Origin: Pedobacter aquae
GTDB lineage: Bacteria; Bacteroidota; Bacteroidia; Sphingobacteriales; Sphingobacteriaceae
Direction of reading: 5' to 3'
DNA: 64,000 nt
NCBI RefSeq assembly: GCF_008195825.1
Contig: NZ_CP043329.1
Span: forward strand, 806,001-870,000
This document shows, in pieces, positions 1 to 64,000 of the stretch (positions are counted from its first letter, which is position 1; each line of letters begins with the position of its first letter). The position numbers and the translations under genes are program-made. The notes beneath the pieces were generated by a model. The model saw only the letters and a program-made list of their open reading frames with translations. It searched no databases and was not told the origin of the DNA.

Positions 1-2
1 AT

Positions 3-1820
3 TTCAAAAGAGAATATTTTGCTTCGCAGCCAGACCAAGCAGTAGTTATGAGGCTAAGCGCTAATAAAGCTAAGAGTTTAAATCTCGAGGCTGTATTAGC
101 ATCAGTACATCAGAATTTTAGCTTAAGTAAGGTAGATAACCAAACCATAGCTCTAAAAGTAAAGGTAAAACATGGTGCTTTACATGGCGAAAGTTGGTTA
201 AAAGCAACAGTTAAAGATGGTATTATCAATCAAAAAAATGGTAAACTTATCATCAGTAATGCTAGCGAAGTAGTTTTGTATTTGGTTGCAGCTAGTAATT
301 TTCAGAACTATGAAAATGTAGGAGGAAATCCTCAGTTACTATGCCAGCAAGCTATGCAGAGGCTAAAAACAAAATCTTATCAAGATATTTTATCCTCTCA
401 CCTTAAAGAATATCAAAGCTATTACAAAGCGTTTTCTATAAAACTCGGGCAACAAGATTTGAGCTATTTACCCACCGATGTAAGGATAGACAAATTTGAA
501 GAAGGCAAAGACGCAGATTTAGCAGCACTTTACGTACAATACGGAAGGTATTTATTAATTGCTAGCTCTAGACCGGGTACACAACCTGCTAACTTACAAG
601 GTATTTGGAACGATTTACTATCGCCACCATGGGGAAGTAAATACACCACCAATATCAATGCTGAGATGAATTATTGGCCAGCAGAAGTCCTTAATTTATC
701 GGCAACGCATCAAGCATTTTTTAAAATGGTTGAGGAATTGGCTTTTAGAGGTACAGAAACTGCACAAAAATATTATGGCGCAAGAGGCTGGGTTTTACAC
801 CATAATACAGATTTATGGCGAGGAACAGCACCCATAAACGCATCAAACCATGGTATTTGGCAAGGTGGTTCTGGCTGGGTGAGCAGTCATTTATACGAGC
901 ATTATTTGTTTACACAGGATAAAGAATTTCTGAAAAATAAAGCCTATCCTTTAATGAAAAGTGCTGCTCAGTTTTATGTTGATGTATTGGTAAAAGATCC
1001 AAAAACGGGGTGGCTCATCAGTACGCCATCAAATTCGCCCGAGAATGGGGGCTTAGTTGCTGGTCCAACTATGGATCATCAAATCATCAGAAATTTATTT
1101 AAAAGTTGTATAGCTGCCGCTGATGTTTTGGGTATTGATACAGATTTTAGAGATACTTTAAAGCAAAAATATCTGCAAATAGCACCTAACCAAATTGGTA
1201 AGCATGGGCAGTTACAAGAGTGGTTGCAAGATATAGACGACCCGCAAAATAAACACCGTCATGTTTCGCATTTATGGGCTGTGCATCCCGGAAATGAAAT
1301 CAATTACGATGAAACACCAGATTTAATGAAAGCCGCTAAACAATCTTTAATTTACCGTGGCGATGAAGGTACAGGCTGGAGTTTAGCTTGGAAAATTAAT
1401 TTCTGGGCTAGATTTAAGGATGCTGAGCATAGTTTAAAAATGCTTAAAATGCTCATTAAGCCAGCAGAAAAAGGTGGTGGTGCTTATGTAAATTTATTTG
1501 ATGCGCATCCGCCATTTCAAATTGATGGCAATTTTGGAGGTGCTGCTGGTATTGCAGAAATGTTAGTGCAAAGTCAGTTAAATTACATCGATTTATTGCC
1601 TGCTTTACCAGCAGCTTGGTCTAGCGGAGAAGTTAAAGGCATTTGTGCCCGTGGTGGTTTCGAGCTTAGTTTTAGCTGGGCAAATGGTAAACTTAAAGAA
1701 GTTAAGGTTTTATCTAAAGCTGGGCAACCTTGTGTACTCAAATACGGAAATGCACAAATGACTATCCATACAGAAATAGGTAGAACTTACACATTAAATC
1801 AAGATTTAAAGCCATTATAA
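3..1820 (+). CDS. GH95 alpha-L-fucosidase/alpha-L-galactosidase, 5' end missing
   Basis: The reading frame is open from base 3, before the first ATG at 48. The upstream residues (REYFASQPDQAVV) fit the family, so the gene starts outside the window. About 605 residues remain of a family usually near 780, so the N-terminal beta-sandwich is partly missing. The (alpha/alpha)6 core is intact: NLQGIWND and NINAEMNYWPAE near residues 185-210, and PPFQIDGNFGG near 490, which carry the Asn/Asp residues used for catalysis in GH95. GH95 enzymes remove alpha-1,2-L-fucose, or alpha-L-galactose in RG-II chain A. The context favours a pectin substrate. The GH2 gene follows 18 bp later in the same direction. 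Family is clear; exact sugar is inferred. Confidence 0.9.
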   Translation, partial: FKREYFASQPDQAVVMRLSANKAKSLNLEAVLASVHQNFSLSKVDNQTIALKVKVKHGALHGESWLKATVKDGIINQKNGKLIISNASEVVLYLVAASNFQNYENVGGNPQLLCQQAMQRLKTKSYQDILSSHLKEYQSYYKAFSIKLGQQDLSYLPTDVRIDKFEEGKDADLAALYVQYGRYLLIASSRPGTQPANLQGIWNDLLSPPWGSKYTTNINAEMNYWPAEVLNLSATHQAFFKMVEELAFRGTETAQKYYGARGWVLHHNTDLWRGTAPINASNHGIWQGGSGWVSSHLYEHYLFTQDKEFLKNKAYPLMKSAAQFYVDVLVKDPKTGWLISTPSNSPENGGLVAGPTMDHQIIRNLFKSCIAAADVLGIDTDFRDTLKQKYLQIAPNQIGKHGQLQEWLQDIDDPQNKHRHVSHLWAVHPGNEINYDETPDLMKAAKQSLIYRGDEGTGWSLAWKINFWARFKDAEHSLKMLKMLIKPAEKGGGAYVNLFDAHPPFQIDGNFGGAAGIAEMLVQSQLNYIDLLPALPAAWSSGEVKGICARGGFELSFSWANGKLKEVKVLSKAGQPCVLKYGNAQMTIHTEIGRTYTLNQDLKPL

Positions 1821-1838
1821 TTTTCTGATTTCTAAATC

Positions 1839-4800
1839 ATGATAAAAAACATCCTGAAAGGTTATACATTATTTTTAGTTGTCTTTTTACCGCTAATGAG
1901 CTCGGTTTTAAAAGCGCAAGAGCCTCGTATAAGTATTTCTTTAAATAGCAATTGGCGTTCAGTTGCAGATGATTATAACCCTAAGAAATATAACGGATTT
2001 GAAAATCCTGATTTCAAAGACCACGCTTGGGAAAAAGTTCAAGTTCCGCACAATTGGGATAAATATCATGGTTATAGGCGTATGCTACACGGCAACAGAC
2101 ATGGTTATGCTTGGTATCGTAAAAGCTTTAAAATCAATCAACAACAAAAGAATAAGCGTTATTTTTTATATTTTGAAGGTGTAGGTTCTTATGCTACGGT
2201 TTGGTTAAATGGTAAAAAAGTAGGTTACCATGCTGGCGGAAGAACAACTTTTACTTTGGATGTATCTGCAGTTATCAAACTCAATGGCGATGAAAATATT
2301 TTAGCTGTAAGAGCAGACCACCCCGCAGAAATTCGTGATTTACCTTGGGTAGATGGTGGATGCTCTACAGAACGTGGTTTTTCTGAAGGTTCGCAGCCTA
2401 TGGGGATTTTTAGACCTGTACATTTAGTAGTTACCGATGCGGTAAGAATAGAACCTTTTGGTGTACATATCTGGAACGATAAACAAATATCAGCGAAAGC
2501 GGTAAAACTTTTCATCAATACCGAACTTAAAAATTACAGCGCCAAGAAAGAAGATGTTTTAGTACTGCAAGAATTTAAAAATCATGAGGGTAAAGTGGTT
2601 TTTACTTTACGTCAACAGGTGGTTTTAGAACCTCAAGCTACTAAAATAGCCAAACAAGAAACTACTATTCAGAACCCGCGGTTATGGTCTTTAGAAAATC
2701 CGTATTTGTATCAATTACAAACCAAAATCATTAGAAATAAGAAACTTACCGACGAGCTAACAACACCATACGGCATCCGTTGGATTAGCTGGCCTATAGG
2801 CGAAGATGCCCGACTTTCTAAACAGTTTTTGTTAAACGGGAAATCTGTTTTTATCAACGGAATTGCAGAATATGAACATTTAATAGGCAATAGTCATGCT
2901 TTTAGCGATGAGCAAATACGGTCTAGGGTTTTACAAATGAAGGGGGCTGGTTTTAACGCTTTCCGCGATGCTCATCAGCCACATAACCTTTTGTATCAAA
3001 CCTATTGGGATAAACTAGGCATATTATCTTGGACACAAATGGCTGCGCATATTTGGTTTGATAATGAGGCTTTTAGAACCAATTTTAAAAATCTACTGAA
3101 AGATTGGGTGAAAGAACGAAGAAACAGCCCTTCTGTTGTGCTTTGGGGTTTAGAAAACGAGAGTACTTTACCCGAAGATTTTGCTAAAGAATGTTCAGAA
3201 CTGATACGTTCTTTAGACCCAACAGCATCATCGCAAAGAAAAATAACCACTTGTAATGGCGGTAGCGGTACAGATTGGGATGTACCCCAAAACTGGACAG
3301 GTACTTATGGTGGCAATCCGCTAAACTATGGCGAGGATTTAAAAAGACAGATTTTGGTAGGGGAGTATGGCGCATGGCGAACATTAGATTACCATAGCGA
3401 AGGTCCGCATTTGCCCAATGTGAGCGATTATAACGAAGACCGTTTTACCGAGTTGATGGAAACTAAAGTAAGACTGGCAGATTCTGTAAAAAATGAAGTG
3501 ACTGGGCATTATTTCTGGTTATGGACATCGCATGATAACCCGGGTAGGGTACAAGGTGGCGAAGGTTTAAGAGAGTTAGATAGAATTGGGCCGGTAAATT
3601 ATAAAGGCTTATTAACACCTTGGGAAGAGCCTTTGGATGCTTATTATATGTTTAGGTCTAATTTTGCGCCCAAAGATAAAGAGCCAATGGTTTACATTGC
3701 CTCGCATACTTGGCCACAAAGGTGGACGAGCCCTGGTGTAAAAAACAACATCAGAATATATTCTAATTGCGATGAAGTAGAACTTTTTAATGATTTAAAT
3801 GCATCTTCTTTAGGCAGAAGAAAGAAAAATGGTATAGGTACACATTTCCGTTGGGATGGAGTGATGATTAAGTACAATATCCTTTATGCTATTGCTTATG
3901 TTAACGGAAAAGCCGTTGCCCGGGATACCATTGTTTTACAAAATTTACCTAAAGCACCAAATTTCAATCTTTTATATGAAGGTGCTCAAAATATAACAGC
4001 ATCAGCGAAAGCTTATAATTACTTATATAGGGTAAATTGTGGTGGCCCAGATTATCAGGATGAAAACGGACAAACTTGGATGGCAGATAGGTCATTACAA
4101 GATAAAAATACTTGGGGTTCAATATCCTGGGCAGCAGATTTTTCTTTGCAACCGACTTTCTTTGCTAGTCAGCGTAGAACCTTTGACCCCATAAGAGGCA
4201 CAAAAGATTGGGCTCTTTTTCAGGATTTTAGGTATGGAAGGGACGAGTTAAGCTATCATTTTCCAGTACCAGATGGCGAGTATTTGGTAGAGCTTTATTT
4301 TACTGAACCTTGGCTAGGTACAGGCGGAGGGATAGATTGTACAGGCTTTAGGTTGTTTGATGTTGCTGTAAATGATGAAGTTGTGATAAACGATTTAGAC
4401 ATCTGGAAAGAAAGCGGACATGATGGTGCTTTAAAAAAATCTATTAAAGTACAGGTAAAAGGCGGTTTGCTTAAAATACACTTCCCAGAAGTAAAAGCAG
4501 GCCAAGCTTTAATTTCTGCTATCGCTGTAGCGAGCTTGAATCAGGATGTAAAGCCTGTAACTGCAAAGGCTTCTCTCATTAAAGAATTAAATGTTAAAGG
4601 CGATAGTTTTGAAGAAGCTAGCTGGTTAGATATTGGTCAGCAGCAATTTACCCAAAGTGATGAAACTTTTGTGAGCTTACCTGTTGTATTGTATGGTGCA
4701 CATTGGTTAAAAAACTCAGGAAAAGTATTGGATGCATTAAGCTTCAAGGCTAAACAAAAACTCGATTTTTATATAGGCATTAAGCAGTCTTCAACCTTAC

Positions 4801-5375
4801 CACTTTGGATAAAAGATTTTGAAGATACCCAAGCCTTTATCACCAACAGTAGCGGGGCGCAATATCGTGTTTACAAAAAGAAATTAGCCGAAGATGAATT
4901 GTTTTCTATTAACGATTTTAAGCAAGAAAAAGGAGTTTTTGTCGCTTTTATGCCAGAAAATAACTTACAACCAGCTTTCGATTTAAAGAAGAATACTTCT
5001 TACAAAGCAGCGCTTACATCGCTAGATAAAGGTGTAGAAAAACACCAATTGATGAATCAAGAAAGGCTAATATTTAAAGAAAATAATGCACAGGTTAAGT
5101 TTGATATTAAAGTTGGTGTAGCAGATGTTTATTCATTAACGATAAAATATCATAACCCTTTTAAAGAAGTTAAACAAGCCATTATTAGTGTTTTTGCTGC
5201 AGATGGTACTTTAATGAAAACAGCAGAATTGTTTGATTTAGAGCCTAGCAAAGAAGGTAAGTGGAGCTATTTCAGCACCACAACCGGTACCATGATAAAC
5301 GCTGGTTCTTATCAGGTGATTATTACAGCAAAAGAGGCAGTTGGTATAAGTTTAGACGCTTTAGATGTACAATAA
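1839..5375 (+). CDS. GH2 family glycosidase with malectin-like module
   Basis: 1178 residues with a signal peptide (cleavage near KAQ, residue 27). Order: sugar-binding beta-sandwich (about 30-190), immunoglobulin-like domain (about 200-310), TIM barrel (about 315-620), a malectin-like domain (about 725-900, beginning RVNCGGPDYQDENG), then a beta-rich C-terminus. Candidate acid/base is the Glu in VVLWGLENES; candidate nucleophile is the Glu in ILVGEYGAWR. GH2 enzymes cleave beta-galactosides, beta-glucuronides or beta-mannosides; the residues do not decide which. Co-transcription with the GH95 gene suggests sequential action on one side chain. The malectin module probably binds glycan. The stop lies 3 bp from the end of the convergent AraC gene. 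Confidence 0.85.
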   Translation: MIKNILKGYTLFLVVFLPLMSSVLKAQEPRISISLNSNWRSVADDYNPKKYNGFENPDFKDHAWEKVQVPHNWDKYHGYRRMLHGNRHGYAWYRKSFKINQQQKNKRYFLYFEGVGSYATVWLNGKKVGYHAGGRTTFTLDVSAVIKLNGDENILAVRADHPAEIRDLPWVDGGCSTERGFSEGSQPMGIFRPVHLVVTDAVRIEPFGVHIWNDKQISAKAVKLFINTELKNYSAKKEDVLVLQEFKNHEGKVVFTLRQQVVLEPQATKIAKQETTIQNPRLWSLENPYLYQLQTKIIRNKKLTDELTTPYGIRWISWPIGEDARLSKQFLLNGKSVFINGIAEYEHLIGNSHAFSDEQIRSRVLQMKGAGFNAFRDAHQPHNLLYQTYWDKLGILSWTQMAAHIWFDNEAFRTNFKNLLKDWVKERRNSPSVVLWGLENESTLPEDFAKECSELIRSLDPTASSQRKITTCNGGSGTDWDVPQNWTGTYGGNPLNYGEDLKRQILVGEYGAWRTLDYHSEGPHLPNVSDYNEDRFTELMETKVRLADSVKNEVTGHYFWLWTSHDNPGRVQGGEGLRELDRIGPVNYKGLLTPWEEPLDAYYMFRSNFAPKDKEPMVYIASHTWPQRWTSPGVKNNIRIYSNCDEVELFNDLNASSLGRRKKNGIGTHFRWDGVMIKYNILYAIAYVNGKAVARDTIVLQNLPKAPNFNLLYEGAQNITASAKAYNYLYRVNCGGPDYQDENGQTWMADRSLQDKNTWGSISWAADFSLQPTFFASQRRTFDPIRGTKDWALFQDFRYGRDELSYHFPVPDGEYLVELYFTEPWLGTGGGIDCTGFRLFDVAVNDEVVINDLDIWKESGHDGALKKSIKVQVKGGLLKIHFPEVKAGQALISAIAVASLNQDVKPVTAKASLIKELNVKGDSFEEASWLDIGQQQFTQSDETFVSLPVVLYGAHWLKNSGKVLDALSFKAKQKLDFYIGIKQSSTLPLWIKDFEDTQAFITNSSGAQYRVYKKKLAEDELFSINDFKQEKGVFVAFMPENNLQPAFDLKKNTSYKAALTSLDKGVEKHQLMNQERLIFKENNAQVKFDIKVGVADVYSLTIKYHNPFKEVKQAIISVFAADGTLMKTAELFDLEPSKEGKWSYFSTTTGTMINAGSYQVIITAKEAVGISLDALDVQ

Positions 5376-5378
5376 GCG

Positions 5379-6254
5379 TTAACTTCTATCTAAGTATTTC
5401 TTTTTGTAATCTAACGGAGTCATACCCGTTACTTTTTTAAAATGCCTGTAGAAATTAGATACATTGTTAAAACCGCAATCAAAGCAAATAACTTCTGTTG
5501 GGAGTTTATTTTCTACCAATAAGCGGCAGGCATGGCTAATTCTAATCTCAATCAAGAAATCGTAATAAGTTTTCTTGGTCATGAGTTTAAAATACCTACA
5601 AAAAGAGGTTACACTTAAATTACTGATGGAAGCAATTTCCTCTAAAGTAATATCCTTTTTATAATTACTGTGGGTGTAATTAAATACTTTATTTAATCGT
5701 ATTGTGTCAGATTCGTTAGATTGATAGAAAGAACCTTGTCCGTTTACAATAGGTTCATATTCATGTGTTTCTGCTAATACTTTTAAGATAGAAAGGAGTA
5801 GAATAATTTTATCTAAACCTTCGGCTTGTGCGGTATTGCGCATTAAATCAGCAACTTTATCTCTAGCTTTTCCTTTAATAATCATACCACTTTTAGCTTT
5901 TTCATAAAGCTTTAAAAGCTGATAAGTTTCTGGTAAGGTAAGTAAGGTTTTACCCAAGCAGTCTGGTAAAAACTGCATTACAATACCTTCAATATTTAAA
6001 TCTGTATTATTTTGATAGTAAGCCTCATTGCATCTCCATGCATGAGGTAAATTTTCGCCCAATAAAATAATCTCACCCGGTATAAAATTGCTGATATTAT
6101 CACCAATAAAGCGTACACCTTCGCCAGCAATATTATAATGTAATTCAAGCTCTGGATGGTAATGCCATACATTGCCGTAATTGGGCATGATATGGTGCTT
6201 AATATTGAAAGAGCTTTCTATTTCTATAGATACTTTCCTGAATAAAGGTTTCAT
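5379..6254 (-). CDS. AraC-family transcriptional regulator with cupin sensor domain
   Basis: 291 residues. The N-terminal half (about 15-110, with NYGNVWHYHPELELHY and GDNISNFIPGEIILLG) looks like the AraC cupin ligand-binding domain. The C-terminal 100 residues are a double helix-turn-helix (DITLEEIASISNLS then ICFDCGFNNVSNFYRHFKK), with the usual AraC ending TGMTPLDYKKKY. It reads away from the DUF3826 gene and is the only recognisable transcription regulator in the sugar locus. AraC proteins commonly bind direct repeats about 21 bp apart, which is the spacing of the half-sites found before six promoters here. It is therefore a candidate regulator of them; a hybrid two-component sensor outside the window, which also ends in an AraC domain, is the alternative. 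Confidence 0.88.
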   Translation of the reverse strand: MKPLFRKVSIEIESSFNIKHHIMPNYGNVWHYHPELELHYNIAGEGVRFIGDNISNFIPGEIILLGENLPHAWRCNEAYYQNNTDLNIEGIVMQFLPDCLGKTLLTLPETYQLLKLYEKAKSGMIIKGKARDKVADLMRNTAQAEGLDKIILLLSILKVLAETHEYEPIVNGQGSFYQSNESDTIRLNKVFNYTHSNYKKDITLEEIASISNLSVTSFCRYFKLMTKKTYYDFLIEIRISHACRLLVENKLPTEVICFDCGFNNVSNFYRHFKKVTGMTPLDYKKKYLDRS

Positions 6255-6332
6255 AAACGAAATTATTAATTGAAATAGGTTTATACTTTATTGTGATTAA
6301 TAAAAGTAAAAATAGCAATTTTAAATGACAAC

Positions 6333-6391
6333 ATCCTATAAAAAATTGATAAAAATAAGCATTAATCACTTTTTATTATTGATGTACTTTG
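6333..6391 (+). promoter_or_regulatory. Operator-promoter module before the first DUF3826 gene
   Basis: Half-site ATCCTATA (C of CTATA at 6336) is followed 48 bp later by the -7 region GTACTTTG (6384-6391). The TTTG aligns exactly with that of the other modules, although the TA of the box is one base off. The second half-site at +21 is weak. A start about 7 bp further on gives a short leader to the ATG at 6440 and rules out the earlier in-frame ATG at 6389. Confidence 0.55.
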
Positions 6392-6439
6392 TATCATACC
6401 AGAATAGGTAGCCAATTATATTTTTTATCCATACAGAAG

Positions 6440-7123
6440 ATGAAGTTTATCTCTCAAACATTATTTTTTATTTTCCTTATCTCTATTGGTCTTAATACTG
6501 CAAATGCACAAAATAGTAAACAAGATAAGGAAGCTTATCAGCAGGTTATTACCAAAAGAGCCGAAAAAATTGTAGCGCAGTTAGGTATCACGGATTCTAC
6601 TCAATATAAGAGAGTAACATCAATTATTGCAAATCAATATTCAATAATAAATGAGCATCACGAAGATAGAGATGCGACTAACAAAAAACTCAAAGCCAAT
6701 TTAAAAGACAATAAAGTTGAGCTAGAAAAACAATCGAAAGCTTATCAAGAAAAAGCAGATCAAAAGCTTGCTAAAATCCATAAGAATTACATTAAAAATT
6801 TAGAGAAAGAGCTTAATACAACGCAAATAGAGCAGGTAAAAGATGGTATGACTTACGGTGTTTTGCCCATAACACTTAAAGGTTATCATGAAATGTTACC
6901 AAATTTGAATGAATCGCAAAAAGCACAAATAAAAGCTTTTTTAACCGAGGCTCGTGAGCATGCTATGGACGCACCATCATCAGAAAAGAAACATGCTTGG
7001 TTTGGGAAATACAAAGGTAAAATCAATAATTATCTTTCTGCCCAAGGTATAGATATGAAGAAAGCTGGGCAAGAGTGGGAGCAACGTATAAAAGAAGCAA
7101 AAGAAAAGAAAAATAAGGGATGA
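6440..7123 (+). CDS. DUF3826 family secreted protein
   Basis: 227 residues from the chosen ATG. An earlier in-frame ATG (6389) would overlap the predicted promoter and put 17 residues before the signal peptide MKFISQTLFFIFLISIGLNT. The rest is helical and charged with a conserved pattern near the C-terminus (LKGYHEMLPNLNESQKAQI, then TEAREHAMDAPS). This pattern recurs in the protein at 30609-31247. DUF3826 proteins are frequent in pectin utilisation loci of Bacteroidota; their function is not known to me. Export is predicted; an enzymatic role is not evident, since no catalytic motif is recognisable. Confidence 0.8.
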   Translation: MKFISQTLFFIFLISIGLNTANAQNSKQDKEAYQQVITKRAEKIVAQLGITDSTQYKRVTSIIANQYSIINEHHEDRDATNKKLKANLKDNKVELEKQSKAYQEKADQKLAKIHKNYIKNLEKELNTTQIEQVKDGMTYGVLPITLKGYHEMLPNLNESQKAQIKAFLTEAREHAMDAPSSEKKHAWFGKYKGKINNYLSAQGIDMKKAGQEWEQRIKEAKEKKNKG

Positions 7124-7127
7124 TAAA

Positions 7128-7186
7128 ATGCTACAATATTTTGAAAAAATGCTATACAAAAGCAGCGTTTTTGCCTCTTATATTTG
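7128..7186 (+). promoter_or_regulatory. Operator-promoter module before susC
   Basis: Half-sites ATGCTACA (C of CTACA at 7131) and ATGCTATA (C at 7152) are 21 bp apart. The -7 box TATATTTG at 7179-7186 starts 48 bp after the first. This is the clearest direct repeat among the six modules. The leader to susC would be about 210 nt. Confidence 0.7.
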
Positions 7187-7406
7187 ATATATAAATGTTG
7201 TAACCAATATTTTATAACCTAAATTATCATAAACGTATTTGAAGATTATAAGCTATAACTAATCGGTATATAATCCTGTATAAAAAGCAATAATAACTTT
7301 ATAAAGCAGTAAAGATATGGTATCTTCTATTACTGTTGAGTGGTACTTATTGCCAAAAAAAGAACTAACCAAAAACGAATAATAACCAATTGAATCAAGA
7401 AGAACT

Positions 7407-10400
7407 ATGAAGTTATCTTTACAAAAGCCACTAAACAAGCGTAATGTAATAAGGGCAGCCTGCGCTCCTTTATTATTAGCTTTGTTTTTGCCAGGTTCTG
7501 GCGTGGCGGCAGAGCGAAACGCCGGGTTGTCACTTCACATGGGGGCAACAAGTACTGCATCCCGTTGGGTAAATGTTACCGGTACAGTAAAAGACAGTAA
7601 GGGAGAGCCATTACCTGGTGTTGCTGTTAGAGTGAAGGGTACAAATACAGGTACCACAACAGATATTAATGGAGTTTTTAGATTAAACCTTCCTACAGGT
7701 AATGAAACTCTGATTGTATCATTCTTAGGTTTTACCACAAAAGAAATTCCTGCTGCTGGTAGAACTAATATCAGCATTACTATGGAAGAAAGTAGTAATG
7801 CCATGGATGAAATTGTTGTAACAGGTTACGGTCAGAAAAAGCGTTCAGAAATTATTGGTTCTGTGGCTACCGTTACAGGCGAAGAATTAATGGATATTCC
7901 GGCTCCAAATATAGCTGGTGCTTTAAGAAATAGGATAGCAGGTGTAGGCGTAAGTGAGGCTTCTGGAAGGCCAGGTGCTGGTATCAGATTAAATGTACGT
8001 GGTTCTTCTGCTTCTAGTAATTTATTTGGTGTTACGGATGAGCCCTTATATATTATAGATGGTATTACAGTTGCTGCGGAGAATTTTGAAAACTTAGATC
8101 CATCTATGGTAGAAACTATTACTATCTTAAAGGATGCATCGGCAGCTATTTATGGTGCTTCAGGAGCTAAAGGTGTTGTATTAGTAACCACTAAAAGAGG
8201 TAAAATAGGTAAGCCAAGTATCACTTATAATGGATATGTAGGTGTTTCTGATGCGGCAACGTCGCCTAAAATGTTATCAGCTTATGACCACGCCTTATTA
8301 CTTAATGGTGATTTTGCAGTTAACAATGCACCAGCAGCTAATTTTTTTACTCCTGCTGATTTAGAAGTACTTAAAAACTCACAAATTAAAAGCTGGTATG
8401 ATGAGTTATGGCAAGCTTCTACAACACAAAGACATAATCTTAGCATTTCTGGAGGAACGGAAAAAATTACATTTTTTGTTGGTGGTAGTTATCAGAATGA
8501 AAATGGTAATTATGCCGGTACAAAGCAAGATAAATATTCTTTTAGAAGTGGTTTAACAGCAGAAATTATACCTGGTTTAAAAGCAGATCTTAATTTTAAC
8601 GTAGACCATAGAATAAGAGAGAGCCAGAATGATTTAGGTAACGAAACAGATGCTACTTTCTTTGAATCTATAGTTACAGTACCACAATGGGTACCTATTA
8701 GTATTGATGGTAAACCCGTTAACTTCAATAACAGAAATAACAGCCCCTTAGGTATTATAGGGTCTGGATATGCTGATACTAGAAGATCTCAAGGTTACCG
8801 CATTAATGCTAGTTTATCTTATGAACCAAAATTTTTAAAAGGTTTTAAAACAAGATTCCAAATTTCACAAGGCGGGGGTAATAGTAGCAACAGAGTTTAC
8901 AGACCGCCATTTAATGTTTATGATTTTACCAGAACAGGCGGCAACAATTTGTTTTATACCAATCAGGTTTCTGCTACAAGAGTAGTTTCAGGCGGTACAA
9001 ATAGCTTACTAGAACCAATATTAGGAAGAGATAACGGTTACCAAGGGTTTATTACTTTACAATATGGTAGAACTATTGGTAAACATACTTTAGATTTAAC
9101 AGTAGGCGGCGAGCAAACTATAGGTTACTCAGAAAATTTAGGAGTAAGATGGATTAATCAATTATTACCTAACATAGGGGATTATTGGGCATTTGATCCT
9201 AACCTTATCACCAGTCGTGGTCTAAATATTTCAGAAAGTTCCAAACGCTCTTTCTTTGGTCGTTTTAATTACGATATAGATAAAAAATATATTTTGGAAG
9301 CTGTTGCTCGTTTAGATGCGTCTTCCAATTTCGCTACAGGAAACAGATGGGGGCTTTCTCCAAGTATTGGTTTAGGATGGATTGTAAGTAAAGAAAATTT
9401 CTTTATTGACAATGTTCCTTTCATCAATTTCTTAAAACTGAAAGCTAATTTCGGTATAACAGGCGATGATAGGGTAAATGCTAGATTGTGGCAAGAAAGA
9501 TACGGAGTTGATGTTACCAATGGTTACATCTATGGAGAAACTAATACCGTTGGGATGAACCCTTCTGTTTTAGCAAATCCAGATATTACTTGGGAGAAGA
9601 AAAGTACTTTCAATGCCGGTATAGAAATGTCTATGTTGAATAATAAAATAGATGTTGGTATTGAGGTATTTAGAAATTACACTTATGACGGTTTTGATGG
9701 TGGTGTAAATGAAATATTCCCAATGTTTGTTGGTTTTGAATCACCAACAGTAAATTACCGCGAGGCTTATTCTTGGGGCTCTGAATTTACATTGGGATAC
9801 AAAGCAAAAGTTGGTAAAGACTTATCTATTAATACCAGTATCAACTTTGGATACGGCAATTCTGTAGTAGATAGAACTTATTATAACATTTATCAATTAT
9901 TTGAAAACACTCCACCAGATTGGAGAATCATGTTTGGTACAGATCCTAGAAGATTTAATAGTAGTAATATTGGTTTAATCAGTAAAGGTATGTTCAGAAC
10001 TCAAGAAGAGGTTGATGCTTTCTTATCTCAAAATCCTAACTACACTATAGATGGTAAAGTACCACAACCAGGATGGTTGTATTTTGAAGACACCAACGGC
10101 GATGGAAGAATTACCGATAGAGATATGGTTCCAATGTTTGACAGAACAACACCTGCTTTTGCATCTGGTATTAATTTAAGCATAGGCTATAAAGCATTTA
10201 ACTTAAGTACAAATATAGCAGCAAGGTTTGGAGGTAAAGTATTTTATGACAGTAGAGCATTAACTGCCCCTACCACCACCACTAATGCACTTGCTTTTTG
10301 GACAGACCGTTGGACACCTGAGAACCCAATGGAAGGTAAATTCCCAAGATTTGATGATGCAGCTTCAGTTAGAAGATGGAATTCAACTTTCTGGGCAGTA

Positions 10401-10619
10401 GATGGTACCACCATTAGGGTTAATAACATGACTTTAAGCTATAAAGTCCCTGCTAAATTAGCAAGTAAACTAGGTTTAGGTAGTGCAAGAGTATTGGCTA
10501 CTGGTAATAACTTGTGGACAATTGTGAATCCATTACCTTATAAAGACCCATATACATCAAGTGCATATAACTACCCTACTTTAAGAACTATTTCTTTGGG
10601 GTTAAGTGTTAACTTATAA
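7407..10619 (+). CDS. SusC/RagA-type TonB-dependent outer-membrane transporter
   Basis: 1070 residues. N-terminal signal region, then a carboxypeptidase-regulatory-like domain (about 53-128, TGTVKDSKGEPLPGVAVRVK), the TonB-box/plug start DEIVVTGYGQKKRSE (about 134), the plug (about 150-265, ending AKGVVLVTTKRGK), and a 22-strand barrel ending in the typical LGLSVNL. It imports oligosaccharides across the outer membrane together with SusD, using energy from TonB. It is followed after 13 bp by susD and later by a third lipoprotein, forming the usual surface glycan-capture operon. The substrate is inferred from neighbours (pectin). The single SusC/SusD pair serves all glycosidases seen here, but more may lie outside the window. 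Confidence 0.95.
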   Translation: MKLSLQKPLNKRNVIRAACAPLLLALFLPGSGVAAERNAGLSLHMGATSTASRWVNVTGTVKDSKGEPLPGVAVRVKGTNTGTTTDINGVFRLNLPTGNETLIVSFLGFTTKEIPAAGRTNISITMEESSNAMDEIVVTGYGQKKRSEIIGSVATVTGEELMDIPAPNIAGALRNRIAGVGVSEASGRPGAGIRLNVRGSSASSNLFGVTDEPLYIIDGITVAAENFENLDPSMVETITILKDASAAIYGASGAKGVVLVTTKRGKIGKPSITYNGYVGVSDAATSPKMLSAYDHALLLNGDFAVNNAPAANFFTPADLEVLKNSQIKSWYDELWQASTTQRHNLSISGGTEKITFFVGGSYQNENGNYAGTKQDKYSFRSGLTAEIIPGLKADLNFNVDHRIRESQNDLGNETDATFFESIVTVPQWVPISIDGKPVNFNNRNNSPLGIIGSGYADTRRSQGYRINASLSYEPKFLKGFKTRFQISQGGGNSSNRVYRPPFNVYDFTRTGGNNLFYTNQVSATRVVSGGTNSLLEPILGRDNGYQGFITLQYGRTIGKHTLDLTVGGEQTIGYSENLGVRWINQLLPNIGDYWAFDPNLITSRGLNISESSKRSFFGRFNYDIDKKYILEAVARLDASSNFATGNRWGLSPSIGLGWIVSKENFFIDNVPFINFLKLKANFGITGDDRVNARLWQERYGVDVTNGYIYGETNTVGMNPSVLANPDITWEKKSTFNAGIEMSMLNNKIDVGIEVFRNYTYDGFDGGVNEIFPMFVGFESPTVNYREAYSWGSEFTLGYKAKVGKDLSINTSINFGYGNSVVDRTYYNIYQLFENTPPDWRIMFGTDPRRFNSSNIGLISKGMFRTQEEVDAFLSQNPNYTIDGKVPQPGWLYFEDTNGDGRITDRDMVPMFDRTTPAFASGINLSIGYKAFNLSTNIAARFGGKVFYDSRALTAPTTTTNALAFWTDRWTPENPMEGKFPRFDDAASVRRWNSTFWAVDGTTIRVNNMTLSYKVPAKLASKLGLGSARVLATGNNLWTIVNPLPYKDPYTSSAYNYPTLRTISLGLSVNL

Positions 10620-10632
10620 AATATTAAATAAA

Positions 10633-12501
10633 ATGAAAACAATATTTAAAAAGGCTTTAAGAAATGCCCTTGTTTATTGTACTGTGATAGTTTCATTTTC
10701 AGCTTGTGTAAACAAAGATGAATTTTTTGAACTACCAGATAGAGGTGGGATAGATGCAAGAATCTGGAGCAACGAAGGTGCTATCCAAATGTTATTAGAT
10801 GGTACTTATCGTTTAATCATGCCAGAGTTTCCTTATCAGTACACTATCAATCAATATGGTATACATTTAGCTAGTGATGAAAATTATTTTTCCGGAACAG
10901 AAGCTTGGGCAAGAAGAGCTATTGGTGTAAATGGTGTTTTAACAAATAATGATGTTAGATACGTAGCCACAAAATATCAAGGTTCTAACGTAGGTGATAA
11001 TAGATATTTTGATATCGCTCGTTGTAATAACGCTATTAAAGGTATTCCAACTGGTACTTTACCAAAGGCAGCACAAGATAAATTGCTAGGTCAGTTTTAT
11101 GCCTTAAGAGCTATGGCTTATTTTGAGTTAACCAGAATTTATGGAGGCGTCCCTTTAGTTTTAGAACCTCAAGATCCTGATAATATAACAGCTTCAGGAA
11201 GAGCAAAAGCAGTAGATTGTATCAATGCTATTGTGAATGATTTAGATTCTGCAATGGTTAAGTTAAATGGCGTTAGCTGGGCAGATGCAACAGAAAGAGG
11301 TAAAATTAACAGAGCAGCAGCAGCAGCTTTAAAAGCAAAAGTATTGCTTTATTGGGCTAGTCCTCAATTTAATCCTGTTAATGATCCTCAACATCCTTAT
11401 GATGCTTCAAGATGGCAAAGAGCTTTTGTAGCAAATAAAGAGGCTTATGATATTTGTGTAGCATCAGGCAGAAGATTAATGACTAATTATGCTACTATTT
11501 TTCAAACAGAAGGTACGGCTAATACAGAAGCCATTATTGTAAGATCTTACAGTAGTACGCTAGAAAGAAGAGGGCATAATGTAGAGTCTAGAATAAGACC
11601 AGCTTCTGAAGGAGGCTCTCCTAATGATGCTTATTTTGCAACTACAAAATTATTAAATGCATATCCAATGAGAGATGGAAGACCAATTCAAGGTCATCCA
11701 GATTATGATGCTACTTTGTTCTGGAGAAATCGCGACCCAAGATTTGAAGCCACCATTGCTTACAATGGTAGTAACTGGAAATTAAGTGGTAATAACAATA
11801 GAAGACAGTGGACTTATGCTAACGCTCTTAATGAAAGCGGCAACAGAGGGGTTTATTGTAAGCGTTTTTCAAGTCCTGATCTTTCTGCATCAGCTGTAAA
11901 CTATACTTCAAATATTGGTGGTAGTGGTATGGATTGGATAGAATTACGTTTTGCTGAGGTAATACTTAATTATGCCGAGTGTGCCAATGAAACTGGCGAT
12001 ATGGTATTGGCAAAAACATTAGTAAGAGAAATTAGAAGAAGAGCTGGTATCATTGAAGGTGCCGCAGGTAATGATTTTGGTTTAGGCTTAGCAACTACTA
12101 CAGAGCAAATGAGAGAGCTTATCACAAACGAAAGAATGGTAGAGTTCGCGTTTGAAGCTAAGCGTCATCATGACTTAAGAAGATTAAGAAGAATGCACAC
12201 TTTAACAGGTACCATAGAAGGTATTCAGATAGCAACTAAAACGACTGCTTTAAGAACGCATTTAGAAACCATTAATCCAACAACAGGATTAAGAAATAGA
12301 GATACTTTAAATATAAATGTTAGAAGTACATATCTATTCTATTTTAATCCTCATACAGTGGTTATCCCTGGAGGTAATGGTCCTTTTAGTGTTCCAGAGT
12401 ATCATTATTTTTATACTTTCCACAATCAATTTATGAACTCTAGTCCTTTGTTAGAGCACACTATTGGCTGGGAAGGTGGAACCTTTGATCCTCTTAAATA
12501 A
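10633..12501 (+). CDS. SusD/RagB-type surface glycan-binding lipoprotein
   Basis: 622 residues from the ATG at 10633. An upstream in-frame ATG at 10606 overlaps susC and lacks a signal. The lipoprotein signal ends FSACVN (lipidated Cys near residue 26). Typical SusD features follow: YALRAMAYFELTRIYGGVPL near 160, helical TPR-like segments, ILNYAECANETGD near 450, and ITNERMVEFAFEAKRHHDLRR near 510. It sits on the SusC barrel as a lid and binds the incoming glycan. A hairpin just after its stop may set the level of the downstream gene. Confidence 0.95.
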   Translation: MKTIFKKALRNALVYCTVIVSFSACVNKDEFFELPDRGGIDARIWSNEGAIQMLLDGTYRLIMPEFPYQYTINQYGIHLASDENYFSGTEAWARRAIGVNGVLTNNDVRYVATKYQGSNVGDNRYFDIARCNNAIKGIPTGTLPKAAQDKLLGQFYALRAMAYFELTRIYGGVPLVLEPQDPDNITASGRAKAVDCINAIVNDLDSAMVKLNGVSWADATERGKINRAAAAALKAKVLLYWASPQFNPVNDPQHPYDASRWQRAFVANKEAYDICVASGRRLMTNYATIFQTEGTANTEAIIVRSYSSTLERRGHNVESRIRPASEGGSPNDAYFATTKLLNAYPMRDGRPIQGHPDYDATLFWRNRDPRFEATIAYNGSNWKLSGNNNRRQWTYANALNESGNRGVYCKRFSSPDLSASAVNYTSNIGGSGMDWIELRFAEVILNYAECANETGDMVLAKTLVREIRRRAGIIEGAAGNDFGLGLATTTEQMRELITNERMVEFAFEAKRHHDLRRLRRMHTLTGTIEGIQIATKTTALRTHLETINPTTGLRNRDTLNINVRSTYLFYFNPHTVVIPGGNGPFSVPEYHYFYTFHNQFMNSSPLLEHTIGWEGGTFDPLK

Positions 12502-12518
12502 TTTTATATAGTATTTAG

Positions 12519-12551
12519 GCATTACTATTCCATCAAAAAGGATGGTAATGC
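12519..12551 (+). promoter_or_regulatory. Intercistronic hairpin between susD and the third lipoprotein gene
   Basis: GCATTA pairs with TAATGC and CCATC with GATGG, with a CTATT bulge and an AAAAAG loop. There is no T-run, so it is not a classical terminator. It may protect the susCD message from decay or attenuate the next gene. Confidence 0.5.
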
Positions 12552-12572
12552 TTAAAGCAAACCTTTATTAAA

Positions 12573-13502
12573 ATGAAAATAGTAAGAAGTTTAAAAATAT
12601 TTGGGGTTATAACTGGTGTTGTAATATCCTTAACATCTTGTAAAAAAGAATCTGAAAACATTTTTAATATGTTTACAGATGTTAATGTTACTTTTAAAGG
12701 AGATCATCCTTTTAGCGTAACAGATTATAAAGAAGTAAATGATGGAGATAGTGTTTACATAGACTATACTGTTACTTCGGCAAAAGAAGATATGTATCAG
12801 ATAAATGTTTTAGAAATTGGGAGTGCAGTGCCTTTTTTAAGAATACCTATCACTGATGAAACCAAAAGAAGAAGTTTTTCTGGTGTAGTAAAACTTAGAG
12901 CTAATGTAAAATCAGGCAAAACATCTTATCGTGTTTGGCCTGTAGATAAACGTGGTGTTTATATGGGCGATGGATACAAACAGGTGACCATTGATGTTAA
13001 ACCTAATTTTACCCATATCTCTAATAGAAGAATATACCTACCAGACACTGTTGCAAAAGTATTGCCTTGTTATTTCTCTATAAAAACAGGAAACACTTAT
13101 AGTTATACAACAGGCGAAGCAAGTTCAGCAGACATTGATTTTGGTATCTTTAGAACTACTAGTGCTACGCCGGTTATTAATTTATATTCTTTAAGTGCTA
13201 GCCCATTACCATTTGTACCTTATAATATTAGTACATGGACAAAAAGAGCTACTTTATTTAGTGCGCCAGTTAACGGGCATGCAAATACCTTTAACAATAC
13301 TATAAGAACAGGAACACTCTTAGAAACAGAAGCTAGAAGAAGAACCATTAACCTAAGAGCAACAACAACTGGTTTAGTATCAGGTAGCGCTGTTTACTTT
13401 TTAACACCCGAAAATAAGTATGGTTGTATATTAGTAAATGCAGTAAGTTCTGATATTGAGGGTAAACCTTTTATCAATATCAGCGTGAAGGTTCAAAATT
13501 AA
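12573..13502 (+). CDS. SusE-position surface lipoprotein of unknown fold
   Basis: 309 residues with a lipoprotein signal (VVISLTSCKKE, lipidated Cys about residue 23). The mature part is beta-rich, with a repeating pattern suggestive of one or two immunoglobulin-like domains (about 35-150) followed by a region starting NRRIYLPDT that resembles the C-terminal part of SusE/SusF-type binding proteins. Its position immediately after susD, on the same strand and before a terminator, is that of surface glycan-binding proteins. I do not recognise a specific family. The likely job is holding polysaccharide at the cell surface. Confidence 0.65.
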   Translation: MKIVRSLKIFGVITGVVISLTSCKKESENIFNMFTDVNVTFKGDHPFSVTDYKEVNDGDSVYIDYTVTSAKEDMYQINVLEIGSAVPFLRIPITDETKRRSFSGVVKLRANVKSGKTSYRVWPVDKRGVYMGDGYKQVTIDVKPNFTHISNRRIYLPDTVAKVLPCYFSIKTGNTYSYTTGEASSADIDFGIFRTTSATPVINLYSLSASPLPFVPYNISTWTKRATLFSAPVNGHANTFNNTIRTGTLLETEARRRTINLRATTTGLVSGSAVYFLTPENKYGCILVNAVSSDIEGKPFINISVKVQN

Positions 13503-13526
13503 TATTTTTAAAATTCAACATCATCA

Positions 13527-13556
13527 GCCGTTCCTTACTAAAGGAGCGGCTTTTTT
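13527..13556 (+). terminator. Rho-independent terminator after the susCD operon
   Basis: Stem GCCGTTCCTT / AAGGAGCGGC (10 pairs, one G-T), loop ACTA, then TTTTTT. It closes the operon 24 bp after the last stop codon. Confidence 0.88.
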
Positions 13557-13566
13557 ATAGGCTAAA

Positions 13567-13625
13567 ATCCTACAATACTTCGTAAAAATTATATAAATAT
13601 GGTGTATTAGATATTCATATATTTG
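13567..13625 (+). promoter_or_regulatory. Operator-promoter module before the pectate lyase
   Basis: Half-site ATCCTACA (C of CTACA at 13570), second half-site AATTATATA 21 bp on, and -7 box TATATTTG at 13618-13625, 48 bp after the first half-site. The leader to the ATG at 13677 is about 45 nt. Confidence 0.7.
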
Positions 13626-13676
13626 AAATAGTATACCTTATTGATATTGTATATTATCCTAAATTAAATTAATCAA

Positions 13677-15332
13677 ATGAAGAAATTGATGAAGTCTACA
13701 CTGCTAGGGGCTGTTGCGATGGTTGCTACTTATCAAGCACACGCACAATACCCAAGCATACCAGACGATGTACAAAAAGCAACGGCAGAATTAATGAAGC
13801 AAGCTACCAAGCAATCTGATTTAGCTTGGCAAAAAGCACTGCCTATTATAGAGCAGGAAGCAAAGCAGGGAAAACCTTATATTCCCTGGGCAGGTCGTCC
13901 TACAGATTTACCACAGGCAGATATTCTAGCTTTTCCTGGTGCAGAAGGTGGCGGTGCTTATGCTTTTGGTGGTCGTGGCGGTAAAGTTTATGTGGTTACT
14001 AACCTTAATGATAGTGGTCCTGGTTCTTTACGTTGGGCTTGCGAGCAAGGTGGTGCCAGAATAGTAGTTTTTAATGTAGCAGGTATTATCAGATTAAAAA
14101 CGCCTTTAATCATCAGAGCACCGTACATTACCATAGCAGGTCAAACTGCTCCTGGAGATGGGGTTTGTGTAGCTGGCGAATCAGTTTGGTTAAATACCCA
14201 CGATGTAGTGGTTAGATATATGCGCTTTAGAAGGGGCGAAACTTATGTAGGTAGAAGAGATGATGCTATTGGTGGTAATCCGGTAGGAAACATCATGATA
14301 GATCACGTATCAGCAAGTTGGGGATTAGACGAAAACATGTCTATGTATCGCCACATGTATAATGATAGTACTGGTAAAGCAGAGGTTAAGTTAGGTACGG
14401 TAAATATCACTATACAAAACTCTATTTTTTCTGAAGCTTTAGATACTTGGAACCATGCTTTCGGTAGTACTTTAGGAGGCGAAAATTGTGCTTTTGTTAG
14501 AAATCTTTGGGCAGATAATGCTGCAAGAAACCCGTCTATTGGTTGGAATGGCGTTTTCAATTTCGCTAATAATGTAATGTTTAACTGGGTACACCGTTCT
14601 ATAGATGGTGGCGATTATACAGCACAATACAACATCATCAATAACTATTTTAAACCGGGGCCATTAACGCCAAAAACTCAACCTATAGGTTATCGTATTT
14701 TAAAGCCAGAATCAGGTCGTAGTAAACTACCTTATGTTGTTTTTGGAAGAGCACATGTGGAAGGCAATATTGTGGAAGGTAATACTAAAGTAACCCAAAA
14801 TAATTGGGATGGCGGTATACAGTTAGAGAATAAAAAAGGTGAATCTATGACTTATGATGAAGCAAAGCCCTACTTTGCTGCCATGCGAGTTCAAAAGCCT
14901 TTACCAATGCCTAAAATGACAATTATTCCGGCACAACAAGCATACAATTATGTGTTAGATAATGCAGGTGCTACTTTACCAAAAAGAGACCCAGTTGATG
15001 CCAGAATTGTGAAACAAGTAAGAACTGGCGAGATAGAATATATAAAAGATGTAAAACTTCCAGAAGCTGATTTTAAACACCGCAGATTGCCGAAAGATTC
15101 TTATAAAGGCGGTATCATTACAGATATCAGTCAAGTAGGAGGTTATCCAAAATATGAAGGTAAACCATACAAAGACAGTGATAACGATGGTATGCCAGAT
15201 GATTATGAAACTAAAAATGGCTTAAACGCTAAAGATGCTTCTGATGCAGGTAAAATTACAGCTTCAGGTTATTCAAACATAGAAGTTTACCTAAATAGTG
15301 TGGTTGATTTAAAGCAAGTAATACCAAATTAA
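13677..15332 (+). CDS. Pectate lyase (PL1-like, right-handed beta-helix), secreted
   Basis: 551 residues; signal peptide to about residue 23 (YQAHAQ). The beta-helix runs from about 90 to 430. The start FPGAEGGGAYAFGGRGGKVY, and then SLRWACEQGGARIVVF, TIAGQTAPGDGVCV, VVRYMRFRRGE and IMIDHVSASWGLDENMSMY, are typical of PL1-like lyases. Such enzymes cut de-esterified homogalacturonan by Ca2+-dependent beta-elimination. The C-terminus (KDSDNDGMPDDYETKNGLN, about 500) is a Ca2+-binding thrombospondin-3-like repeat. It is a monocistronic unit with its own operator-promoter and terminator. It would cut the galacturonan backbone so that oligosaccharides can pass through SusC. Confidence 0.87.
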   Translation: MKKLMKSTLLGAVAMVATYQAHAQYPSIPDDVQKATAELMKQATKQSDLAWQKALPIIEQEAKQGKPYIPWAGRPTDLPQADILAFPGAEGGGAYAFGGRGGKVYVVTNLNDSGPGSLRWACEQGGARIVVFNVAGIIRLKTPLIIRAPYITIAGQTAPGDGVCVAGESVWLNTHDVVVRYMRFRRGETYVGRRDDAIGGNPVGNIMIDHVSASWGLDENMSMYRHMYNDSTGKAEVKLGTVNITIQNSIFSEALDTWNHAFGSTLGGENCAFVRNLWADNAARNPSIGWNGVFNFANNVMFNWVHRSIDGGDYTAQYNIINNYFKPGPLTPKTQPIGYRILKPESGRSKLPYVVFGRAHVEGNIVEGNTKVTQNNWDGGIQLENKKGESMTYDEAKPYFAAMRVQKPLPMPKMTIIPAQQAYNYVLDNAGATLPKRDPVDARIVKQVRTGEIEYIKDVKLPEADFKHRRLPKDSYKGGIITDISQVGGYPKYEGKPYKDSDNDGMPDDYETKNGLNAKDASDAGKITASGYSNIEVYLNSVVDLKQVIPN

Positions 15333-15355
15333 TATCAATTTTTCTTTCTATTTAT

Positions 15356-15390
15356 AATCTCCGTTTGTTTTACATTCGGAGATTTTTTTT
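15356..15390 (+). terminator. Rho-independent terminator after the pectate lyase gene
   Basis: Stem AATCTCCG / CGGAGATT with a 13-nt loop, running into eight T. Confidence 0.85.
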
Positions 15391-15546
15391 GCAGGTAAGT
15401 TTTCTCAAATCCTTTTCTTAATAACATTCGTAAAATAGAAGATGAAATTTATCTGTTCATTATCAGTTGTTTATTATAAAACATTTTAAATTATGAAAAT
15501 AAAATTTTACATTAATCTTAAATTTTAAATCAATTTTAGTTTGCTA

Positions 15547-16994
15547 ATGATATTAGCCCTATCATCATTAGCATTTTACTTATTAATTGTATACGCTGTG
15601 GAAAACTATATGCAGGAACTCTATATAGAAAAATATCTACCGAGTTTTTTAGTAAACTCTAAAACATATGCTGTTGTAGTTACAGATTTGGAAGGCTTTT
15701 ATACGTATGTTAATTCTTACTTTTTTGATAAGTTTTCCTTTATTACAAATCATTTTATTGGTTTACATTCGTTCTTAACCATCAATCCTAAAGATCACGA
15801 AGCTTGTCTACATTCAGTACAGCAATGTTTTGTAAACTCTAATGCTGTTGTTAAAGTAGCTTTAAGAAAACCTGAAAATCATTTAAATGATTTTTACTGG
15901 ACATCATGGGAATTCTCTTTATTAAAAGATGAAAACCAAGATATTTTAGGAGTACTTTGCATTGGGCATGATATTACAGAAACAGAGCTAGCTAGTAAAA
16001 GAGCCTTAGAATTTTCACAAAAAGTAGAAACCATTTTAGATAAAATGAGTGACGGGTTTATTCAGCTAGATCAAGAGCTAAAGCTTTTAAAAACCAATAA
16101 AGTTGCCCGAGATATTTTCTTCCCTAATCAAATAGAAATTTACGGAAATTGTATTCTTGATATCTTAAATAAAGATTTAGTGAGTAAATATTTAGCTCAA
16201 TTTAAGAATGCTTTACATTCTAATATTTCTTTAGCTTTTGAAGATTTTCACGAGGAAACCAACCATTGGTTAAATATCGTTATACACCCAACATCAGAAG
16301 GATTAAGTGTTTTTATTAGGGATGTTTCGCAAGAGAAAATAAGTCAAATCGAATTAAGTAAATCAGAATATAAGCTTAAAGCTATTCTAGATAGTACTAC
16401 AGATGGTAATCTCTTAATTAATCCGGAAATGAAAATCATCAGTTTTAACAAAACAGCTTTAAACGATTTTCATTTTTATTACAATAGTGAACTTAAAGAG
16501 CAATTAGATGTAAGAACATTTCTACCAGAAGAAAATAGAAAATTATTTGATATTTATTTCCCTTTGGCTTTAAAAGGACAAAAAAGTACAGTTGAACTAG
16601 AAAAAGAAATTGATGGTAAAAAACTTTGGTTTGAAGTTTCTTATTTACCCGTTTATAATGCCAATTCTCAATTAATAGGAGTTTCAAAAAATACTAGGGA
16701 TATCACTGTAAGAAAGCTAGAAGAAATTAAAATCATCAAACAAATGAAGCTTTTAGGTCTATTGCTTGGCAGCAATCTCATGAATTAAGAAGGCCAGTTG
16801 CTAATTTATTAAGCTTATGCGATTTATTAATCAATGATAAAGACGAAAGGGAAGAAATTAAGGATTATTATATTGATAGTATTTTAAAAAGCACTAAAGA
16901 GTTAGATGTTATTATTAAGTCTATCATTCTGCTGGCTAGTGAAAATGAATTTGTGAATGAAATTAAAAATAATCCAAATTATCCTCATCAATAA
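15547..16994 (+). pseudogene. PAS-domain membrane sensor with HisKA-like end, broken by a one-base frameshift
   Basis: As read, the frame stops at 16788 after about 413 residues. One N-terminal membrane segment (about 1-18) is followed by three PAS-like domains (about 35-145, 150-260 and 275-400; RDITVRKLEE ends the last). From about 16745 the +1 frame continues with EAFRSIAWQQSHELRRPVAN, the phospho-acceptor helix of a histidine kinase, to a stop at 16992-16994. A single missing A in CAAATGAAG restores one protein of about 482 residues. Even then there is no ATPase domain, so it would be a PAS/HisKA-only protein. An upstream in-frame TTG (15541) could be the start instead of the ATG. A sequencing error is as likely as a real mutation. 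Placed between two PUL units, it may sense a related signal. Confidence 0.7.
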
Positions 16995-17027
16995 AAGATT
17001 TTTATTAAGTCTACTTGTCTTGATAAT

Positions 17028-17086
17028 ATCCTACATTTTTTGGTAAAAATTATACAGGAAATAAACTGCTATAGCCGTTATATTTG
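17028..17086 (+). promoter_or_regulatory. Operator-promoter module with no protein gene directly behind it
   Basis: Half-sites ATCCTACA (C of CTACA at 17031) and AATTATACA 21 bp on; -7 box TATATTTG at 17079-17086, 48 bp after the first. A transcript would begin near 17093. The next large gene begins only at 17584 and has its own module and two terminators in between. Confidence 0.65.
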
Positions 17087-17092
17087 TTTTAT

Positions 17093-17226
17093 CATTTGTT
17101 AATGAATATTAATAAATGAGCGTTGATGTTTTGTTATATATGATATTTTCATTTTATGTAACGCTATAGAACAAAATATTCATACAAAGAATTTTCTTAG
17201 TCGAGTGGTTTCACTAGGAATTTTTT
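17093..17226 (+). ncRNA. Candidate PUL-associated small RNA
   Basis: A region of about 134 nt lies between the predicted start of the module at 17028-17086 and a terminator at 17194-17226. It contains an arm pair AGCGTT / AACGCT (near 17118 and 17160), suggesting a folded 5' domain. The only open frame is a 17-codon ATG-TAG (17116-17169) that encodes a hydrophobic peptide; this could be a peptide gene but is easily chance. Bacteroides PULs are known to carry regulatory small RNAs, so the setting is reasonable. No sequence family is recognised. Confidence 0.4.
17194..17226 (+). terminator. Rho-independent terminator 1 in the 589-bp gap
   Basis: Stem TTCTTAGT / ACTAGGAA (one G-T pair) followed by TTTTTT at 17221-17226. 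Confidence 0.7.
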
Positions 17227-17256
17227 AACTCATACTTTAGGTATATTGGTTGGCTT

Positions 17257-17297
17257 AAAAGGAGGAGAACTGCCCATCGGTTTTTCCTCCTTTTTTT
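17257..17297 (+). terminator. Rho-independent terminator 2 in the 589-bp gap
   Basis: Stem AAAAGGAGGA / TCCTCCTTTT (10 pairs) with an 18-nt loop that runs into further T. It would stop any read-through from the preceding small transcript. Between it and the next promoter (17298-17427) I see only AT-rich sequence. Confidence 0.75.
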
Positions 17298-17427
17298 GTA
17301 TTAAATTATTATTACTTACCACGCAATATATCTTAAATGTCCATAGTATCAAGTCTTATTATGTCTTTTTTAATGATGTTAATGCCTTTTTTTAATAAAC
17401 ATAATTGCTATTCGGTGTCATGGTAAA

Positions 17428-17486
17428 ATAGTACAAGACATAGAGAAAATGCTACAAAAATAAAAGGTCTTTATCCATTAAATTTG
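17428..17486 (+). promoter_or_regulatory. Operator-promoter module before the long glycosidase operon
   Basis: The second half-site ATGCTACA (C at 17452) is strong. The first, ATAGTACA (at 17431), is degenerate but in exact register 21 bp upstream. The -7 box TAAATTTG at 17479-17486 is 48 bp from the first. The leader to the ATG at 17584 is about 90 nt. Confidence 0.6.
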
Positions 17487-17583
17487 TAGTAAAATGAACC
17501 AATTTATATCAATCAGGATAATTTCTATAAGCTTAAATGAGTAATTTGCTTAAAGAAAATTTTCGGATATAAATTAAGCCTAA

Positions 17584-20500
17584 ATGATACTTGCTTTGCT
17601 AAAAAAAATACTTCAACATGGTGTAAATAGTCTTAGCTTAAACGGCTATAGTTTAGGTGTTTATTTGTGTTTAGGATTATTCCCATTAAGTGTTGAAGCG
17701 CAAAGAAAAGAAGCTCCAAAATCTCCTGTTTATCTTCAAAAAGATGGTAAGCTTGCATATACGCCAGATACTTTAGGTAATCGTATCCCTGATTATTCTT
17801 ACAGCGGCTACCAAGCAGGTGAAAAAGCCATACCAAATGTTGCTGTAAAAATTGTTGTACCTGCTGTAGAAGGCGATGCAACTGCTACTATACAAGCAGC
17901 TATAGATGAGGTAGCTAAATTACCTTTAGATAAAAATGGTTTTAGAGGTGCTGTTCTCTTGCAAAAAGCTGTTTATCAGGTTTATGGAACTATCAAAATT
18001 AATACTTCCGGTGTTGTTTTAAGAGGCAATGGCTTTGTAGAAAATGGTACTACTATTTTAGGTAAAGGCACAAATAGAGAAATATTAATTCGGGTTTTAG
18101 GAAAACAAAATCAGGTAAAGCAAACACCTATTTCTATTACAGATGATTACGTTCCTGTTAACGCTTTTCAGTTTAAACTTACTGATATTGGCCCGTTTAA
18201 AGTAGGAGATCAAATCCTGATCCATCGTCCATCTACACAAGAATGGATTGCTAAACTAAATACCGTAACTTTTGGTGGGGGTTTAAGCAGTTTAGGATGG
18301 AAGCCCGGTCAAAGAGATATTTTTTGGGATAGAAAAATTACTGCTATCAATGGCAATACCATCACCATTGATGCGCCTATCACCACAGCTTTAGATAAAC
18401 AATTTGGACAAGCTACTGTAACCCAATACCAATGGGATGGCCGCATTACCAACGTTGGGATAGAAAATCTGCAATTGGTATCAGATTACAATCAGCAAAA
18501 TAAAAAAGATGAAGACCACCGCTGGAATGCCATCAACATAGAAAATGCGGTCGATGTTTGGGTAAGACAAATCACTTTCAAGCATTTTGCTGGTTCTGCA
18601 GTTTATGTAAACCAACACAGTAAGCGTGTTACTGTACAAGATTGTAAATCTTTAGCCCCGGTATCAGAAATTGGTGGCGAACGTAGGTATACTTTTTATA
18701 CCAAAGGACAACAAACCTTATTTCAAAGGCTTTATTCTGAATTTGGTTACCACGATTTTGCGGTAGGTTTTATGGCAGCTGGGCCAAATGCTTTTGTACA
18801 ATGCCAAGCCATAAATCCTTATAGTTTTAGTGGAGCAATAGACAGCTGGGCTTCAGGTTCTTTGTTTGATATTATGAATATAGACGGCCAAGCTTTAAGT
18901 TTTGCCAATAGAGGTCAAGATGGGCAAGGAGCAGGATGGACAGCCGCTAACAGCCTTTTTTGGCAATGTAGCGCTGCTAAAGTGTATAATGAGCAAGCAC
19001 CCACAGCTCAAAATTGGGCTTTTGGTACTTGGGCACAATTTGCTGGCGATGGTTTTTGGGATATGTCTAATGAGCATGTAAATCCAAGAAGTTTTTATTA
19101 TGCACAGTTAGAAGACCGTTTAGGAAAATCGGCAACAGCCAGAAAATTTTTATTACCCGTAGCATCAGAAGCATCTTCTAGTCCTTCTATAGAAACAGCT
19201 TTAGCATTAACGCAGCTAGCAGCAAAACCTGTTTTACAGTTAAGTCAGTTTATTGATGATGCTGGCTCAAGAACTCCGATAAGTACCGAAGCTAATGGCG
19301 CTAAAATTATAAAACCTATTATCGCTAAAGCAACTCCTAAAGTTGGCGATATGCAGGTGAAAAATGGTTTCATCGTTTACCAAAACAAGGTTATTACAGG
19401 TGCCAAGCAAGATATACAATGGTGGTCTGGCAGTGCTAGACCGTTCGCTTTAGCTAAAATGCGTCCACATATTACCCGTTTTGTACCTGGTGAAATTGGT
19501 AATGGTTTAACCGATGATTTAGAAGAACTTACTACTACCATGCAACAAAAAAATGTGGTTGCAATGGATCATAATTACGGTTTATGGTACGAGCGTAGGA
19601 GGGATGACCACCAACGTGTAAGAAGAATGGATGCTGAAGTTTGGCCTCCGTTTTACGAGCAACCTTTTGCCCGCAGCGGCAAAGGTACCGCTTGGGATGG
19701 CTTAAGTAAATACGATTTAACCACGTTTAACAAATGGTATTGGGGTAGATTACAACAGTTTGCCAACCTTGCTGATGAAAAAGGTCTAGTGCTTTTACAT
19801 CAAAACTATTTTCAGCACAATATTCTAGAAGCTGGTGCCCATTATGCAGATTTCCCTTGGCGACCAGCAAATAATATCAATAATACAGGTTTTCCGGAGC
19901 CTGTACCTTATGCTGGTGATAAGCGCATTTTTATGGCAGAGCAGTTTTACAATGTTAATCATCCCGTAAGGAGGGCTTTACATCGCAACTATATTCGCCA
20001 ATGTTTAGAGAACTTTAAAGATAATTCATCAGTGATACAACTTACCAGTGCAGAGTTTACGGGGCCTACACATTTTGTAGCTTTTTGGTTAGATGTGATT
20101 AAAGAATGGGAACAAGAAACCGGAAAGCAGTCCATTATTGGTTTAAGCGTTACTAAAGATGTACAAGACGAGATTTTAGCAGACCCCGAGCGTTCTAAAT
20201 ATGTTGATGTTATTGATATCAGATATTGGTTTTATCAAGAAAACGGTGTGGCTTATGCACCTAAAGGCGGACAAAATTTAGCGCCAAGGCAGCATGCTCG
20301 TTTAACTAAAGTTGGTAAATCTTCTTTTGAGCAGGTTTATAGGGCTGTGGCCGAGTATCGTTCTAAATATCCAGATAAAGCGGTTATCTATAATGCAGGT
20401 AATTACGATAGAATGGGTTGGGCAGTATTCATGGCTGGCGGGTCTCTGGCAGATTTGCCTCTTATCGCTGATGAAAATTTCTTAAAAGACGCTGCAACCA

Positions 20501-20736
20501 TGAAACCGCAGCCACAATCGCAAAAAGGCGTTTACACTTTAGCAAATGAATCATCGGCTATTGTTTACCAAAATAATCAGGCAGAGGTAAAACTAGGAAA
20601 CGGAACTTATGTGCTCAGCTACATCAGTCCACAAAGCGGTAAAGTTGTAAAGCAAAGCACTATAAAAATTAATAATCAAGCCATTAAAACAGAAGATTTA
20701 AAAAGTGATGTGGTGGTTTGGATAAAGAAAAAATAA
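17584..20736 (+). CDS. Large secreted two-domain protein: beta-helix plus TIM-barrel-like region
   Basis: 1050 residues with a signal region (about 1-39, ending VEAQ). Residues about 70-520 form a pectate-lyase/galacturonase-like parallel beta-helix: DATATIQAAIDE, GVVLRGNGF, then many short repeats such as VTVQDCKSL and NAFVQCQAINPY. Residues about 600-960 look like an alpha/beta barrel with conserved aromatic and acidic residues (MDHNYGLWYERRRDDH, HQNYFQHNILEAGAHYADFPW, LTSAEFTGPTHF, IDIRYWFYQENG). The C-terminus is a small beta domain. I cannot assign a CAZy family. First gene of the long operon, just before the apiosidase. An exported glycosidase or lyase on pectin is likely; whether both domains are catalytic is not clear. 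Confidence 0.7.
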   Translation: MILALLKKILQHGVNSLSLNGYSLGVYLCLGLFPLSVEAQRKEAPKSPVYLQKDGKLAYTPDTLGNRIPDYSYSGYQAGEKAIPNVAVKIVVPAVEGDATATIQAAIDEVAKLPLDKNGFRGAVLLQKAVYQVYGTIKINTSGVVLRGNGFVENGTTILGKGTNREILIRVLGKQNQVKQTPISITDDYVPVNAFQFKLTDIGPFKVGDQILIHRPSTQEWIAKLNTVTFGGGLSSLGWKPGQRDIFWDRKITAINGNTITIDAPITTALDKQFGQATVTQYQWDGRITNVGIENLQLVSDYNQQNKKDEDHRWNAINIENAVDVWVRQITFKHFAGSAVYVNQHSKRVTVQDCKSLAPVSEIGGERRYTFYTKGQQTLFQRLYSEFGYHDFAVGFMAAGPNAFVQCQAINPYSFSGAIDSWASGSLFDIMNIDGQALSFANRGQDGQGAGWTAANSLFWQCSAAKVYNEQAPTAQNWAFGTWAQFAGDGFWDMSNEHVNPRSFYYAQLEDRLGKSATARKFLLPVASEASSSPSIETALALTQLAAKPVLQLSQFIDDAGSRTPISTEANGAKIIKPIIAKATPKVGDMQVKNGFIVYQNKVITGAKQDIQWWSGSARPFALAKMRPHITRFVPGEIGNGLTDDLEELTTTMQQKNVVAMDHNYGLWYERRRDDHQRVRRMDAEVWPPFYEQPFARSGKGTAWDGLSKYDLTTFNKWYWGRLQQFANLADEKGLVLLHQNYFQHNILEAGAHYADFPWRPANNINNTGFPEPVPYAGDKRIFMAEQFYNVNHPVRRALHRNYIRQCLENFKDNSSVIQLTSAEFTGPTHFVAFWLDVIKEWEQETGKQSIIGLSVTKDVQDEILADPERSKYVDVIDIRYWFYQENGVAYAPKGGQNLAPRQHARLTKVGKSSFEQVYRAVAEYRSKYPDKAVIYNAGNYDRMGWAVFMAGGSLADLPLIADENFLKDAATMKPQPQSQKGVYTLANESSAIVYQNNQAEVKLGNGTYVLSYISPQSGKVVKQSTIKINNQAIKTEDLKSDVVVWIKKK

Positions 20737-20743
20737 GATAAAG

Positions 20744-22138
20744 ATGAAGAGAATCATAAACATTGTTTTTTTGATAGCGATAGCATTTACTGCATGTCAA
20801 ACTACTGAAGAGTATCATGGAGTGCAATTGCTTAAAATATCAGAAAACAAGAGGTATTTAATGACAGAGGATGGAGAACCTTTTTTCTGGTTGGGGGATA
20901 CAGGCTGGTTATTATTCAATAAACTAAACAGGGCAGAGGCAGAAACTTATCTTGAAGACCGCAAGCAAAAAGGCTTTAATGTGGTACAAGCTATGGTTTT
21001 ACATACCGTTCCTTCGGTAAATGTATACGGAGACTCTTCTTTAATAAACGCAAATGTTGCTACGCCAGATACCACAAAAGGAAACAACCCGCAAGATTCT
21101 TTGGCTTATGATTATTGGGATCATCTAGATTTTATCATCGATAAAGCTAGCGAAAAAGGTATTTACATGGCTTTAGTGCCTGTTTGGGGTACTAATGTTA
21201 AAGATGGAAAGGTTAGCGTAGCACAAGCAGAACAATACGCTAAATTTTTAGCTAAGCGATACAAAGACCGCAACAATATTATTTGGTTAAACGGTGGCGA
21301 TATCAAAGGCAGTGATTCTTTAGCTGTATGGAAGAAAATAGGTGAAACTTTAAGAGCTCATGACGATAGGCATTTGATAACCTTTCATCCGAGGGGCAGA
21401 ACAGCTTCATCAGACTGGTTTCATAAAGAAAGTTGGTTAGATTTTAATATGGTACAATCTGGCCATAGAAGGTACGACCAAGATACTTCAAAAAAAGAAG
21501 TGAAGCATTACGGCGAAGACAACTGGAAGTTTATGGAAGCCGATTTAAAATTAAGTCCGCTTAAACCAACTATAGATGGAGAACCTTCATACGAGGGCAT
21601 CCCGCAAGGTTTACATGATACTTTAGAACCACGTTGGACAGATGCTGATGTTCGCAGATACGGCTACTGGTCGGTTTTTGCTGGTGCTTTTGGGTATACT
21701 TATGGTCATAACTCGGTGATGCAAATGCATCAAAAGACAGATTCTACAAGCGCTTATGGCTCAAAAGAATTATGGAGCCAAGCTATTCATGCGCCAGGAG
21801 CTAAGCAAATGGTTCATTTGAAAAATCTAATGCTGTCTAAACCTTATTTCAATCGTATTCCAGATCAAAGCTTAATTGCAGAAAACGGTGAAAAATATAA
21901 CCGATTGATAGCCACCAGAGCCGATGATTATGCCATGATTTATACCTATACGGGTAGAAATATGAAAATCAATATGGGTAAAATTAAAGGTGATGAGGTG
22001 AAAGTTTCTTGGTTTAACCCACGCGATGGTAAATACAAAGAAGAAGCTAAAGTAGAAAACAAAGGTGTGAAAGAGTTTAACCCACCAGGTGATGTTAAAG
22101 AAGGGAATGATTGGGTGTTGGTTTTGGAGAGCTTTTAA
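20744..22138 (+). CDS. GH140 apiosidase-like lipoprotein (DUF4038)
   Basis: 464 residues; lipoprotein signal ends AFTACQT (lipidated Cys 18). A single TIM barrel starts with FFWLGDTGWLLFNKL (about 48-60), a hallmark of the DUF4038 group, and ends with a small beta domain. Candidate catalytic residues are Asp186 in WLNGGDIKG and Glu280 in TIDGEPSYEG. Their positions fit the Asp/Glu pair reported for the RG-II apiosidase of Bacteroides thetaiotaomicron as I remember it. GH140 cleaves apiose from galacturonic acid, releasing chains A and B of RG-II. This is the strongest single pointer to RG-II as a target. It begins 7 bp after the upstream gene. Confidence 0.85.
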   Translation: MKRIINIVFLIAIAFTACQTTEEYHGVQLLKISENKRYLMTEDGEPFFWLGDTGWLLFNKLNRAEAETYLEDRKQKGFNVVQAMVLHTVPSVNVYGDSSLINANVATPDTTKGNNPQDSLAYDYWDHLDFIIDKASEKGIYMALVPVWGTNVKDGKVSVAQAEQYAKFLAKRYKDRNNIIWLNGGDIKGSDSLAVWKKIGETLRAHDDRHLITFHPRGRTASSDWFHKESWLDFNMVQSGHRRYDQDTSKKEVKHYGEDNWKFMEADLKLSPLKPTIDGEPSYEGIPQGLHDTLEPRWTDADVRRYGYWSVFAGAFGYTYGHNSVMQMHQKTDSTSAYGSKELWSQAIHAPGAKQMVHLKNLMLSKPYFNRIPDQSLIAENGEKYNRLIATRADDYAMIYTYTGRNMKINMGKIKGDEVKVSWFNPRDGKYKEEAKVENKGVKEFNPPGDVKEGNDWVLVLESF

Positions 22139-22140
22139 AA

Positions 22141-22224
22141 GTAAAAAGTACAGAGTATAAAGTAGAAATAACTGGGTAAAAAGTAGAAAGTACAGAGTAA
22201 AAAGTATAAAGAACTGAGTTAGAG
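22141..22224 (+). repeat. Twelve degenerate 7-bp repeats (GTANARA type)
   Basis: This stretch divides without a break into twelve 7-mers, mostly GTAAAAA, GTAGAAA, GTACAGA or GTATAAA, with three variants (TAACTGG, GAACTGA, GTTAGAG). It lies between two genes of one operon and so is probably transcribed. Related heptads recur around 40.6, 41.3 and 41.5 kb. Confidence 0.85.
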
Positions 22225-22245
22225 AGTAGCCAATAAGAATAAACA

Positions 22246-23229
22246 ATGCAAAGAATTAATCATACAAGAAAATTAGATAAGCAACTATGGAAGTCCCTCT
22301 CCTTTGGAGAGGGATTTAGGGTGAGGCTTTTATTCGTCCTACTTGTACTTTTTTCTTCATGCAACCCAAATGTTTACATGTTTACTTCTTTTCATGAGCC
22401 AGCAACAGATGGTTTAAGATTGCTTTACAGTAAAGATGCTTACCATTGGGAAGATTTAAATCAGGTTTTCTTAAAACCAGAGATAGGTTACCAAAAAGTA
22501 ATGAGAGACCCATCTATTGTACAAGGTCCAGATGGGGTTTACCATTTAGTATGGACAAGCAGCTGGAAAGGCGATAAAGGCTTCGGCTATGCCAGTTCTA
22601 AAGATTTAATGAATTGGTCGGCACAGCAATTTATTCCAGTAATGCAGCATGAAGCAACTACGGTAAATGTTTGGGCGCCAGAGTTGTTTTATGATGATGA
22701 AGAAAAGCAATTTATCATTATCTGGGCTTCTACCATTCCTTACCGCTTTGAAAAAGGAATAGAAGAAGAGCAGAACAACCACCGTATGTATTACACTACT
22801 ACTAAGGATTTTAAAACTTTTACGCCTACAAAATTATTTATAGACCCCGGTTTTAGTGTCATAGATGCTGTAATTGTAAAAAGGGCTCAACAGGATTATG
22901 TTTTGGTTTTGAAAGATAACACTCGGCCAAACCGGAACATGAAAGTAGCTTTTGCTAAGCATCCTTTAGGGCCATATAACCAAGTTTCTGCTGCTTTTAC
23001 GCCTCATTTAACAGAAGGTCCATCCGTAGTAAAAGTAGCTAACAACTGGCTTATTTATTACGACTCTTACGGAGATAAAAAATATGCCGCAGTAAGTACC
23101 CAAGATTTCAAAAGCTTTAAAAATATCAATACAGAAATTAAACTGCCTGAAGGGCACAAACACGGGACTATTTTTAAAGCCAAAGCAAAATATCTGAAGG
23201 CAATCATCAATAAAGCCGAAAAAAATTAA
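22246..23229 (+). CDS. GH43-like glycosidase lipoprotein with palindrome in its leader
   Basis: 327 residues; five-bladed beta-propeller of the GH43 clan. Candidate catalytic residues: Asp in KVMRDPSIV (base), Asp in FSVIDAVIV (pKa modulator), Glu in LTEGPSVVK (acid). The lipoprotein signal LLFVLLVLFSSCNPN ends at Cys39. It is preceded by an unusually long n-region whose codons include a palindrome (22294-22314). The only usable ATG is at 22246, since the next ATG lies after the lipobox. GH43 enzymes remove alpha-L-arabinofuranose or beta-xylose/galactose. A pectin side-chain role is inferred from the operon. Confidence 0.8.
   Translation: MQRINHTRKLDKQLWKSLSFGEGFRVRLLFVLLVLFSSCNPNVYMFTSFHEPATDGLRLLYSKDAYHWEDLNQVFLKPEIGYQKVMRDPSIVQGPDGVYHLVWTSSWKGDKGFGYASSKDLMNWSAQQFIPVMQHEATTVNVWAPELFYDDEEKQFIIIWASTIPYRFEKGIEEEQNNHRMYYTTTKDFKTFTPTKLFIDPGFSVIDAVIVKRAQQDYVLVLKDNTRPNRNMKVAFAKHPLGPYNQVSAAFTPHLTEGPSVVKVANNWLIYYDSYGDKKYAAVSTQDFKSFKNINTEIKLPEGHKHGTIFKAKAKYLKAIINKAEKN
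22294..22314. repeat. REP-like perfect palindrome inside the GH43 signal region
   Basis: TCCCTCTCC TTT GGAGAGGGA: a 9-bp perfect inverted repeat with a 3-nt loop, followed by TTTAGGGTGAGG. Its G/C bias is unlike its neighbours and it looks like a dispersed intergenic element. It is read in frame as part of the protein. Confidence 0.75.
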
Positions 23230-23230
23230 T

Positions 23231-25075
23231 ATGAAAATCATTCAGACCTGTATAGCCATAGCATTAAGCACCTCTAGTTTGCTAGCCCAGCAAGACACGG
23301 TGAGATATATTGGAAAAACGCTTTCTAATGTAGATTACCACCATGGGCAGTTAAACTTGGCGATAGGTGTACATAATATACAAGTGATGCGAGCAAACAG
23401 AACGCATCCAGAATATAACGCTGGCCATAATTTTACTTACAATCACCAACCCATGTTGGCTTATTGGAACAATACTTTCTTTTTAGAGTATTTGAGTAAC
23501 CCCGTGGGTGAGCATATCGCAGAAGGTAAAACCTTGCTGCAAACATCTAAAGATGGCTACCAATGGTCGGCACCAGCAGTAGTTTTTCCGCCTTACAAAG
23601 TGCCAGATGGCTTTACAAAACCCAATCATCCCGGTAAGGCTAAAGATTTATATGCCATTATGCACCAACGTATGGGTTTTTATGTAAGTGCCAGCAATAG
23701 GTTATTGGTTTTGGGTTATTATGGTGTGGCTTTAGATGCTAAAGACGACCCTAATGATGGTAATGGCATTGGCCGAGTAGTGCGTGAAATTTATAAAGAT
23801 GGCACTTATGGCTCTATCTATTTCATCCGTTTTAATGCTTCTTTCAATACCAAATTGGCTCAATATCCTTTCTATACAAAAAGTAAAGACAAAGGCTTTG
23901 TAGCTGCTTGTAACGAGTTACTTTCTAAACCTTTACTAATGCAGCAATGGTCTGAAGAGGCTGATAGAAACGACCCTTTAGTGCCTTACAAAAGAGCTAT
24001 TAAAGCTTTTAGCTATTATACTTTACCCGATGGCAGAATTGCTGGCTTTTGGAAACATGCTTTAACCAGCATTAGCACCACTGGAGGTAAAAGCTGGCAA
24101 TATGATGCTGTAAGAGCACCAGGTTTTGTAAATAGTAATGCTAAAATATGGGGGCAAAAAACTTCCGATGGTAAATATGCTACGGTTTACAATCCTTCAG
24201 AATACCGTTGGCCTTTGGCTGTTTCTGTGAGTGATGATGGTTTAAATTATCGCAATTTATTATTGGTAAATGGCGAAATATCTCCTATGCGTTACGGAGG
24301 CAATTATAAATCTTACGGCCCGCAGTATGTAAGAGGTATTTTAGAAGGTAACGGCATCCCGGCTGATAAAAATATGTGGGTTGGCTACAGCATGAATAAA
24401 GAAGATATGTGGGTAGCAAAAATTCCTGTTCCGGTTAAAGATAAAGTAGAAACACCTGTAAATGATGTTTTTGCAGATTTAAAAACTGGCGAAGAATTAA
24501 AAGAATGGAATATTTATAGTCCGCTTTGGGCTTCCACAAAAATAGAGCAAGCTCCTAATGGTAAAAAAGCTTTGGCTTTACGCGATAAGGATTTGTACGA
24601 TTACGCTAAAGTAGAAAGAGTCATCCCTTCGGCAGAGCAAGTTTCTATCGAGTTTTCTTTTACGCCGGCTCAGGCTGATAAAGGCTTGTTACACATAGAA
24701 CTATTAGACCAAAAAGGTATTGCCGCAACCCGCATTATTGTTGATGCTGATGGAGAATTGAAATCTAAAGCAGGTTATCGCAACAGTGGGATTGCTAAAT
24801 ACGAAGCCGGTAAAACCTATACTTTAAGATTAGAGGTAAATACCAAAACTCGTTCTTACAAACTGTTTTTAGACGGACAAGAGAAGGGGACAAAACTGTT
24901 TTTTGCTCCGGTAGCAGAAATTAGTAGGGTAGCTTTTAGAACAGGTGAAGTTCGTCGTTTTCCAGATGCGGATACACCAACCGATCAGGATTATGATTTA
25001 AAAAATCCGGGCGAGCCTGTAGCAGAAGTCGTTTATTTTATTCACGCTTTAAAAACATCAGCGCTAAGCAAATAA
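23231..25075 (+). CDS. Secreted beta-propeller protein with C-terminal jelly-roll domain, family unknown
   Basis: 614 residues; signal peptide about 1-19 (SLLAQQ). Residues about 25-415 contain propeller-like repeats with BNR flavour (LLQTSKDGYQWSAP, SISTTGGKSWQYD, VSVSDDGLNYRNL). Residues about 425-610 look like a concanavalin-like jelly roll (VSIEFSFTPAQADKGLLHIEL, YTLRLEVNTKTRSYKLFLDG). This combination is found among exo-acting glycosidases and some rhamnose-glucuronate lyases; I cannot choose. It starts 1 bp after the GH43 stop and ends 2 bp before the next GH2, so it is tightly coupled to side-chain degradation. Confidence 0.6.
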   Translation: MKIIQTCIAIALSTSSLLAQQDTVRYIGKTLSNVDYHHGQLNLAIGVHNIQVMRANRTHPEYNAGHNFTYNHQPMLAYWNNTFFLEYLSNPVGEHIAEGKTLLQTSKDGYQWSAPAVVFPPYKVPDGFTKPNHPGKAKDLYAIMHQRMGFYVSASNRLLVLGYYGVALDAKDDPNDGNGIGRVVREIYKDGTYGSIYFIRFNASFNTKLAQYPFYTKSKDKGFVAACNELLSKPLLMQQWSEEADRNDPLVPYKRAIKAFSYYTLPDGRIAGFWKHALTSISTTGGKSWQYDAVRAPGFVNSNAKIWGQKTSDGKYATVYNPSEYRWPLAVSVSDDGLNYRNLLLVNGEISPMRYGGNYKSYGPQYVRGILEGNGIPADKNMWVGYSMNKEDMWVAKIPVPVKDKVETPVNDVFADLKTGEELKEWNIYSPLWASTKIEQAPNGKKALALRDKDLYDYAKVERVIPSAEQVSIEFSFTPAQADKGLLHIELLDQKGIAATRIIVDADGELKSKAGYRNSGIAKYEAGKTYTLRLEVNTKTRSYKLFLDGQEKGTKLFFAPVAEISRVAFRTGEVRRFPDADTPTDQDYDLKNPGEPVAEVVYFIHALKTSALSK

Positions 25076-25077
25076 TC

Positions 25078-27852
25078 ATGTTCAAGAGCCTAAACATATA
25101 TTTTACTTTGATTCTGTTTTTGATAACAGCTGGTTTATCTGCGCAACAAACAGAAAAAATTATGCTTTCTGGAACTGGTTTTGGCGATACCAAAAACTGG
25201 GATTTTTTCTGTACCGATGGTGCAAACTCTGGCAAATGGACAAGTATTGCCGTACCTTCTAACTGGGAGTTACAGGGCTTTGGTAGATATAATTATGGCT
25301 TTAATAAAGAGGTAAATAAAGGCAAAGAAAAAGGACTTTATAAATATAGTTTCACAGTTGCCGATGCTTGGAAGAACAAGAAAATCAATTTGGTTTTTGA
25401 TGGTGTGATGACTGATGCCGAAGTTAAAATTAACGGAAAAGTAGCAGGAGAGATACATCAAGGTTCTTGTTATCAGTTTAAATATGATATTACCGAGCTA
25501 GTAAAATTTCAGGAAAGCAATTTGTTAGAGGTTACGGTAAGCAAGCATTCTGCAAATAAATCTGTTAATGCAGCAGAACGTGAAGCCGATTACTGGATTT
25601 TTGGAGGCATTTTTAGACCTGTTTTTTTAGAAGCTTTACCAAAACAACATATCCAACAAGTTTCTATAGATGCTAAAGCCGATGGCTCTTTTCAAGCTAA
25701 AGTTGCACATCAGGGCGAAGCCCAAAAACTAGTTTTAGAAGTTTTTGACCTAGCTGGTAAAAGGTTAGGGAAACATCAACAAGCATTATCGGGTAATTTA
25801 AATCTTATTAAAACAACTTTTAAAGCCCCTAAATTATGGTCGGCAGAGTTTCCAAACCTGTACAAAGCTGTTTTTTCTTTATACGATGGTTCTAAATTGC
25901 TTCATCAAATCAGTAAAAATATTGGTTTCCGTACGGTAGAGCTAAGGGAGCGTGATGGCGTTTACATCAATGGCGTAAAAATTAAATTTAAAGGGGTTAA
26001 TCACCATTCTTTTTGGCCAGAATCTGGTAGAACAACAAGTAAAACCATCAGCATCAATGATGTAAAACTTATCAAAGAAATGAATATGAATGCCATCAGG
26101 ATGGCACATTATCCGCCTGATAGTCATTTACTTGAAGCTTGCGATTCTTTGGGTTTATATGTGATGAACGAGCTAGCTGGCTGGCATGGGCATTACGATA
26201 CGCCAACAGGTACTAAACTGCTCAAAGAAATGTTTGCTAGAGATGAAAATCATCCATCCATTATTTTTTGGGCAAATGGTAACGAGGGTGGCCATAATAC
26301 AGATTTAGACCCATTATTTACACAACTAGACATCCAAAAAAGACCTGTTGTACACCCATGGGAAATTTACGGAGGTTTTGAAACTACGCATTACCGCGAA
26401 TATAATTATGGTATTGGCAATTATGACCAAGGCAAAAATATCATCATGCCTACCGAGTTCTTACATGGGATGTTTGACGGTGGTCATGCCGCTGGTTTAG
26501 AAGATTATTGGAAAGCCATGTGGAGCAATCCGCTATCGGCAGGTGGTTTTTTATGGGATTTTGCCGACCAAGGCGTGGTACGTACCGATAAAAATGGAAT
26601 ATTAGATACCGATGGTAACCACGGTGCCGATGGTATTGTTGGTCCGCATCACGAAAAAGAAGGTAGCTTTTATGCTATAAAAGAAATTTGGTCGCCGGTT
26701 TTTATAGAACGCAGAGAAATTACCCCAGCTTTTGATGGTAAACTCATCATAGAAAACCGCTACCATTTTACCAATCTTAACCAATGCAGTTTCAGTTATA
26801 AACTAAGCAGATTAGCCACACAAGGCGAAAACTTGGTTAAAACAGGTCAAATAGAAGCTCCAAATCTAAAACCTTTAGAAAAAGGGGCATTACAAATACT
26901 TTTACCATCAGACTGGAACACTTTTGATGTCTTATTTGTAACGGCTAAAGATGTATACGGACAAGAAATTTTTACCTGGAGTTTCCCTATCACCAGGCCA
27001 GAAAATACCTTGAAAATAGCTTTATCTAATTCATTAAAAAACAAGGTAGAAGCTACAGAAAGTGCTAATGCTTATGTTTTAAAAGTTGCCGATTTACAAC
27101 TCAATATCAATAAAACAACAGGAATTTTAGAGCAGGTACAAAATCAAAAAGGAGTAATTCCTTTTAACAATGGGCCTTTTATACAAGAAGGAGCTACAAA
27201 CTTTAAAAATTTCAGCTTAAAGCAAGACGGCGATAATATCATCATCTCTTCATCTTTTGATAAAAAGGAAAGCTTTAACACTTTACAGTGGACAATATAT
27301 CCATCGGGAATGGTGAAAATGCAGGTTAAATATTTCCCCGAGAGCTATTTTACCAGATATGTAGGTGTAAACTTTTCTTTTCCAGAAGAGCAAATAAAAG
27401 GGGTAGAATTTATGGGCTTTGGTCCTTACCGTGTTTGGAAAAACCGTATGAAAGGTAACCAATTTGGCATCTGGAAAAAAGATTACAACGATAATTCTAC
27501 CGGAGAAATTCCTTTTGAATATCCAGAGTTTAAAGGTTATTACGCCAATATGTACTGGTGCAAATTCATCACCAAACAACAAAGCTTTAAGGTTTATACC
27601 GATAAGGAAGATATCTTTTTAAGGTTGTTTACACCTAAAAAGCAAAAAGATACCGAGTGGGAAAATATGCAAATGACTTTCCCTTCCGGGGATATTTCTT
27701 TCATGAATGGTATTGCAGCTATAGGTACTAAAACTCAAAAACCAGAAACTACTGGTCCAATGGGGATGAAACATATTTATTATGATTTTGAGAAAGAACC
27801 TAAAAGAGCTTTAGATATGACATTGTATTTTGATTTTACAGGGAAAGATTAA
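25078..27852 (+). CDS. GH2 beta-galactosidase-type enzyme, secreted
   Basis: 924 residues; signal peptide about 1-22 (GLSAQQ). Sugar-binding domain (about 45-195, with VPSNWELQGFG), immunoglobulin-like domain, TIM barrel (about 300-570) and a C-terminal beta domain (about 650-920). Acid/base Glu in IIFWANGNEGG; candidate nucleophile Glu in IIMPTEFLHG. Substrate-contact motifs such as GVNHHSFWPESGR and NMNAIRMAHYPPD are typical of beta-galactosidases. The likely role is removing beta-galactose (or beta-glucuronate) from pectin side chains. It starts 2 bp after the upstream stop and is followed 2 bp later by GH78. Confidence 0.88.
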   Translation: MFKSLNIYFTLILFLITAGLSAQQTEKIMLSGTGFGDTKNWDFFCTDGANSGKWTSIAVPSNWELQGFGRYNYGFNKEVNKGKEKGLYKYSFTVADAWKNKKINLVFDGVMTDAEVKINGKVAGEIHQGSCYQFKYDITELVKFQESNLLEVTVSKHSANKSVNAAEREADYWIFGGIFRPVFLEALPKQHIQQVSIDAKADGSFQAKVAHQGEAQKLVLEVFDLAGKRLGKHQQALSGNLNLIKTTFKAPKLWSAEFPNLYKAVFSLYDGSKLLHQISKNIGFRTVELRERDGVYINGVKIKFKGVNHHSFWPESGRTTSKTISINDVKLIKEMNMNAIRMAHYPPDSHLLEACDSLGLYVMNELAGWHGHYDTPTGTKLLKEMFARDENHPSIIFWANGNEGGHNTDLDPLFTQLDIQKRPVVHPWEIYGGFETTHYREYNYGIGNYDQGKNIIMPTEFLHGMFDGGHAAGLEDYWKAMWSNPLSAGGFLWDFADQGVVRTDKNGILDTDGNHGADGIVGPHHEKEGSFYAIKEIWSPVFIERREITPAFDGKLIIENRYHFTNLNQCSFSYKLSRLATQGENLVKTGQIEAPNLKPLEKGALQILLPSDWNTFDVLFVTAKDVYGQEIFTWSFPITRPENTLKIALSNSLKNKVEATESANAYVLKVADLQLNINKTTGILEQVQNQKGVIPFNNGPFIQEGATNFKNFSLKQDGDNIIISSSFDKKESFNTLQWTIYPSGMVKMQVKYFPESYFTRYVGVNFSFPEEQIKGVEFMGFGPYRVWKNRMKGNQFGIWKKDYNDNSTGEIPFEYPEFKGYYANMYWCKFITKQQSFKVYTDKEDIFLRLFTPKKQKDTEWENMQMTFPSGDISFMNGIAAIGTKTQKPETTGPMGMKHIYYDFEKEPKRALDMTLYFDFTGKD

Positions 27853-27854
27853 AG

Positions 27855-30607
27855 ATGAAAAAGAACCTGTTCAACTATAAGACTTTTGTATTAACGCTGT
27901 TATGGCTCATAACAGCTGATGTATGTTTGGCGCAAATAAGTGTACAAAAACTAAGATCCGAGTCTTTAGAAAACCCATTAGCTATAGATAATACCCAACC
28001 TCGTTTAAGCTGGCAAATTAGCAGTCAGCAAAGAGGGGTTATGCAAACAGCTTGGCAAGTTTTGGTAGCTTCTTCTCCTGAAAAATTAACAGAAAAAGAT
28101 GCTGATTTATGGAACTCTGGTAAAGTAAATACCAGCGAGTCTTTACACAACCCCTATGCAGGTAAAACTTTAAAAGCCAGAGAAAAATGCTTCTGGAAAG
28201 TTAAAGTTTGGACAAATAAAGGCGAAAGCGTTTGGAGTGAAACGGCTAACTGGACAGTTGGTTTATTGTATTATAAAGCTTGGAATGGCCGCTGGATAGG
28301 TTTTGACCGTCATTTTCCTTGGGATAATGAAGAGGAGCAAAAGTTATCTGCTCGTTATTTCCGCAAAGAGTTTGAGGTAAAAAAGCAAATCAAATCGGCA
28401 ACAGCCTACATCATGGGCTTAGGTTTGTATGAGTTTTATATAAACGGACAAAAAATTAGCAATCAGGTTTTAGCGCCTGCCCCAACAGATTATCAAGAGA
28501 ATATCCAGTACAATGCTTTTGATATTACTTCAAACATCAACCAAGGCAAACAGGCTATTGGTGTAATTTTAGGAAATGGCAGGTATTATGCCATGCGTCA
28601 GGCTAAGCCTTATAAAGTAAAAACTTTTGGTTTCCCTAAGTTATTGATGCAAATCCACGTACAGTATACAGATGGAACATCAGAAACTATTAAAACTGAT
28701 GAAAGCTGGAAAGGTACTGCAAACGGCCCGATACTAGCCAATAATGAGTATGATGGCGAAATTTTCGATGCTAGAAAAGAATTTATAGGCTGGACACAAG
28801 CTGGGTTTAATGATAAAGAATGGCTTAAAGCCGAGTATGTGCAAGAGCCAGCAGGGAAATTTGAAGCTCAAAAAATAGCTCCCATGAAGGTGATGCAGGA
28901 TATTTATCCTGTCAGCATCACGCCAAAAGGAAATGGCAAGTATCTGATAGACTTCGGGCAGAATTTTTCTGGCTGGATGAAAATAAGTATACAAGGTACA
29001 ATTGGTGATACCATCAAAATGCGCTTTGCAGAGTCTCTACAAAGCAATGGCGAGCTCTTCACCACTAACTTACGTGATGCTAAAGTTACAGATACTTATA
29101 TCCTTAACGGAAAAGGTAAAGAAGTTTGGGAGCCTAAATTTGTATATCACGGTTTCCGCTATGCAGAAGTAAGCGGTTTTAAAGGGCAACCTAGCAAAGA
29201 AAGTTTTGTAGGTAGGTTTGTTTATGATGATATGGCTACTACCGGAACTTTTCAATCATCAAATGCATTATTAAACCAAATTTTTAAGAACTCTTGGTGG
29301 GGTATAGCATCCAATTATAAAGGGATGCCAGTTGATTGTCCGCAACGTAACGAGCGCCAGCCTTGGTTGGGCGACCGTACCGTGGGTGCTTATGGAGAGA
29401 GCTTTTTATTTGATAATGCTACATTTTACACCAAATGGTTAGATGATATCAGATACGCACAAAAAGAAGATGGTGCTATACCAGATGTTGCCCCAGCTTT
29501 TTGGAGGTATTATAGCGATAATGTAAGCTGGCCGGCAACTTTAACTTTGGTTACCGAGATGCTTTACCGCCAAACAGCTGATGTTAAGGTTTTAGAGCAA
29601 AACTACCCCGCTATAAAAAAATGGCTTTCATACATGAAAGACCGATATATGAACGATAAAGGTATCATCACCAAAGATAGCTACGGCGATTGGTGCGAAC
29701 CACCTTTAACAGCAGAAGACGGTCGTGGTGTAAATGCAGATCAAAAGCATCCCAGTGCTTTAATTTCTACGGCTTATTACTACCATTTACTTACCATCAT
29801 GACCAAATTTAGTGTCTTAACAGGTAATACTCAGGATAGCTTGTATTTTACACAAGAGGCTGCTAAAATGAAAAAAGCCTTTAATCAGGAGTTTTATAAA
29901 AACGGTTATTATGGCGCTAATAAGCTAACAGATAATCTTTTACCATTAGCTTTCGGCATAGCAGAAGGAGAGCAAAGAAAGCAAGTAATTGCTCAGGTAG
30001 TAGACATCATCGAGAATAAAAACAAAGGGCATTTAAGTACAGGCGTAGTGGGTACGCAATGGCTTATGCGTACGCTAACCCAAATCGGAAGAAACGATTT
30101 AGCTTTTAAAATAGCTACCAACACCACTTATCCATCATGGGGCTATATGCTACAAAATGGCGCTACCACCATTTGGGAGTTATGGAATGGCAATACGGCA
30201 GCACCAAAAATGAATTCGCAAAACCATGTAATGATGCTGGGCGATTTACTCATTTGGTATTACGAAAGTTTGGCAGGCATCAGTTCTGATACACAGCAAA
30301 CTGGCTTCAAAAAATCATCATGAAACCAGAAGAAATCAATGGGCTTAACTGGGTAAATGCAAGTTATCAATCTCCTTACGGCGAGATTAAAAGTTATTGG
30401 AAGAAAGAAAAATCAGCATTTAGCTGGCAAATAACCATTCCTGCAAATAGCAGTGCTTTGGTTTACATCCCTGTAAAGGATAAACAACTGGTAAAAGAAG
30501 GGAACCAGAAAATTAACGATTCATCAAACATCAAATACATTAAAACAGAAGGCGGCAAGGCTATTTACGAAGTGCTTTCTGGTAGTTACCATTTTAAAGT
30601 TAATTAA
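27855..30607 (+). pseudogene. GH78 alpha-L-rhamnosidase split by a one-base frameshift
   Basis: The first frame (27855-30323, 822 residues) has a signal peptide, the N-terminal domains of GH78 (LRSESLENPLAIDNTQPRLS at the start), the (alpha/alpha)6 barrel with DCPQRNERQPWLGDRTVGAY near 495, and the typical end of the barrel WELWNGNTAAPKMNSQNH. It then stops early after GFKKSS. The missing C-terminal beta-sandwich continues in another frame at 30320-30607 (NGLNWVNASYQSPYGEIKSY), and adding one A to the A6 run near 30311-30316 gives IIMKPEEING, as in intact relatives. The joined product would have about 917 residues and cleave terminal alpha-L-rhamnose. Sequencing error, mutation or slippage on the A-run could all explain it. 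Confidence 0.85.
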
Positions 30608-30608
30608 T

Positions 30609-31247
30609 ATGAAAAGTCTTCAATACATCATGCTGTTATGGCTGGCACTACCCATTTTGGTAAATGCCCAAACAGAGCAAGAGCAAAAAGCTGCCGAATG
30701 GGTAAGCAGCTTAAATTTAAATGATGCTGCCAAAGAAAGTCGTGTAAAAGCGGTTATCGCAAAGCATTTAACAGCAGTTAGAGATTGGCATAATAGCCAC
30801 CCGGCAAGCACAGTTCCGGCTGGTATAAACCCTATTACGGGAGAGAAATTAAGCGATTTGCATCGTGAAATTATTGCTGACTCTGCCATGCCAGATAGCG
30901 TACACAAAAACTTAATGACAGGTTTAAGAGCCGATTTATCTCCAGAACAAGTAATTGCCATTTTAGATAAATACACCATCGGTAAGGTAGCATTTACCAT
31001 GCAAGGTTATAAAGCCATTGTACCTAACATGACAGCTACTGAAGAAGCTTTTATCCAAAAGAATTTAGAAGAAGCCCGCGAAATGGCTGTTGATTATAAA
31101 AGCATGAAACAGATATCGGCCATTTTTGAGATTTACAAAAACAAGTGCGAGCAGTATTTAAACAACAATGGCAGAAACTGGCGACAAATGTATAAAGACT
31201 ATGTAAATGCCCAAAAGGCAAAGAAACAAGCAGAAGCAAAAAAGTAA
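30609..31247 (+). CDS. DUF3826 family secreted protein, second copy
   Basis: 212 residues; signal peptide about 1-20 (ILVNAQTEQ). It shares with the protein at 6440-7123 the pattern KVAFTMQGYKAIVPNMT, EEAFIQKNLEEAREMAVD and a Lys/Ala-rich tail. No catalytic motif is apparent. Its place between a rhamnosidase and a sialidase-like hydrolase, with 1- and 4-bp gaps, suggests a role in handling the same glycan. Confidence 0.8.
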   Translation: MKSLQYIMLLWLALPILVNAQTEQEQKAAEWVSSLNLNDAAKESRVKAVIAKHLTAVRDWHNSHPASTVPAGINPITGEKLSDLHREIIADSAMPDSVHKNLMTGLRADLSPEQVIAILDKYTIGKVAFTMQGYKAIVPNMTATEEAFIQKNLEEAREMAVDYKSMKQISAIFEIYKNKCEQYLNNNGRNWRQMYKDYVNAQKAKKQAEAKK

Positions 31248-31251
31248 AACC

Positions 31252-32391
31252 ATGTTAAAAAGACATATCATTTCCCTATTCATATGCTTTGGAGTTTCAT
31301 CGTTGGCAACAGCGCAAGAAGCCAAATGGCGTAAAGGCATTTTAGTAGATGAATTTATTTACGATAAAGCGCCTTTTCCATCCTGTCACTCGGCTACTTT
31401 AGCAGAAACTCCTGAAGGCTTGGTTTATGCTTTTTTTGGTGGTACCAGAGAACGCCACCCTGATGTTGAAATATATGTAAGCAGACAGGTAAATGGTAAA
31501 TGGACAGCTCCGGTATCGGCAGCAGATGGTGTACAGCCCGATGGGAAAAGATTACCAACATGGAACCCCGTATTGTACCAAGTTCCAGGTGGCGATTTAT
31601 TACTATTTTATAAAGTTGGGCCTAAACCATCAGAATGGTGGGGGATGTTAAAAACATCAAAAGACAATGGTAAAACATGGTCAGCAGCACAAAAACTGCC
31701 TGATACTTATATCGGCCCTGTAAAAAATAAACCTGTTTTATTAAGCAATGGTAATTTGTTTTCTGCAAGCAGCACAGAAGGTAAGGGTTGGAAAGTTCAT
31801 TTTGAAGTAAGTTCTGATTTTGGTAAAACTTGGAGAAAAATTGGTCCGCTAGATGCCGGAAAAGATAGCTTAAATGTAATACAGCCAAGTATTTTAGACC
31901 ATGGCAATGGTAAACTTCAAATTTTAGCCAGAACAAGAAATAGGGCTTTAGCAGAAGCATGGTCTTACGATTATGGCGAAACCTGGACAGCACTTTCTAA
32001 AACCAATTTGCCAAACAATAACTCTGGTACTGATGCTGTAACGCTAAAAAATGGTAAACATGTTTTGGTTTATAACCATGTTTTACCTCCCGGAGATTTA
32101 GCAAAAGGCCCAAGAACACCTTTAAACGTAGCGGTTTCTAAAGATGGTAAAAATTGGAAAGCGGCACTTATTTTAGAAGATTCGCCTATCAGCCAGTATT
32201 CTTATCCGGCAGTTATCCAAACCAAAGACGGGCTTTTACATTTTGCCTACACCTGGCGAAGAGAGAAAATGAAGCATGTAGTGGTAGACCCATCAAAACT
32301 AAAATTAAAGAAAATAAAAAACAGACAGTGGCCTGCTTTAAAAGGCTATGAAGCACCTGTTTTAAAAGAAACTAAATCAGAAGAAGAATAA
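31252..32391 (+). CDS. BNR-repeat (sialidase-superfamily) hydrolase, candidate Dha/Kdo glycosidase
   Basis: 379 residues from the ATG at 31252, which begins the signal peptide (MLKRHIISLFICFGVSSLAT). An upstream ATG overlaps the previous gene and adds a charged tail. Asp-box repeats of a six-bladed propeller are clear: TSKDNGKTW, SSDFGKTW, SYDYGETW and SKDGKNW. Early arginine-containing motifs (FFGGTRERHPDVE) resemble the sialidase superfamily. There is no sialic acid pathway (no N-acetylmannosamine enzymes) beside it. Instead the next genes fit degradation of another 3-deoxy-ulosonic acid. RG-II contains Kdo and Dha, and Dha is the better match to the downstream enzymes. Substrate is an inference. 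Confidence 0.7.
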   Translation: MLKRHIISLFICFGVSSLATAQEAKWRKGILVDEFIYDKAPFPSCHSATLAETPEGLVYAFFGGTRERHPDVEIYVSRQVNGKWTAPVSAADGVQPDGKRLPTWNPVLYQVPGGDLLLFYKVGPKPSEWWGMLKTSKDNGKTWSAAQKLPDTYIGPVKNKPVLLSNGNLFSASSTEGKGWKVHFEVSSDFGKTWRKIGPLDAGKDSLNVIQPSILDHGNGKLQILARTRNRALAEAWSYDYGETWTALSKTNLPNNNSGTDAVTLKNGKHVLVYNHVLPPGDLAKGPRTPLNVAVSKDGKNWKAALILEDSPISQYSYPAVIQTKDGLLHFAYTWRREKMKHVVVDPSKLKLKKIKNRQWPALKGYEAPVLKETKSEEE

Positions 32392-32407
32392 AATCCAACA
32401 TCATAAA

Positions 32408-33550
32408 ATGCAGTTATTAAACGTACATTTCCCGGGTAAATTGGTTTTCGGAAATGGTTCATTACAGCAGTTAACCAATGAAATTTTACAGCTTTCCTGT
32501 AAAAGAGTGTTGCTGTTAACTATTGAGCCGCTGTTAGCTACTTTAACAGATTTGAAAACCCAATTAGAACAAGCTGGGGTAGCATTAAGGATTGATACCA
32601 GTATTATCCAAGAACCTACTTTTCAGGATTTTAGGAGCTTACTGGCGGAGAGTAAAGATTTTAATGCTGATTTAGTGTTAGGAATTGGTGGTGGTAGCGT
32701 TTTAGATATCGCCAAATTAATAGCTGCACAACTAGACAATACTCAAACTTTAGAAGAAATTGTAGGGATAGGTTTCCTTAAAGGCAGAAATATTAAATTG
32801 ATATGCGTACCTGCAACATCTGGTACCGGAAGCGAGGTTTCTCCAAACGCTATTTTGGTTGATGATGAAGGCCAAAAGAAAGGTATTATCAGTCCGTATT
32901 TAGTGCCAGATATGGTTTATGTAGACCCATTATTAACCATCAGCGTACCAGCAAGTATTACTGCCGCAACTGGTTTAGATGCTTTAACCCATTGTTTAGA
33001 AGCCTTTACCAATAAGTTTGCTCAGCCATTTATAGATATGTATGCCTTTGAAGGTATGCGCTTGATAGCTGCCCATTTGGTAGATGCTGTACAAGACGGA
33101 ACAAATAAAACAGCTAGAGAACAAGTTGCCATGGGAAGTTTGTTAGGCGGCTTTTGTTTAGGCCCAGTAAATACAGCAGGTGTACATGCACTTTCTTATC
33201 CTTTAGGAAGCATGTTCCATTTGCCACATGGACTTTCAAATGCGCTTTTATTGCCTTATGTGATGGAGTATAACTATCCCGCAGACTTAAAAAAGTATGC
33301 ACAGGTAGCACAAGCCTTAGGTTGCGAAAATCAAGACAATGATGAAAAAATGGCTCTAGCCGGAATTGCCAAAATCAAATCGCTGATAGCGGCTTGTGGT
33401 ATTCCTGCTAAACTTAGTGATTTAAATATACCCAAAGATAAAATAGCCGAAATGGCAAAAGACGCAATGCAAATACAAAGATTATTAAAAAACAATCCGA
33501 GAGAGATAACTCTTGAGGATGCCATATCTATTTATACAGCAGCTTATTAA
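32408..33550 (+). CDS. Iron-containing alcohol dehydrogenase; candidate C4-uronate reductase
   Basis: 380 residues, the family length, cytoplasmic (no signal). Rossmann-type NAD(P) domain with LVLGIGGGSVLDIAK (about 90-105) and VPATSGTGSEVSP (about 138-150). The metal-binding helical domain has GLDALTHCLEAF, GVHALSYPLG and FHLPHGLSNALLLP, giving the Asp and three His ligands. The family reversibly reduces aldehydes. Between a sialidase-like hydrolase and an aldolase, it could reduce the aldehyde acid made by the aldolase (threuronate to D-threonate if the sugar is Dha). Alternative: lactaldehyde reduction from rhamnose or fucose breakdown. Confidence 0.85.
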   Translation: MQLLNVHFPGKLVFGNGSLQQLTNEILQLSCKRVLLLTIEPLLATLTDLKTQLEQAGVALRIDTSIIQEPTFQDFRSLLAESKDFNADLVLGIGGGSVLDIAKLIAAQLDNTQTLEEIVGIGFLKGRNIKLICVPATSGTGSEVSPNAILVDDEGQKKGIISPYLVPDMVYVDPLLTISVPASITAATGLDALTHCLEAFTNKFAQPFIDMYAFEGMRLIAAHLVDAVQDGTNKTAREQVAMGSLLGGFCLGPVNTAGVHALSYPLGSMFHLPHGLSNALLLPYVMEYNYPADLKKYAQVAQALGCENQDNDEKMALAGIAKIKSLIAACGIPAKLSDLNIPKDKIAEMAKDAMQIQRLLKNNPREITLEDAISIYTAAY

Positions 33551-33553
33551 TAC

Positions 33554-34495
33554 ATGAAGACAGAAAAGAAATTTCAAGGAACCATTGTTCCGGTTGTGGC
33601 GCCACTAACGCATGATTATAAGCTGGATAAGGAGGCTGTAGAAAGAATTTTTTCTCACCTATATAAAAGCAATGCTTCTCCTTTTATATTGGGTACAACC
33701 GGAGAATCTGCTTCTTTACCGCAATCCTATAAAGAAGATTACATAAAAGCAGTTGCAAAAATAAGATCTACAGATGTGAAACTCTATGCAGGTATTTCTT
33801 CAAATATTTTAGAAGAATCTATAGCGTTTGCAAAGCTATGTTTTAATGAAGGTGTTGATGCTGTAGCAGCAACTTTGCCAACCTATTATCATCTGTCAGA
33901 AGATCAAATGAAACGCTATTTTTTAGAGCTAGCAGATGAAATCCCAGGACCTTTAATCATCTATAACATCCCGGCAACTACACACATGTCTATTCCGCTT
34001 TCGCTGATGGATGAATTAAGTTTACACCCTAATATTGTAGGTGCTAAAGATTCTGAACGTAGCGAGAAAAGATTAGATGAGTCTTTAAACCTTTGGAAAC
34101 ACCGACCAGATTTTAGCTATTTCTTAGGTTGGGCGGCAAAATCTGCCCATGCACTTATCAACGGTGCCGATGGTTTGGTGCCTAGTACCGGAAACATCAT
34201 ACCATCTATTTATGCAGAAATGTGTAAAGCAGTTTTAAAAGGCGATGAAGGTTTAGCTTTCCATTATCAATCACAGTCTGATAAATTAGGTCATTTATAC
34301 CAGCATGACCGCTCTTTGGGCGAGTCTTTATGGGCTTTAAAAGTGTTGATGAACGAGCTAGGTTTATGCGAAAGCCATATGATGCCGCCGCTTTGCAGCT
34401 TATCCTTAAAAGAGGAAAACGAATTAAGAAAAGGTTTCCACGAGTTAATTAAAAAAGAAAAAATTACCCTGAATTTATTAAGCCATGCCTCATAA
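33554..34495 (+). CDS. DHDPS/NAL-superfamily pyruvate aldolase
   Basis: 313 residues. Schiff-base lysine Lys165 in NIVGAKDSE, the YNIP tyrosine Tyr137, and GTTGES at 47-52 (binding the pyruvate carboxylate) mark it as a class I aldolase of the dihydrodipicolinate synthase/N-acetylneuraminate lyase group. It is a peripheral catabolic copy, not the lysine enzyme, judging from neighbours. It is expected to split a 2-keto-3-deoxy acid into pyruvate and an aldehyde. With Dha this gives a four-carbon aldehyde-acid, which the next genes could consume. KDG or Kdo are alternatives. Its last 11 bp overlap the start of pdxA. Confidence 0.88.
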   Translation: MKTEKKFQGTIVPVVAPLTHDYKLDKEAVERIFSHLYKSNASPFILGTTGESASLPQSYKEDYIKAVAKIRSTDVKLYAGISSNILEESIAFAKLCFNEGVDAVAATLPTYYHLSEDQMKRYFLELADEIPGPLIIYNIPATTHMSIPLSLMDELSLHPNIVGAKDSERSEKRLDESLNLWKHRPDFSYFLGWAAKSAHALINGADGLVPSTGNIIPSIYAEMCKAVLKGDEGLAFHYQSQSDKLGHLYQHDRSLGESLWALKVLMNELGLCESHMMPPLCSLSLKEENELRKGFHELIKKEKITLNLLSHAS

Positions 34496-35534
34496 ACCAA
34501 TCATCGGAATTACCATGGGCGACCCGGCCAGCATTGGGCCAGAAATTGCCGTAAAAGCACTTCTTGATTTTAAAATCTATGATTATTGCCGTCCTTTATT
34601 AGTTGGTGATGCTGCCGTTTTTAAGCACATCATTAAAAAGTTAGGTTTAATGGCACAAATTAATCCTATACAAAACATAGCCGATGCCCGTTTTGAAATG
34701 GGTAAACTAGATGTTTTTGATCTTCAAAATGTAGATTTAGAAAAGCTAGAATTTGGTGCTATATCTGCTATGGCGGGTGAAGCATCTTTCCAAGCGGTTA
34801 AAAAAGTAATAGAATTGGCTTTAGCCGGAGATATTGATGCAACCGTAACCGGACCTATCAATAAAAAATCTATCAATGAAGCTGGTCATCATTATGCTGG
34901 CCATACAGAAATTTATGCCGATTTAACCCATACAAAAAAATACGCCATGCTTTTGGTAGAAGATAACATGAAAGTTATCCATGTTTCTACCCATGTTTCT
35001 TTAAGACAAGCTTGTGATTTGGTTAAAAAAGAAAGAATTATAGAAGTTGTTGAGCTTTTACATCATGGCTTAATCTCTTTGGGCGAGAAGAATTTAAAAA
35101 TCGGGATAGCGGGTTTAAATCCACATGCTGGAGATTCTGGTCTTTTTGGTACAGAGGATGATGAAGAGATTTTACCAGCCGTACAACAAGCTTTAGCTTT
35201 AGGTTATGATGTTGAAGGGCCTGTACCGGCAGATACCTTATTTTCTAAAGCTGCAACAGGTTATTATGGAGGTATCGTAGCGATGTATCACGATCAAGGG
35301 CATATTCCGTTTAAGCTTTCTGGTTTTAAATGGAACCCGCTTAAAAAGCAAATGGATAGCGTTAAAGGTGTAAACATCACGATGGGTTTACCTATCATCA
35401 GAACATCTGTAGACCATGGTACAGCTTTTGAAATTGCTGGAAAAGGCATTGCCAGTTCTGATGCCATGACTTTAGCTATAAACTCTGCTGTACAATTAGC
35501 AGCATACAGAAAAGCAGAAATCCAACAAGATTAG
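34485..35534 (+). CDS. pdxA2: PdxA2-type 4-phospho-threonate/erythronate dehydrogenase
   Basis: 349 residues with all PdxA family motifs: GDPASIGPEIAVKAL (about 12), TGPINKKS, HYAGHTEIYA, GLNPHAGDSGLFG, GPVPADT, AMYHDQGHIPFK (metal-binding His) and TSVDHGTAFEIAGKG. PdxA2 paralogues paired with a DUF1537 kinase are known to oxidise 4-phospho-D-threonate (or erythronate) at C3, with loss of CO2, to DHAP. That pairing, 4 bp apart, is what is seen here. Vitamin B6 synthesis (true PdxA) is unlikely because pdxJ and other B6 genes are absent nearby. Confidence 0.88.
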   Translation: MPHKPIIGITMGDPASIGPEIAVKALLDFKIYDYCRPLLVGDAAVFKHIIKKLGLMAQINPIQNIADARFEMGKLDVFDLQNVDLEKLEFGAISAMAGEASFQAVKKVIELALAGDIDATVTGPINKKSINEAGHHYAGHTEIYADLTHTKKYAMLLVEDNMKVIHVSTHVSLRQACDLVKKERIIEVVELLHHGLISLGEKNLKIGIAGLNPHAGDSGLFGTEDDEEILPAVQQALALGYDVEGPVPADTLFSKAATGYYGGIVAMYHDQGHIPFKLSGFKWNPLKKQMDSVKGVNITMGLPIIRTSVDHGTAFEIAGKGIASSDAMTLAINSAVQLAAYRKAEIQQD

Positions 35535-35538
35535 CTTC

Positions 35539-36693
35539 ATGATGATAGCCGTTATTGCAGATGATTTAACAGGAGCAGCAGAAATTGGAGGCATTGCTTT
35601 AAGATACAACCTCACGGTAGAAGTGGTGTCTGCTTTGCAATATGCCAAAAAAGCTGATGTAATTGTGGTTAACGCCAATACTCGTTCTTTAACAGAAGAA
35701 CAGGCTAGGGCTGTTATTAAAAGCATTTTTACTGATTTGCAAAAGCTAAATCCACAGTTGGTATTTAAAAAGATAGATTCTGTTTTACGTGGTCATGTCC
35801 TGCCAGAAATAGAAGAGCAAATGCTAGCAACAGGTCAGCAAAAAGCTTTAATATTGGCTGCTAGTCCGGCTTTAGGCCGAGCAATCAAAAATGGTCATTA
35901 TTATATAGAAGGTAAACCTATTCATGAAACAGGCTTTGCTCAAGATCCAGAATATCCTGCAAAAAGTTCTTCTGTAAAAGACCTTTTACGTGTCACATCA
36001 TCAGTTTTTCCGGTGCATGTTCAACATCACGAAAGTACTTTGCCAGCAATTGGAGTAACTGTAGGAGAGCTAGAGACTTTTGATGATTTTAACCACTGGC
36101 TAAAACATGCCAACCATGATGTAGCCTTGGCCGGTTCGTCAGCATTTTTTAATGCGCTTTTGGCACAACGCTACACCAACTTATCGGCAAACCGTAAAGA
36201 ACGCTTGATGCTTAAAAGCCCCATCATTTACGTTTGCGGAAGTAAGTTTGATAAAAGTATACAATTAGTAAAGCAAGCGCAGCAGCAAGAAGTGGTAAGT
36301 TATATGCCTGCTGCATTGGCTCACGAAGTTAAAAATCAAGCTATTTTATTAAAGCAATGGCAGCAAGAAATCATCCAGATATTACAATCAAAATCTAAAG
36401 TGATAATTGCTGTAAATACTTTAGAACAAGCGCAAGAAGCCAAACCTGAGAATATCAAAAACCTGATGGCAAGCGTTTTAGAAATGGTATTGCAAGAGGT
36501 AAAGGTTAAAGAATTTATTATAGAAGGTGGTGCTACGGCATCGGCTATATTAGAAAAACTTAAAATAAACCGTTTGCTCATGGTGCAAGAAATTGCCCAA
36601 GGTTTAACCAGAAGTATTGCAAAAGATCAAAAAATAAATATTACTTTAAAGCCTGGTAGTTATACCTGGACAAAAAATATATGGAAGTTCTAA
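35539..36693 (+). CDS. DUF1537 four-carbon acid sugar kinase
   Basis: 384 residues; a start one codon later is possible (MMIAVIADD). The N-terminal substrate domain has IADDLTGAAEIGG (about 5-17), VNANTRSL and FKKIDSVLRGHV (about 75-87), followed by ASPALGRAIKNGHYYIEGKP and ETGFAQDPEYP. The C-terminal ATP domain ends with IIEGGATASAI. This family phosphorylates D-threonate, D-erythronate or 3-oxo-tetronates. Next to PdxA2 the substrate is expected to be D-threonate or D-erythronate. Transcribed with the aldolase and pdxA2. Confidence 0.87.
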   Translation: MMIAVIADDLTGAAEIGGIALRYNLTVEVVSALQYAKKADVIVVNANTRSLTEEQARAVIKSIFTDLQKLNPQLVFKKIDSVLRGHVLPEIEEQMLATGQQKALILAASPALGRAIKNGHYYIEGKPIHETGFAQDPEYPAKSSSVKDLLRVTSSVFPVHVQHHESTLPAIGVTVGELETFDDFNHWLKHANHDVALAGSSAFFNALLAQRYTNLSANRKERLMLKSPIIYVCGSKFDKSIQLVKQAQQQEVVSYMPAALAHEVKNQAILLKQWQQEIIQILQSKSKVIIAVNTLEQAQEAKPENIKNLMASVLEMVLQEVKVKEFIIEGGATASAILEKLKINRLLMVQEIAQGLTRSIAKDQKINITLKPGSYTWTKNIWKF

Positions 36694-36720
36694 ACTTCTT
36701 ATAGCAACTAACCAATAAAA

Positions 36721-38304
36721 ATGACTAAACCCGTTCTAGGAATAATTGATTACTGTATCATTATTGCCGTTTTACTAATTACCCTCTATTTTGGTTTGCG
36801 CTATGCCAGAAACCAAAAAACTACCGAGGCTTATTTTTCTGCCAAGGGTAGGGTGCCATCTTGGGCTATAGGGATGTCTTTATTAGCAACCTTAATCAGT
36901 AGCGTTACCTTTTTAGGTTATCCCGGCGAAGGTTTTTCTAATAACTGGATATTGCTTGTGCAAGGTTTAATGGTTCCAATTGTTTTGCTGGGCACTATTT
37001 GGTTTATTGTGCCGCTGTACAGAAAAGTAATTGGCCTAAGTACTTACGAGTATTTCGAAAAACGTTTTGGCTCTTTTGCCCGTTATTACAGCTCTATAGC
37101 TTTTGTTTTAAGGCAGTTTTCTGGTATGGGAACCGTGTTTTACCTCTTAGCCGTGGCACTTTCTAGCATGACAGGTTTTAATACTTTTTGGGTAATCATG
37201 GTAGTTGGTTTAATCATCATCATCGTAAACCTATTAGGCGGTATAGAAGCTGTTATTTGGTTAGATGTTTTCCAAGGTTTTATGCTTTTTGCCAGTGGTA
37301 TATTGGTTTTATTGGTGATTATCTTCTCTGTAAACGGTGGTTTAACTACCATTTGGGAGGTGGCATCGGCCAACGGAAGAACAGGTTTTGGCCCTTATGA
37401 TGTGGATTTTACCCGACTTACCTTTATCGTTATGGCTATAAACGGGATGTTTTATGCCATTCAAAAATATGGTACAGACCAAACTGTTATTCAAAGATAT
37501 TTAACCGCTCGTTCAGATAAATCGGCAATAAAAGCTTCTTTATTAGGTATTTTACTAACCGTACCTGTTTGGTCTTTATTCATGTTTATTGGTACTGCTT
37601 TGTTTGTTTATTATCAACAGCAAAGCCTTCCGGCAGATGTAAATGCCAATAGCGTATTCCCATATTTTATCATGACAGAGCTACCTAGCGGCGTAGTAGG
37701 TTTTATTTTAGCCGCCATGATTTCTGCTGCTATTTGTAGCTTAAGTGCCGATTTAAACTCTCTAGCAGCCGTAGGTATTGAAGATTATTATAAGAAAATG
37801 CGTCCGGGTAAAATAGATAACGAATACTTATTAGCCAGCCGTTGGATGGTAGCTATATCTGGTTTTATAGCCATCGGGATAGGCGCTATCTATATTAATG
37901 TAGGTGGCGAGGGTGTTTTAGGCATCATCTTTACCTTATATGCAATTTTCTCTGGCGGTATTGTGGGTATATTTTTACTAGGCGTTTTTTCTGCCCGGGC
38001 AAATAGGCAAGGGGTAAATATTGCTATTTTAGTTTGTATCCTTTTCACTTCCTACGCTTTTTTAACCTCCACCAAAATTGGCTTAGGAGAGGAGAAATTC
38101 TTATTGCTAGATATGGGCCCTTATAATTTCACTCATGATAAATTAATGTTAGGCGTTTACAGTCACCTTATCGTGATAGGTGTAGGCTATATAGCAAGCT
38201 TATTTTTTCCTAAACCAATACTAGACCGTAATTTGCTTTACAGCGGATGGGTTGCTGGCAGGAGAGAAGAGAGAGCGCAAAATCTGGCAAATAAAAATCA
38301 ATAG
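36721..38304 (+). CDS. Sodium/solute symporter (SSS family)
   Basis: 527 residues with about 13-14 hydrophobic segments and SSS landmarks: TEAYFSAKGRVPSWAIGMS near 38, LISSVTFLGYPGEGF near 60, ISAAICSLSADLNSLA near 345. It brings a small solute across the inner membrane with Na+. SSS relatives transport sialic acids, sugars and sugar acids. In this operon the cargo is likely the monosaccharide released by the BNR-repeat hydrolase (Dha or Kdo). It follows the kinase by 27 bp. Confidence 0.88.
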   Translation: MTKPVLGIIDYCIIIAVLLITLYFGLRYARNQKTTEAYFSAKGRVPSWAIGMSLLATLISSVTFLGYPGEGFSNNWILLVQGLMVPIVLLGTIWFIVPLYRKVIGLSTYEYFEKRFGSFARYYSSIAFVLRQFSGMGTVFYLLAVALSSMTGFNTFWVIMVVGLIIIIVNLLGGIEAVIWLDVFQGFMLFASGILVLLVIIFSVNGGLTTIWEVASANGRTGFGPYDVDFTRLTFIVMAINGMFYAIQKYGTDQTVIQRYLTARSDKSAIKASLLGILLTVPVWSLFMFIGTALFVYYQQQSLPADVNANSVFPYFIMTELPSGVVGFILAAMISAAICSLSADLNSLAAVGIEDYYKKMRPGKIDNEYLLASRWMVAISGFIAIGIGAIYINVGGEGVLGIIFTLYAIFSGGIVGIFLLGVFSARANRQGVNIAILVCILFTSYAFLTSTKIGLGEEKFLLLDMGPYNFTHDKLMLGVYSHLIVIGVGYIASLFFPKPILDRNLLYSGWVAGRREERAQNLANKNQ

Positions 38305-38312
38305 GTTTCATC

Positions 38313-39689
38313 ATGAAAAAGATTCTTTTAATACTTCTTGTAGCTGCTTGTCACCTGCTTTATGCGCAACAAGATAGCGACAATCAATACAAAAGGCCCT
38401 TAAAAGAGGTGATTTCAGAAATAGAAAAACGCTTTGAGGTTAAAATAAAATACAGCGAAAACCAAGTTGCAGACAAATGGCTAAGCTATGCCGATTGGCG
38501 CTTTAGACCTAGTTTAGAAGAAACTTTGGATAATGTTTTTAAACCGCTTGACTTAAAACTCAATAAAGAAAAAGACAGAGTTTATAAGCTTAAAGAGTAC
38601 GAGTATTACCGTTGGGAAGTGCAAGACGGTTGGGATAATTTAGACAGATTAGCTGCTTTATATAGCGATAAAACGTCTTGGGAAGCCCGTAGAGATTCTA
38701 TTCGCCCACAACTTTATAAAGCACTAAAACTATCTCCTTTACCAGCATTGCCTAAAAGTAAACCTATCCTTACACCAAAAAGAGTGATGGACGGTTATAC
38801 GGTAGAAAACATCGCTATAGAAATTATGCCGGGCTTATATATAAATGGTTCTATTTATAAGCCGTTGAAAATGAAGGGTAAAGTACCAGTTATTTTAAGT
38901 CCTGATGGGCATTGGTTTGATCATCGTTTTAGAGCCGATTGCCAAATCCGTTGCGCAATGACGGCTAAAATGGGTGCTATAGCTGTAAGCTATGATTTAT
39001 TTGGCTGGGGCGAATCTGGCTTGCAATTTAAGTATGAAGATCATCGCAAAAGCCTAGCTCAAACCGTACAAACTTTAGGCGCTATCCGTTTGCTTGATTA
39101 CCTCTTAACCTTAAAAGAAGCCGATAAAACCCGTGTTGGCATTTGCGGAGGTTCTGGTGGCGGCAGTCAAACTGTATTAATGGCCGCCATGGATCCAAGA
39201 ATAAATTTAAGTATCCCGGTGGTGTCTTTATCATCTTATTTTTATGGAGGTTGCCCTTGCGAAAGTGGTATGCCGGTACACCTTTGTGGCGGAGGAACTA
39301 ATAATGTAGAGTTAGCAGCTATCACAGCGCCAAACCCGCAACTGGTTATTTCTGATGGTGGAGATTGGACAGCCCATTTTCCTCAGCATGATTATCCTTA
39401 CCTCAAAAAAATGTATGCTTATTATGGTAAAGCGTCACAAATACAAAATGTTCATTTACCAGAAGATAAACACGATTTTGGTTTCTCTAAACGTAAAGCC
39501 GTTTATGATTTTTTAATTGCTCAGTTTAAGCTGGATGCTAAAGCCGTTCAGGATAAAAATGGTAATTATGACGAGTCTACCTGCACCATAGAGAAGAAAG
39601 AAGCCTTGTATGTATTTGGTGATAAAGGCGAAAAACTTCCTAAAAATGCCATCATGGGTTATGAGCAGTTAGAAAAGCTTTTTAAATAA
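38313..39689 (+). CDS. Secreted alpha/beta-hydrolase esterase with N-terminal STN-like domain
   Basis: 458 residues; signal peptide about 1-18 (HLLYAQQ). Residues about 28-90 (RPLKEVISEIEKRFEVKIKY, then SLEETLDNVFKPLDLKL) resemble the STN domain normally found on TonB-linked receptors and secretins. Residues about 150-430 form an alpha/beta hydrolase with ICGGSGGGSQTVL (nucleophile Ser in GGSGGG) and a late His in DKHDFGFSKRK. An alpha/beta-hydrolase pectin methylesterase (BT1017) is known from a Bacteroides RG-II locus and is the best functional model. It would remove methyl or acetyl esters before glycosidases act. Confidence 0.75.
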   Translation: MKKILLILLVAACHLLYAQQDSDNQYKRPLKEVISEIEKRFEVKIKYSENQVADKWLSYADWRFRPSLEETLDNVFKPLDLKLNKEKDRVYKLKEYEYYRWEVQDGWDNLDRLAALYSDKTSWEARRDSIRPQLYKALKLSPLPALPKSKPILTPKRVMDGYTVENIAIEIMPGLYINGSIYKPLKMKGKVPVILSPDGHWFDHRFRADCQIRCAMTAKMGAIAVSYDLFGWGESGLQFKYEDHRKSLAQTVQTLGAIRLLDYLLTLKEADKTRVGICGGSGGGSQTVLMAAMDPRINLSIPVVSLSSYFYGGCPCESGMPVHLCGGGTNNVELAAITAPNPQLVISDGGDWTAHFPQHDYPYLKKMYAYYGKASQIQNVHLPEDKHDFGFSKRKAVYDFLIAQFKLDAKAVQDKNGNYDESTCTIEKKEALYVFGDKGEKLPKNAIMGYEQLEKLFK

Positions 39690-39704
39690 TCATTCCAATC
39701 AAAT

Positions 39705-40595
39705 ATGTCTAATCGCCGTGATTTTATTTGTCAGCTGGGTGTTTTGGCTGCTGCTGCCTGTATGCCTCAAAGGCTTTTGGCTTTCGCCGATGTACCAAAA
39801 CAGCGTTATAAAATAGCGGTCATAGATTTGATGATTCTAAAACGCCAGAAAATTTCTGCTTTCCAACTCGCCAAAGATATTGGCGCTGATGGTTTAGAGC
39901 TAGATATGGGAGGTCTTGGCAACCGCGAAACTTTTGATAATAAACTTGCCGATGAAGCCACAAGAGCAGCTTTTTTAGCGAAAGCTAAGGCATTGCAATT
40001 AGAAATTTGCTCGCTCGCCATGACAGGTTTTTACGCACAATCTTTCGCTACCCGGCCAACCTATCAAAAAATGCTTCAAGATTGTATAGATACCATGCAA
40101 GCCATGCAGGTGAAAGTAGCTTTTCTACCATTGGGCGTACAAGGAGATTTGGTTAAAAACCCCGAGCTAAGACCAGCTATTGTAGAACGTTTAAAAGTGG
40201 CAGGTGCTATGGCTAAAAAGGCTGGTATTATCATCGGTATAGAAACATCTTTAAGTGCCACAGAAGAGAAAAAGCTTTTAAAAGAAATTGGTTCTAAGCA
40301 TATTCAAATCTATTTCAACTTTTCTAATCCGCTAAAAGCAGGTAGAGATTTGATAACAGAATTAAAAATCTTAGGTAAGAAACGCATCTGCCAAATCCAT
40401 TGTACCGATGAAGATGGCGTTTGGCTACAAGATAATCCGCGTTTAAATATGTATAAAGTAAAAGAAACCTTAAATGCTATGGGCTGGCAAGGTTGGTTAG
40501 TGATAGAACGCTCCCGCGATGCCCGTTTCCCAACTAAAGTACTCGATAATTTCTCAGCCAATACCGCTTTTATGAAAAAGGTTTTTCAGTTATAA
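39705..40595 (+). CDS. Exported sugar isomerase/epimerase-like TIM barrel (Tat signal)
   Basis: 296 residues. The start MSNRRDFICQLGVLAAAAC is a twin-arginine-type signal. The rest is an AP-endonuclease-2/xylose-isomerase-like barrel (GADGLELDMGG near 60, IIIGIETSLSA near 177, ICQIHCTDEDG near 228, WLVIERSRDA near 263) with Glu, His, Asp and Glu residues placed to bind a metal. Such exported barrels are common in Bacteroidota sugar loci; their reaction is usually unknown. Last gene of the long operon. Confidence 0.78.
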   Translation: MSNRRDFICQLGVLAAAACMPQRLLAFADVPKQRYKIAVIDLMILKRQKISAFQLAKDIGADGLELDMGGLGNRETFDNKLADEATRAAFLAKAKALQLEICSLAMTGFYAQSFATRPTYQKMLQDCIDTMQAMQVKVAFLPLGVQGDLVKNPELRPAIVERLKVAGAMAKKAGIIIGIETSLSATEEKKLLKEIGSKHIQIYFNFSNPLKAGRDLITELKILGKKRICQIHCTDEDGVWLQDNPRLNMYKVKETLNAMGWQGWLVIERSRDARFPTKVLDNFSANTAFMKKVFQL

Positions 40596-41075
40596 GTAAA
40601 AAGTACAGAGTAGAAAGTAGAAAGACCCTAAATTGAGATTTTTAGGAACTGCCTTTGAACATAAAACTCATCTTACCTAAGAACGAAGGACGGCCTATGA
40701 AGATTTGGAAGTGTAGGCAAATAAATCTTTTGCATAAACTTTCCTAGAGCATTATCGGAAAACAATCCGACGGGTGTTGTAAATACTTTAATCAAGCAAA
40801 AGCATTCACACCACTCAGGATTGTGGATAAAGATTTATTTAGGCGAAACGACAAATATTCATCAGCCTTGCCTGCCTGCCGGTAGGCAGGATTTATTCAT
40901 TTTTTGTTTATGGTTTTCTTAGGCATTCATGAACTCGTTCCTCGTTTTTTGGGCACTTTTTTATCAAGAAAAAAGTGCCTAGGGCTGGCCGCCTATGAGG
41001 CCGGAAAGCCTTGTGCGTAATGGTCATAACAAGAAAAGAAAGAAGCCGCAACCCGGCTAGGGTTAGAAAGCCTTG
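40596..41075. repeat. Long direct repeat, copy 1
   Basis: Bases 40596-40871 appear identical to 41459-41734. The copies then diverge for about 72 bp (present only here) and match again from the hairpin GGCACTTTTTT / AAAAAAGTGCC (40952-40979) to about 41075 with a few changes. No convincing gene is present. It begins with four GTANARA heptads. Confidence 0.9.
40872..40891. repeat. GC-rich REP-like palindrome
   Basis: CCTGCCTGCC / GGTAGGCAGG, a 20-bp inverted repeat with one mismatch. It lies at the start of the 72-bp segment that copy 2 of the long repeat lacks, so it may mark an insertion or deletion. Confidence 0.75.
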
Positions 41076-41458
41076 TGCGCAACAGCCCATCATAATATCT
41101 TATTCGCCTCTATCGCCGGCGGGGCTCGTCCCTTTTGCGGGACCAAAAGGAACCAAAAGTCCTGATCAATCCCACAGGAGCCTTTGCCACACAAGGCTTA
41201 CCCACACTCAAAAACAGGGAGTGCTTATTTTTGCTCGTTTATGCTTATTGAAAGTTAGTAAAAGCTCGAACGCAAAACCGCATGCGCTATAGGCTTTATT
41301 TAAGTATAAAGTAAAAAGTAAAAAGTAAAAAGATGCCTAAATATTCGATATTTCAGCCTAACAACCTCATCAACTATTAACGAATAAACTAATTGTTGCT
41401 CATGCGCTTCGGGATAGCCTGTTTTTTAGTAATGGTTGTTCCTGTCTGGGAGTATAAA
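41076..41458. other. Noncoding stretch between the two long repeats
   Basis: No supported gene. A 93-codon open frame at 41011-41292 has no family resemblance and begins inside the repeat. The segment contains four GTATAAA/GTAAAAA heptads (41304-41331) and GC-richer patches such as CGCCGGCGGGGCTCG, unlike the genes on either side. Confidence 0.6.
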
Positions 41459-41864
41459 GTAAAAAGTACAGAGTAGAAAGTAGAAAGACCCTAAATTGAG
41501 ATTTTTAGGAACTGCCTTTGAACATAAAACTCATCTTACCTAAGAACGAAGGACGGCCTATGAAGATTTGGAAGTGTAGGCAAATAAATCTTTTGCATAA
41601 ACTTTCCTAGAGCATTATCGGAAAACAATCCGACGGGTGTTGTAAATACTTTAATCAAGCAAAAGCATTCACACCACTCAGGATTGTGGATAAAGATTTA
41701 TTTAGGCGAAACGACAAATATTCATCAGCCTTGATTTTTGGGCACTTTTTTATCAAGAAAAAAGTGCCTAGGGCTGGCCGCCTATGAGGCCGGAAAGCCT
41801 TGTGCGTAATGGCCATAACAAGAAAAGAAAGAAGCCGCTACCCGGCTAGGGTTAGAAAGCCTTG
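41459..41864. repeat. Long direct repeat, copy 2
   Basis: Matches copy 1 at an offset of 863 bp for the first 276 bp and then again after the missing 72 bp. It includes the same GGCACTTTTTT / AAAAAAGTGCC hairpin and the GAAAGCCTTGTGCGTAATGG segment. It is preceded by another GTATAAA heptad (41452-41458). Confidence 0.9.
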
Positions 41865-41938
41865 AGCAAAAACACCATTTCCAAAAGCTTCGTATACGCT
41901 TTATCTTTAAAACAATCACATCCAATCTCAAAGCTAAC

Positions 41939-41997
41939 ATCCTATAAAACAAAGAAAATATCTTACACGATAGACATGGCTTTCTATACTAAATTTG
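41939..41997 (+). promoter_or_regulatory. Operator-promoter module before the GH106-GH127 operon
   Basis: Half-site ATCCTATA (C of CTATA at 41942), second half-site ATCTTACA 21 bp on, -7 box TAAATTTG at 41990-41997, 48 bp after the first. The leader to the ATG at 42066 is about 60 nt. Confidence 0.68.
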
Positions 41998-42065
41998 AAA
42001 TATAAACCTTTTGATAATCAAATTTTATCATCGTACGGTAGATCATCCATTAAAAGAAAGAAAAC

Positions 42066-45000
42066 ATGAAATTTAAAGCATATCATGCTTGTTTTATTGC
42101 CTTTTTATTGTGTTTCAGTTCTTTCATGCCTTTACAAGCGCAAACATTAGCTCCTCATATTCAAAAAATAAATCACGAGGCTAAACCTTGGGTGTTTTGG
42201 TATTGGATGCATGCATCTTTCTCTAAAGAAGGTATCACTGCCGATTTAAAAGCCATGAACGAGGCTGGTATAGCAGGCGCTTACATTGCACCTATTAAAG
42301 GCAAAACCAATCCTCCTTTGTATGAGCCTGTGATAGAAACCTTAACGCCCGCCTGGTGGGATATTTTCAAATTTGCTTTAGAAGAAGCCAAACGATTTGA
42401 TATTAAAATAGCCCTTTTGCCTAATGATGGCTTCGCTACCGCAGGTGGCCCTTGGATAACACCTCAGCTATCTATGCAAAAAGTGGTTTACAGCGCCGCA
42501 ACTGTAAAGGGAGGTAGCTTGTTTAATACTACTTTAAAACAGCCAGAAGCTTACCAAAATTATTATCAAGATATAGCAGTTTTAGCTTTTCCAACGCCGG
42601 GTGGTAAAACACAAAGTACACAAGAAATAAAACCTTTAGTTACAACTAGTAACGGCCAGGATGCTTCTTTTTTAGCCGAAACGGGGCATAAAAAGAACTT
42701 TGGTAGTAATGAGCCTTGCTGGATACAATACGCTTTCGAAAAACCTTTTGTTTGTCGTTCTATTAAAATAAGCGTTAACAATTTCAATCATCAATCTAAC
42801 AGATTATGGGTAGAGGTGAGTGATGATGGAAAAAACTTCAGAAGCTTAGGTCGTTTACAAGCCCCAAGAACGGGTTGGCTAGATTGGGATGCTCCAGTAA
42901 CACATGAAATAGAGACTGTAAGTGCAAAATATTTTAGGTTTGTGTACAACCCAGAAGGTACAGAACCCGGTGCTGAAGATTTAGATGCTGCTAAATGGAA
43001 ACAAAGCTTAAAAATTAACGGAATAGAGCTTTCATCATTACCAAAAATACATCAGTTTGAAGGTAAAAGCGGTTTAGTATGGCGAGTAGGCGAACATACC
43101 AAAACCATTCCTGATGATTTAGCCATACCCATTTCATCCATCATCAATCTCAGCGATAAGCTAGACACTGAAGGAAATTTAAAATGGACAGCACCAAAAA
43201 CACATACCGAGTGGACAATCATTCGTATAGGACATACCTCTACCGGACATAAAAATGAAACCGCTGGTGCTGGTAAAGGTTTAGAAGTTGATAAGTTTAA
43301 TCCAGAAGCAGTAAAACTACAGTTTGATAAATGGTATGGCGAGGCTTTACGTGTGGCTGGTGCCGATTTAGCCAAACAAGTATTAGGTGTTTTCCATGTA
43401 GATAGCTGGGAGTGTGGCAGCCAAAATTGGTCGCCGGTTTTTATGGCCGAGTTTCAAAAAAGGAGAGGTTATGACCCGACTTCGTTCTTGCCAACTTTGG
43501 CGGGTTTCCCTATAGCAAGTCCGGCAAAAGCAGAACAGTTTTTATACGATATGCGCAAAACCATTGCAGAGCTGATGCATGATAACTTCTTTGTCACCCT
43601 TAAAAATCTAGCACAGCAGCATGGTGCCATTTTTACTGCCGAAACCACAGCTCCGGTAATGCTGGGCGATGGTTTAAAACATTTCGGAACGGTAGATGTG
43701 CCTATGGGCGAGTTTTGGGCTAAAAGTCCTTCTCATGATAAACCTAATGATATGCTAGATGCCATTTCTGGGGCGCATATTTATGGTAAAAATATCATTC
43801 AGGCAGAGGCATTTACTACCGTAAGGATGGAGTGGAATGAGCACCCCGGAAATTTAAAAACTTTGCAAGACAGAAATTATGCTTTAGGGGTAAATAAACT
43901 GGTTTATCATGTTTATGTACACAACCCTTGGTTAGATAGAAAACCCGGTATGACCTTAGATGGCGTAGGTTTATACTTCCAAAGAGACCAAACTTGGTGG
44001 GAGCAAGGCAAAGAATGGGTTGCTTATGCAGAGCGTTGCCAATCTTTACTACAACAGGGTAAGCCAGTGGCAGATTTAGCTGTTTTTGTTGGTGAAGAAT
44101 ATCCATCAAGAGCTATACTGCCAGACCGTTTGGTAAATACCTTACCGGGCATTTTTGGAGATGAAAGAGTAGCTGCCGAAGCGCAAAGAATGGCCAATAA
44201 AGCTTTGCCTACACAAAAAGTAGCAGGTGTAACAACTTCGGCCAATATGGCCCAGCCAGAGCGTTGGATAAACCCTTTAAGAGGTTATGCTTATGACTCT
44301 TTCAATGCTGATGTTTTACAGTTGGCTAGCTTTAAAAATGGTAAAGTTGTATTTGCTAGTGGTGCAGAGTATCGCATTTTGGTGCTGCCCTTAAAACATC
44401 AGTTAAATCCTAACCAATATTATACAGAAACATCATTAGCTAAAATTTTAGAATTGGTAAATGCAGGGGCGCTATGTATCATCGGCGATAAGCCACAATT
44501 TAAAACAGGTTTAAAAGCCGATGAAAAGCTATTTAACCATGTAGTGGAAGCTATTTGGGGTGGTACTTTTGAAAATATTAAAGTAGCAGGTAGCTATTAC
44601 GAATTTAAAAATTCAGGCAAAGGAAAATTCATTAAAGCTCCTTTTTTACCTAAAGATTTTAGTTTTTTAGGTGCTCATCAAGATGTTTTGGTAAAAGATG
44701 CTCAAGGAAAAGAAGCTCCTGTAATAGCCTGGAATCATCGTAAAACCGCAACAAAAGACATTTATTTTATTTCCAATCAATTAGATACTGAAAGAAATTT
44801 AAGTTTTGCTTTCAGCGTAAGCGATAAACAAGCTCGTTTATACGATGCTGTAAGCGATACCAATATTCCGTTAAAGCAATATCAAGTTAAAGATGGCTAC
44901 ACGCATATCTCTATAAAACTCCCGGCAAACGGTTCTTTATTTGTAATTTTTGAAGGGTCTTCATCCCTAAAGGAAATAAATAAAGGCTTCAATTATATCC

Positions 45001-45491
45001 AATATCAAAACCTAAAAAATATTTCTACTGCATGGAAGGTTAAGTTTAACCAAAGCCACGGTGGCCCTGCAGAAAGCATCATGTTAGATAGCTTACAAGA
45101 TTGGAGTACCCACAGCAATCCGCAAATTAAATACTATTCTGGTACAGCTACTTACAACAATAGCTTTATACATAAAGTATCAAAAAACGAAGAAATATGG
45201 CTCGATTTAGGCGAAGTAGCCAACATTGCCAGTGTAAAAGTAAATGGTATAGATTGCGGTATTGTTTGGACACCTCCGTACCGAGTAAACATCAGCAAGG
45301 CTTTAAAGAAAGGCCAAAATCAATTAGAAATTAAGGTAAGCAATACTTGGGTAAATCGTTTAATTGGCGACCAACTACTGCCAGAAGATAAAAGAATTAC
45401 CAAAACAACAGCCCCTTTTAGGCTAGAAGGCAAAGCCTTAAATAAAGCAGGCTTATTGGGCACTGTTTCTTTATTAAAAGTTATAGAATGA
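42066..45491 (+). CDS. GH106 alpha-L-rhamnosidase, secreted
   Basis: 1141 residues; signal peptide about 1-26 (LQAQTL). The family's opening motif is present (KPWVFWYWMHASFSKEGIT, then NEAGIAGAYI). The barrel is interrupted by a sugar-binding insertion (about 210-320), and later blocks FHVDSWECGSQNW and AETTAPVMLGDGLKHFG carry likely catalytic Glu residues. A C-terminal jelly-roll resembles a GH2 sugar-binding domain (IWLDLGEVANIASVKVNGID). GH106 enzymes remove alpha-L-rhamnose; characterised ones act on RG-I and RG-II. Its stop overlaps the GH127 start (ATGA). Confidence 0.9.
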   Translation: MKFKAYHACFIAFLLCFSSFMPLQAQTLAPHIQKINHEAKPWVFWYWMHASFSKEGITADLKAMNEAGIAGAYIAPIKGKTNPPLYEPVIETLTPAWWDIFKFALEEAKRFDIKIALLPNDGFATAGGPWITPQLSMQKVVYSAATVKGGSLFNTTLKQPEAYQNYYQDIAVLAFPTPGGKTQSTQEIKPLVTTSNGQDASFLAETGHKKNFGSNEPCWIQYAFEKPFVCRSIKISVNNFNHQSNRLWVEVSDDGKNFRSLGRLQAPRTGWLDWDAPVTHEIETVSAKYFRFVYNPEGTEPGAEDLDAAKWKQSLKINGIELSSLPKIHQFEGKSGLVWRVGEHTKTIPDDLAIPISSIINLSDKLDTEGNLKWTAPKTHTEWTIIRIGHTSTGHKNETAGAGKGLEVDKFNPEAVKLQFDKWYGEALRVAGADLAKQVLGVFHVDSWECGSQNWSPVFMAEFQKRRGYDPTSFLPTLAGFPIASPAKAEQFLYDMRKTIAELMHDNFFVTLKNLAQQHGAIFTAETTAPVMLGDGLKHFGTVDVPMGEFWAKSPSHDKPNDMLDAISGAHIYGKNIIQAEAFTTVRMEWNEHPGNLKTLQDRNYALGVNKLVYHVYVHNPWLDRKPGMTLDGVGLYFQRDQTWWEQGKEWVAYAERCQSLLQQGKPVADLAVFVGEEYPSRAILPDRLVNTLPGIFGDERVAAEAQRMANKALPTQKVAGVTTSANMAQPERWINPLRGYAYDSFNADVLQLASFKNGKVVFASGAEYRILVLPLKHQLNPNQYYTETSLAKILELVNAGALCIIGDKPQFKTGLKADEKLFNHVVEAIWGGTFENIKVAGSYYEFKNSGKGKFIKAPFLPKDFSFLGAHQDVLVKDAQGKEAPVIAWNHRKTATKDIYFISNQLDTERNLSFAFSVSDKQARLYDAVSDTNIPLKQYQVKDGYTHISIKLPANGSLFVIFEGSSSLKEINKGFNYIQYQNLKNISTAWKVKFNQSHGGPAESIMLDSLQDWSTHSNPQIKYYSGTATYNNSFIHKVSKNEEIWLDLGEVANIASVKVNGIDCGIVWTPPYRVNISKALKKGQNQLEIKVSNTWVNRLIGDQLLPEDKRITKTTAPFRLEGKALNKAGLLGTVSLLKVIE

Positions 45492-47521
45492 TGAATAAGA
45501 AAATTTATATCAGCTTGTTAGCGAGCTTTTTAATGCTCAATAACAGTTACGCACAAAACAAAGCCATGGTAAATACAGCTGCTAGTCCTTACGCTAAGCT
45601 AAAAAGCGTTGATATGGGCGCTGTAAATTGGACAAATGGTTTCTGGGCAGAACGTTTTCAGGTATGTAAAGAAAGCATGGTGCCGCAATTATGGAAAGTT
45701 TATACCAGTGCAGACATTAGCCATGCTTACAGAAATTTTGAAATTGCTGCTGGTTTAGAGAAAGGAAACCATAAAGGTCCGTCTTTTCATGATGGCGATT
45801 TTTATAAAACCTTAGAGGCAGTAGCTAGCTTATATGCTTCTACCAAAGATGAGCAATTAAATAAAATGATGGATGAGGCTATCGCTACAATAGCTAAATC
45901 TCAAAGAGAAGATGGCTATATCTATACCAAAGCCATGATAGAAGAGCGAAATACGGGTGTTCGAAATCAGTTTCAAGACCGTTTAAGTTTCGAGGCTTAT
46001 AATATTGGCCATTTAATGACAGCCGCTTGCATCCATTACCGGGCTACTGGAAAGCGTTCTTTGTTAAATGTAGCAGTAAAGGCCACAGATTATCTGTACA
46101 ATTTTTATCAAAAAGCATCGCCAACTTTAGCAAGAAACGCTATTTGCCCATCGCATTATATGGGTGTGATAGAAATGTATCGTACCCTGGGTGATAAAAG
46201 ATATTTAGAGCTAGCTAAACACCTGATAGATATTAAAGGAAAGATAGACGATGGTACTGATGATAACCAAGATAGAATTCCGTTTAGAGAGCAAAAAAAG
46301 GTGATGGGTCATGCTGTTAGGGCTAATTATTTATATGCTGGCGTTGCCGATGTTTATGCCGAAACAGGCGATACTACCTTAATGAGCCAATTAGATAAAA
46401 TGTGGCATGATGTCACGCAGCATAAAATGTATATCACCGGAGGTTGCGGTTCTTTATACGATGGTGTATCGCCAGACGGAACTTCTTACAACCCTACCGA
46501 AGTACAAAAAATACATCAGGCTTATGGTCGAGATTACCAATTACCCAATTTTACAGCACATAATGAAACTTGCGCCAATATTGGTAATGTTTTATGGAAT
46601 TACCGTATGCTACAGCTTAGCGGAGAGGCTAAATATGCCGATGTGATAGAATTAGCTTTGTATAACAGTGTATTATCAGGCATTAGTTTAGATGGTAAAC
46701 GTTTTTTATATACCAATCCATTAAGCTATAGCGATGCTTTGCCTTTTAAACAGCGTTGGTCTAAAGATAGGGTAGAGTATATTTCATTATCTAATTGTTG
46801 TCCGCCTAATACCGTACGTACTCTAGCAGAAGTAAGTAATTACGCCTATAGCGTGTCTGATAAGGGTGTCTGGATAAATCTGTATGGCGCCAACGAGTTA
46901 AAAACTACTTTAAAAGATGGTTCTTCTTTATTAGTTAGCCAAGAAACAGCTTACCCATGGAATGGCGATATTAAATTAACCGTTAAAGAGAGTAGCAAAA
47001 ACCCATTCTCTTTCTTTTTAAGAATACCAGGGTGGGCTTCAAAAGCTAGTATCCTAGTAAATGGTAAAGCACTTGAAACGCCTGCTAAACCTGGCACATA
47101 TGCCGAAATTAATAGAAATTGGAAAAAAGGAGATGTTATAAGTTTAACTATCCCTATGGAAGCCGAGCTGATAGCAGCCAACCCATTGGTAGAAGAAAAT
47201 AGAAACCAAGTAGCCGTAAAACGTGGCCCTGTGGTGTATTGTGCCGAGTCTGTAGATATGCCACAAGGTACCAGCGTTTTTTCTTTAACTATACCAGCAA
47301 GCGCCCAGTTTAAAGCCGTTCCTTTACAATTTGCAGATAGTAAAATGATGGCTTTAGAAGCCGATGTAAAAATGGTAAAAGCACAAAACTGGACAAACCA
47401 ACTCTACCAAAAAGTAAATACCCAAACAGGGCAAGTAAAAGTAAAATTGATTCCTTATTATGCATGGGGCAATAGAGGTCATGTAGCAGAAATGTCTGTA
47501 TGGTTACCTTTTAGTAGATAA
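45488..47521 (+). CDS. GH127 beta-L-arabinofuranosidase or acericidase, secreted
   Basis: 677 residues; signal peptide about 1-22 (NSYAQNK). (alpha/alpha)6 barrel. Glu360 and Cys362 in AHNETCANIGN and Cys437-Cys438 in LSNCCPPNT match in kind and spacing the Zn-binding Glu/Cys set of GH127, in which a cysteine is the nucleophile. A beta-sandwich follows (about 500-670). GH127 members act on beta-L-arabinofuranosides; one in an RG-II locus is described as acting on aceric acid. Being coupled to GH106 by a 4-bp overlap, it probably cuts the sugar exposed after rhamnose removal. Confidence 0.9.
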   Translation: MMNKKIYISLLASFLMLNNSYAQNKAMVNTAASPYAKLKSVDMGAVNWTNGFWAERFQVCKESMVPQLWKVYTSADISHAYRNFEIAAGLEKGNHKGPSFHDGDFYKTLEAVASLYASTKDEQLNKMMDEAIATIAKSQREDGYIYTKAMIEERNTGVRNQFQDRLSFEAYNIGHLMTAACIHYRATGKRSLLNVAVKATDYLYNFYQKASPTLARNAICPSHYMGVIEMYRTLGDKRYLELAKHLIDIKGKIDDGTDDNQDRIPFREQKKVMGHAVRANYLYAGVADVYAETGDTTLMSQLDKMWHDVTQHKMYITGGCGSLYDGVSPDGTSYNPTEVQKIHQAYGRDYQLPNFTAHNETCANIGNVLWNYRMLQLSGEAKYADVIELALYNSVLSGISLDGKRFLYTNPLSYSDALPFKQRWSKDRVEYISLSNCCPPNTVRTLAEVSNYAYSVSDKGVWINLYGANELKTTLKDGSSLLVSQETAYPWNGDIKLTVKESSKNPFSFFLRIPGWASKASILVNGKALETPAKPGTYAEINRNWKKGDVISLTIPMEAELIAANPLVEENRNQVAVKRGPVVYCAESVDMPQGTSVFSLTIPASAQFKAVPLQFADSKMMALEADVKMVKAQNWTNQLYQKVNTQTGQVKVKLIPYYAWGNRGHVAEMSVWLPFSR

Positions 47522-47558
47522 TGTTTATTGATTTTTGATGGATTGAATGAGTGATTCA

Positions 47559-48335
47559 GTTGCCAGCTATGAGTTTCCAGTTCTGGGTTTAGACTTTCCT
47601 GTTTTTGAATTTCTCTTTTTGAATTTAAAATCAGTTGTGAGTTTCCTGTTTCCAGTTCTGGGTGAAGATTTTTATTTATTGAAGGATTGATTTTAGAATG
47701 ATTGATTAAGCTTTTAGCCTTTTGCTTTTTGGATTGATTTATTTTTTAATTTTTCCTTTTGAATTTTTAAATCAGCTTTCAGTTCTGGATGATGACTTTC
47801 CTGTTTTTTAATTTTTAATCAACCACGGAGTACACAGAGCACACAAAGCTGGGTGTAGACTTATAAAAAGCCCTCTGTGAACTTTGTGTTCTCCGTGGTT
47901 AAAACAATTCTAAGTTTTTATAAGAAAGAATAGATTGAATAAGGGAAATAATCAGTATTATTATGATGATTGAAGCTTTCCGCTTTAAGCTTTTAGCCTT
48001 CTGCTTTTTTGGTTGATTTTTGATGGATTGAATGATTGATTAAGCTTTCTGTTTTGATTAATTGATTTTTTAATTTTGAATTATGCCTTTTGAATTTTTC
48101 ATTCAGTTTCAAGTTTTTAGTTTTGGATGCTGAGTTTCTTGTTTTTGAATTTTTCATTCAGTTACCAGTTGTGAGTTTCCTGTTTCCAGTTCTGGGAGGT
48201 GAGTTTTCTTTTTTTAATTTTGAATTATGCCTTTTGAATTTTTCATTCAGTTTCAAGTTTTTAGTTTTGGATGCTGAGTTTCTTGTTTTTGAATTTTACC
48301 TTTTGACTTTTGAATTTTACGTTTTGACTTTCAAT
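47559..48335. repeat. T-rich heptad-phased low-complexity region with an 88-bp direct repeat
   Basis: Long runs divide into 7-mers: ten in a row at 47559-47628, five at 47634-47668 (GTTTCCT, GTTTCCA type), five at 47973-48007 (AAGCTTT, CCGCTTT type), and seven at 48287-48335 (TTTTGAA, TTTTGAC type). Bases 48066-48153 and 48209-48296 appear to be a perfect direct repeat. An 87-codon frame here (48090-48353) is a by-product of the repeats. No gene is supported between 47522 and 48561. Confidence 0.85.
47821..47900. repeat. Large imperfect inverted repeat
   Basis: Arms of about 30 bp beginning AACCACGGAG (47821-47830) and ending CTCCGTGGTT (47891-47900). The outer 10 bp are perfect and the inner part (ACACAGAG / CTTTGTGT) is imperfect, with a loop of about 20 bp. 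It interrupts the heptad region and is more GC-rich. It could serve as a bidirectional terminator but lacks a strong T-run. Confidence 0.75.
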
Positions 48336-48435
48336 AAATATTTACTTACTTAGAGTTAAAATCTGCCTTCATGAAAAATACCTATGGAATTGGATGTAAA
48401 TTATACGCTAAAAAAAATAATAATAACATGATGAC

Positions 48436-48497
48436 TTGCACATATACCACTGTTTTATGTTGTATTTGTGCAACTTTATGGGATATATATACAAGTT
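48436..48497 (+). other. Left edge of the cassette-like array
   Basis: TTGCACATATA (48436-48446) and TATTTGTGCAA (48463-48473) form a hairpin with one mismatch. GTTATGCC at 48495 then starts a segment (AATGCTATGACGACA) that closely resembles the start of the next unit at 49539 (GTTAGTGGCAAGGCTATGACG). No full attC-like palindrome and no integrase gene lie to the left. Confidence 0.4.
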
Positions 48498-48561
48498 ATG
48501 CCCAATGCTATGACGACAGCCAAAAAACATTTCAACTTACATAAACAACTAAATTTTCCAA

Positions 48562-49419
48562 ATGAAATTTACGATATTATCAGCAGTTTTATTTTTTGCA
48601 ACTAGACAGGTTTCAGCACAGACAGACCTTGCCTTTAATTTTACCAAAAAACCAAGTGGACAATTTTCAAGTTTAACAACCAAATCACTTGACGACATAA
48701 CTTCAACAAAAGAAGTTCTTGTTAGACCATTCATTACAGACGATGCAAGAGTAGTTGGAGAACGACTTGCCCAACTTGAAACTTGGGTACGGTTTGACAA
48801 AGAAGCAGGACAACATTGGATATTAGGAGCATACGGACCGAACAAAAAACTTGAACTGACAGCAGGTGGCGTTTATGGCTATCAAGTTGACCACGACAGC
48901 AAAAAGACTTTTTCATATGCTTTACCATTGCTACAAGCAAAAATTTTGTTTAAAGAATACAAACCAAACAAAGCACCCGGTTTTGGAATGGTTATGGGGA
49001 CATTTTTACCAGTTGGACAAGGTGCTTTTAAACCAGCAGGTTACGGAACTTTTGGCTATCTGACAGTTTCGCAATGTTTTGGCGAAGGTGACAAATTTTT
49101 ATTTCACGGAAATCTTGGTGGAAACTATATACACATTGACGGCACAAACAATCTTATTCCAACGTGGGGCCTTGGGACGCAAATAAAAACCTACAAAGGA
49201 CTGCACTTGGTGGGTGAAATATTTTCAGGCGACCCATACATTCCAGGAACAGGAACTTCTTGGCAAGCAGGTTATCGTTACTTTTTCAGCGACCTTGTAC
49301 AAATTGATATGACAGTTGGTAATGGAATAGCAGGAGATATAATAATGCCATTTTGGGGCACGGCAGGTATCAGAATTGTGACAGAGAAATTCCTCAAAAA
49401 GAAGAATGCCAGCCGCTAA
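48562..49419 (+). CDS. Putative outer-membrane beta-barrel protein
   Basis: 285 residues; signal peptide about 1-19 (ATRQVSAQ). Alternating aromatic/hydrophobic strands (KLELTAGGVYGYQVD, GFGMVMGTFLPVGQG, SWQAGYRYFFSDLVQIDM) suggest a small outer-membrane barrel, with a conserved opening RPFITDDARVVGERLAQLE. I do not know the family's function. Codon choice (many GAC, CTT, GGA) differs from the sugar genes to the left. Its TAA stop at 49417-49419 lies within the left end of the attC-like element, as in compact integron cassettes. Confidence 0.65.
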   Translation: MKFTILSAVLFFATRQVSAQTDLAFNFTKKPSGQFSSLTTKSLDDITSTKEVLVRPFITDDARVVGERLAQLETWVRFDKEAGQHWILGAYGPNKKLELTAGGVYGYQVDHDSKKTFSYALPLLQAKILFKEYKPNKAPGFGMVMGTFLPVGQGAFKPAGYGTFGYLTVSQCFGEGDKFLFHGNLGGNYIHIDGTNNLIPTWGLGTQIKTYKGLHLVGEIFSGDPYIPGTGTSWQAGYRYFFSDLVQIDMTVGNGIAGDIIMPFWGTAGIRIVTEKFLKKKNASR

Positions 49420-49547
49420 CAGCCGTTTTGCAAAAGCGGGGGTTTTGTGCTTCTATGACAGTGAAGTGCTAAATTCAAGCTTCGTGCATCTAATGAACTT
49501 TTGTGCTAAAAATCCCCGCCTTCGCAAAGCGGCAAACCGTTAGTGGC
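49408..49547 (+). other. attC-like palindrome A
   Basis: Left end GCCAGCCGCTAAC (AAC at 49418-49420), right end GTTAGTGGC (GTT at 49539-49541). The arms pair over about 30 bp (GTTTTGCAAAAGCGGGG with CCCCGCCTTCGCAAAGC) around a 60-nt centre. It has the size and symmetry of a long attC site, though the seven-base boxes fit the class 1 consensus only at AAC/GTT. Confidence 0.65.
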
Positions 49548-49568
49548 AAGGCTATGACGACACAAACA

Positions 49569-50471
49569 ATGAAAAACATAATATTAATCGGACTTTTTCC
49601 CATTTTGACCACATTTGGACAAGACAAAAAATGTTGCGACACATATGTTTACGAAGGCTATATTTTGACAGACCAAAATAAGAAACTCAAAATAAACCTC
49701 AATTTTTTAGTTCTTCTTGACTCTACAATGGTCGGTTCATATTATTATGACCCAAATTGGGGCTCATTGAAATTGGTAGGAAAACTAAAACCTGACTTTA
49801 CTTTCTATTTGGTAGAGCGGGACAAAACAGACAGTATTACCGGCTTCTTTGAAGGAAAGCTAAATGCAGACTACAAATTAGCAAAAGGAAAATGGACAGA
49901 CGGAAAAAAACAAAAAGTTTTCGATTTTGAAATTAAGCAAGTAATTGGAAAATCTTATTGGGACTACATAAAGAAAAATCGAGCTTTATATGAATACAAA
50001 AACATTAAGCAAGCAATTCGACAAAAACATAAAGTTTTGAGTATTGACGTAGCAAGCCAAGGGCTAAGCAAATTGCCTAATAAACTATCTCGACTTGACA
50101 AAATCGTTTCAATAAATCTATTAGGAAATCAATTTGAAACTTTCCCGACAGTTTTAAGCAAACTAACAACTCTTGACGAAATATCATTAAGTTCAAATGA
50201 ATTGACAAGTGTTGGTGCGGAAATCGGACAACTGAAAAACTTGCGAATTCTAATAATGAACAACAATCAACTAAAAGAACTTCCAAAACAAATCGGAGAA
50301 TTGACAAACCTCTTGTATTTAGAAATTGGAAACAATAAATTGACGAGTTTACCCGAAGAAATTAAGTATTTAACAAGTTTGCAAGAACTTCACATAGAAC
50401 GAAATAATTTGAGCGAAACGGAAAAACAAATAATTAAAGAACTATTGCCGAAATGTATAATTCACTTTTGA
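49569..50471 (+). CDS. Secreted leucine-rich-repeat protein
   Basis: 300 residues from the ATG at 49569, which begins a signal peptide (MKNIILIGLFPILTTFGQ). Upstream in-frame starts at 49503 and 49554 would lie inside or at the edge of the palindrome. The N-terminal half (about 25-140) has two cysteines and a beta-rich domain. The C-terminal half has about five leucine-rich repeats of 23 residues (LPNKLSRLDKIVSINLLGNQ, LPKQIGELTNLLYLEIGNNK). LRRs bind proteins; the partner is unknown. It is the sole gene of its unit. GAC-rich codon use sets it apart from the polysaccharide genes. Confidence 0.75.
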   Translation: MKNIILIGLFPILTTFGQDKKCCDTYVYEGYILTDQNKKLKINLNFLVLLDSTMVGSYYYDPNWGSLKLVGKLKPDFTFYLVERDKTDSITGFFEGKLNADYKLAKGKWTDGKKQKVFDFEIKQVIGKSYWDYIKKNRALYEYKNIKQAIRQKHKVLSIDVASQGLSKLPNKLSRLDKIVSINLLGNQFETFPTVLSKLTTLDEISLSSNELTSVGAEIGQLKNLRILIMNNNQLKELPKQIGELTNLLYLEIGNNKLTSLPEEIKYLTSLQELHIERNNLSETEKQIIKELLPKCIIHF

Positions 50472-50500
50472 CAGAAATAAGCCCAGCCGCTAACAGCCGT

Positions 50501-52301
50501 AACTGTTGCACAACTCACAAAATAGTTATATAAAATCATTTTATTAATTAAAGAAGCGTTATTTAAAGCTGATATAAGCGAGGCTCATTTTTTTTGGTGT
50601 TTTATTGTTTGTAAAAAAAGCGAGTCTCTAAAAGGCTTATTTTAGTTCAGATATAAAGGGTTTAAGAAATTAAGTTTGGTATGCTGATTTAGCTTTAATA
50701 CATCCACACTTAGGGTGTGATATTTAATTTTAGGACGAGAGAATTTCATCAATTTTTTCAGATTATAGGCCATAGCACTCATTAAGACATGTTTATTAGC
50801 GCTGATCATCCCTCTGGTGTTTAGCCGCTTCAAATTCATGAAGTTTATTAAAGTACCTAGTACAGGTTCTACCGTTCTACTCCTTATTTTACTGATAGCT
50901 TTTGCGTATAGAGGATTAGCTTTCAGTTTTTGGTGCATACGGTCGTAATAAGGTTTGTCAATACTATCCTCAATCTTTTTGAATTTTGTAGCAGCCCCAC
51001 AACAAGTGATTCTTAATGGGCAATCTTTGCAATCTGTTTCACTGCTTCTATAGCTTTTCTTTTGATAACCTTTACTATCAGTTTTTATTCCTTTGAAGGC
51101 TAATACGGCAAAATTTCCATTCTTCTTTTTACACTCATATTGGTTGCGTAGTGGATTGTATTCAAACCCTTCCCTTTCGGCTTTATATTGACCAAAATTA
51201 GGGATGTAAGCATCAATATGATGGGCTTCACAGAAGGCGAGAGCCTCACCACTGCTATAACCAGCATCAGCGGTTATTTGGTCAACAGGAATGTGATGTA
51301 TGCTTAGGTTTTGTATAGTTTGCGATAAGATGTCGGCAAGGTTTTGGCTGTCTTTATTACCAGCGCTACTAGCACAAGCGGCAGTGATAACATGGTGAGC
51401 ATCATCCACGGCAAGCTGTCCTGCATAATTGAGCTGTCTTGCTTTTCCGGGTTTGGTACTTATTTTAGCATCTGGATCAGTAGGAGAGTAATGGGTATGG
51501 TTACTGAGGTATTTAGGTCGAATAATATTTCCGTTTTCATCGACTTGTTTAGGATGATCCACATGTCCAGGCATTCCCTTGTATTCTTTCTCTTTCCAAG
51601 CATGGTGTCGCTCTACAGCCTTTTTGATACTAGCTTTAACTTTATATTCAGAGCCTTCGTTCAGCTCGTTTGCATATTGTTCTACATCGTCAATAATTTC
51701 TTTTTCTACTAAGCTATCCATACTAGCATTAGCTTTGATATAAGCACTATCTATAGCTTGACGCTTACCTCTGACCATTCCTTTTGCTATACAAAGGCTA
51801 AGTACTTTTTGAAATAATGATAGAAATACATCTTCCCCATAGAGCTGTCTTGTTCTAGAGATGGTAGAATGCCAAGGCAAAGCCTCATCTAAATCGTACT
51901 TTAAATACCATCTTACATCTAAACAATTAGCGCAGAAAGCAATAAGCTGCCTATCAGAATTGATATTATTGAGATATCCTACCAAACAAATCTTGAAGAA
52001 AACAAGCGGATCAATACTTTCTTGTCCTTCTTTACCATAGTAAGATAATGTTTCTTTATAGAGAAAATTTAAATCAAGAGTTTGTTCAAGCTTACGATAG
52101 AAATTATCAGCAGGAACCAAATCATTGATGTTAACTTGATAGATGATTTTAGGTTGAATATGTTTACGCCCTTGCATGAGTAAATATAGTAAAAATATCA
52201 TTAAATAACTGATAAACAGGTTGTTAAATAAAATTTTTCTTATTGTATTTATTGATGTAGGTATGGTATATTTGGATGGTATAGGAAGTTGTGCAACAAG
52301 C
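50501..52301 (-). mobile_element. IS1182-like insertion sequence
   Basis: About 1801 bp. Both ends carry TGTTGCACAACT as inverted copies (50504-50515 and 52287-52298), and the element is flanked by ACAGCCGT at 50493-50500 and 52302-52309, which I read as an 8-bp target duplication. Part of this match could reflect how the boundary is drawn. It contains one transposase gene on the minus strand. Confidence 0.82.
50642..52177 (-). CDS. IS1182-family DDE transposase
   Basis: 511 residues from the ATG at 52177 (MQGRKHIQPKIIYQ). A longer frame reaching 52303 runs beyond the end of the element, so it is not used. The N-terminal DUF772 domain (VPADNFYRKLEQTLDLNFLY, then SIDPLVFFKICLVGYLNNI) is followed by the DDE catalytic region (AIDSAYIKANAS, TADAGYSSGEALAFCEAHHI), a zinc-finger-like CKDCPLRITCCG and the C-terminal MNLKRLNTRG, as in IS1182 relatives. 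Full-length and apparently intact. Confidence 0.9.
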   Translation of the reverse strand: MQGRKHIQPKIIYQVNINDLVPADNFYRKLEQTLDLNFLYKETLSYYGKEGQESIDPLVFFKICLVGYLNNINSDRQLIAFCANCLDVRWYLKYDLDEALPWHSTISRTRQLYGEDVFLSLFQKVLSLCIAKGMVRGKRQAIDSAYIKANASMDSLVEKEIIDDVEQYANELNEGSEYKVKASIKKAVERHHAWKEKEYKGMPGHVDHPKQVDENGNIIRPKYLSNHTHYSPTDPDAKISTKPGKARQLNYAGQLAVDDAHHVITAACASSAGNKDSQNLADILSQTIQNLSIHHIPVDQITADAGYSSGEALAFCEAHHIDAYIPNFGQYKAEREGFEYNPLRNQYECKKKNGNFAVLAFKGIKTDSKGYQKKSYRSSETDCKDCPLRITCCGAATKFKKIEDSIDKPYYDRMHQKLKANPLYAKAISKIRSRTVEPVLGTLINFMNLKRLNTRGMISANKHVLMSAMAYNLKKLMKFSRPKIKYHTLSVDVLKLNQHTKLNFLNPLYLN

Positions 52302-52472
52302 ACAGCCGTTTTGCAAAAGCGGGGGTTTCGTGCTTCTATGACAGTGAAGTGCTAAATTCAAGCTTTGTGCATCTAATGAAGTTTAGTGCTGAAAATCCCC
52401 GCCTTCGCAAAGCGGCAAAACGTTATAGCCAATGGTAAAAAACACAGACAACATTCATAATTTGCAACTTTG

Positions 52473-52940
52473 ATGAATAATAAACCAAAAATAAAGACAA
52501 GTTTCACTACAAGAATCAAGACAAGATTTATTAAATTGGCAAAGGAAAATTCAAGTGTAAATGAAATAGCTACAGGGGCGGCATTGGGAGCTTTTACAGG
52601 TGTTTTCCCATCATTTGGTTTTGGATTTTTAACGGTACTTCTATTACATAGGTTTTTTAAATTCAATATTTTTGCAGCAGCAACAGGTAGTTTAATTTCT
52701 AATCCTCTAACAAGTCCACTGTTTATGCTGTTAAGTTTTGAAACTGGAGAGTTGCTACTTAACACAGATGTTCGTTTTGACATGCATAATTGGTCTGCAA
52801 ATTTAAAAGAAGCTGGCTATTCGATTTTTATAGGTGCAATAGCAGTAAGTAGTTTCTGTAGCTTTGCAACATATTTTATTACAAAATATATTGTAATTTA
52901 TATTAGAAATAGGCAGAGCAATAGTTCTGAGAATTATTGA
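52473..52940 (+). CDS. DUF2062 membrane protein, first copy
   Basis: 155 residues; an in-frame TTG just upstream (52470) is less likely. Three or four hydrophobic segments with the DUF2062 core GAALGAFTGVFPSFGFGFLT (about 33-52) and SLISNPLTSPLFMLLSFETG (about 72-91). It shares the same core with the protein two genes on. Function of DUF2062 is not established; it is an inner-membrane protein. It opens a four-gene unit with a stress protein and a cation pump, which suggests a shared role in ion or envelope stress. Confidence 0.8.
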   Translation: MNNKPKIKTSFTTRIKTRFIKLAKENSSVNEIATGAALGAFTGVFPSFGFGFLTVLLLHRFFKFNIFAAATGSLISNPLTSPLFMLLSFETGELLLNTDVRFDMHNWSANLKEAGYSIFIGAIAVSSFCSFATYFITKYIVIYIRNRQSNSSENY

Positions 52941-52991
52941 CCAATAGGAAAAGACTAGAAAGAGTAAAACACACATTTAAAAAAAATAAAA

Positions 52992-53822
52992 ATGAAACTA
53001 CTAGTAACGACCGATTTTTCGGTAAATTCAAAAGGAGCAATTAGGTTTGCTCAAATGCTAGCAAAGCAATCAAATGAAATAGAAGCAACATTCTACCACA
53101 CTGTACATTTTTTAAAGCCAACTAAATGGAGTGATATTTTCTATAAAACATTTATACAAGAAGAAATAGAAAGACTTACTGCTGAGCTTAAAAAGTTTGT
53201 TTATTCAACAATTGGAGAAGATAAAAATAAGTTTGCCAATATTAAGTTTGTTATTGACTCTGCTATCTCAACCGAGAAAGACATTATAAGATATGCCGAA
53301 AAAAACAAAATGGATTTTATTTGTATCGCAACACAAGGTGCTGGTGTATTGAGAAAGATAATGGGTACTCATACATCCTACATTGTAAATAATTCTAAAA
53401 CTCCCGTTTTGGTTATTCCTAGTCATTATCGTGCTAAAGTATTAAAAAAAGTAACTTACTTATCAGATTTTGAAAACCTAAAGAAAGAAATAGATAAGGT
53501 TTCCAAATTTTCGGGTACTGTAAAATGCGGTTTAGATGTATTGCATTACTCATCTATTATTTTTGACAAAAATAAATTTGAACGCAATAAAAGTTTATTT
53601 AGTACAGAGGAATATAAAAACATTAAACTAAACATTGTAAAAAATAATCTGGAATTATCTCTTGTAGACAGAATCTCTCAGTTTATTTCTAAATCGAAAC
53701 CTGAACTTTTAATCATGTTTACAAAAAGAGAAAAGAGTTTTTTTGAGACAATTTTTCTGCCGAGTAAATCTGCTGAACTTACCTATACCACTAAAATACC
53801 AGTATTGATATATTCCAAATGA
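52992..53822 (+). CDS. Universal stress protein, two-domain type
   Basis: 276 residues. First UspA domain about 1-140: MKLLVTTDFSVNSKGAIRFA (ATP-binding start), DFICIATQGAGVLRKIMGTH and PVLVIPSHY. A degenerate second domain follows (about 150-276, with SKPELLIMFTKREKSFFETI and IPVLIYSK). These proteins are cytoplasmic and often bind ATP. The last ATGA overlaps the next start, so the two are translationally coupled. Confidence 0.85.
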   Translation: MKLLVTTDFSVNSKGAIRFAQMLAKQSNEIEATFYHTVHFLKPTKWSDIFYKTFIQEEIERLTAELKKFVYSTIGEDKNKFANIKFVIDSAISTEKDIIRYAEKNKMDFICIATQGAGVLRKIMGTHTSYIVNNSKTPVLVIPSHYRAKVLKKVTYLSDFENLKKEIDKVSKFSGTVKCGLDVLHYSSIIFDKNKFERNKSLFSTEEYKNIKLNIVKNNLELSLVDRISQFISKSKPELLIMFTKREKSFFETIFLPSKSAELTYTTKIPVLIYSK

Positions 53823-54295
53823 AATCGGCTAAAGGTAACTTTGTTGTAAATATTTTTCGAAAAGCAAAGATTAGCTTTTTAAAAATATACTATGCAAGAG
53901 GGAGTGCTCATGAAATTGCATTAGGAGCAGCAATTGGAGCGTTTTGGGGTGTATTCCCAACCTTTGGGTTAAGTACAGTTTTATCTCTACTATTATACAA
54001 AATCTTTCGTTTTAACATAGTAGCCGCAATATCAGGTGCATTTATTTCTAATCCTTTAACAAGTCCTTTTTTATTGATGATAAGCTATAAAGTTGGAAGC
54101 TATTTTATTAAAACTGATATTCAATTTGATTATGACAATTGGTATAAAAATTTACCCCAAATGGGATATGTTTTAATTATTGGTTCTACCATAGTTAGTT
54201 CAGTAATGGGATTATTTGTTTATTATATCACTAAATATACTGTTGAGCGCAGGCGTAACCTAAAAGCTAACAACCCAATTCAAAAGACAAAATGA
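53819..54295 (+). CDS. DUF2062 membrane protein, second copy
   Basis: 158 residues with the same arrangement as the first copy: ALGAAIGAFWGVFPTFGLST, GAFISNPLTSPFLLMISYKV and a terminal membrane segment. Both copies share the ISNPLTSP core. It overlaps the preceding and following genes by 4 bp each (ATGA), so it is tied to the pump. The two copies may form a heteromer. Confidence 0.8.
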   Translation: MKSAKGNFVVNIFRKAKISFLKIYYARGSAHEIALGAAIGAFWGVFPTFGLSTVLSLLLYKIFRFNIVAAISGAFISNPLTSPFLLMISYKVGSYFIKTDIQFDYDNWYKNLPQMGYVLIIGSTIVSSVMGLFVYYITKYTVERRRNLKANNPIQKTK

Positions 54296-56874
54296 ATCAT
54301 CACATATTATCTGTTCATGAAACCCAACAATTGCTTAACACAAGCAAAAATGGTTTGCATCAATCTGATGCCGAAGAACGGTTGCTTGAAAATGGAAGGA
54401 ATGAATTAGTTGAAAAAAAGAAAAACCCTTTTTGGATTCTTATGTTAAATCAATTTAAAGATTTAATGATATTGATTCTTCTCGTTGCAGCCGGAATATC
54501 AATCGCAATCGGAGATGTCAAGGATGCAGTACTGATAATAAGCATCGTATTAATGAATGCACTCATTGGTTTTATTCAAGAATACAAAGCTGAAAAGGCA
54601 ATGGCTGCATTAAAAAAGATGTCTGCTTTAAACTCTTTGGTTCGAAGGAATGGTAAGCTTATTGAAATAGCAACATCGGAATTAGTAATTGGTGATATTG
54701 TTGTTTTAGAGACTGGCGACATTGTTCCTGCAGACATTCGACTTACTGAAACACATTCGCTTAAATTAGAAGAATCTTCTCTTACTGGCGAATCTTATGC
54801 CATAGATAAACAAACCCATCAACTCCATTTGGAAAACCTACCCATTGGCGACAGAAGTAATATGGCATTCAAAAGCACCATCGTTTCTTATGGCCGAGGC
54901 GAAGGCATTGTAGTCGCAACGGGAATGAATACCGAAATAGGACGTATTGCTGCACTCTTACAGGAAAAAGAAAATCTAACTCCTCTTCAAATTAAGCTAG
55001 CAAATTTCACTAAAAGATTATCTTTAATTATATTGATTATTTGTGCTATAGTGTATGTTTTGGGTTTACTAAGAGGCGAGGATTCTATAAAGATGCTGTT
55101 CATAACAATTTCTGTAGCGGTTGCAGCAATACCCGAAGCATTACCAGCTATTATCACAATCTCATTGGCCATCGGTGCTAAACGATTGGTAAAAAAGAAT
55201 GCACTCATTCGCAGACTTCCTTCGGTTGAAACTTTAGGTTCAATTACCTATATCTGTTCAGATAAAACAGGTACAATTACCCAAAATAAAATGACGGTTA
55301 CTGACATCTGGCAACCAAATGAAATAGTATCCTATCAAAACTTCAAAGAAGAAGAGTTGTTATTGTTTGCAATGGAACTAAACCATGATGTTTCTGTAGA
55401 TGAATTGAATAAATTTAATGGAGATCCAACAGAAATTGCTTTAGTAACATACACCCGAAAACAAAAGCACTACAACGAATCATGGCGAGAAAATAAACGA
55501 GTTAATGAATTACCCTTTGACTCTGAAAGAAAACGAATGACAACCGTTTACGAATACAATGGTAAATATATAGCTATTACAAAAGGTGCTGTAGAATCGG
55601 TATTAAAATGTTGTACAACACAAGACGATACCGAAATTTTAAAAGTCGTTAATACATTTGCACAACAAGGTAAACGAGTTTTGTCTTACGCTTATTCAAT
55701 ATTGGATAAATTACCTGAAAAAAGTACCATCCAAAACACAGAACAGAATCTTAACTTCATTGGCATAGTTGCTATGATAGACCCTCCGAGAGAGGAAGCC
55801 AAACAAGCAATTGCCGATTGCCATTCAGCAGGCATTACACCAGTAATGATAACAGGTGATCATCCTATAACAGCTCACGCAATTGCATTAGAAACGGGTA
55901 TTATTTACAAAAAAACAGATAAAGTAATTACGGGTGCAGTATTAGAGAGCTATTCTGATGAAGAGTTTGAAAAGGAAGTTGAATACATAAAAGTTTATGC
56001 CCGAGTATCGCCTGAGCAAAAATTAGAAATTGTAAAAATGTTACAAAAGAAAAATAATTTTGTAGCGATGACGGGAGACGGTGTAAATGATGCTCCTGCT
56101 TTGCGAAGAGCTGATATTGGTGTTGCTATGGGTATTACAGGAACTGATGTAAGCAAAGAAGCTGCCCAAATGATTTTACTGGATGATAATTTTGCTACCA
56201 TCATTAAGGCAGTAAAAGAAGGTAGGAGAATTTATGATAACATCAGAAAATTTATAAAATATACACTTACGAGTAAGGGTGGTTTAATTTCTATTATCCT
56301 TTTAGCACCACTTGTCGGAATGCCCATTCCACTTATACCAATACAAATTTTATGGATTAACTTGGTAACAGATGGACTACCAGGATTAGCCTATGCAGCT
56401 GAACCTGCTGAAGAAAACATTTTACAACGACCACCTCGAAGGACAGATGAAACCATATTCACAAAGAGTTTAGGTTTCCATATTTTTTGGGTAGGTTTAT
56501 TAATGGCAACCATTTGTTTATCTATACAAGCATGGGCGATTCATATTGGGAACGATAAGTGGCCAACTATGGTCTTTACAGTATTATGTATAAGCCAAAT
56601 GGGGCAAGCCATGGCTATTAGAAGCGACATAAAATCACTATTTCAACAGGGAGTTTTTACCAATAAACAACTGGTTGGTGCTGTTCTACTAACCTTTGCT
56701 TTGCAAATGGCAGTAATTTATGTTCCTTTCTTACAGGACATTTTCATTACAAAATCTTTGACCGTTATTGAACTATTAATCTGTATAGGACTATCAAGTA
56801 TTGTTTTCTGGATAGTAGAAGTAGAAAAATGGATTAAACGGAGAAGTCTAAACATCTCAAGGTCTAAGAAATAA
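54292..56874 (+). CDS. P-type cation-transporting ATPase (Ca2+-ATPase-like, P2A)
   Basis: 860 residues. Actuator TGES at 165-168; phosphorylation Asp324 in CSDKTGTITQNKMTV; nucleotide domain with KGAVESVLKCC; hinge MTGDGVNDAPALRRADIGVA. Transmembrane helix 4 has AAIPEALPA (Glu as cation ligand) and helix 6 has NLVTDGLPG. This is the pattern of bacterial P2A pumps that export Ca2+ (or Mn2+/Na+). About 10 membrane helices; the length is near the family average. Last of a four-gene coupled unit, followed by an attC-like palindrome 60 bp on. Confidence 0.9.
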   Translation: MNHHILSVHETQQLLNTSKNGLHQSDAEERLLENGRNELVEKKKNPFWILMLNQFKDLMILILLVAAGISIAIGDVKDAVLIISIVLMNALIGFIQEYKAEKAMAALKKMSALNSLVRRNGKLIEIATSELVIGDIVVLETGDIVPADIRLTETHSLKLEESSLTGESYAIDKQTHQLHLENLPIGDRSNMAFKSTIVSYGRGEGIVVATGMNTEIGRIAALLQEKENLTPLQIKLANFTKRLSLIILIICAIVYVLGLLRGEDSIKMLFITISVAVAAIPEALPAIITISLAIGAKRLVKKNALIRRLPSVETLGSITYICSDKTGTITQNKMTVTDIWQPNEIVSYQNFKEEELLLFAMELNHDVSVDELNKFNGDPTEIALVTYTRKQKHYNESWRENKRVNELPFDSERKRMTTVYEYNGKYIAITKGAVESVLKCCTTQDDTEILKVVNTFAQQGKRVLSYAYSILDKLPEKSTIQNTEQNLNFIGIVAMIDPPREEAKQAIADCHSAGITPVMITGDHPITAHAIALETGIIYKKTDKVITGAVLESYSDEEFEKEVEYIKVYARVSPEQKLEIVKMLQKKNNFVAMTGDGVNDAPALRRADIGVAMGITGTDVSKEAAQMILLDDNFATIIKAVKEGRRIYDNIRKFIKYTLTSKGGLISIILLAPLVGMPIPLIPIQILWINLVTDGLPGLAYAAEPAEENILQRPPRRTDETIFTKSLGFHIFWVGLLMATICLSIQAWAIHIGNDKWPTMVFTVLCISQMGQAMAIRSDIKSLFQQGVFTNKQLVGAVLLTFALQMAVIYVPFLQDIFITKSLTVIELLICIGLSSIVFWIVEVEKWIKRRSLNISRSKK

Positions 56875-56931
56875 TCATGACACTAAAACTCAATACTGAC
56901 AATGGTTTGCAAGGATGGTGGACAAGAACCA

Positions 56932-57070
56932 CTGGCTATAACACGGGTTTGGCAAAAGTGGCGGTTCAGTGCTCCGCAGACACATTTGTGGTTAATCAAA
57001 GTTTGGTTCTCCGCATCAACATTTGTGGTGAAAATCGCCACCTTCGCCAAGCACGAAAACGTTATAGCCA
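56932..57070 (+). other. attC-like palindrome C
   Basis: Left end CTGGCTATAAC (AAC at 56940-56942), right end GTTATAGCC (GTT at 57061-57063). Arms GTTTGGCAAAAGTGGCG and CGCCACCTTCGCCAAGC pair with few mismatches around a 60-nt centre. GACAAGAACCACTGGCTATA before it is identical to the sequence before palindrome D. Confidence 0.65.
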
Positions 57071-57091
57071 ATGGTAAGAACCCAACACGTA

Positions 57092-57745
57092 ATGAAGAAA
57101 ATTTTCCTGATTTTGACACTTTCCCCTTTTTCCTTGCTTGCGCAGCAAAGCGACATAGGAAACTGGTTTATCTACTTTGGTGACAAAAAGATAAACAATA
57201 GATTCAATTGGCACCACGAAGTGCAGTATCGAAACTTCAATTTTATCGGTGATACAGAACAGCTACTGCTCCGTACGGGCATAGGATACAATCTGACCGA
57301 AAATAACAACAATGTTCATTTAGGTTATGCTTTTATATACAGCGAACCATACACTGCAGGAACCGATGACAAGACCAATTTCAACGAACATCGTGTTTAC
57401 CAGCAGTTTATTACAAGGCAAGTATTTGGCAGAGTTTCTGTTCAACACCGGTATCGTTTTGAGCAACGATTTTTTGAGGACGACTTTAGACTTCGTCTTC
57501 GCTACTTTCTAGCAGCAAATATTGCTCTCAACCACAAACAAATGGAAGATAAAACTGTCTATTTATCAATTTATAATGAAATTTTTATGAACACAGAGCA
57601 ATCCTATTTTGACAGAAACCGACTCTATGGAGGAATTGGATATAGGTTCTCAAAATTTGCAAGAACCGAAATAGGAATTATGAATCAAACCACTAACAAT
57701 GTTTCTCGAAATCAATTTAATCTGATTACCTTTCTGAATTTTTGA
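57092..57745 (+). CDS. DUF2490 outer-membrane protein
   Basis: 217 residues from the second ATG. The first at 57071 would precede the signal peptide (MKKIFLILTLSPFSLLAQ). Beta-strand pattern with charged and aromatic alternation (FNWHHEVQYRNFNF, LLRTGIGYNLTE, VSVQHRYRFEQRFFEDD, LRLRYFLAANIAL, GGIGYRFSKFARTEIGIM) ending in F, as expected for an outer-membrane barrel of the DUF2490 family. Function unknown. It is the first gene of a unit with the carbonic anhydrase. Confidence 0.8.
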   Translation: MKKIFLILTLSPFSLLAQQSDIGNWFIYFGDKKINNRFNWHHEVQYRNFNFIGDTEQLLLRTGIGYNLTENNNNVHLGYAFIYSEPYTAGTDDKTNFNEHRVYQQFITRQVFGRVSVQHRYRFEQRFFEDDFRLRLRYFLAANIALNHKQMEDKTVYLSIYNEIFMNTEQSYFDRNRLYGGIGYRFSKFARTEIGIMNQTTNNVSRNQFNLITFLNF

Positions 57746-57805
57746 AAACAAGCGGAAAAGCCGAAAACCGTTCTACAAAGTAGGCAAAACAATAATAATA
57801 AACGA

Positions 57806-58552
57806 ATGAAAAGTATTAAAATTCTAGCTGTAGCTATTGCTACTACGGTAATGGGGGCTTGTAATAATCAGCCCGAACAAAAAACAACAGAAATCCCCAC
57901 AGAAGTGGAAGAGAAAGTGAAGCCACTTATCCAAGAAGTTTTAACAAAAGAACAGAGAGATGCTTTGTCCCCTGATGATGTGATAAAATCCTTCAAAGAA
58001 GGTAATGAACGCTTTGTAACCAATGAATTAACAGCAAGAGACCATTCTGCACAAGTGAGAAAAAGTGCAACAGGACAATTTCCTAAGGCGGTAGTGCTTT
58101 CTTGTCTTGATAGCCGAGTTCCCGTAGAAGATGTTTTTGACAGAGGTATTGGCGACATCTTCGTAGGTCGTGTAGCAGGTAATTTTGTGAATGAAGACTT
58201 GTTGGGAAGTATGGAATTTGGTTGTAAAGTAGCAGGTGCAAAAGTCATTTTGGTACTTGGCCACGAACACTGCGGAGCAATTAAATCAGCTATTGATGAT
58301 GTGAAATTGGGCAACATTACTGCAATGCTTTCCAAAATCAGACCTGCTGTGGAGAAAGTGAAGTATGAAGGAGAACGAACCTCTGGAAACCCTGAGTTTG
58401 TTCATCAAGTTTGTGAAAGCAACGTAAAAAACACTATTGAACAGATACGAATAAATAGTCCAATCCTTAAAGAAATGGAGGATAACGGACAAATTAAAAT
58501 TGTGGGAGGTGTTTACGATATGGATTCAGGAAAGGTGACATTCCTTGAATAG
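57806..58552 (+). CDS. Beta-class carbonic anhydrase, lipoprotein form
   Basis: 248 residues; lipoprotein signal TTVMGACNN (lipidated Cys19), which is unusual because most beta-carbonic anhydrases are cytoplasmic. Zinc site Cys100 and Asp102 in SCLDSRVP, His153 and Cys156 in LGHEHCGAI. The Asp-Arg pair CLDSR is present. It interconverts CO2 and bicarbonate, here probably in the periplasm. No transmembrane segment beyond the signal. The left end of a short attC-like element follows about 6 bp after the stop. Confidence 0.9.
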   Translation: MKSIKILAVAIATTVMGACNNQPEQKTTEIPTEVEEKVKPLIQEVLTKEQRDALSPDDVIKSFKEGNERFVTNELTARDHSAQVRKSATGQFPKAVVLSCLDSRVPVEDVFDRGIGDIFVGRVAGNFVNEDLLGSMEFGCKVAGAKVILVLGHEHCGAIKSAIDDVKLGNITAMLSKIRPAVEKVKYEGERTSGNPEFVHQVCESNVKNTIEQIRINSPILKEMEDNGQIKIVGGVYDMDSGKVTFLE

Positions 58553-58557
58553 AAAAA

Positions 58558-58626
58558 ATGGCTATAACGAATAAGGTTTCGTTCTGTCTGCAAGTTCGAG
58601 AATTAAACCTTATTTGTTTTGGCTAA
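58558..58626 (+). other. Short attC-like palindrome
   Basis: ATGGCTATAAC (AAC at 58566-58568), then AATAAGGTTT, a 22-nt centre, AAACCTTATT and GTT at 58616-58618. The arms are perfect apart from one unpaired base per side. Shorter than the other four palindromes but with the same left end. Confidence 0.5.
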
Positions 58627-58724
58627 TCGTATGCGATACGACCAAAAAACAAAATCTTTGTCAAAATGTTGATGAAAGATTTGATTAACATCAAAACGAT
58701 TTTAGCCTTTTTAACAATTGATTT

Positions 58725-59018
58725 ATGAAGTATTTACCAAACAAACTTTTTGTAACTGTTGCAACAATGTTTTTCTTGACAGCCTGTGGTGACATAAGCA
58801 ATAAAGTTGACAATAAACTTAACGAATTACAAAACAAGACGGAGTCTTTAGATTCTTTAATAAATAAAGAAGTTGACAAGGTTTTAACTCTTGACTCACT
58901 CATAAATATAGAAAGTGACAAGGTTAAAAAACTTGACACTTTAATAAATAAATCATCTTCTCAACTTGATTCAATCTCAAAGAGAGGAAGTAAGTTATTA
59001 GAAAAAATCACCAATTAA
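58725..59018 (+). CDS. Small lipoprotein with 14-residue coiled-coil repeats
   Basis: 97 residues; lipoprotein signal FFLTACGD (lipidated Cys21). The mature part contains three successive 14-residue repeats, LDSLINKEVDKVLT, LDSLINIESDKVKK and LDTLINKSSSQLDS. Two heptads each, they look like a helical or coiled-coil rod. No family recognised. Similar in style to Lpp-like spacer lipoproteins, but this is not evidence of the same role. Followed 10 bp later by the zinc-ribbon gene. Confidence 0.7.
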   Translation: MKYLPNKLFVTVATMFFLTACGDISNKVDNKLNELQNKTESLDSLINKEVDKVLTLDSLINIESDKVKKLDTLINKSSSQLDSISKRGSKLLEKITN

Positions 59019-59028
59019 TTTTAGTTAT

Positions 59029-59277
59029 ATGAAATGTCCAAATTGCAATGTGAATTTAGTAATGACAGACCGCAGTGGTATTGAAATTGACTACTGTCCA
59101 GATTGTCGTGGAGTCTGGCTTGATCGTGGAGAGCTTGACAAAATCATTGAACGCTCTTCACAAAATGGTAGGAATGCACAACAAGAAAATTATTCTGACA
59201 AACAAAGATATCCCACAGACAAGGAACATCAATACAAAAAGAAAAAGGGATTGTTTGGGGAATTGTTTGACTTTTAA
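59029..59277 (+). CDS. TFIIB-type zinc-ribbon protein
   Basis: 82 residues. Two CxxC pairs, CPNCNVNL (Cys3, Cys6) and YCPDCRGVWLDRGELDKII (about 24-42), form the zinc ribbon of the zf-TFIIB family found in many small bacterial proteins. The tail is charged (YKKKKGLFGELFDF), and this ending is also common in the family. Molecular role unknown. Confidence 0.82.
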   Translation: MKCPNCNVNLVMTDRSGIEIDYCPDCRGVWLDRGELDKIIERSSQNGRNAQQENYSDKQRYPTDKEHQYKKKKGLFGELFDF

Positions 59278-59331
59278 AAAACTAAAAACTATTCTAAACT
59301 CAAGTCGACAACAGAAAATTGACAAGAACCA

Positions 59332-59473
59332 CTGGCTATAACAGCGGTTTGGCGTAATGGCGGGTGCAGTGCTTCGTATGACAGTTTTGTGGTAGGTTCA
59401 AGTGCAGCGCTTCGATTAAACTTTTGTGATAAAAATCCGCCACTACGCCAAGCCGCAAAACGTTACCAGCAAG
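59332..59473 (+). other. attC-like palindrome D
   Basis: Left end CTGGCTATAAC (AAC at 59340-59342), right end GTTACCAGC (GTT at 59462-59464). Arms GCGGTTTGGCGTAATGGCGG and CCGCCACTACGCCAAGCCGC pair with two mismatches in 20. The right end differs from the others and opens the unit carrying the SMC system. Confidence 0.65.
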
Positions 59474-59667
59474 CGTAGAGAACGACACGACAACAACAAA
59501 ACGACTGACTTAAAACAGAAAAAGTAAACCATTTTGACAGGTGAACACAGACATAAAAACGATACAACAAACGGACAGCGAGTAAGCCGACACTCATTGC
59601 CGACCCTTCTGTGTTTTAATTTTTTCCCCACCGCACAAAAAAAATTGAATTTCTATTGCTATCACAC

Positions 59668-59739
59668 AAATGGCACATTTGCTTTTGCCCCAACCGCACA
59701 AGCCGACCCTTCGGCAAAAGCAAAAGAGCCATTTTTTTT
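59668..59739 (+). terminator. Long hairpin with T-run just upstream of the SMC operon
   Basis: Arms of 22 bp (59668-59689 and 59713-59734) with two mismatches, core TTGCTTTTGCC / GGCAAAAGCAA, then eight T. It looks like a strong terminator 51 bp before the first SMC-system gene and may insulate it from read-through. The rest of 59474-59667 shows no supported gene. Confidence 0.65.
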
Positions 59740-59790
59740 CAACCCTACATTAAACTTTAAGGTCAATTTCATAAGTTCGTATAAATTCAA

Positions 59791-60987
59791 ATGAATACAT
59801 TTTCTAACATAAAAGAATTATTACGTGCCCTCAATGACGGACGCGACCTTCTGACAGAAATGTTTAAGAAGCGGAAATCTGCGGACTACAAATACGAATA
59901 CGCACTTGACTTAATTGAACACAACGAAAATAGAATTCAATATTTAATTGACCGTTCTGTTATACGACAAAACGGGAACAACCTTGAAATAGACGACTTG
60001 TACTTACAATTCTTTGAACAAGTTTTAGAAGCAAACGAAGAAATAAATACCTCGTACATCAATGAAAATCTTGAAAAGGTGAAACAAAACATTGACTACT
60101 ATTTCAACGAACATAACGAGCAAAGAAAGTATGAGTATTTAAGAGTAATCAAAAACACACTTCGAAAAATTGGAGTTATTACATTAAGGAATGTTGTTGA
60201 TTTAAAACGCAACATTGACAATACTTTCAAAAGCGAACCAACTTTTAAAAACAAAAAAGCCAAACTCATAAATCTTGACAATAAACGTAAAGACATTACT
60301 AAACTAATTGAACAAACTGAATCTTTAATTTCAGAAGACGACATTACATTTTTTAAAACAGCAACAGACGAAGAATTGAATAGAATAATTGTTCAATTAA
60401 AATTGCAATTACAAAAATGTACGCACAACTTAATTGAAATAGAAAGACAAGTAATTGACTTCTTAAATCAAATTCAACAACAAAGCGGTGTAGTTGAAAA
60501 GTTGCGACAAATCAAATATCTAAAAGACCAATTTAGACTTGAAGCAGAAACAGACATCAAACAAGTTATATCAATAAACAATTCGGTAATTTTTGAACCT
60601 AACCCAAGTTATCCGCTAAAACTTTCTCTTGAATACTTACAAACTAGCGAAGAAGCATTTGCGAGTATTAAGAAAATTGCACAACGACAAAAATCAGGCA
60701 TCAAGTTAAGCCAACCTGTTGCAGACATAATTTCTGACGAATATTTAGAAACCCAAATAGAAGAAGAAATTCAAATCAATTTGGAAGAAGTGAAAAACGG
60801 ATTTGTTGCCGGAAGCTATAATCTTTTTGACTTTGTAATGAATTATAAATTTGGGAAAAAAGTCACATTTGACGAACGAGTTACAATTTATTGTCAAATG
60901 GTTTCTCAATATGAAACTGTTTTTGAAATAACCGAACAGTATTCAGAAAAGGAAGAAATTGAATTTGCAATGATTTATCCAAAATAA
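59791..60987 (+). CDS. Kleisin-like subunit of an SMC system (MksF/JetA-like)
   Basis: 398 residues, mostly helical. N-terminal winged-helix-like region (MNTFSNIKELLRALNDGRDL), long coiled coil in the middle (about 90-250), then KLSQPVADIISDEYLETQIE and a short C-terminal domain. I infer the kleisin role from helical content, size, and being the first of three coupled genes before a small MksE-like gene and an SMC ATPase; sequence alone is weak. In Wadjet systems the kleisin JetA comes first and recruits the ATPase. Confidence 0.6.
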   Translation: MNTFSNIKELLRALNDGRDLLTEMFKKRKSADYKYEYALDLIEHNENRIQYLIDRSVIRQNGNNLEIDDLYLQFFEQVLEANEEINTSYINENLEKVKQNIDYYFNEHNEQRKYEYLRVIKNTLRKIGVITLRNVVDLKRNIDNTFKSEPTFKNKKAKLINLDNKRKDITKLIEQTESLISEDDITFFKTATDEELNRIIVQLKLQLQKCTHNLIEIERQVIDFLNQIQQQSGVVEKLRQIKYLKDQFRLEAETDIKQVISINNSVIFEPNPSYPLKLSLEYLQTSEEAFASIKKIAQRQKSGIKLSQPVADIISDEYLETQIEEEIQINLEEVKNGFVAGSYNLFDFVMNYKFGKKVTFDERVTIYCQMVSQYETVFEITEQYSEKEEIEFAMIYPK

Positions 60988-60991
60988 AGCA

Positions 60992-61564
60992 ATGGAAGTA
61001 CCAGCACAGACATCGGAAATATTCAAAATTCTAAGCAAAGGGCAATTTATCAGTTCTAATAGTTATGATAAAGCAATAAGCACTTTGTATAACGTGCTTG
61101 ATGATGAACAAAATTTTGAAAATCTGTACGAATACTTTTTGAACATCAATTTCATTTTAGAAAAAGGAGATGGGTATTTTTATTTCAGCAGACCTGAAAA
61201 TAAAATCGACCTTGAAAATAAAATTGACACCGCTTTTCGTTGGATTGATTATGTTGATTTTTTCAAAACCTTTGACAACTCGTTTGGTGCGGGCTACCGA
61301 TTTACGCCTTCCGAAATTTTAGTAAGAATAAAAACTGATGCGGAATTAGAAACAAAACTTGAAAGTTTGAAAAAGCATACAGGCAAAGACAATCATAAAG
61401 ATATTTTGGATAAGGCTTTAGATAAATTGATTTCAGATTCATTTGTGGAATTAGAAAATCCAATTACACACCAATACAAAGTTTTAACTTCATTCAAATA
61501 TCTTGAACAACTTATTTTAACCATTAATATCCCTGATGACGTAAGAAATGAAATTCCTGAGTAA
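60992..61564 (+). CDS. MksE/JetB-like subunit
   Basis: 190 residues, helical with winged-helix character (EIFKILSKGQFISSNSYDKA at the start; FTPSEILVRIKTDAELETKL near 105). Size and position between the kleisin-like gene (4-bp gap) and the SMC gene (17-bp overlap) match MksE/JetB. No enzyme motif. Assignment rests mostly on gene order. Confidence 0.6.
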   Translation: MEVPAQTSEIFKILSKGQFISSNSYDKAISTLYNVLDDEQNFENLYEYFLNINFILEKGDGYFYFSRPENKIDLENKIDTAFRWIDYVDFFKTFDNSFGAGYRFTPSEILVRIKTDAELETKLESLKKHTGKDNHKDILDKALDKLISDSFVELENPITHQYKVLTSFKYLEQLILTINIPDDVRNEIPE

Positions 61565-64000
61565 AATAATATTCATCAATAGTGCAGACAAATCACTGAA
61601 GTATGCCGAAGTAGATTTGGACGGAAACGTGCATTTTATAGGTACGCAAGGCGTTGGTAAAAGTACATTGTTAAGAGCAATTCTTTTCTTTTACAATGCC
61701 GACACTCAAAAATTAGGCATTCCCAGAGAAAAGAAAAACTACAATGAATATTACTTTCCATATCTAAATTCTTACATCATTTACGAAGTTCAAACTGAAA
61801 CTGGAAAGTTTTGTGTTTTATCTTTTAAGTCGCAAGGAAGAGCAGCCTTTCGTTTTATAGATTCGGAATACGATAAAAGGTTTTTCATTGACAAAGATGG
61901 TAAAGCGTTTGAAACTTGGGATAAAACAAGAGAAGCACTAGGGAAAACCGATTTCACAAGAATTATTAGCAATTACGAAGAATACCGAAACATTTTGTAC
62001 GGAAACAATAAGGGTTTACCAAACGAATTTAGAAAATACGCCCTAATTGAAAGCAAGCAATATCAAAATATTCCGAGAACAATTGCCAATGTGTTTTTAA
62101 ATGCAAAGTTGGACGCAGAATTTGTAAAGGAAACAATTATAAAATCCTTAAATGAAGAAGAAGTTAAAATTGACTTAACTACGTATTCGCAGACACACCT
62201 CAAAGATTTTGAAACAAATCTGAACGACATTAAGAAATGGACAGAAGGAAATATAGGTAATCAAGCAGAAAAAGTAACAACAACTTATTCCGCTTTGCGA
62301 TACTTAGAGCAAAAGAAAAAAGATTTGGCTTTTCAATTAGGCTATTCATTGAACAATGTTAAAGAGAAACATCCAAAGGTTCAAGAACAGCTAAACACAG
62401 AAGAGTTAAAGCGTGAAAGAGTATCAGAGAAACTCAAAGAACTTGACAACGTTTTTGACAAAAAGAAAGGCGAAATACAAAGACAGATTGGAGTTGTTTC
62501 AGAAAAATTAAAAGAAATTTCAGCTAAGAAAAAGGAATATGAAGCATTGAGAATTGAAACAATTCTTAAACGAGTTGCTAACAAACCGACATTGGATTTG
62601 GAAAAGAAAAACTTGTCGGAAGAAAGAGAAATTCTGACATCTAAATTTCTTGAAATACAAAAACGCTTCGAAGCACAATTAAATCAGTTGGAGAACCAAC
62701 TTAAAGAATTTGAAAATAACAAGCAATCAGAAAAGAATACGGTAGAGCGAAATTTTACTCATTTCAGGGAAGATTTAAATAAACAATACGAATTGATAAA
62801 TGATGAAATCCGAAAACAACACGAAGAAGAATTAAAAACAGCGAATGCTAAAGTAAAAGAAAAATCAAATGCAATTACTGATAACAAAATAAAATTATCT
62901 GAAGTAAAGCATAAACGTTTTTATGAAACTGAAATTGCAAATTGTAAAACAGATATATCCAAAATGAATTCTGCAATCACAAAAGCAGAAAACGAAAAAG
63001 AACAGGCAGACAACAAAATCAAGTCTATACAGAAAGAGTGGGAATTTGAAGAAAAGAGTATAAAGGCTGACATAAATAGAAAAATTGAACGCAAAACAGA
63101 AGAGCAAGTAGCATTCAATAAACTTATCGTTGCCATTGATACAAAAATTGAAAATAGCAAAAATTCACTTTATGGCTGGCTAAATGAAAACATTCCCAAT
63201 TGGGATAAAACCATTGGAAAAATAATTGACGAAGAAAATGTATTGTTTCAACAAGGATTAAATCCTAAAATAGTTTCCGATTCAAATTTGAATTTGTACG
63301 GAATCAGTATCGACACAAGCGAAATCAATAAAAGTGTAAAAACGGTTGCAGACTTACAAAACGAGCAAGAAGACTTTAAATCCAAGATTGAAGAAATAAA
63401 ACAATCTATTGCAAATCTTAACGCTCAATCTAATGACGAGTTAGAGAAATTGAAACGCAAATTTCAACCCAAAATTAAAGAGCAAAAGGAAATTATTCAG
63501 AATTGCGAGTACACTAAAGAAAACTGCAAAACTAAATTGGACGAACTTACAATTCGTCAAACTGAATTTGAAAAGAAGGCTAAAGCAGAACAAAAAGCAG
63601 AAATAGATAAAATTGACGCAATCATTTCTAAACTAAGTGAAGAAAAAACAAAGGCAGAAGAAGAAGTTCAGAAAATAGAATTCAGTATCACAAAAACTAT
63701 TGAAGCAAAAAAGAAAGAAAAAGAAACCAAAATAAAATCAGAGCAAGAAAAAGTATCTATTATTCTTAACCAACTTGATGAACAAACTCAAGTAGAAAAG
63801 AATAATATAAACAAGAAAGTAGAAGCAATTAAGACGAATCGAAAGAAAGAACTTGATACAAAAGGTGCGGACACAAAGAGAATTGACGAAATTGATTTAA
63901 GACTTAATGCAATTAATTCTGAATTGTCCTTTATAGAATCTAACCGAGATAAAGTTGCTGAATACAATAAAGATAAAAGAGAATTGTTTGATAAAGAAGA
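61548..64000 (+). CDS. SMC ATPase (MksB/JetC-like), 3' end missing
   Basis: At least 817 residues, open to the window end. The start ATG at 61548 overlaps the preceding gene by 17 bp; the translation begins MKFLSKIIFINSADKSLKYA and reaches a Walker A, GTQGVGKST, at residues 32-40. After a globular head part (about 1-230) there is a very long Glu/Lys-rich coiled coil (about 270-540), a hinge-like region (about 540-610, LYGWLNENIPNWDKTIG) and a second coiled coil cut by the window. The signature motif and Walker B would be downstream. This is the SMC layout. In Wadjet the complex traps plasmid DNA for cleavage by JetD; in housekeeping MksBEF it organises the chromosome. Confidence 0.82.
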   Translation, partial: MKFLSKIIFINSADKSLKYAEVDLDGNVHFIGTQGVGKSTLLRAILFFYNADTQKLGIPREKKNYNEYYFPYLNSYIIYEVQTETGKFCVLSFKSQGRAAFRFIDSEYDKRFFIDKDGKAFETWDKTREALGKTDFTRIISNYEEYRNILYGNNKGLPNEFRKYALIESKQYQNIPRTIANVFLNAKLDAEFVKETIIKSLNEEEVKIDLTTYSQTHLKDFETNLNDIKKWTEGNIGNQAEKVTTTYSALRYLEQKKKDLAFQLGYSLNNVKEKHPKVQEQLNTEELKRERVSEKLKELDNVFDKKKGEIQRQIGVVSEKLKEISAKKKEYEALRIETILKRVANKPTLDLEKKNLSEEREILTSKFLEIQKRFEAQLNQLENQLKEFENNKQSEKNTVERNFTHFREDLNKQYELINDEIRKQHEEELKTANAKVKEKSNAITDNKIKLSEVKHKRFYETEIANCKTDISKMNSAITKAENEKEQADNKIKSIQKEWEFEEKSIKADINRKIERKTEEQVAFNKLIVAIDTKIENSKNSLYGWLNENIPNWDKTIGKIIDEENVLFQQGLNPKIVSDSNLNLYGISIDTSEINKSVKTVADLQNEQEDFKSKIEEIKQSIANLNAQSNDELEKLKRKFQPKIKEQKEIIQNCEYTKENCKTKLDELTIRQTEFEKKAKAEQKAEIDKIDAIISKLSEEKTKAEEEVQKIEFSITKTIEAKKKEKETKIKSEQEKVSIILNQLDEQTQVEKNNINKKVEAIKTNRKKELDTKGADTKRIDEIDLRLNAINSELSFIESNRDKVAEYNKDKRELFDKE

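Follow-up and report, generated by a model that had tools for sequence, protein, structure and literature searches.

The enzymes that cut rhamnogalacturonan-II (RG-II), the most complex pectin, are known, but the fate after release of its two rarest acid sugars is apparently undescribed in the open literature searched, in which no catabolic route was found for one rare acid sugar of plant pectin, Dha. The question raised by a locus of Pedobacter aquae, contained in the window (the whole stretch of 64,000 nucleotides analyzed), is whether a compact run of genes encodes such a route. We consider it very probable that a module of five genes, encoding a symporter, an aldolase, an Fe-dependent alcohol dehydrogenase (Fe-ADH), a kinase and a PdxA2-type dehydrogenase, imports Dha and degrades it to pyruvate, DHAP and CO2. 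What is observed directly is which genes are present, the conservation of catalytic residues, the affinities of the paralogs and a genomic tie to GH143; from these both the reactions and the transport substrate are inferred.

The window contains a SusC/SusD pair (7407-12501) together with RG-II-specific enzymes, and thus qualifies as an RG-II utilization locus. These include a GH140 apiosidase (20744-22138, + strand; Pfam Apiosidase, 1.8e-119), a GH143-type protein (23231-25075, +; Pfam Beta-prop_BT_1020, E 1.1e-121, plus a sialidase-like CBM), a GH127-type beta-L-arabinofuranosidase (45488-47521, +; Pfam GH127 catalytic, 4e-110) and a BT1017-like pectin methylesterase (38313-39689, +; 6goc match, E 2e-130), as well as GH78 and GH106. 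The window also holds the six open reading frames of an earlier note on this DNA, all confirmed on the + strand at the positions given there. They encode a BNR_2 sialidase-like exported hydrolase (31252-32391; Pfam BNR_2, 4e-88), the longest reading frame of which opens at 31207, with the Met at 31252 placed before a signal-peptide-like start; the Fe-ADH (32408-33550; Pfam Fe-ADH/ADH_Fe_C); a DHDPS-family class I aldolase (33554-34495; Pfam DHDPS, 5e-46); the PdxA2-type dehydrogenase (34485-35534; Pfam PdxA); a DUF1537 four-carbon acid-sugar kinase (35539-36693; SBD_N/NBD_C); and an SSF Na+/solute symporter (36721-38304; TIGR00813 sss, 213 bits against a cut-off of 184). The intergenic distances of 16, 3, -11, 4 and 27 bp agree with the note's description of consecutive genes with gaps or overlaps of under 30 bp. 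The same-strand run extends upstream to a DUF3826 gene 4 bp before BNR_2, and downstream of the symporter to the BT1017-like esterase (8 bp) and, 15 bp further, a TIM-barrel protein, past which a hairpin resembling a terminator is found at 40867. Compared with the RG-II degradation system of B. thetaiotaomicron (BT1020 GH142/GH143, BT1017 esterase, GH140), the window has close homologs of the first half of BT1020 and of BT1017, and a GH140 protein, but it encodes DUF3826 and esterase, and likewise GH143 and arabinosidase, as separate genes, and adds a catabolic module for the freed acid sugar.

Release of Dha is best assigned to the GH143-type protein, which carries the BT_1020 beta-propeller and is homologous across the GH143 part of BT1020 (structure 5MQR, residues 24-612, E 3.5e-238), the half that we take to be the Dha hydrolase (Ndeh et al. 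2017/CAZy). The GH127-type enzyme would first uncap Dha in side chain D by removing the terminal arabinose, and the GH143 protein would then free the sugar. The earlier note had instead placed the BNR hydrolase in the Dha module, as one of six genes of the pathway. This part of the proposal was not supported. The same PUL already encodes the GH143 protein, and homologs of BNR_2 occur in RG-II genomes both with and without the aldolase module, are missing from many module loci, are absent in two genomes (G811 and G804) that have both GH143 and the aldolase, and are fused to GH78 rhamnosidases in eight loci. This link to RG-II loci regardless of the module, together with the occasional GH78 fusion, makes it more likely that BNR_2 releases Kdo from side chain C of RG-II than that it releases Dha. 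The reading of the other five genes as a Dha pathway withstood each test that was run, namely the stereochemistry, the paralog affinities of kinase and PdxA, the almost complete nesting of the aldolase in genomes that have GH143, and the existence of genomes with GH143 and the module but no other RG-II markers.

The aldolase shows the features of the DHDPS/NAL class I aldolase superfamily, namely a TIM barrel, the Schiff-base Lys, the Tyr and the GxTGE motif. Its AF2 model (pLDDT 95) has the 2-keto-3-deoxy-galactonate aldolase YagE as best PDB fold match (Z 39.2), and Lys165, which the earlier note had singled out, is invariant, as are Tyr137 and GTTGE (47-51), in 51 aligned orthologs. The protein does not qualify as a DapA (dihydrodipicolinate synthase), scoring 137 bits on TIGR00674 against a cut-off of 206 and lacking an Arg at E. 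coli position 138; the corresponding residue, located with the help of the YN(V/I)P motif, is Thr142, again invariant in the 51 orthologs. With the superfamily's sialic acid and 2-keto-3-deoxy-sugar aldolases, NanA and YagE, it shares the fold, the Schiff base on Lys165, Tyr137 and the pyruvate-binding GTTGE, but its group is set apart by K-D-S-E at the catalytic lysine, an invariant R184 and the Thr142 substitution, and its substrate is predicted to bear a second carboxylate. R169 was considered as a distal-carboxylate arginine that would prove a diacid substrate, but was not used as such because the position varies (Arg in 40/51 orthologs, Asn in a Prevotella-type group).

Following import across the inner membrane by the SSF symporter, Dha would be split by the aldolase between C3 and C4, via the Schiff base on Lys165, giving pyruvate and 2,3-dihydroxy-4-oxobutanoate, the aldehyde of which the Fe-ADH would reduce to D-threonate. 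The stereochemical argument of the earlier note holds at this point, the C5/C6 centers of D-lyxo Dha becoming D-threo C2/C3 after aldol cleavage and reduction. The kinase would then form D-threonate 4-phosphate, and PdxA2 would oxidize and decarboxylate it to DHAP and CO2, for a redox-neutral net conversion of Dha + ATP to pyruvate + DHAP + CO2. The predicted pathway would connect a rare pectin sugar to glycolysis and give a role to genes that carry only generic annotations, both in Bacteroidota of soil and gut and in other bacteria.

The last two steps resemble D-threonate catabolism by the DUF1537 kinase DtnK and PdxA2 (Zhang et al. 2016, PNAS, as cited in PMC10971088 and PMC9997740), with which the window has in common the kinase and dehydrogenase families, their adjoining genes and the predicted conversion of D-threonate to DHAP and CO2. 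The window differs in that D-threonate is predicted to be an intracellular intermediate, arising when a C7 diacid undergoes aldol cleavage and the product is reduced, and not to be the sugar that is imported, and in that both proteins fall under the NCBIfam equivalog cut-offs. The kinase belongs to DUF1537 (SBD_N 126 and NBD_C 47 bits, both over cut-offs), and its AF2 model matches the DUF1537 structures 3dqq and 5dmh (Z 39.2). Among NCBIfam models it scores best on D-threonate kinase (136 bits, versus 76 for oxo-tetronate kinase), and NF047819 remains the best-scoring DUF1537 model even though the 136.5 bits lie below the DtnK cut-off of 450. Two of the top three PDB matches of the window PdxA are 6e85, a D-threonate 4-phosphate dehydrogenase, and 2hi1, a PdxA2. 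It scores 319 bits on NF002891, under the 583 required of a D-threonate 4-phosphate dehydrogenase but above the 210 of the housekeeping paralog at 3.36 Mb in the same genome; it is thus a second PdxA, closer to PdxA2. Judged by such scores, the kinase and the PdxA copy lean towards D-threonate enzymes. The best NCBIfam models for the Fe-ADH are lactaldehyde reductase, ErcA and sulfoacetaldehyde reductase, all under cut-off.

The module was traced across genomes by its aldolase. DUF1537 was dropped as a sole marker because, in the phylum sample, the DUF1537 gene found close to a number of RG-II PULs is of the OiaK type and adjoins an OiaX-like RuBisCO homolog, as in the apiose route (OiaK/OiaX, DUF1537 plus RuBisCO-like). 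Such loci share with the window a DUF1537 kinase in an RG-II PUL, but theirs, of the long OiaK type, is a different gene. All four partners (Fe-ADH, PdxA, DUF1537, SSF) were found at 60/80 aldolase loci from other genomes, and at least three at 70/80, so that the clustering is not due to chance. The symporter is kept with the aldolase in most loci, and Prevotella-type loci have the same content in a changed gene order; in a few relatives (L131, L135) the aldolase is present and Fe-ADH, PdxA2 and kinase are not nearby. A possible apiose operon beside the module in one locus (L058) was set aside, the kinase there scoring as GlpK.

Within 400 genomes of the order, GH143 was found in all 70 with the aldolase and in 144 overall (Fisher p 7e-38, a value that overstates independence, the sampled genomes being related); the two genes lie within 15 kb in 33 of the 70 and within 50 kb in 56, the other 14 being unlinked within 50 kb. 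Across several phyla, 43/50 aldolase genomes have GH143, against a background of 22/395 in the phylum sample. The earlier note held that a gene set found mainly in genomes lacking RG-II enzymes would count against the proposal, and the distribution is the reverse. Three genomes (G803, G804, G811) have GH143 and the aldolase with no detectable apiosidase, G811 also being without BNR and ALD2 homologs, which points to Dha and not to RG-II in general. Conversely, 74 GH143 genomes of the order, many from genus g3, are without the module, which is thus not required by GH143; no other candidate for a replacement Dha gene was seen in one 20 kb stretch of a g3 genome (G138).

That the module merely travels with RG-II PULs and serves another acid sugar (for example free threonate or erythronate, aceric acid, an algal ulosonate) appears very unlikely. 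A GH143 match is missing from seven of the 50 aldolase genomes, some of them incomplete MAGs, and sulfatase-flanked loci in Melioribacter-type genomes suggest polysaccharides other than RG-II, but a pyruvate aldolase would be needless for tetronates or aceric acid, and the GH143 association speaks against it. Moreover, Dha is found in prasinophyte-type scales (PMC1413533), so loci outside RG-II are compatible with Dha too. In genomes, the module would mark bacteria that consume Dha, some of which may degrade algal scales.

Very unlikely, in our estimation, is degradation of Kdo, in which BNR would free Kdo, the aldolase would yield pyruvate and D-arabinose, and the remaining enzymes would process D-arabinose-derived acids. 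Kdo is also a 3-deoxy-2-ulosonate, BNR, probably a chain C enzyme, is directly upstream, and two genomes (G801, G814) have the module and an apiosidase homolog without a PF24067 match. However, the use of D-arabinose requires no four-carbon acid kinase and no PdxA2, RG-II loci have a second aldolase with an SSF of its own, genomes G811 and G804 have GH143 and the window-type aldolase but no BNR, and genus g3 genomes carry BNR and the second aldolase without the Dha module. On gene content, the predicted pathway can be told apart from Kdo use. It is scarcely credible that DUF1537 and PdxA2 act on 4-hydroxy-L-threonine (vitamin B6 salvage or detoxification) unrelated to the aldolase, since, although some such proteins are capable of this (as cited in PMC10971088 and PMC9997740), the genome has its own housekeeping PdxA and the pair keeps the same company across phyla, between aldolase and symporter in the RG-II PUL.

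This second ulosonate-type aldolase, examples of which are at L101:7861-8838 and at 1.469 Mb in G000, is encoded by a separate gene with partners of its own, an SSF and sometimes an L-fucose-isomerase-like protein, and the resulting aldolase/symporter/isomerase module in RG-II loci is a candidate for Kdo utilization. It is conceivable, and we put it forward tentatively, that RG-II loci hold two ulosonate pathways side by side, neither of them described before. In one, SSF, aldolase, Fe-ADH, DtnK-like kinase and PdxA2 would make up a Dha module that works for GH143; in the other, SSF2, the second DHDPS-family aldolase and an L-fucose/D-arabinose-isomerase-like enzyme would make up a Kdo module that works for a BNR Kdo hydrolase, in some cases fused to the rhamnosidase whose action comes before its own. 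On this reading the Dha module also occurs in bacteria without RG-II enzymes, which may feed on Dha from the scales of green algae.

The window is an RG-II (rhamnogalacturonan-II) utilisation locus, containing SusC/SusD, DUF6298, GH140 apiosidase, GH43-like, BT1020-like, GH2, GH78, GH106 and GH127 genes. The DUF6298 protein (17584-20736, 1050 aa) adjoins GH140 and is conserved in many of the RG-II PULs examined. The 614-aa product of the gene at 23231-25075 matches BT1020 over residues 24-612 of structure 5MQR (E 3.5e-238), the half of BT1020 that we take to be the GH143 Dha (3-deoxy-D-lyxo-2-heptulosaric acid) hydrolase, the remaining half being GH142 (Ndeh et al. 2017, CAZy); the PUL therefore already codes for a predicted Dha-releasing enzyme. 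The six consecutive genes of the earlier note were recovered by an ORF and Pfam check in the order claimed, and the gaps or overlaps, given there as under 30 bp, measure 16, 3, -11, 4 and 27 bp. The co-directional run is longer, spanning 30609-40595 in the order DUF3826, BNR (a BNR_2 sialidase-like hydrolase), Fe-ADH, DHDPS-family aldolase, PdxA, DUF1537, SSF, BT1017-like esterase and TIM-barrel protein, with a terminator-like hairpin after it at 40867.

The C4-C6 configuration of Dha is D-lyxo. Cleavage between C3 and C4 would give pyruvate and a four-carbon aldehyde-acid, which on reduction and renumbering from the carboxylate would have its C2 hydroxyl on the left and its C3 hydroxyl on the right, as in D-threonate; the derivation of D-threonate in the earlier note thus holds on Fischer bookkeeping. 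The Fe-ADH would be the reductase, working in a presumed direction, and the SSF symporter, by analogy, the Dha importer. The aldolase retains Lys165, Tyr137 and GTTGE in 51 of 51 aligned orthologs, with Thr at the position of DHDPS Arg138, and for its predicted structure (pLDDT 95) the nearest match is the 2-keto-3-deoxy-galactonate aldolase YagE (Z 39.2), many superfamily members scoring almost as well. PMC10971088 describes DtnK and DenK as DUF1537 kinases with characterised activity on D-threonate and D-erythronate, and PMC9997740 describes PdxA2 as the PdxA paralog that serves organic-acid catabolism. The window kinase (predicted structure Z 39 to DUF1537 structures) scores highest on the D-threonate kinase model (136 bits versus 76 for oxo-tetronate kinase), although below the equivalog cut-off of 450 bits. 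The window PdxA exceeds the housekeeping PdxA of the same genome on both the D-threonate-4-phosphate dehydrogenase (319 versus 210 bits) and PRK03743 (385 versus 263) models. Full-text searches of the open literature, with subscription papers outside their scope, returned no Dha catabolic pathway.

The gene set does not occur mainly in genomes lacking RG-II enzymes, the pattern that the earlier note had set against its proposal. Among 400 genomes of the order, the aldolase, counted at ≥46% identity with one 27% match left out, is found in 70, and all 70 are among the 144 with a strong match to the BT_1020 propeller, scored as GH143 (Fisher p 7e-38, kinship ignored). Likewise, the nine aldolase genera all fall inside the approximately ten GH143 genera, of 22. 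The two genes lie no more than 15 kb apart in 33 of the 70 genomes and no more than 50 kb apart in 56, sharing the genome but unlinked at that distance in 14. In a species-wide scan, 43 of 50 aldolase-bearing genomes (chiefly Bacteroidota, other phyla contributing some records) have GH143, compared with 22 of 395 over the cut-off in a phylum sample, and all four partner genes accompany the aldolase at 60 of 80 loci.

Many GH143 genomes are without the Dha module. Genomes of one genus, g3 (e.g. G138, G080), have GH143, BNR and a second DHDPS-family aldolase (ALD2) without it, and may leave any Dha they release unused or consume it by another route. At two loci (L131:8116-12495, L135) the aldolase ortholog lacks Fe-ADH, PdxA2 and kinase partners but has transketolase genes nearby (split in L131), perhaps reflecting a different fate of the C4 product. 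RG-II PULs with no Dha module nearby (L047:8203-11678, L048, L050, L052, L046) carry an OiaK-type DUF1537 kinase, an OiaX-like RuBisCO homolog and an Asp/Glu-racemase-like gene, probably an apiose/apionate route.

The distribution points to a module tied to Dha rather than to RG-II at large. No apiosidase match was found in G803, G804 or G811 although GH143 and the aldolase are present, absences that are soft because these genomes are MAGs. The BNR gene was likewise not found in the G804 MAG, nor BNR or ALD2 in that of G811, where the complete five-gene module lies ~7 kb from the GH143 gene at a locus containing sulfatases. Dha is a main component of prasinophyte-type scales (PMC1413533), and an algal source for such a locus is therefore plausible but unproven. 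At L053, L060, L131, L129 and L134 the aldolase is flanked by sulfatases, by members of another BNR-like family (GWPANNG-type motif) or by both, possibly reflecting Dha sources other than RG-II.

The BNR hydrolase, which the earlier note had placed in the pathway, is probably not a member of the module: orthologs occur in RG-II genomes without it (e.g. G080, G138, G222, G025, G286), and BNR is missing within range at 37 of 60 full-module loci. At eight loci (L079, L103, L105, L109, L113, L122, L140, L147) it is fused to a GH78 rhamnosidase, which suggests that the two act in succession. Since Kdo carries rhamnose in side chain C of RG-II, and Dha carries arabinose in side chain D (PMC12282258), we infer that the fusion points to Kdo as the BNR substrate, in parallel to the GH143-GH142 fusion of BT1020, which points to Dha.

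Several RG-II loci (L101, L103, L105) have, after BNR, genes for another symporter (SSF2) and ALD2, and then the Dha module; at L171-L173 and L071 a protein that weakly matches L-fucose isomerase accompanies SSF2 and ALD2. Of 48 genomes checked for ALD2, 22 carry it, whereas the ten checked that lack GH143 have none. L-fucose isomerases accept D-arabinose as well, which is what aldol cleavage of Kdo should yield, and the triplet is a candidate Kdo module. In relatives it belongs to the RG-II PUL, but in the window's own genome it lies elsewhere (G000:C1 ~1467900-1472100; L164:5880-10064), the syntenic spot in the window retaining only an AraC-like regulator and a DUF3826-like gene. A GH95 gene adjoins the triplet, which leaves room for L-fucose or L-galactose as an alternative substrate source, and the Kdo assignment is therefore only a lead.

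The Dha module of the window stands between the genes for DUF3826 and the BT1017-like esterase. The esterase matches 6goc, whose chain also contains a DUF3826 domain, and in L070 the two are a single protein. The esterase and the xylose-isomerase-like TIM barrel, separate genes in the window (38313-40595), are fused in L101, L103, L105, L137 and L141.
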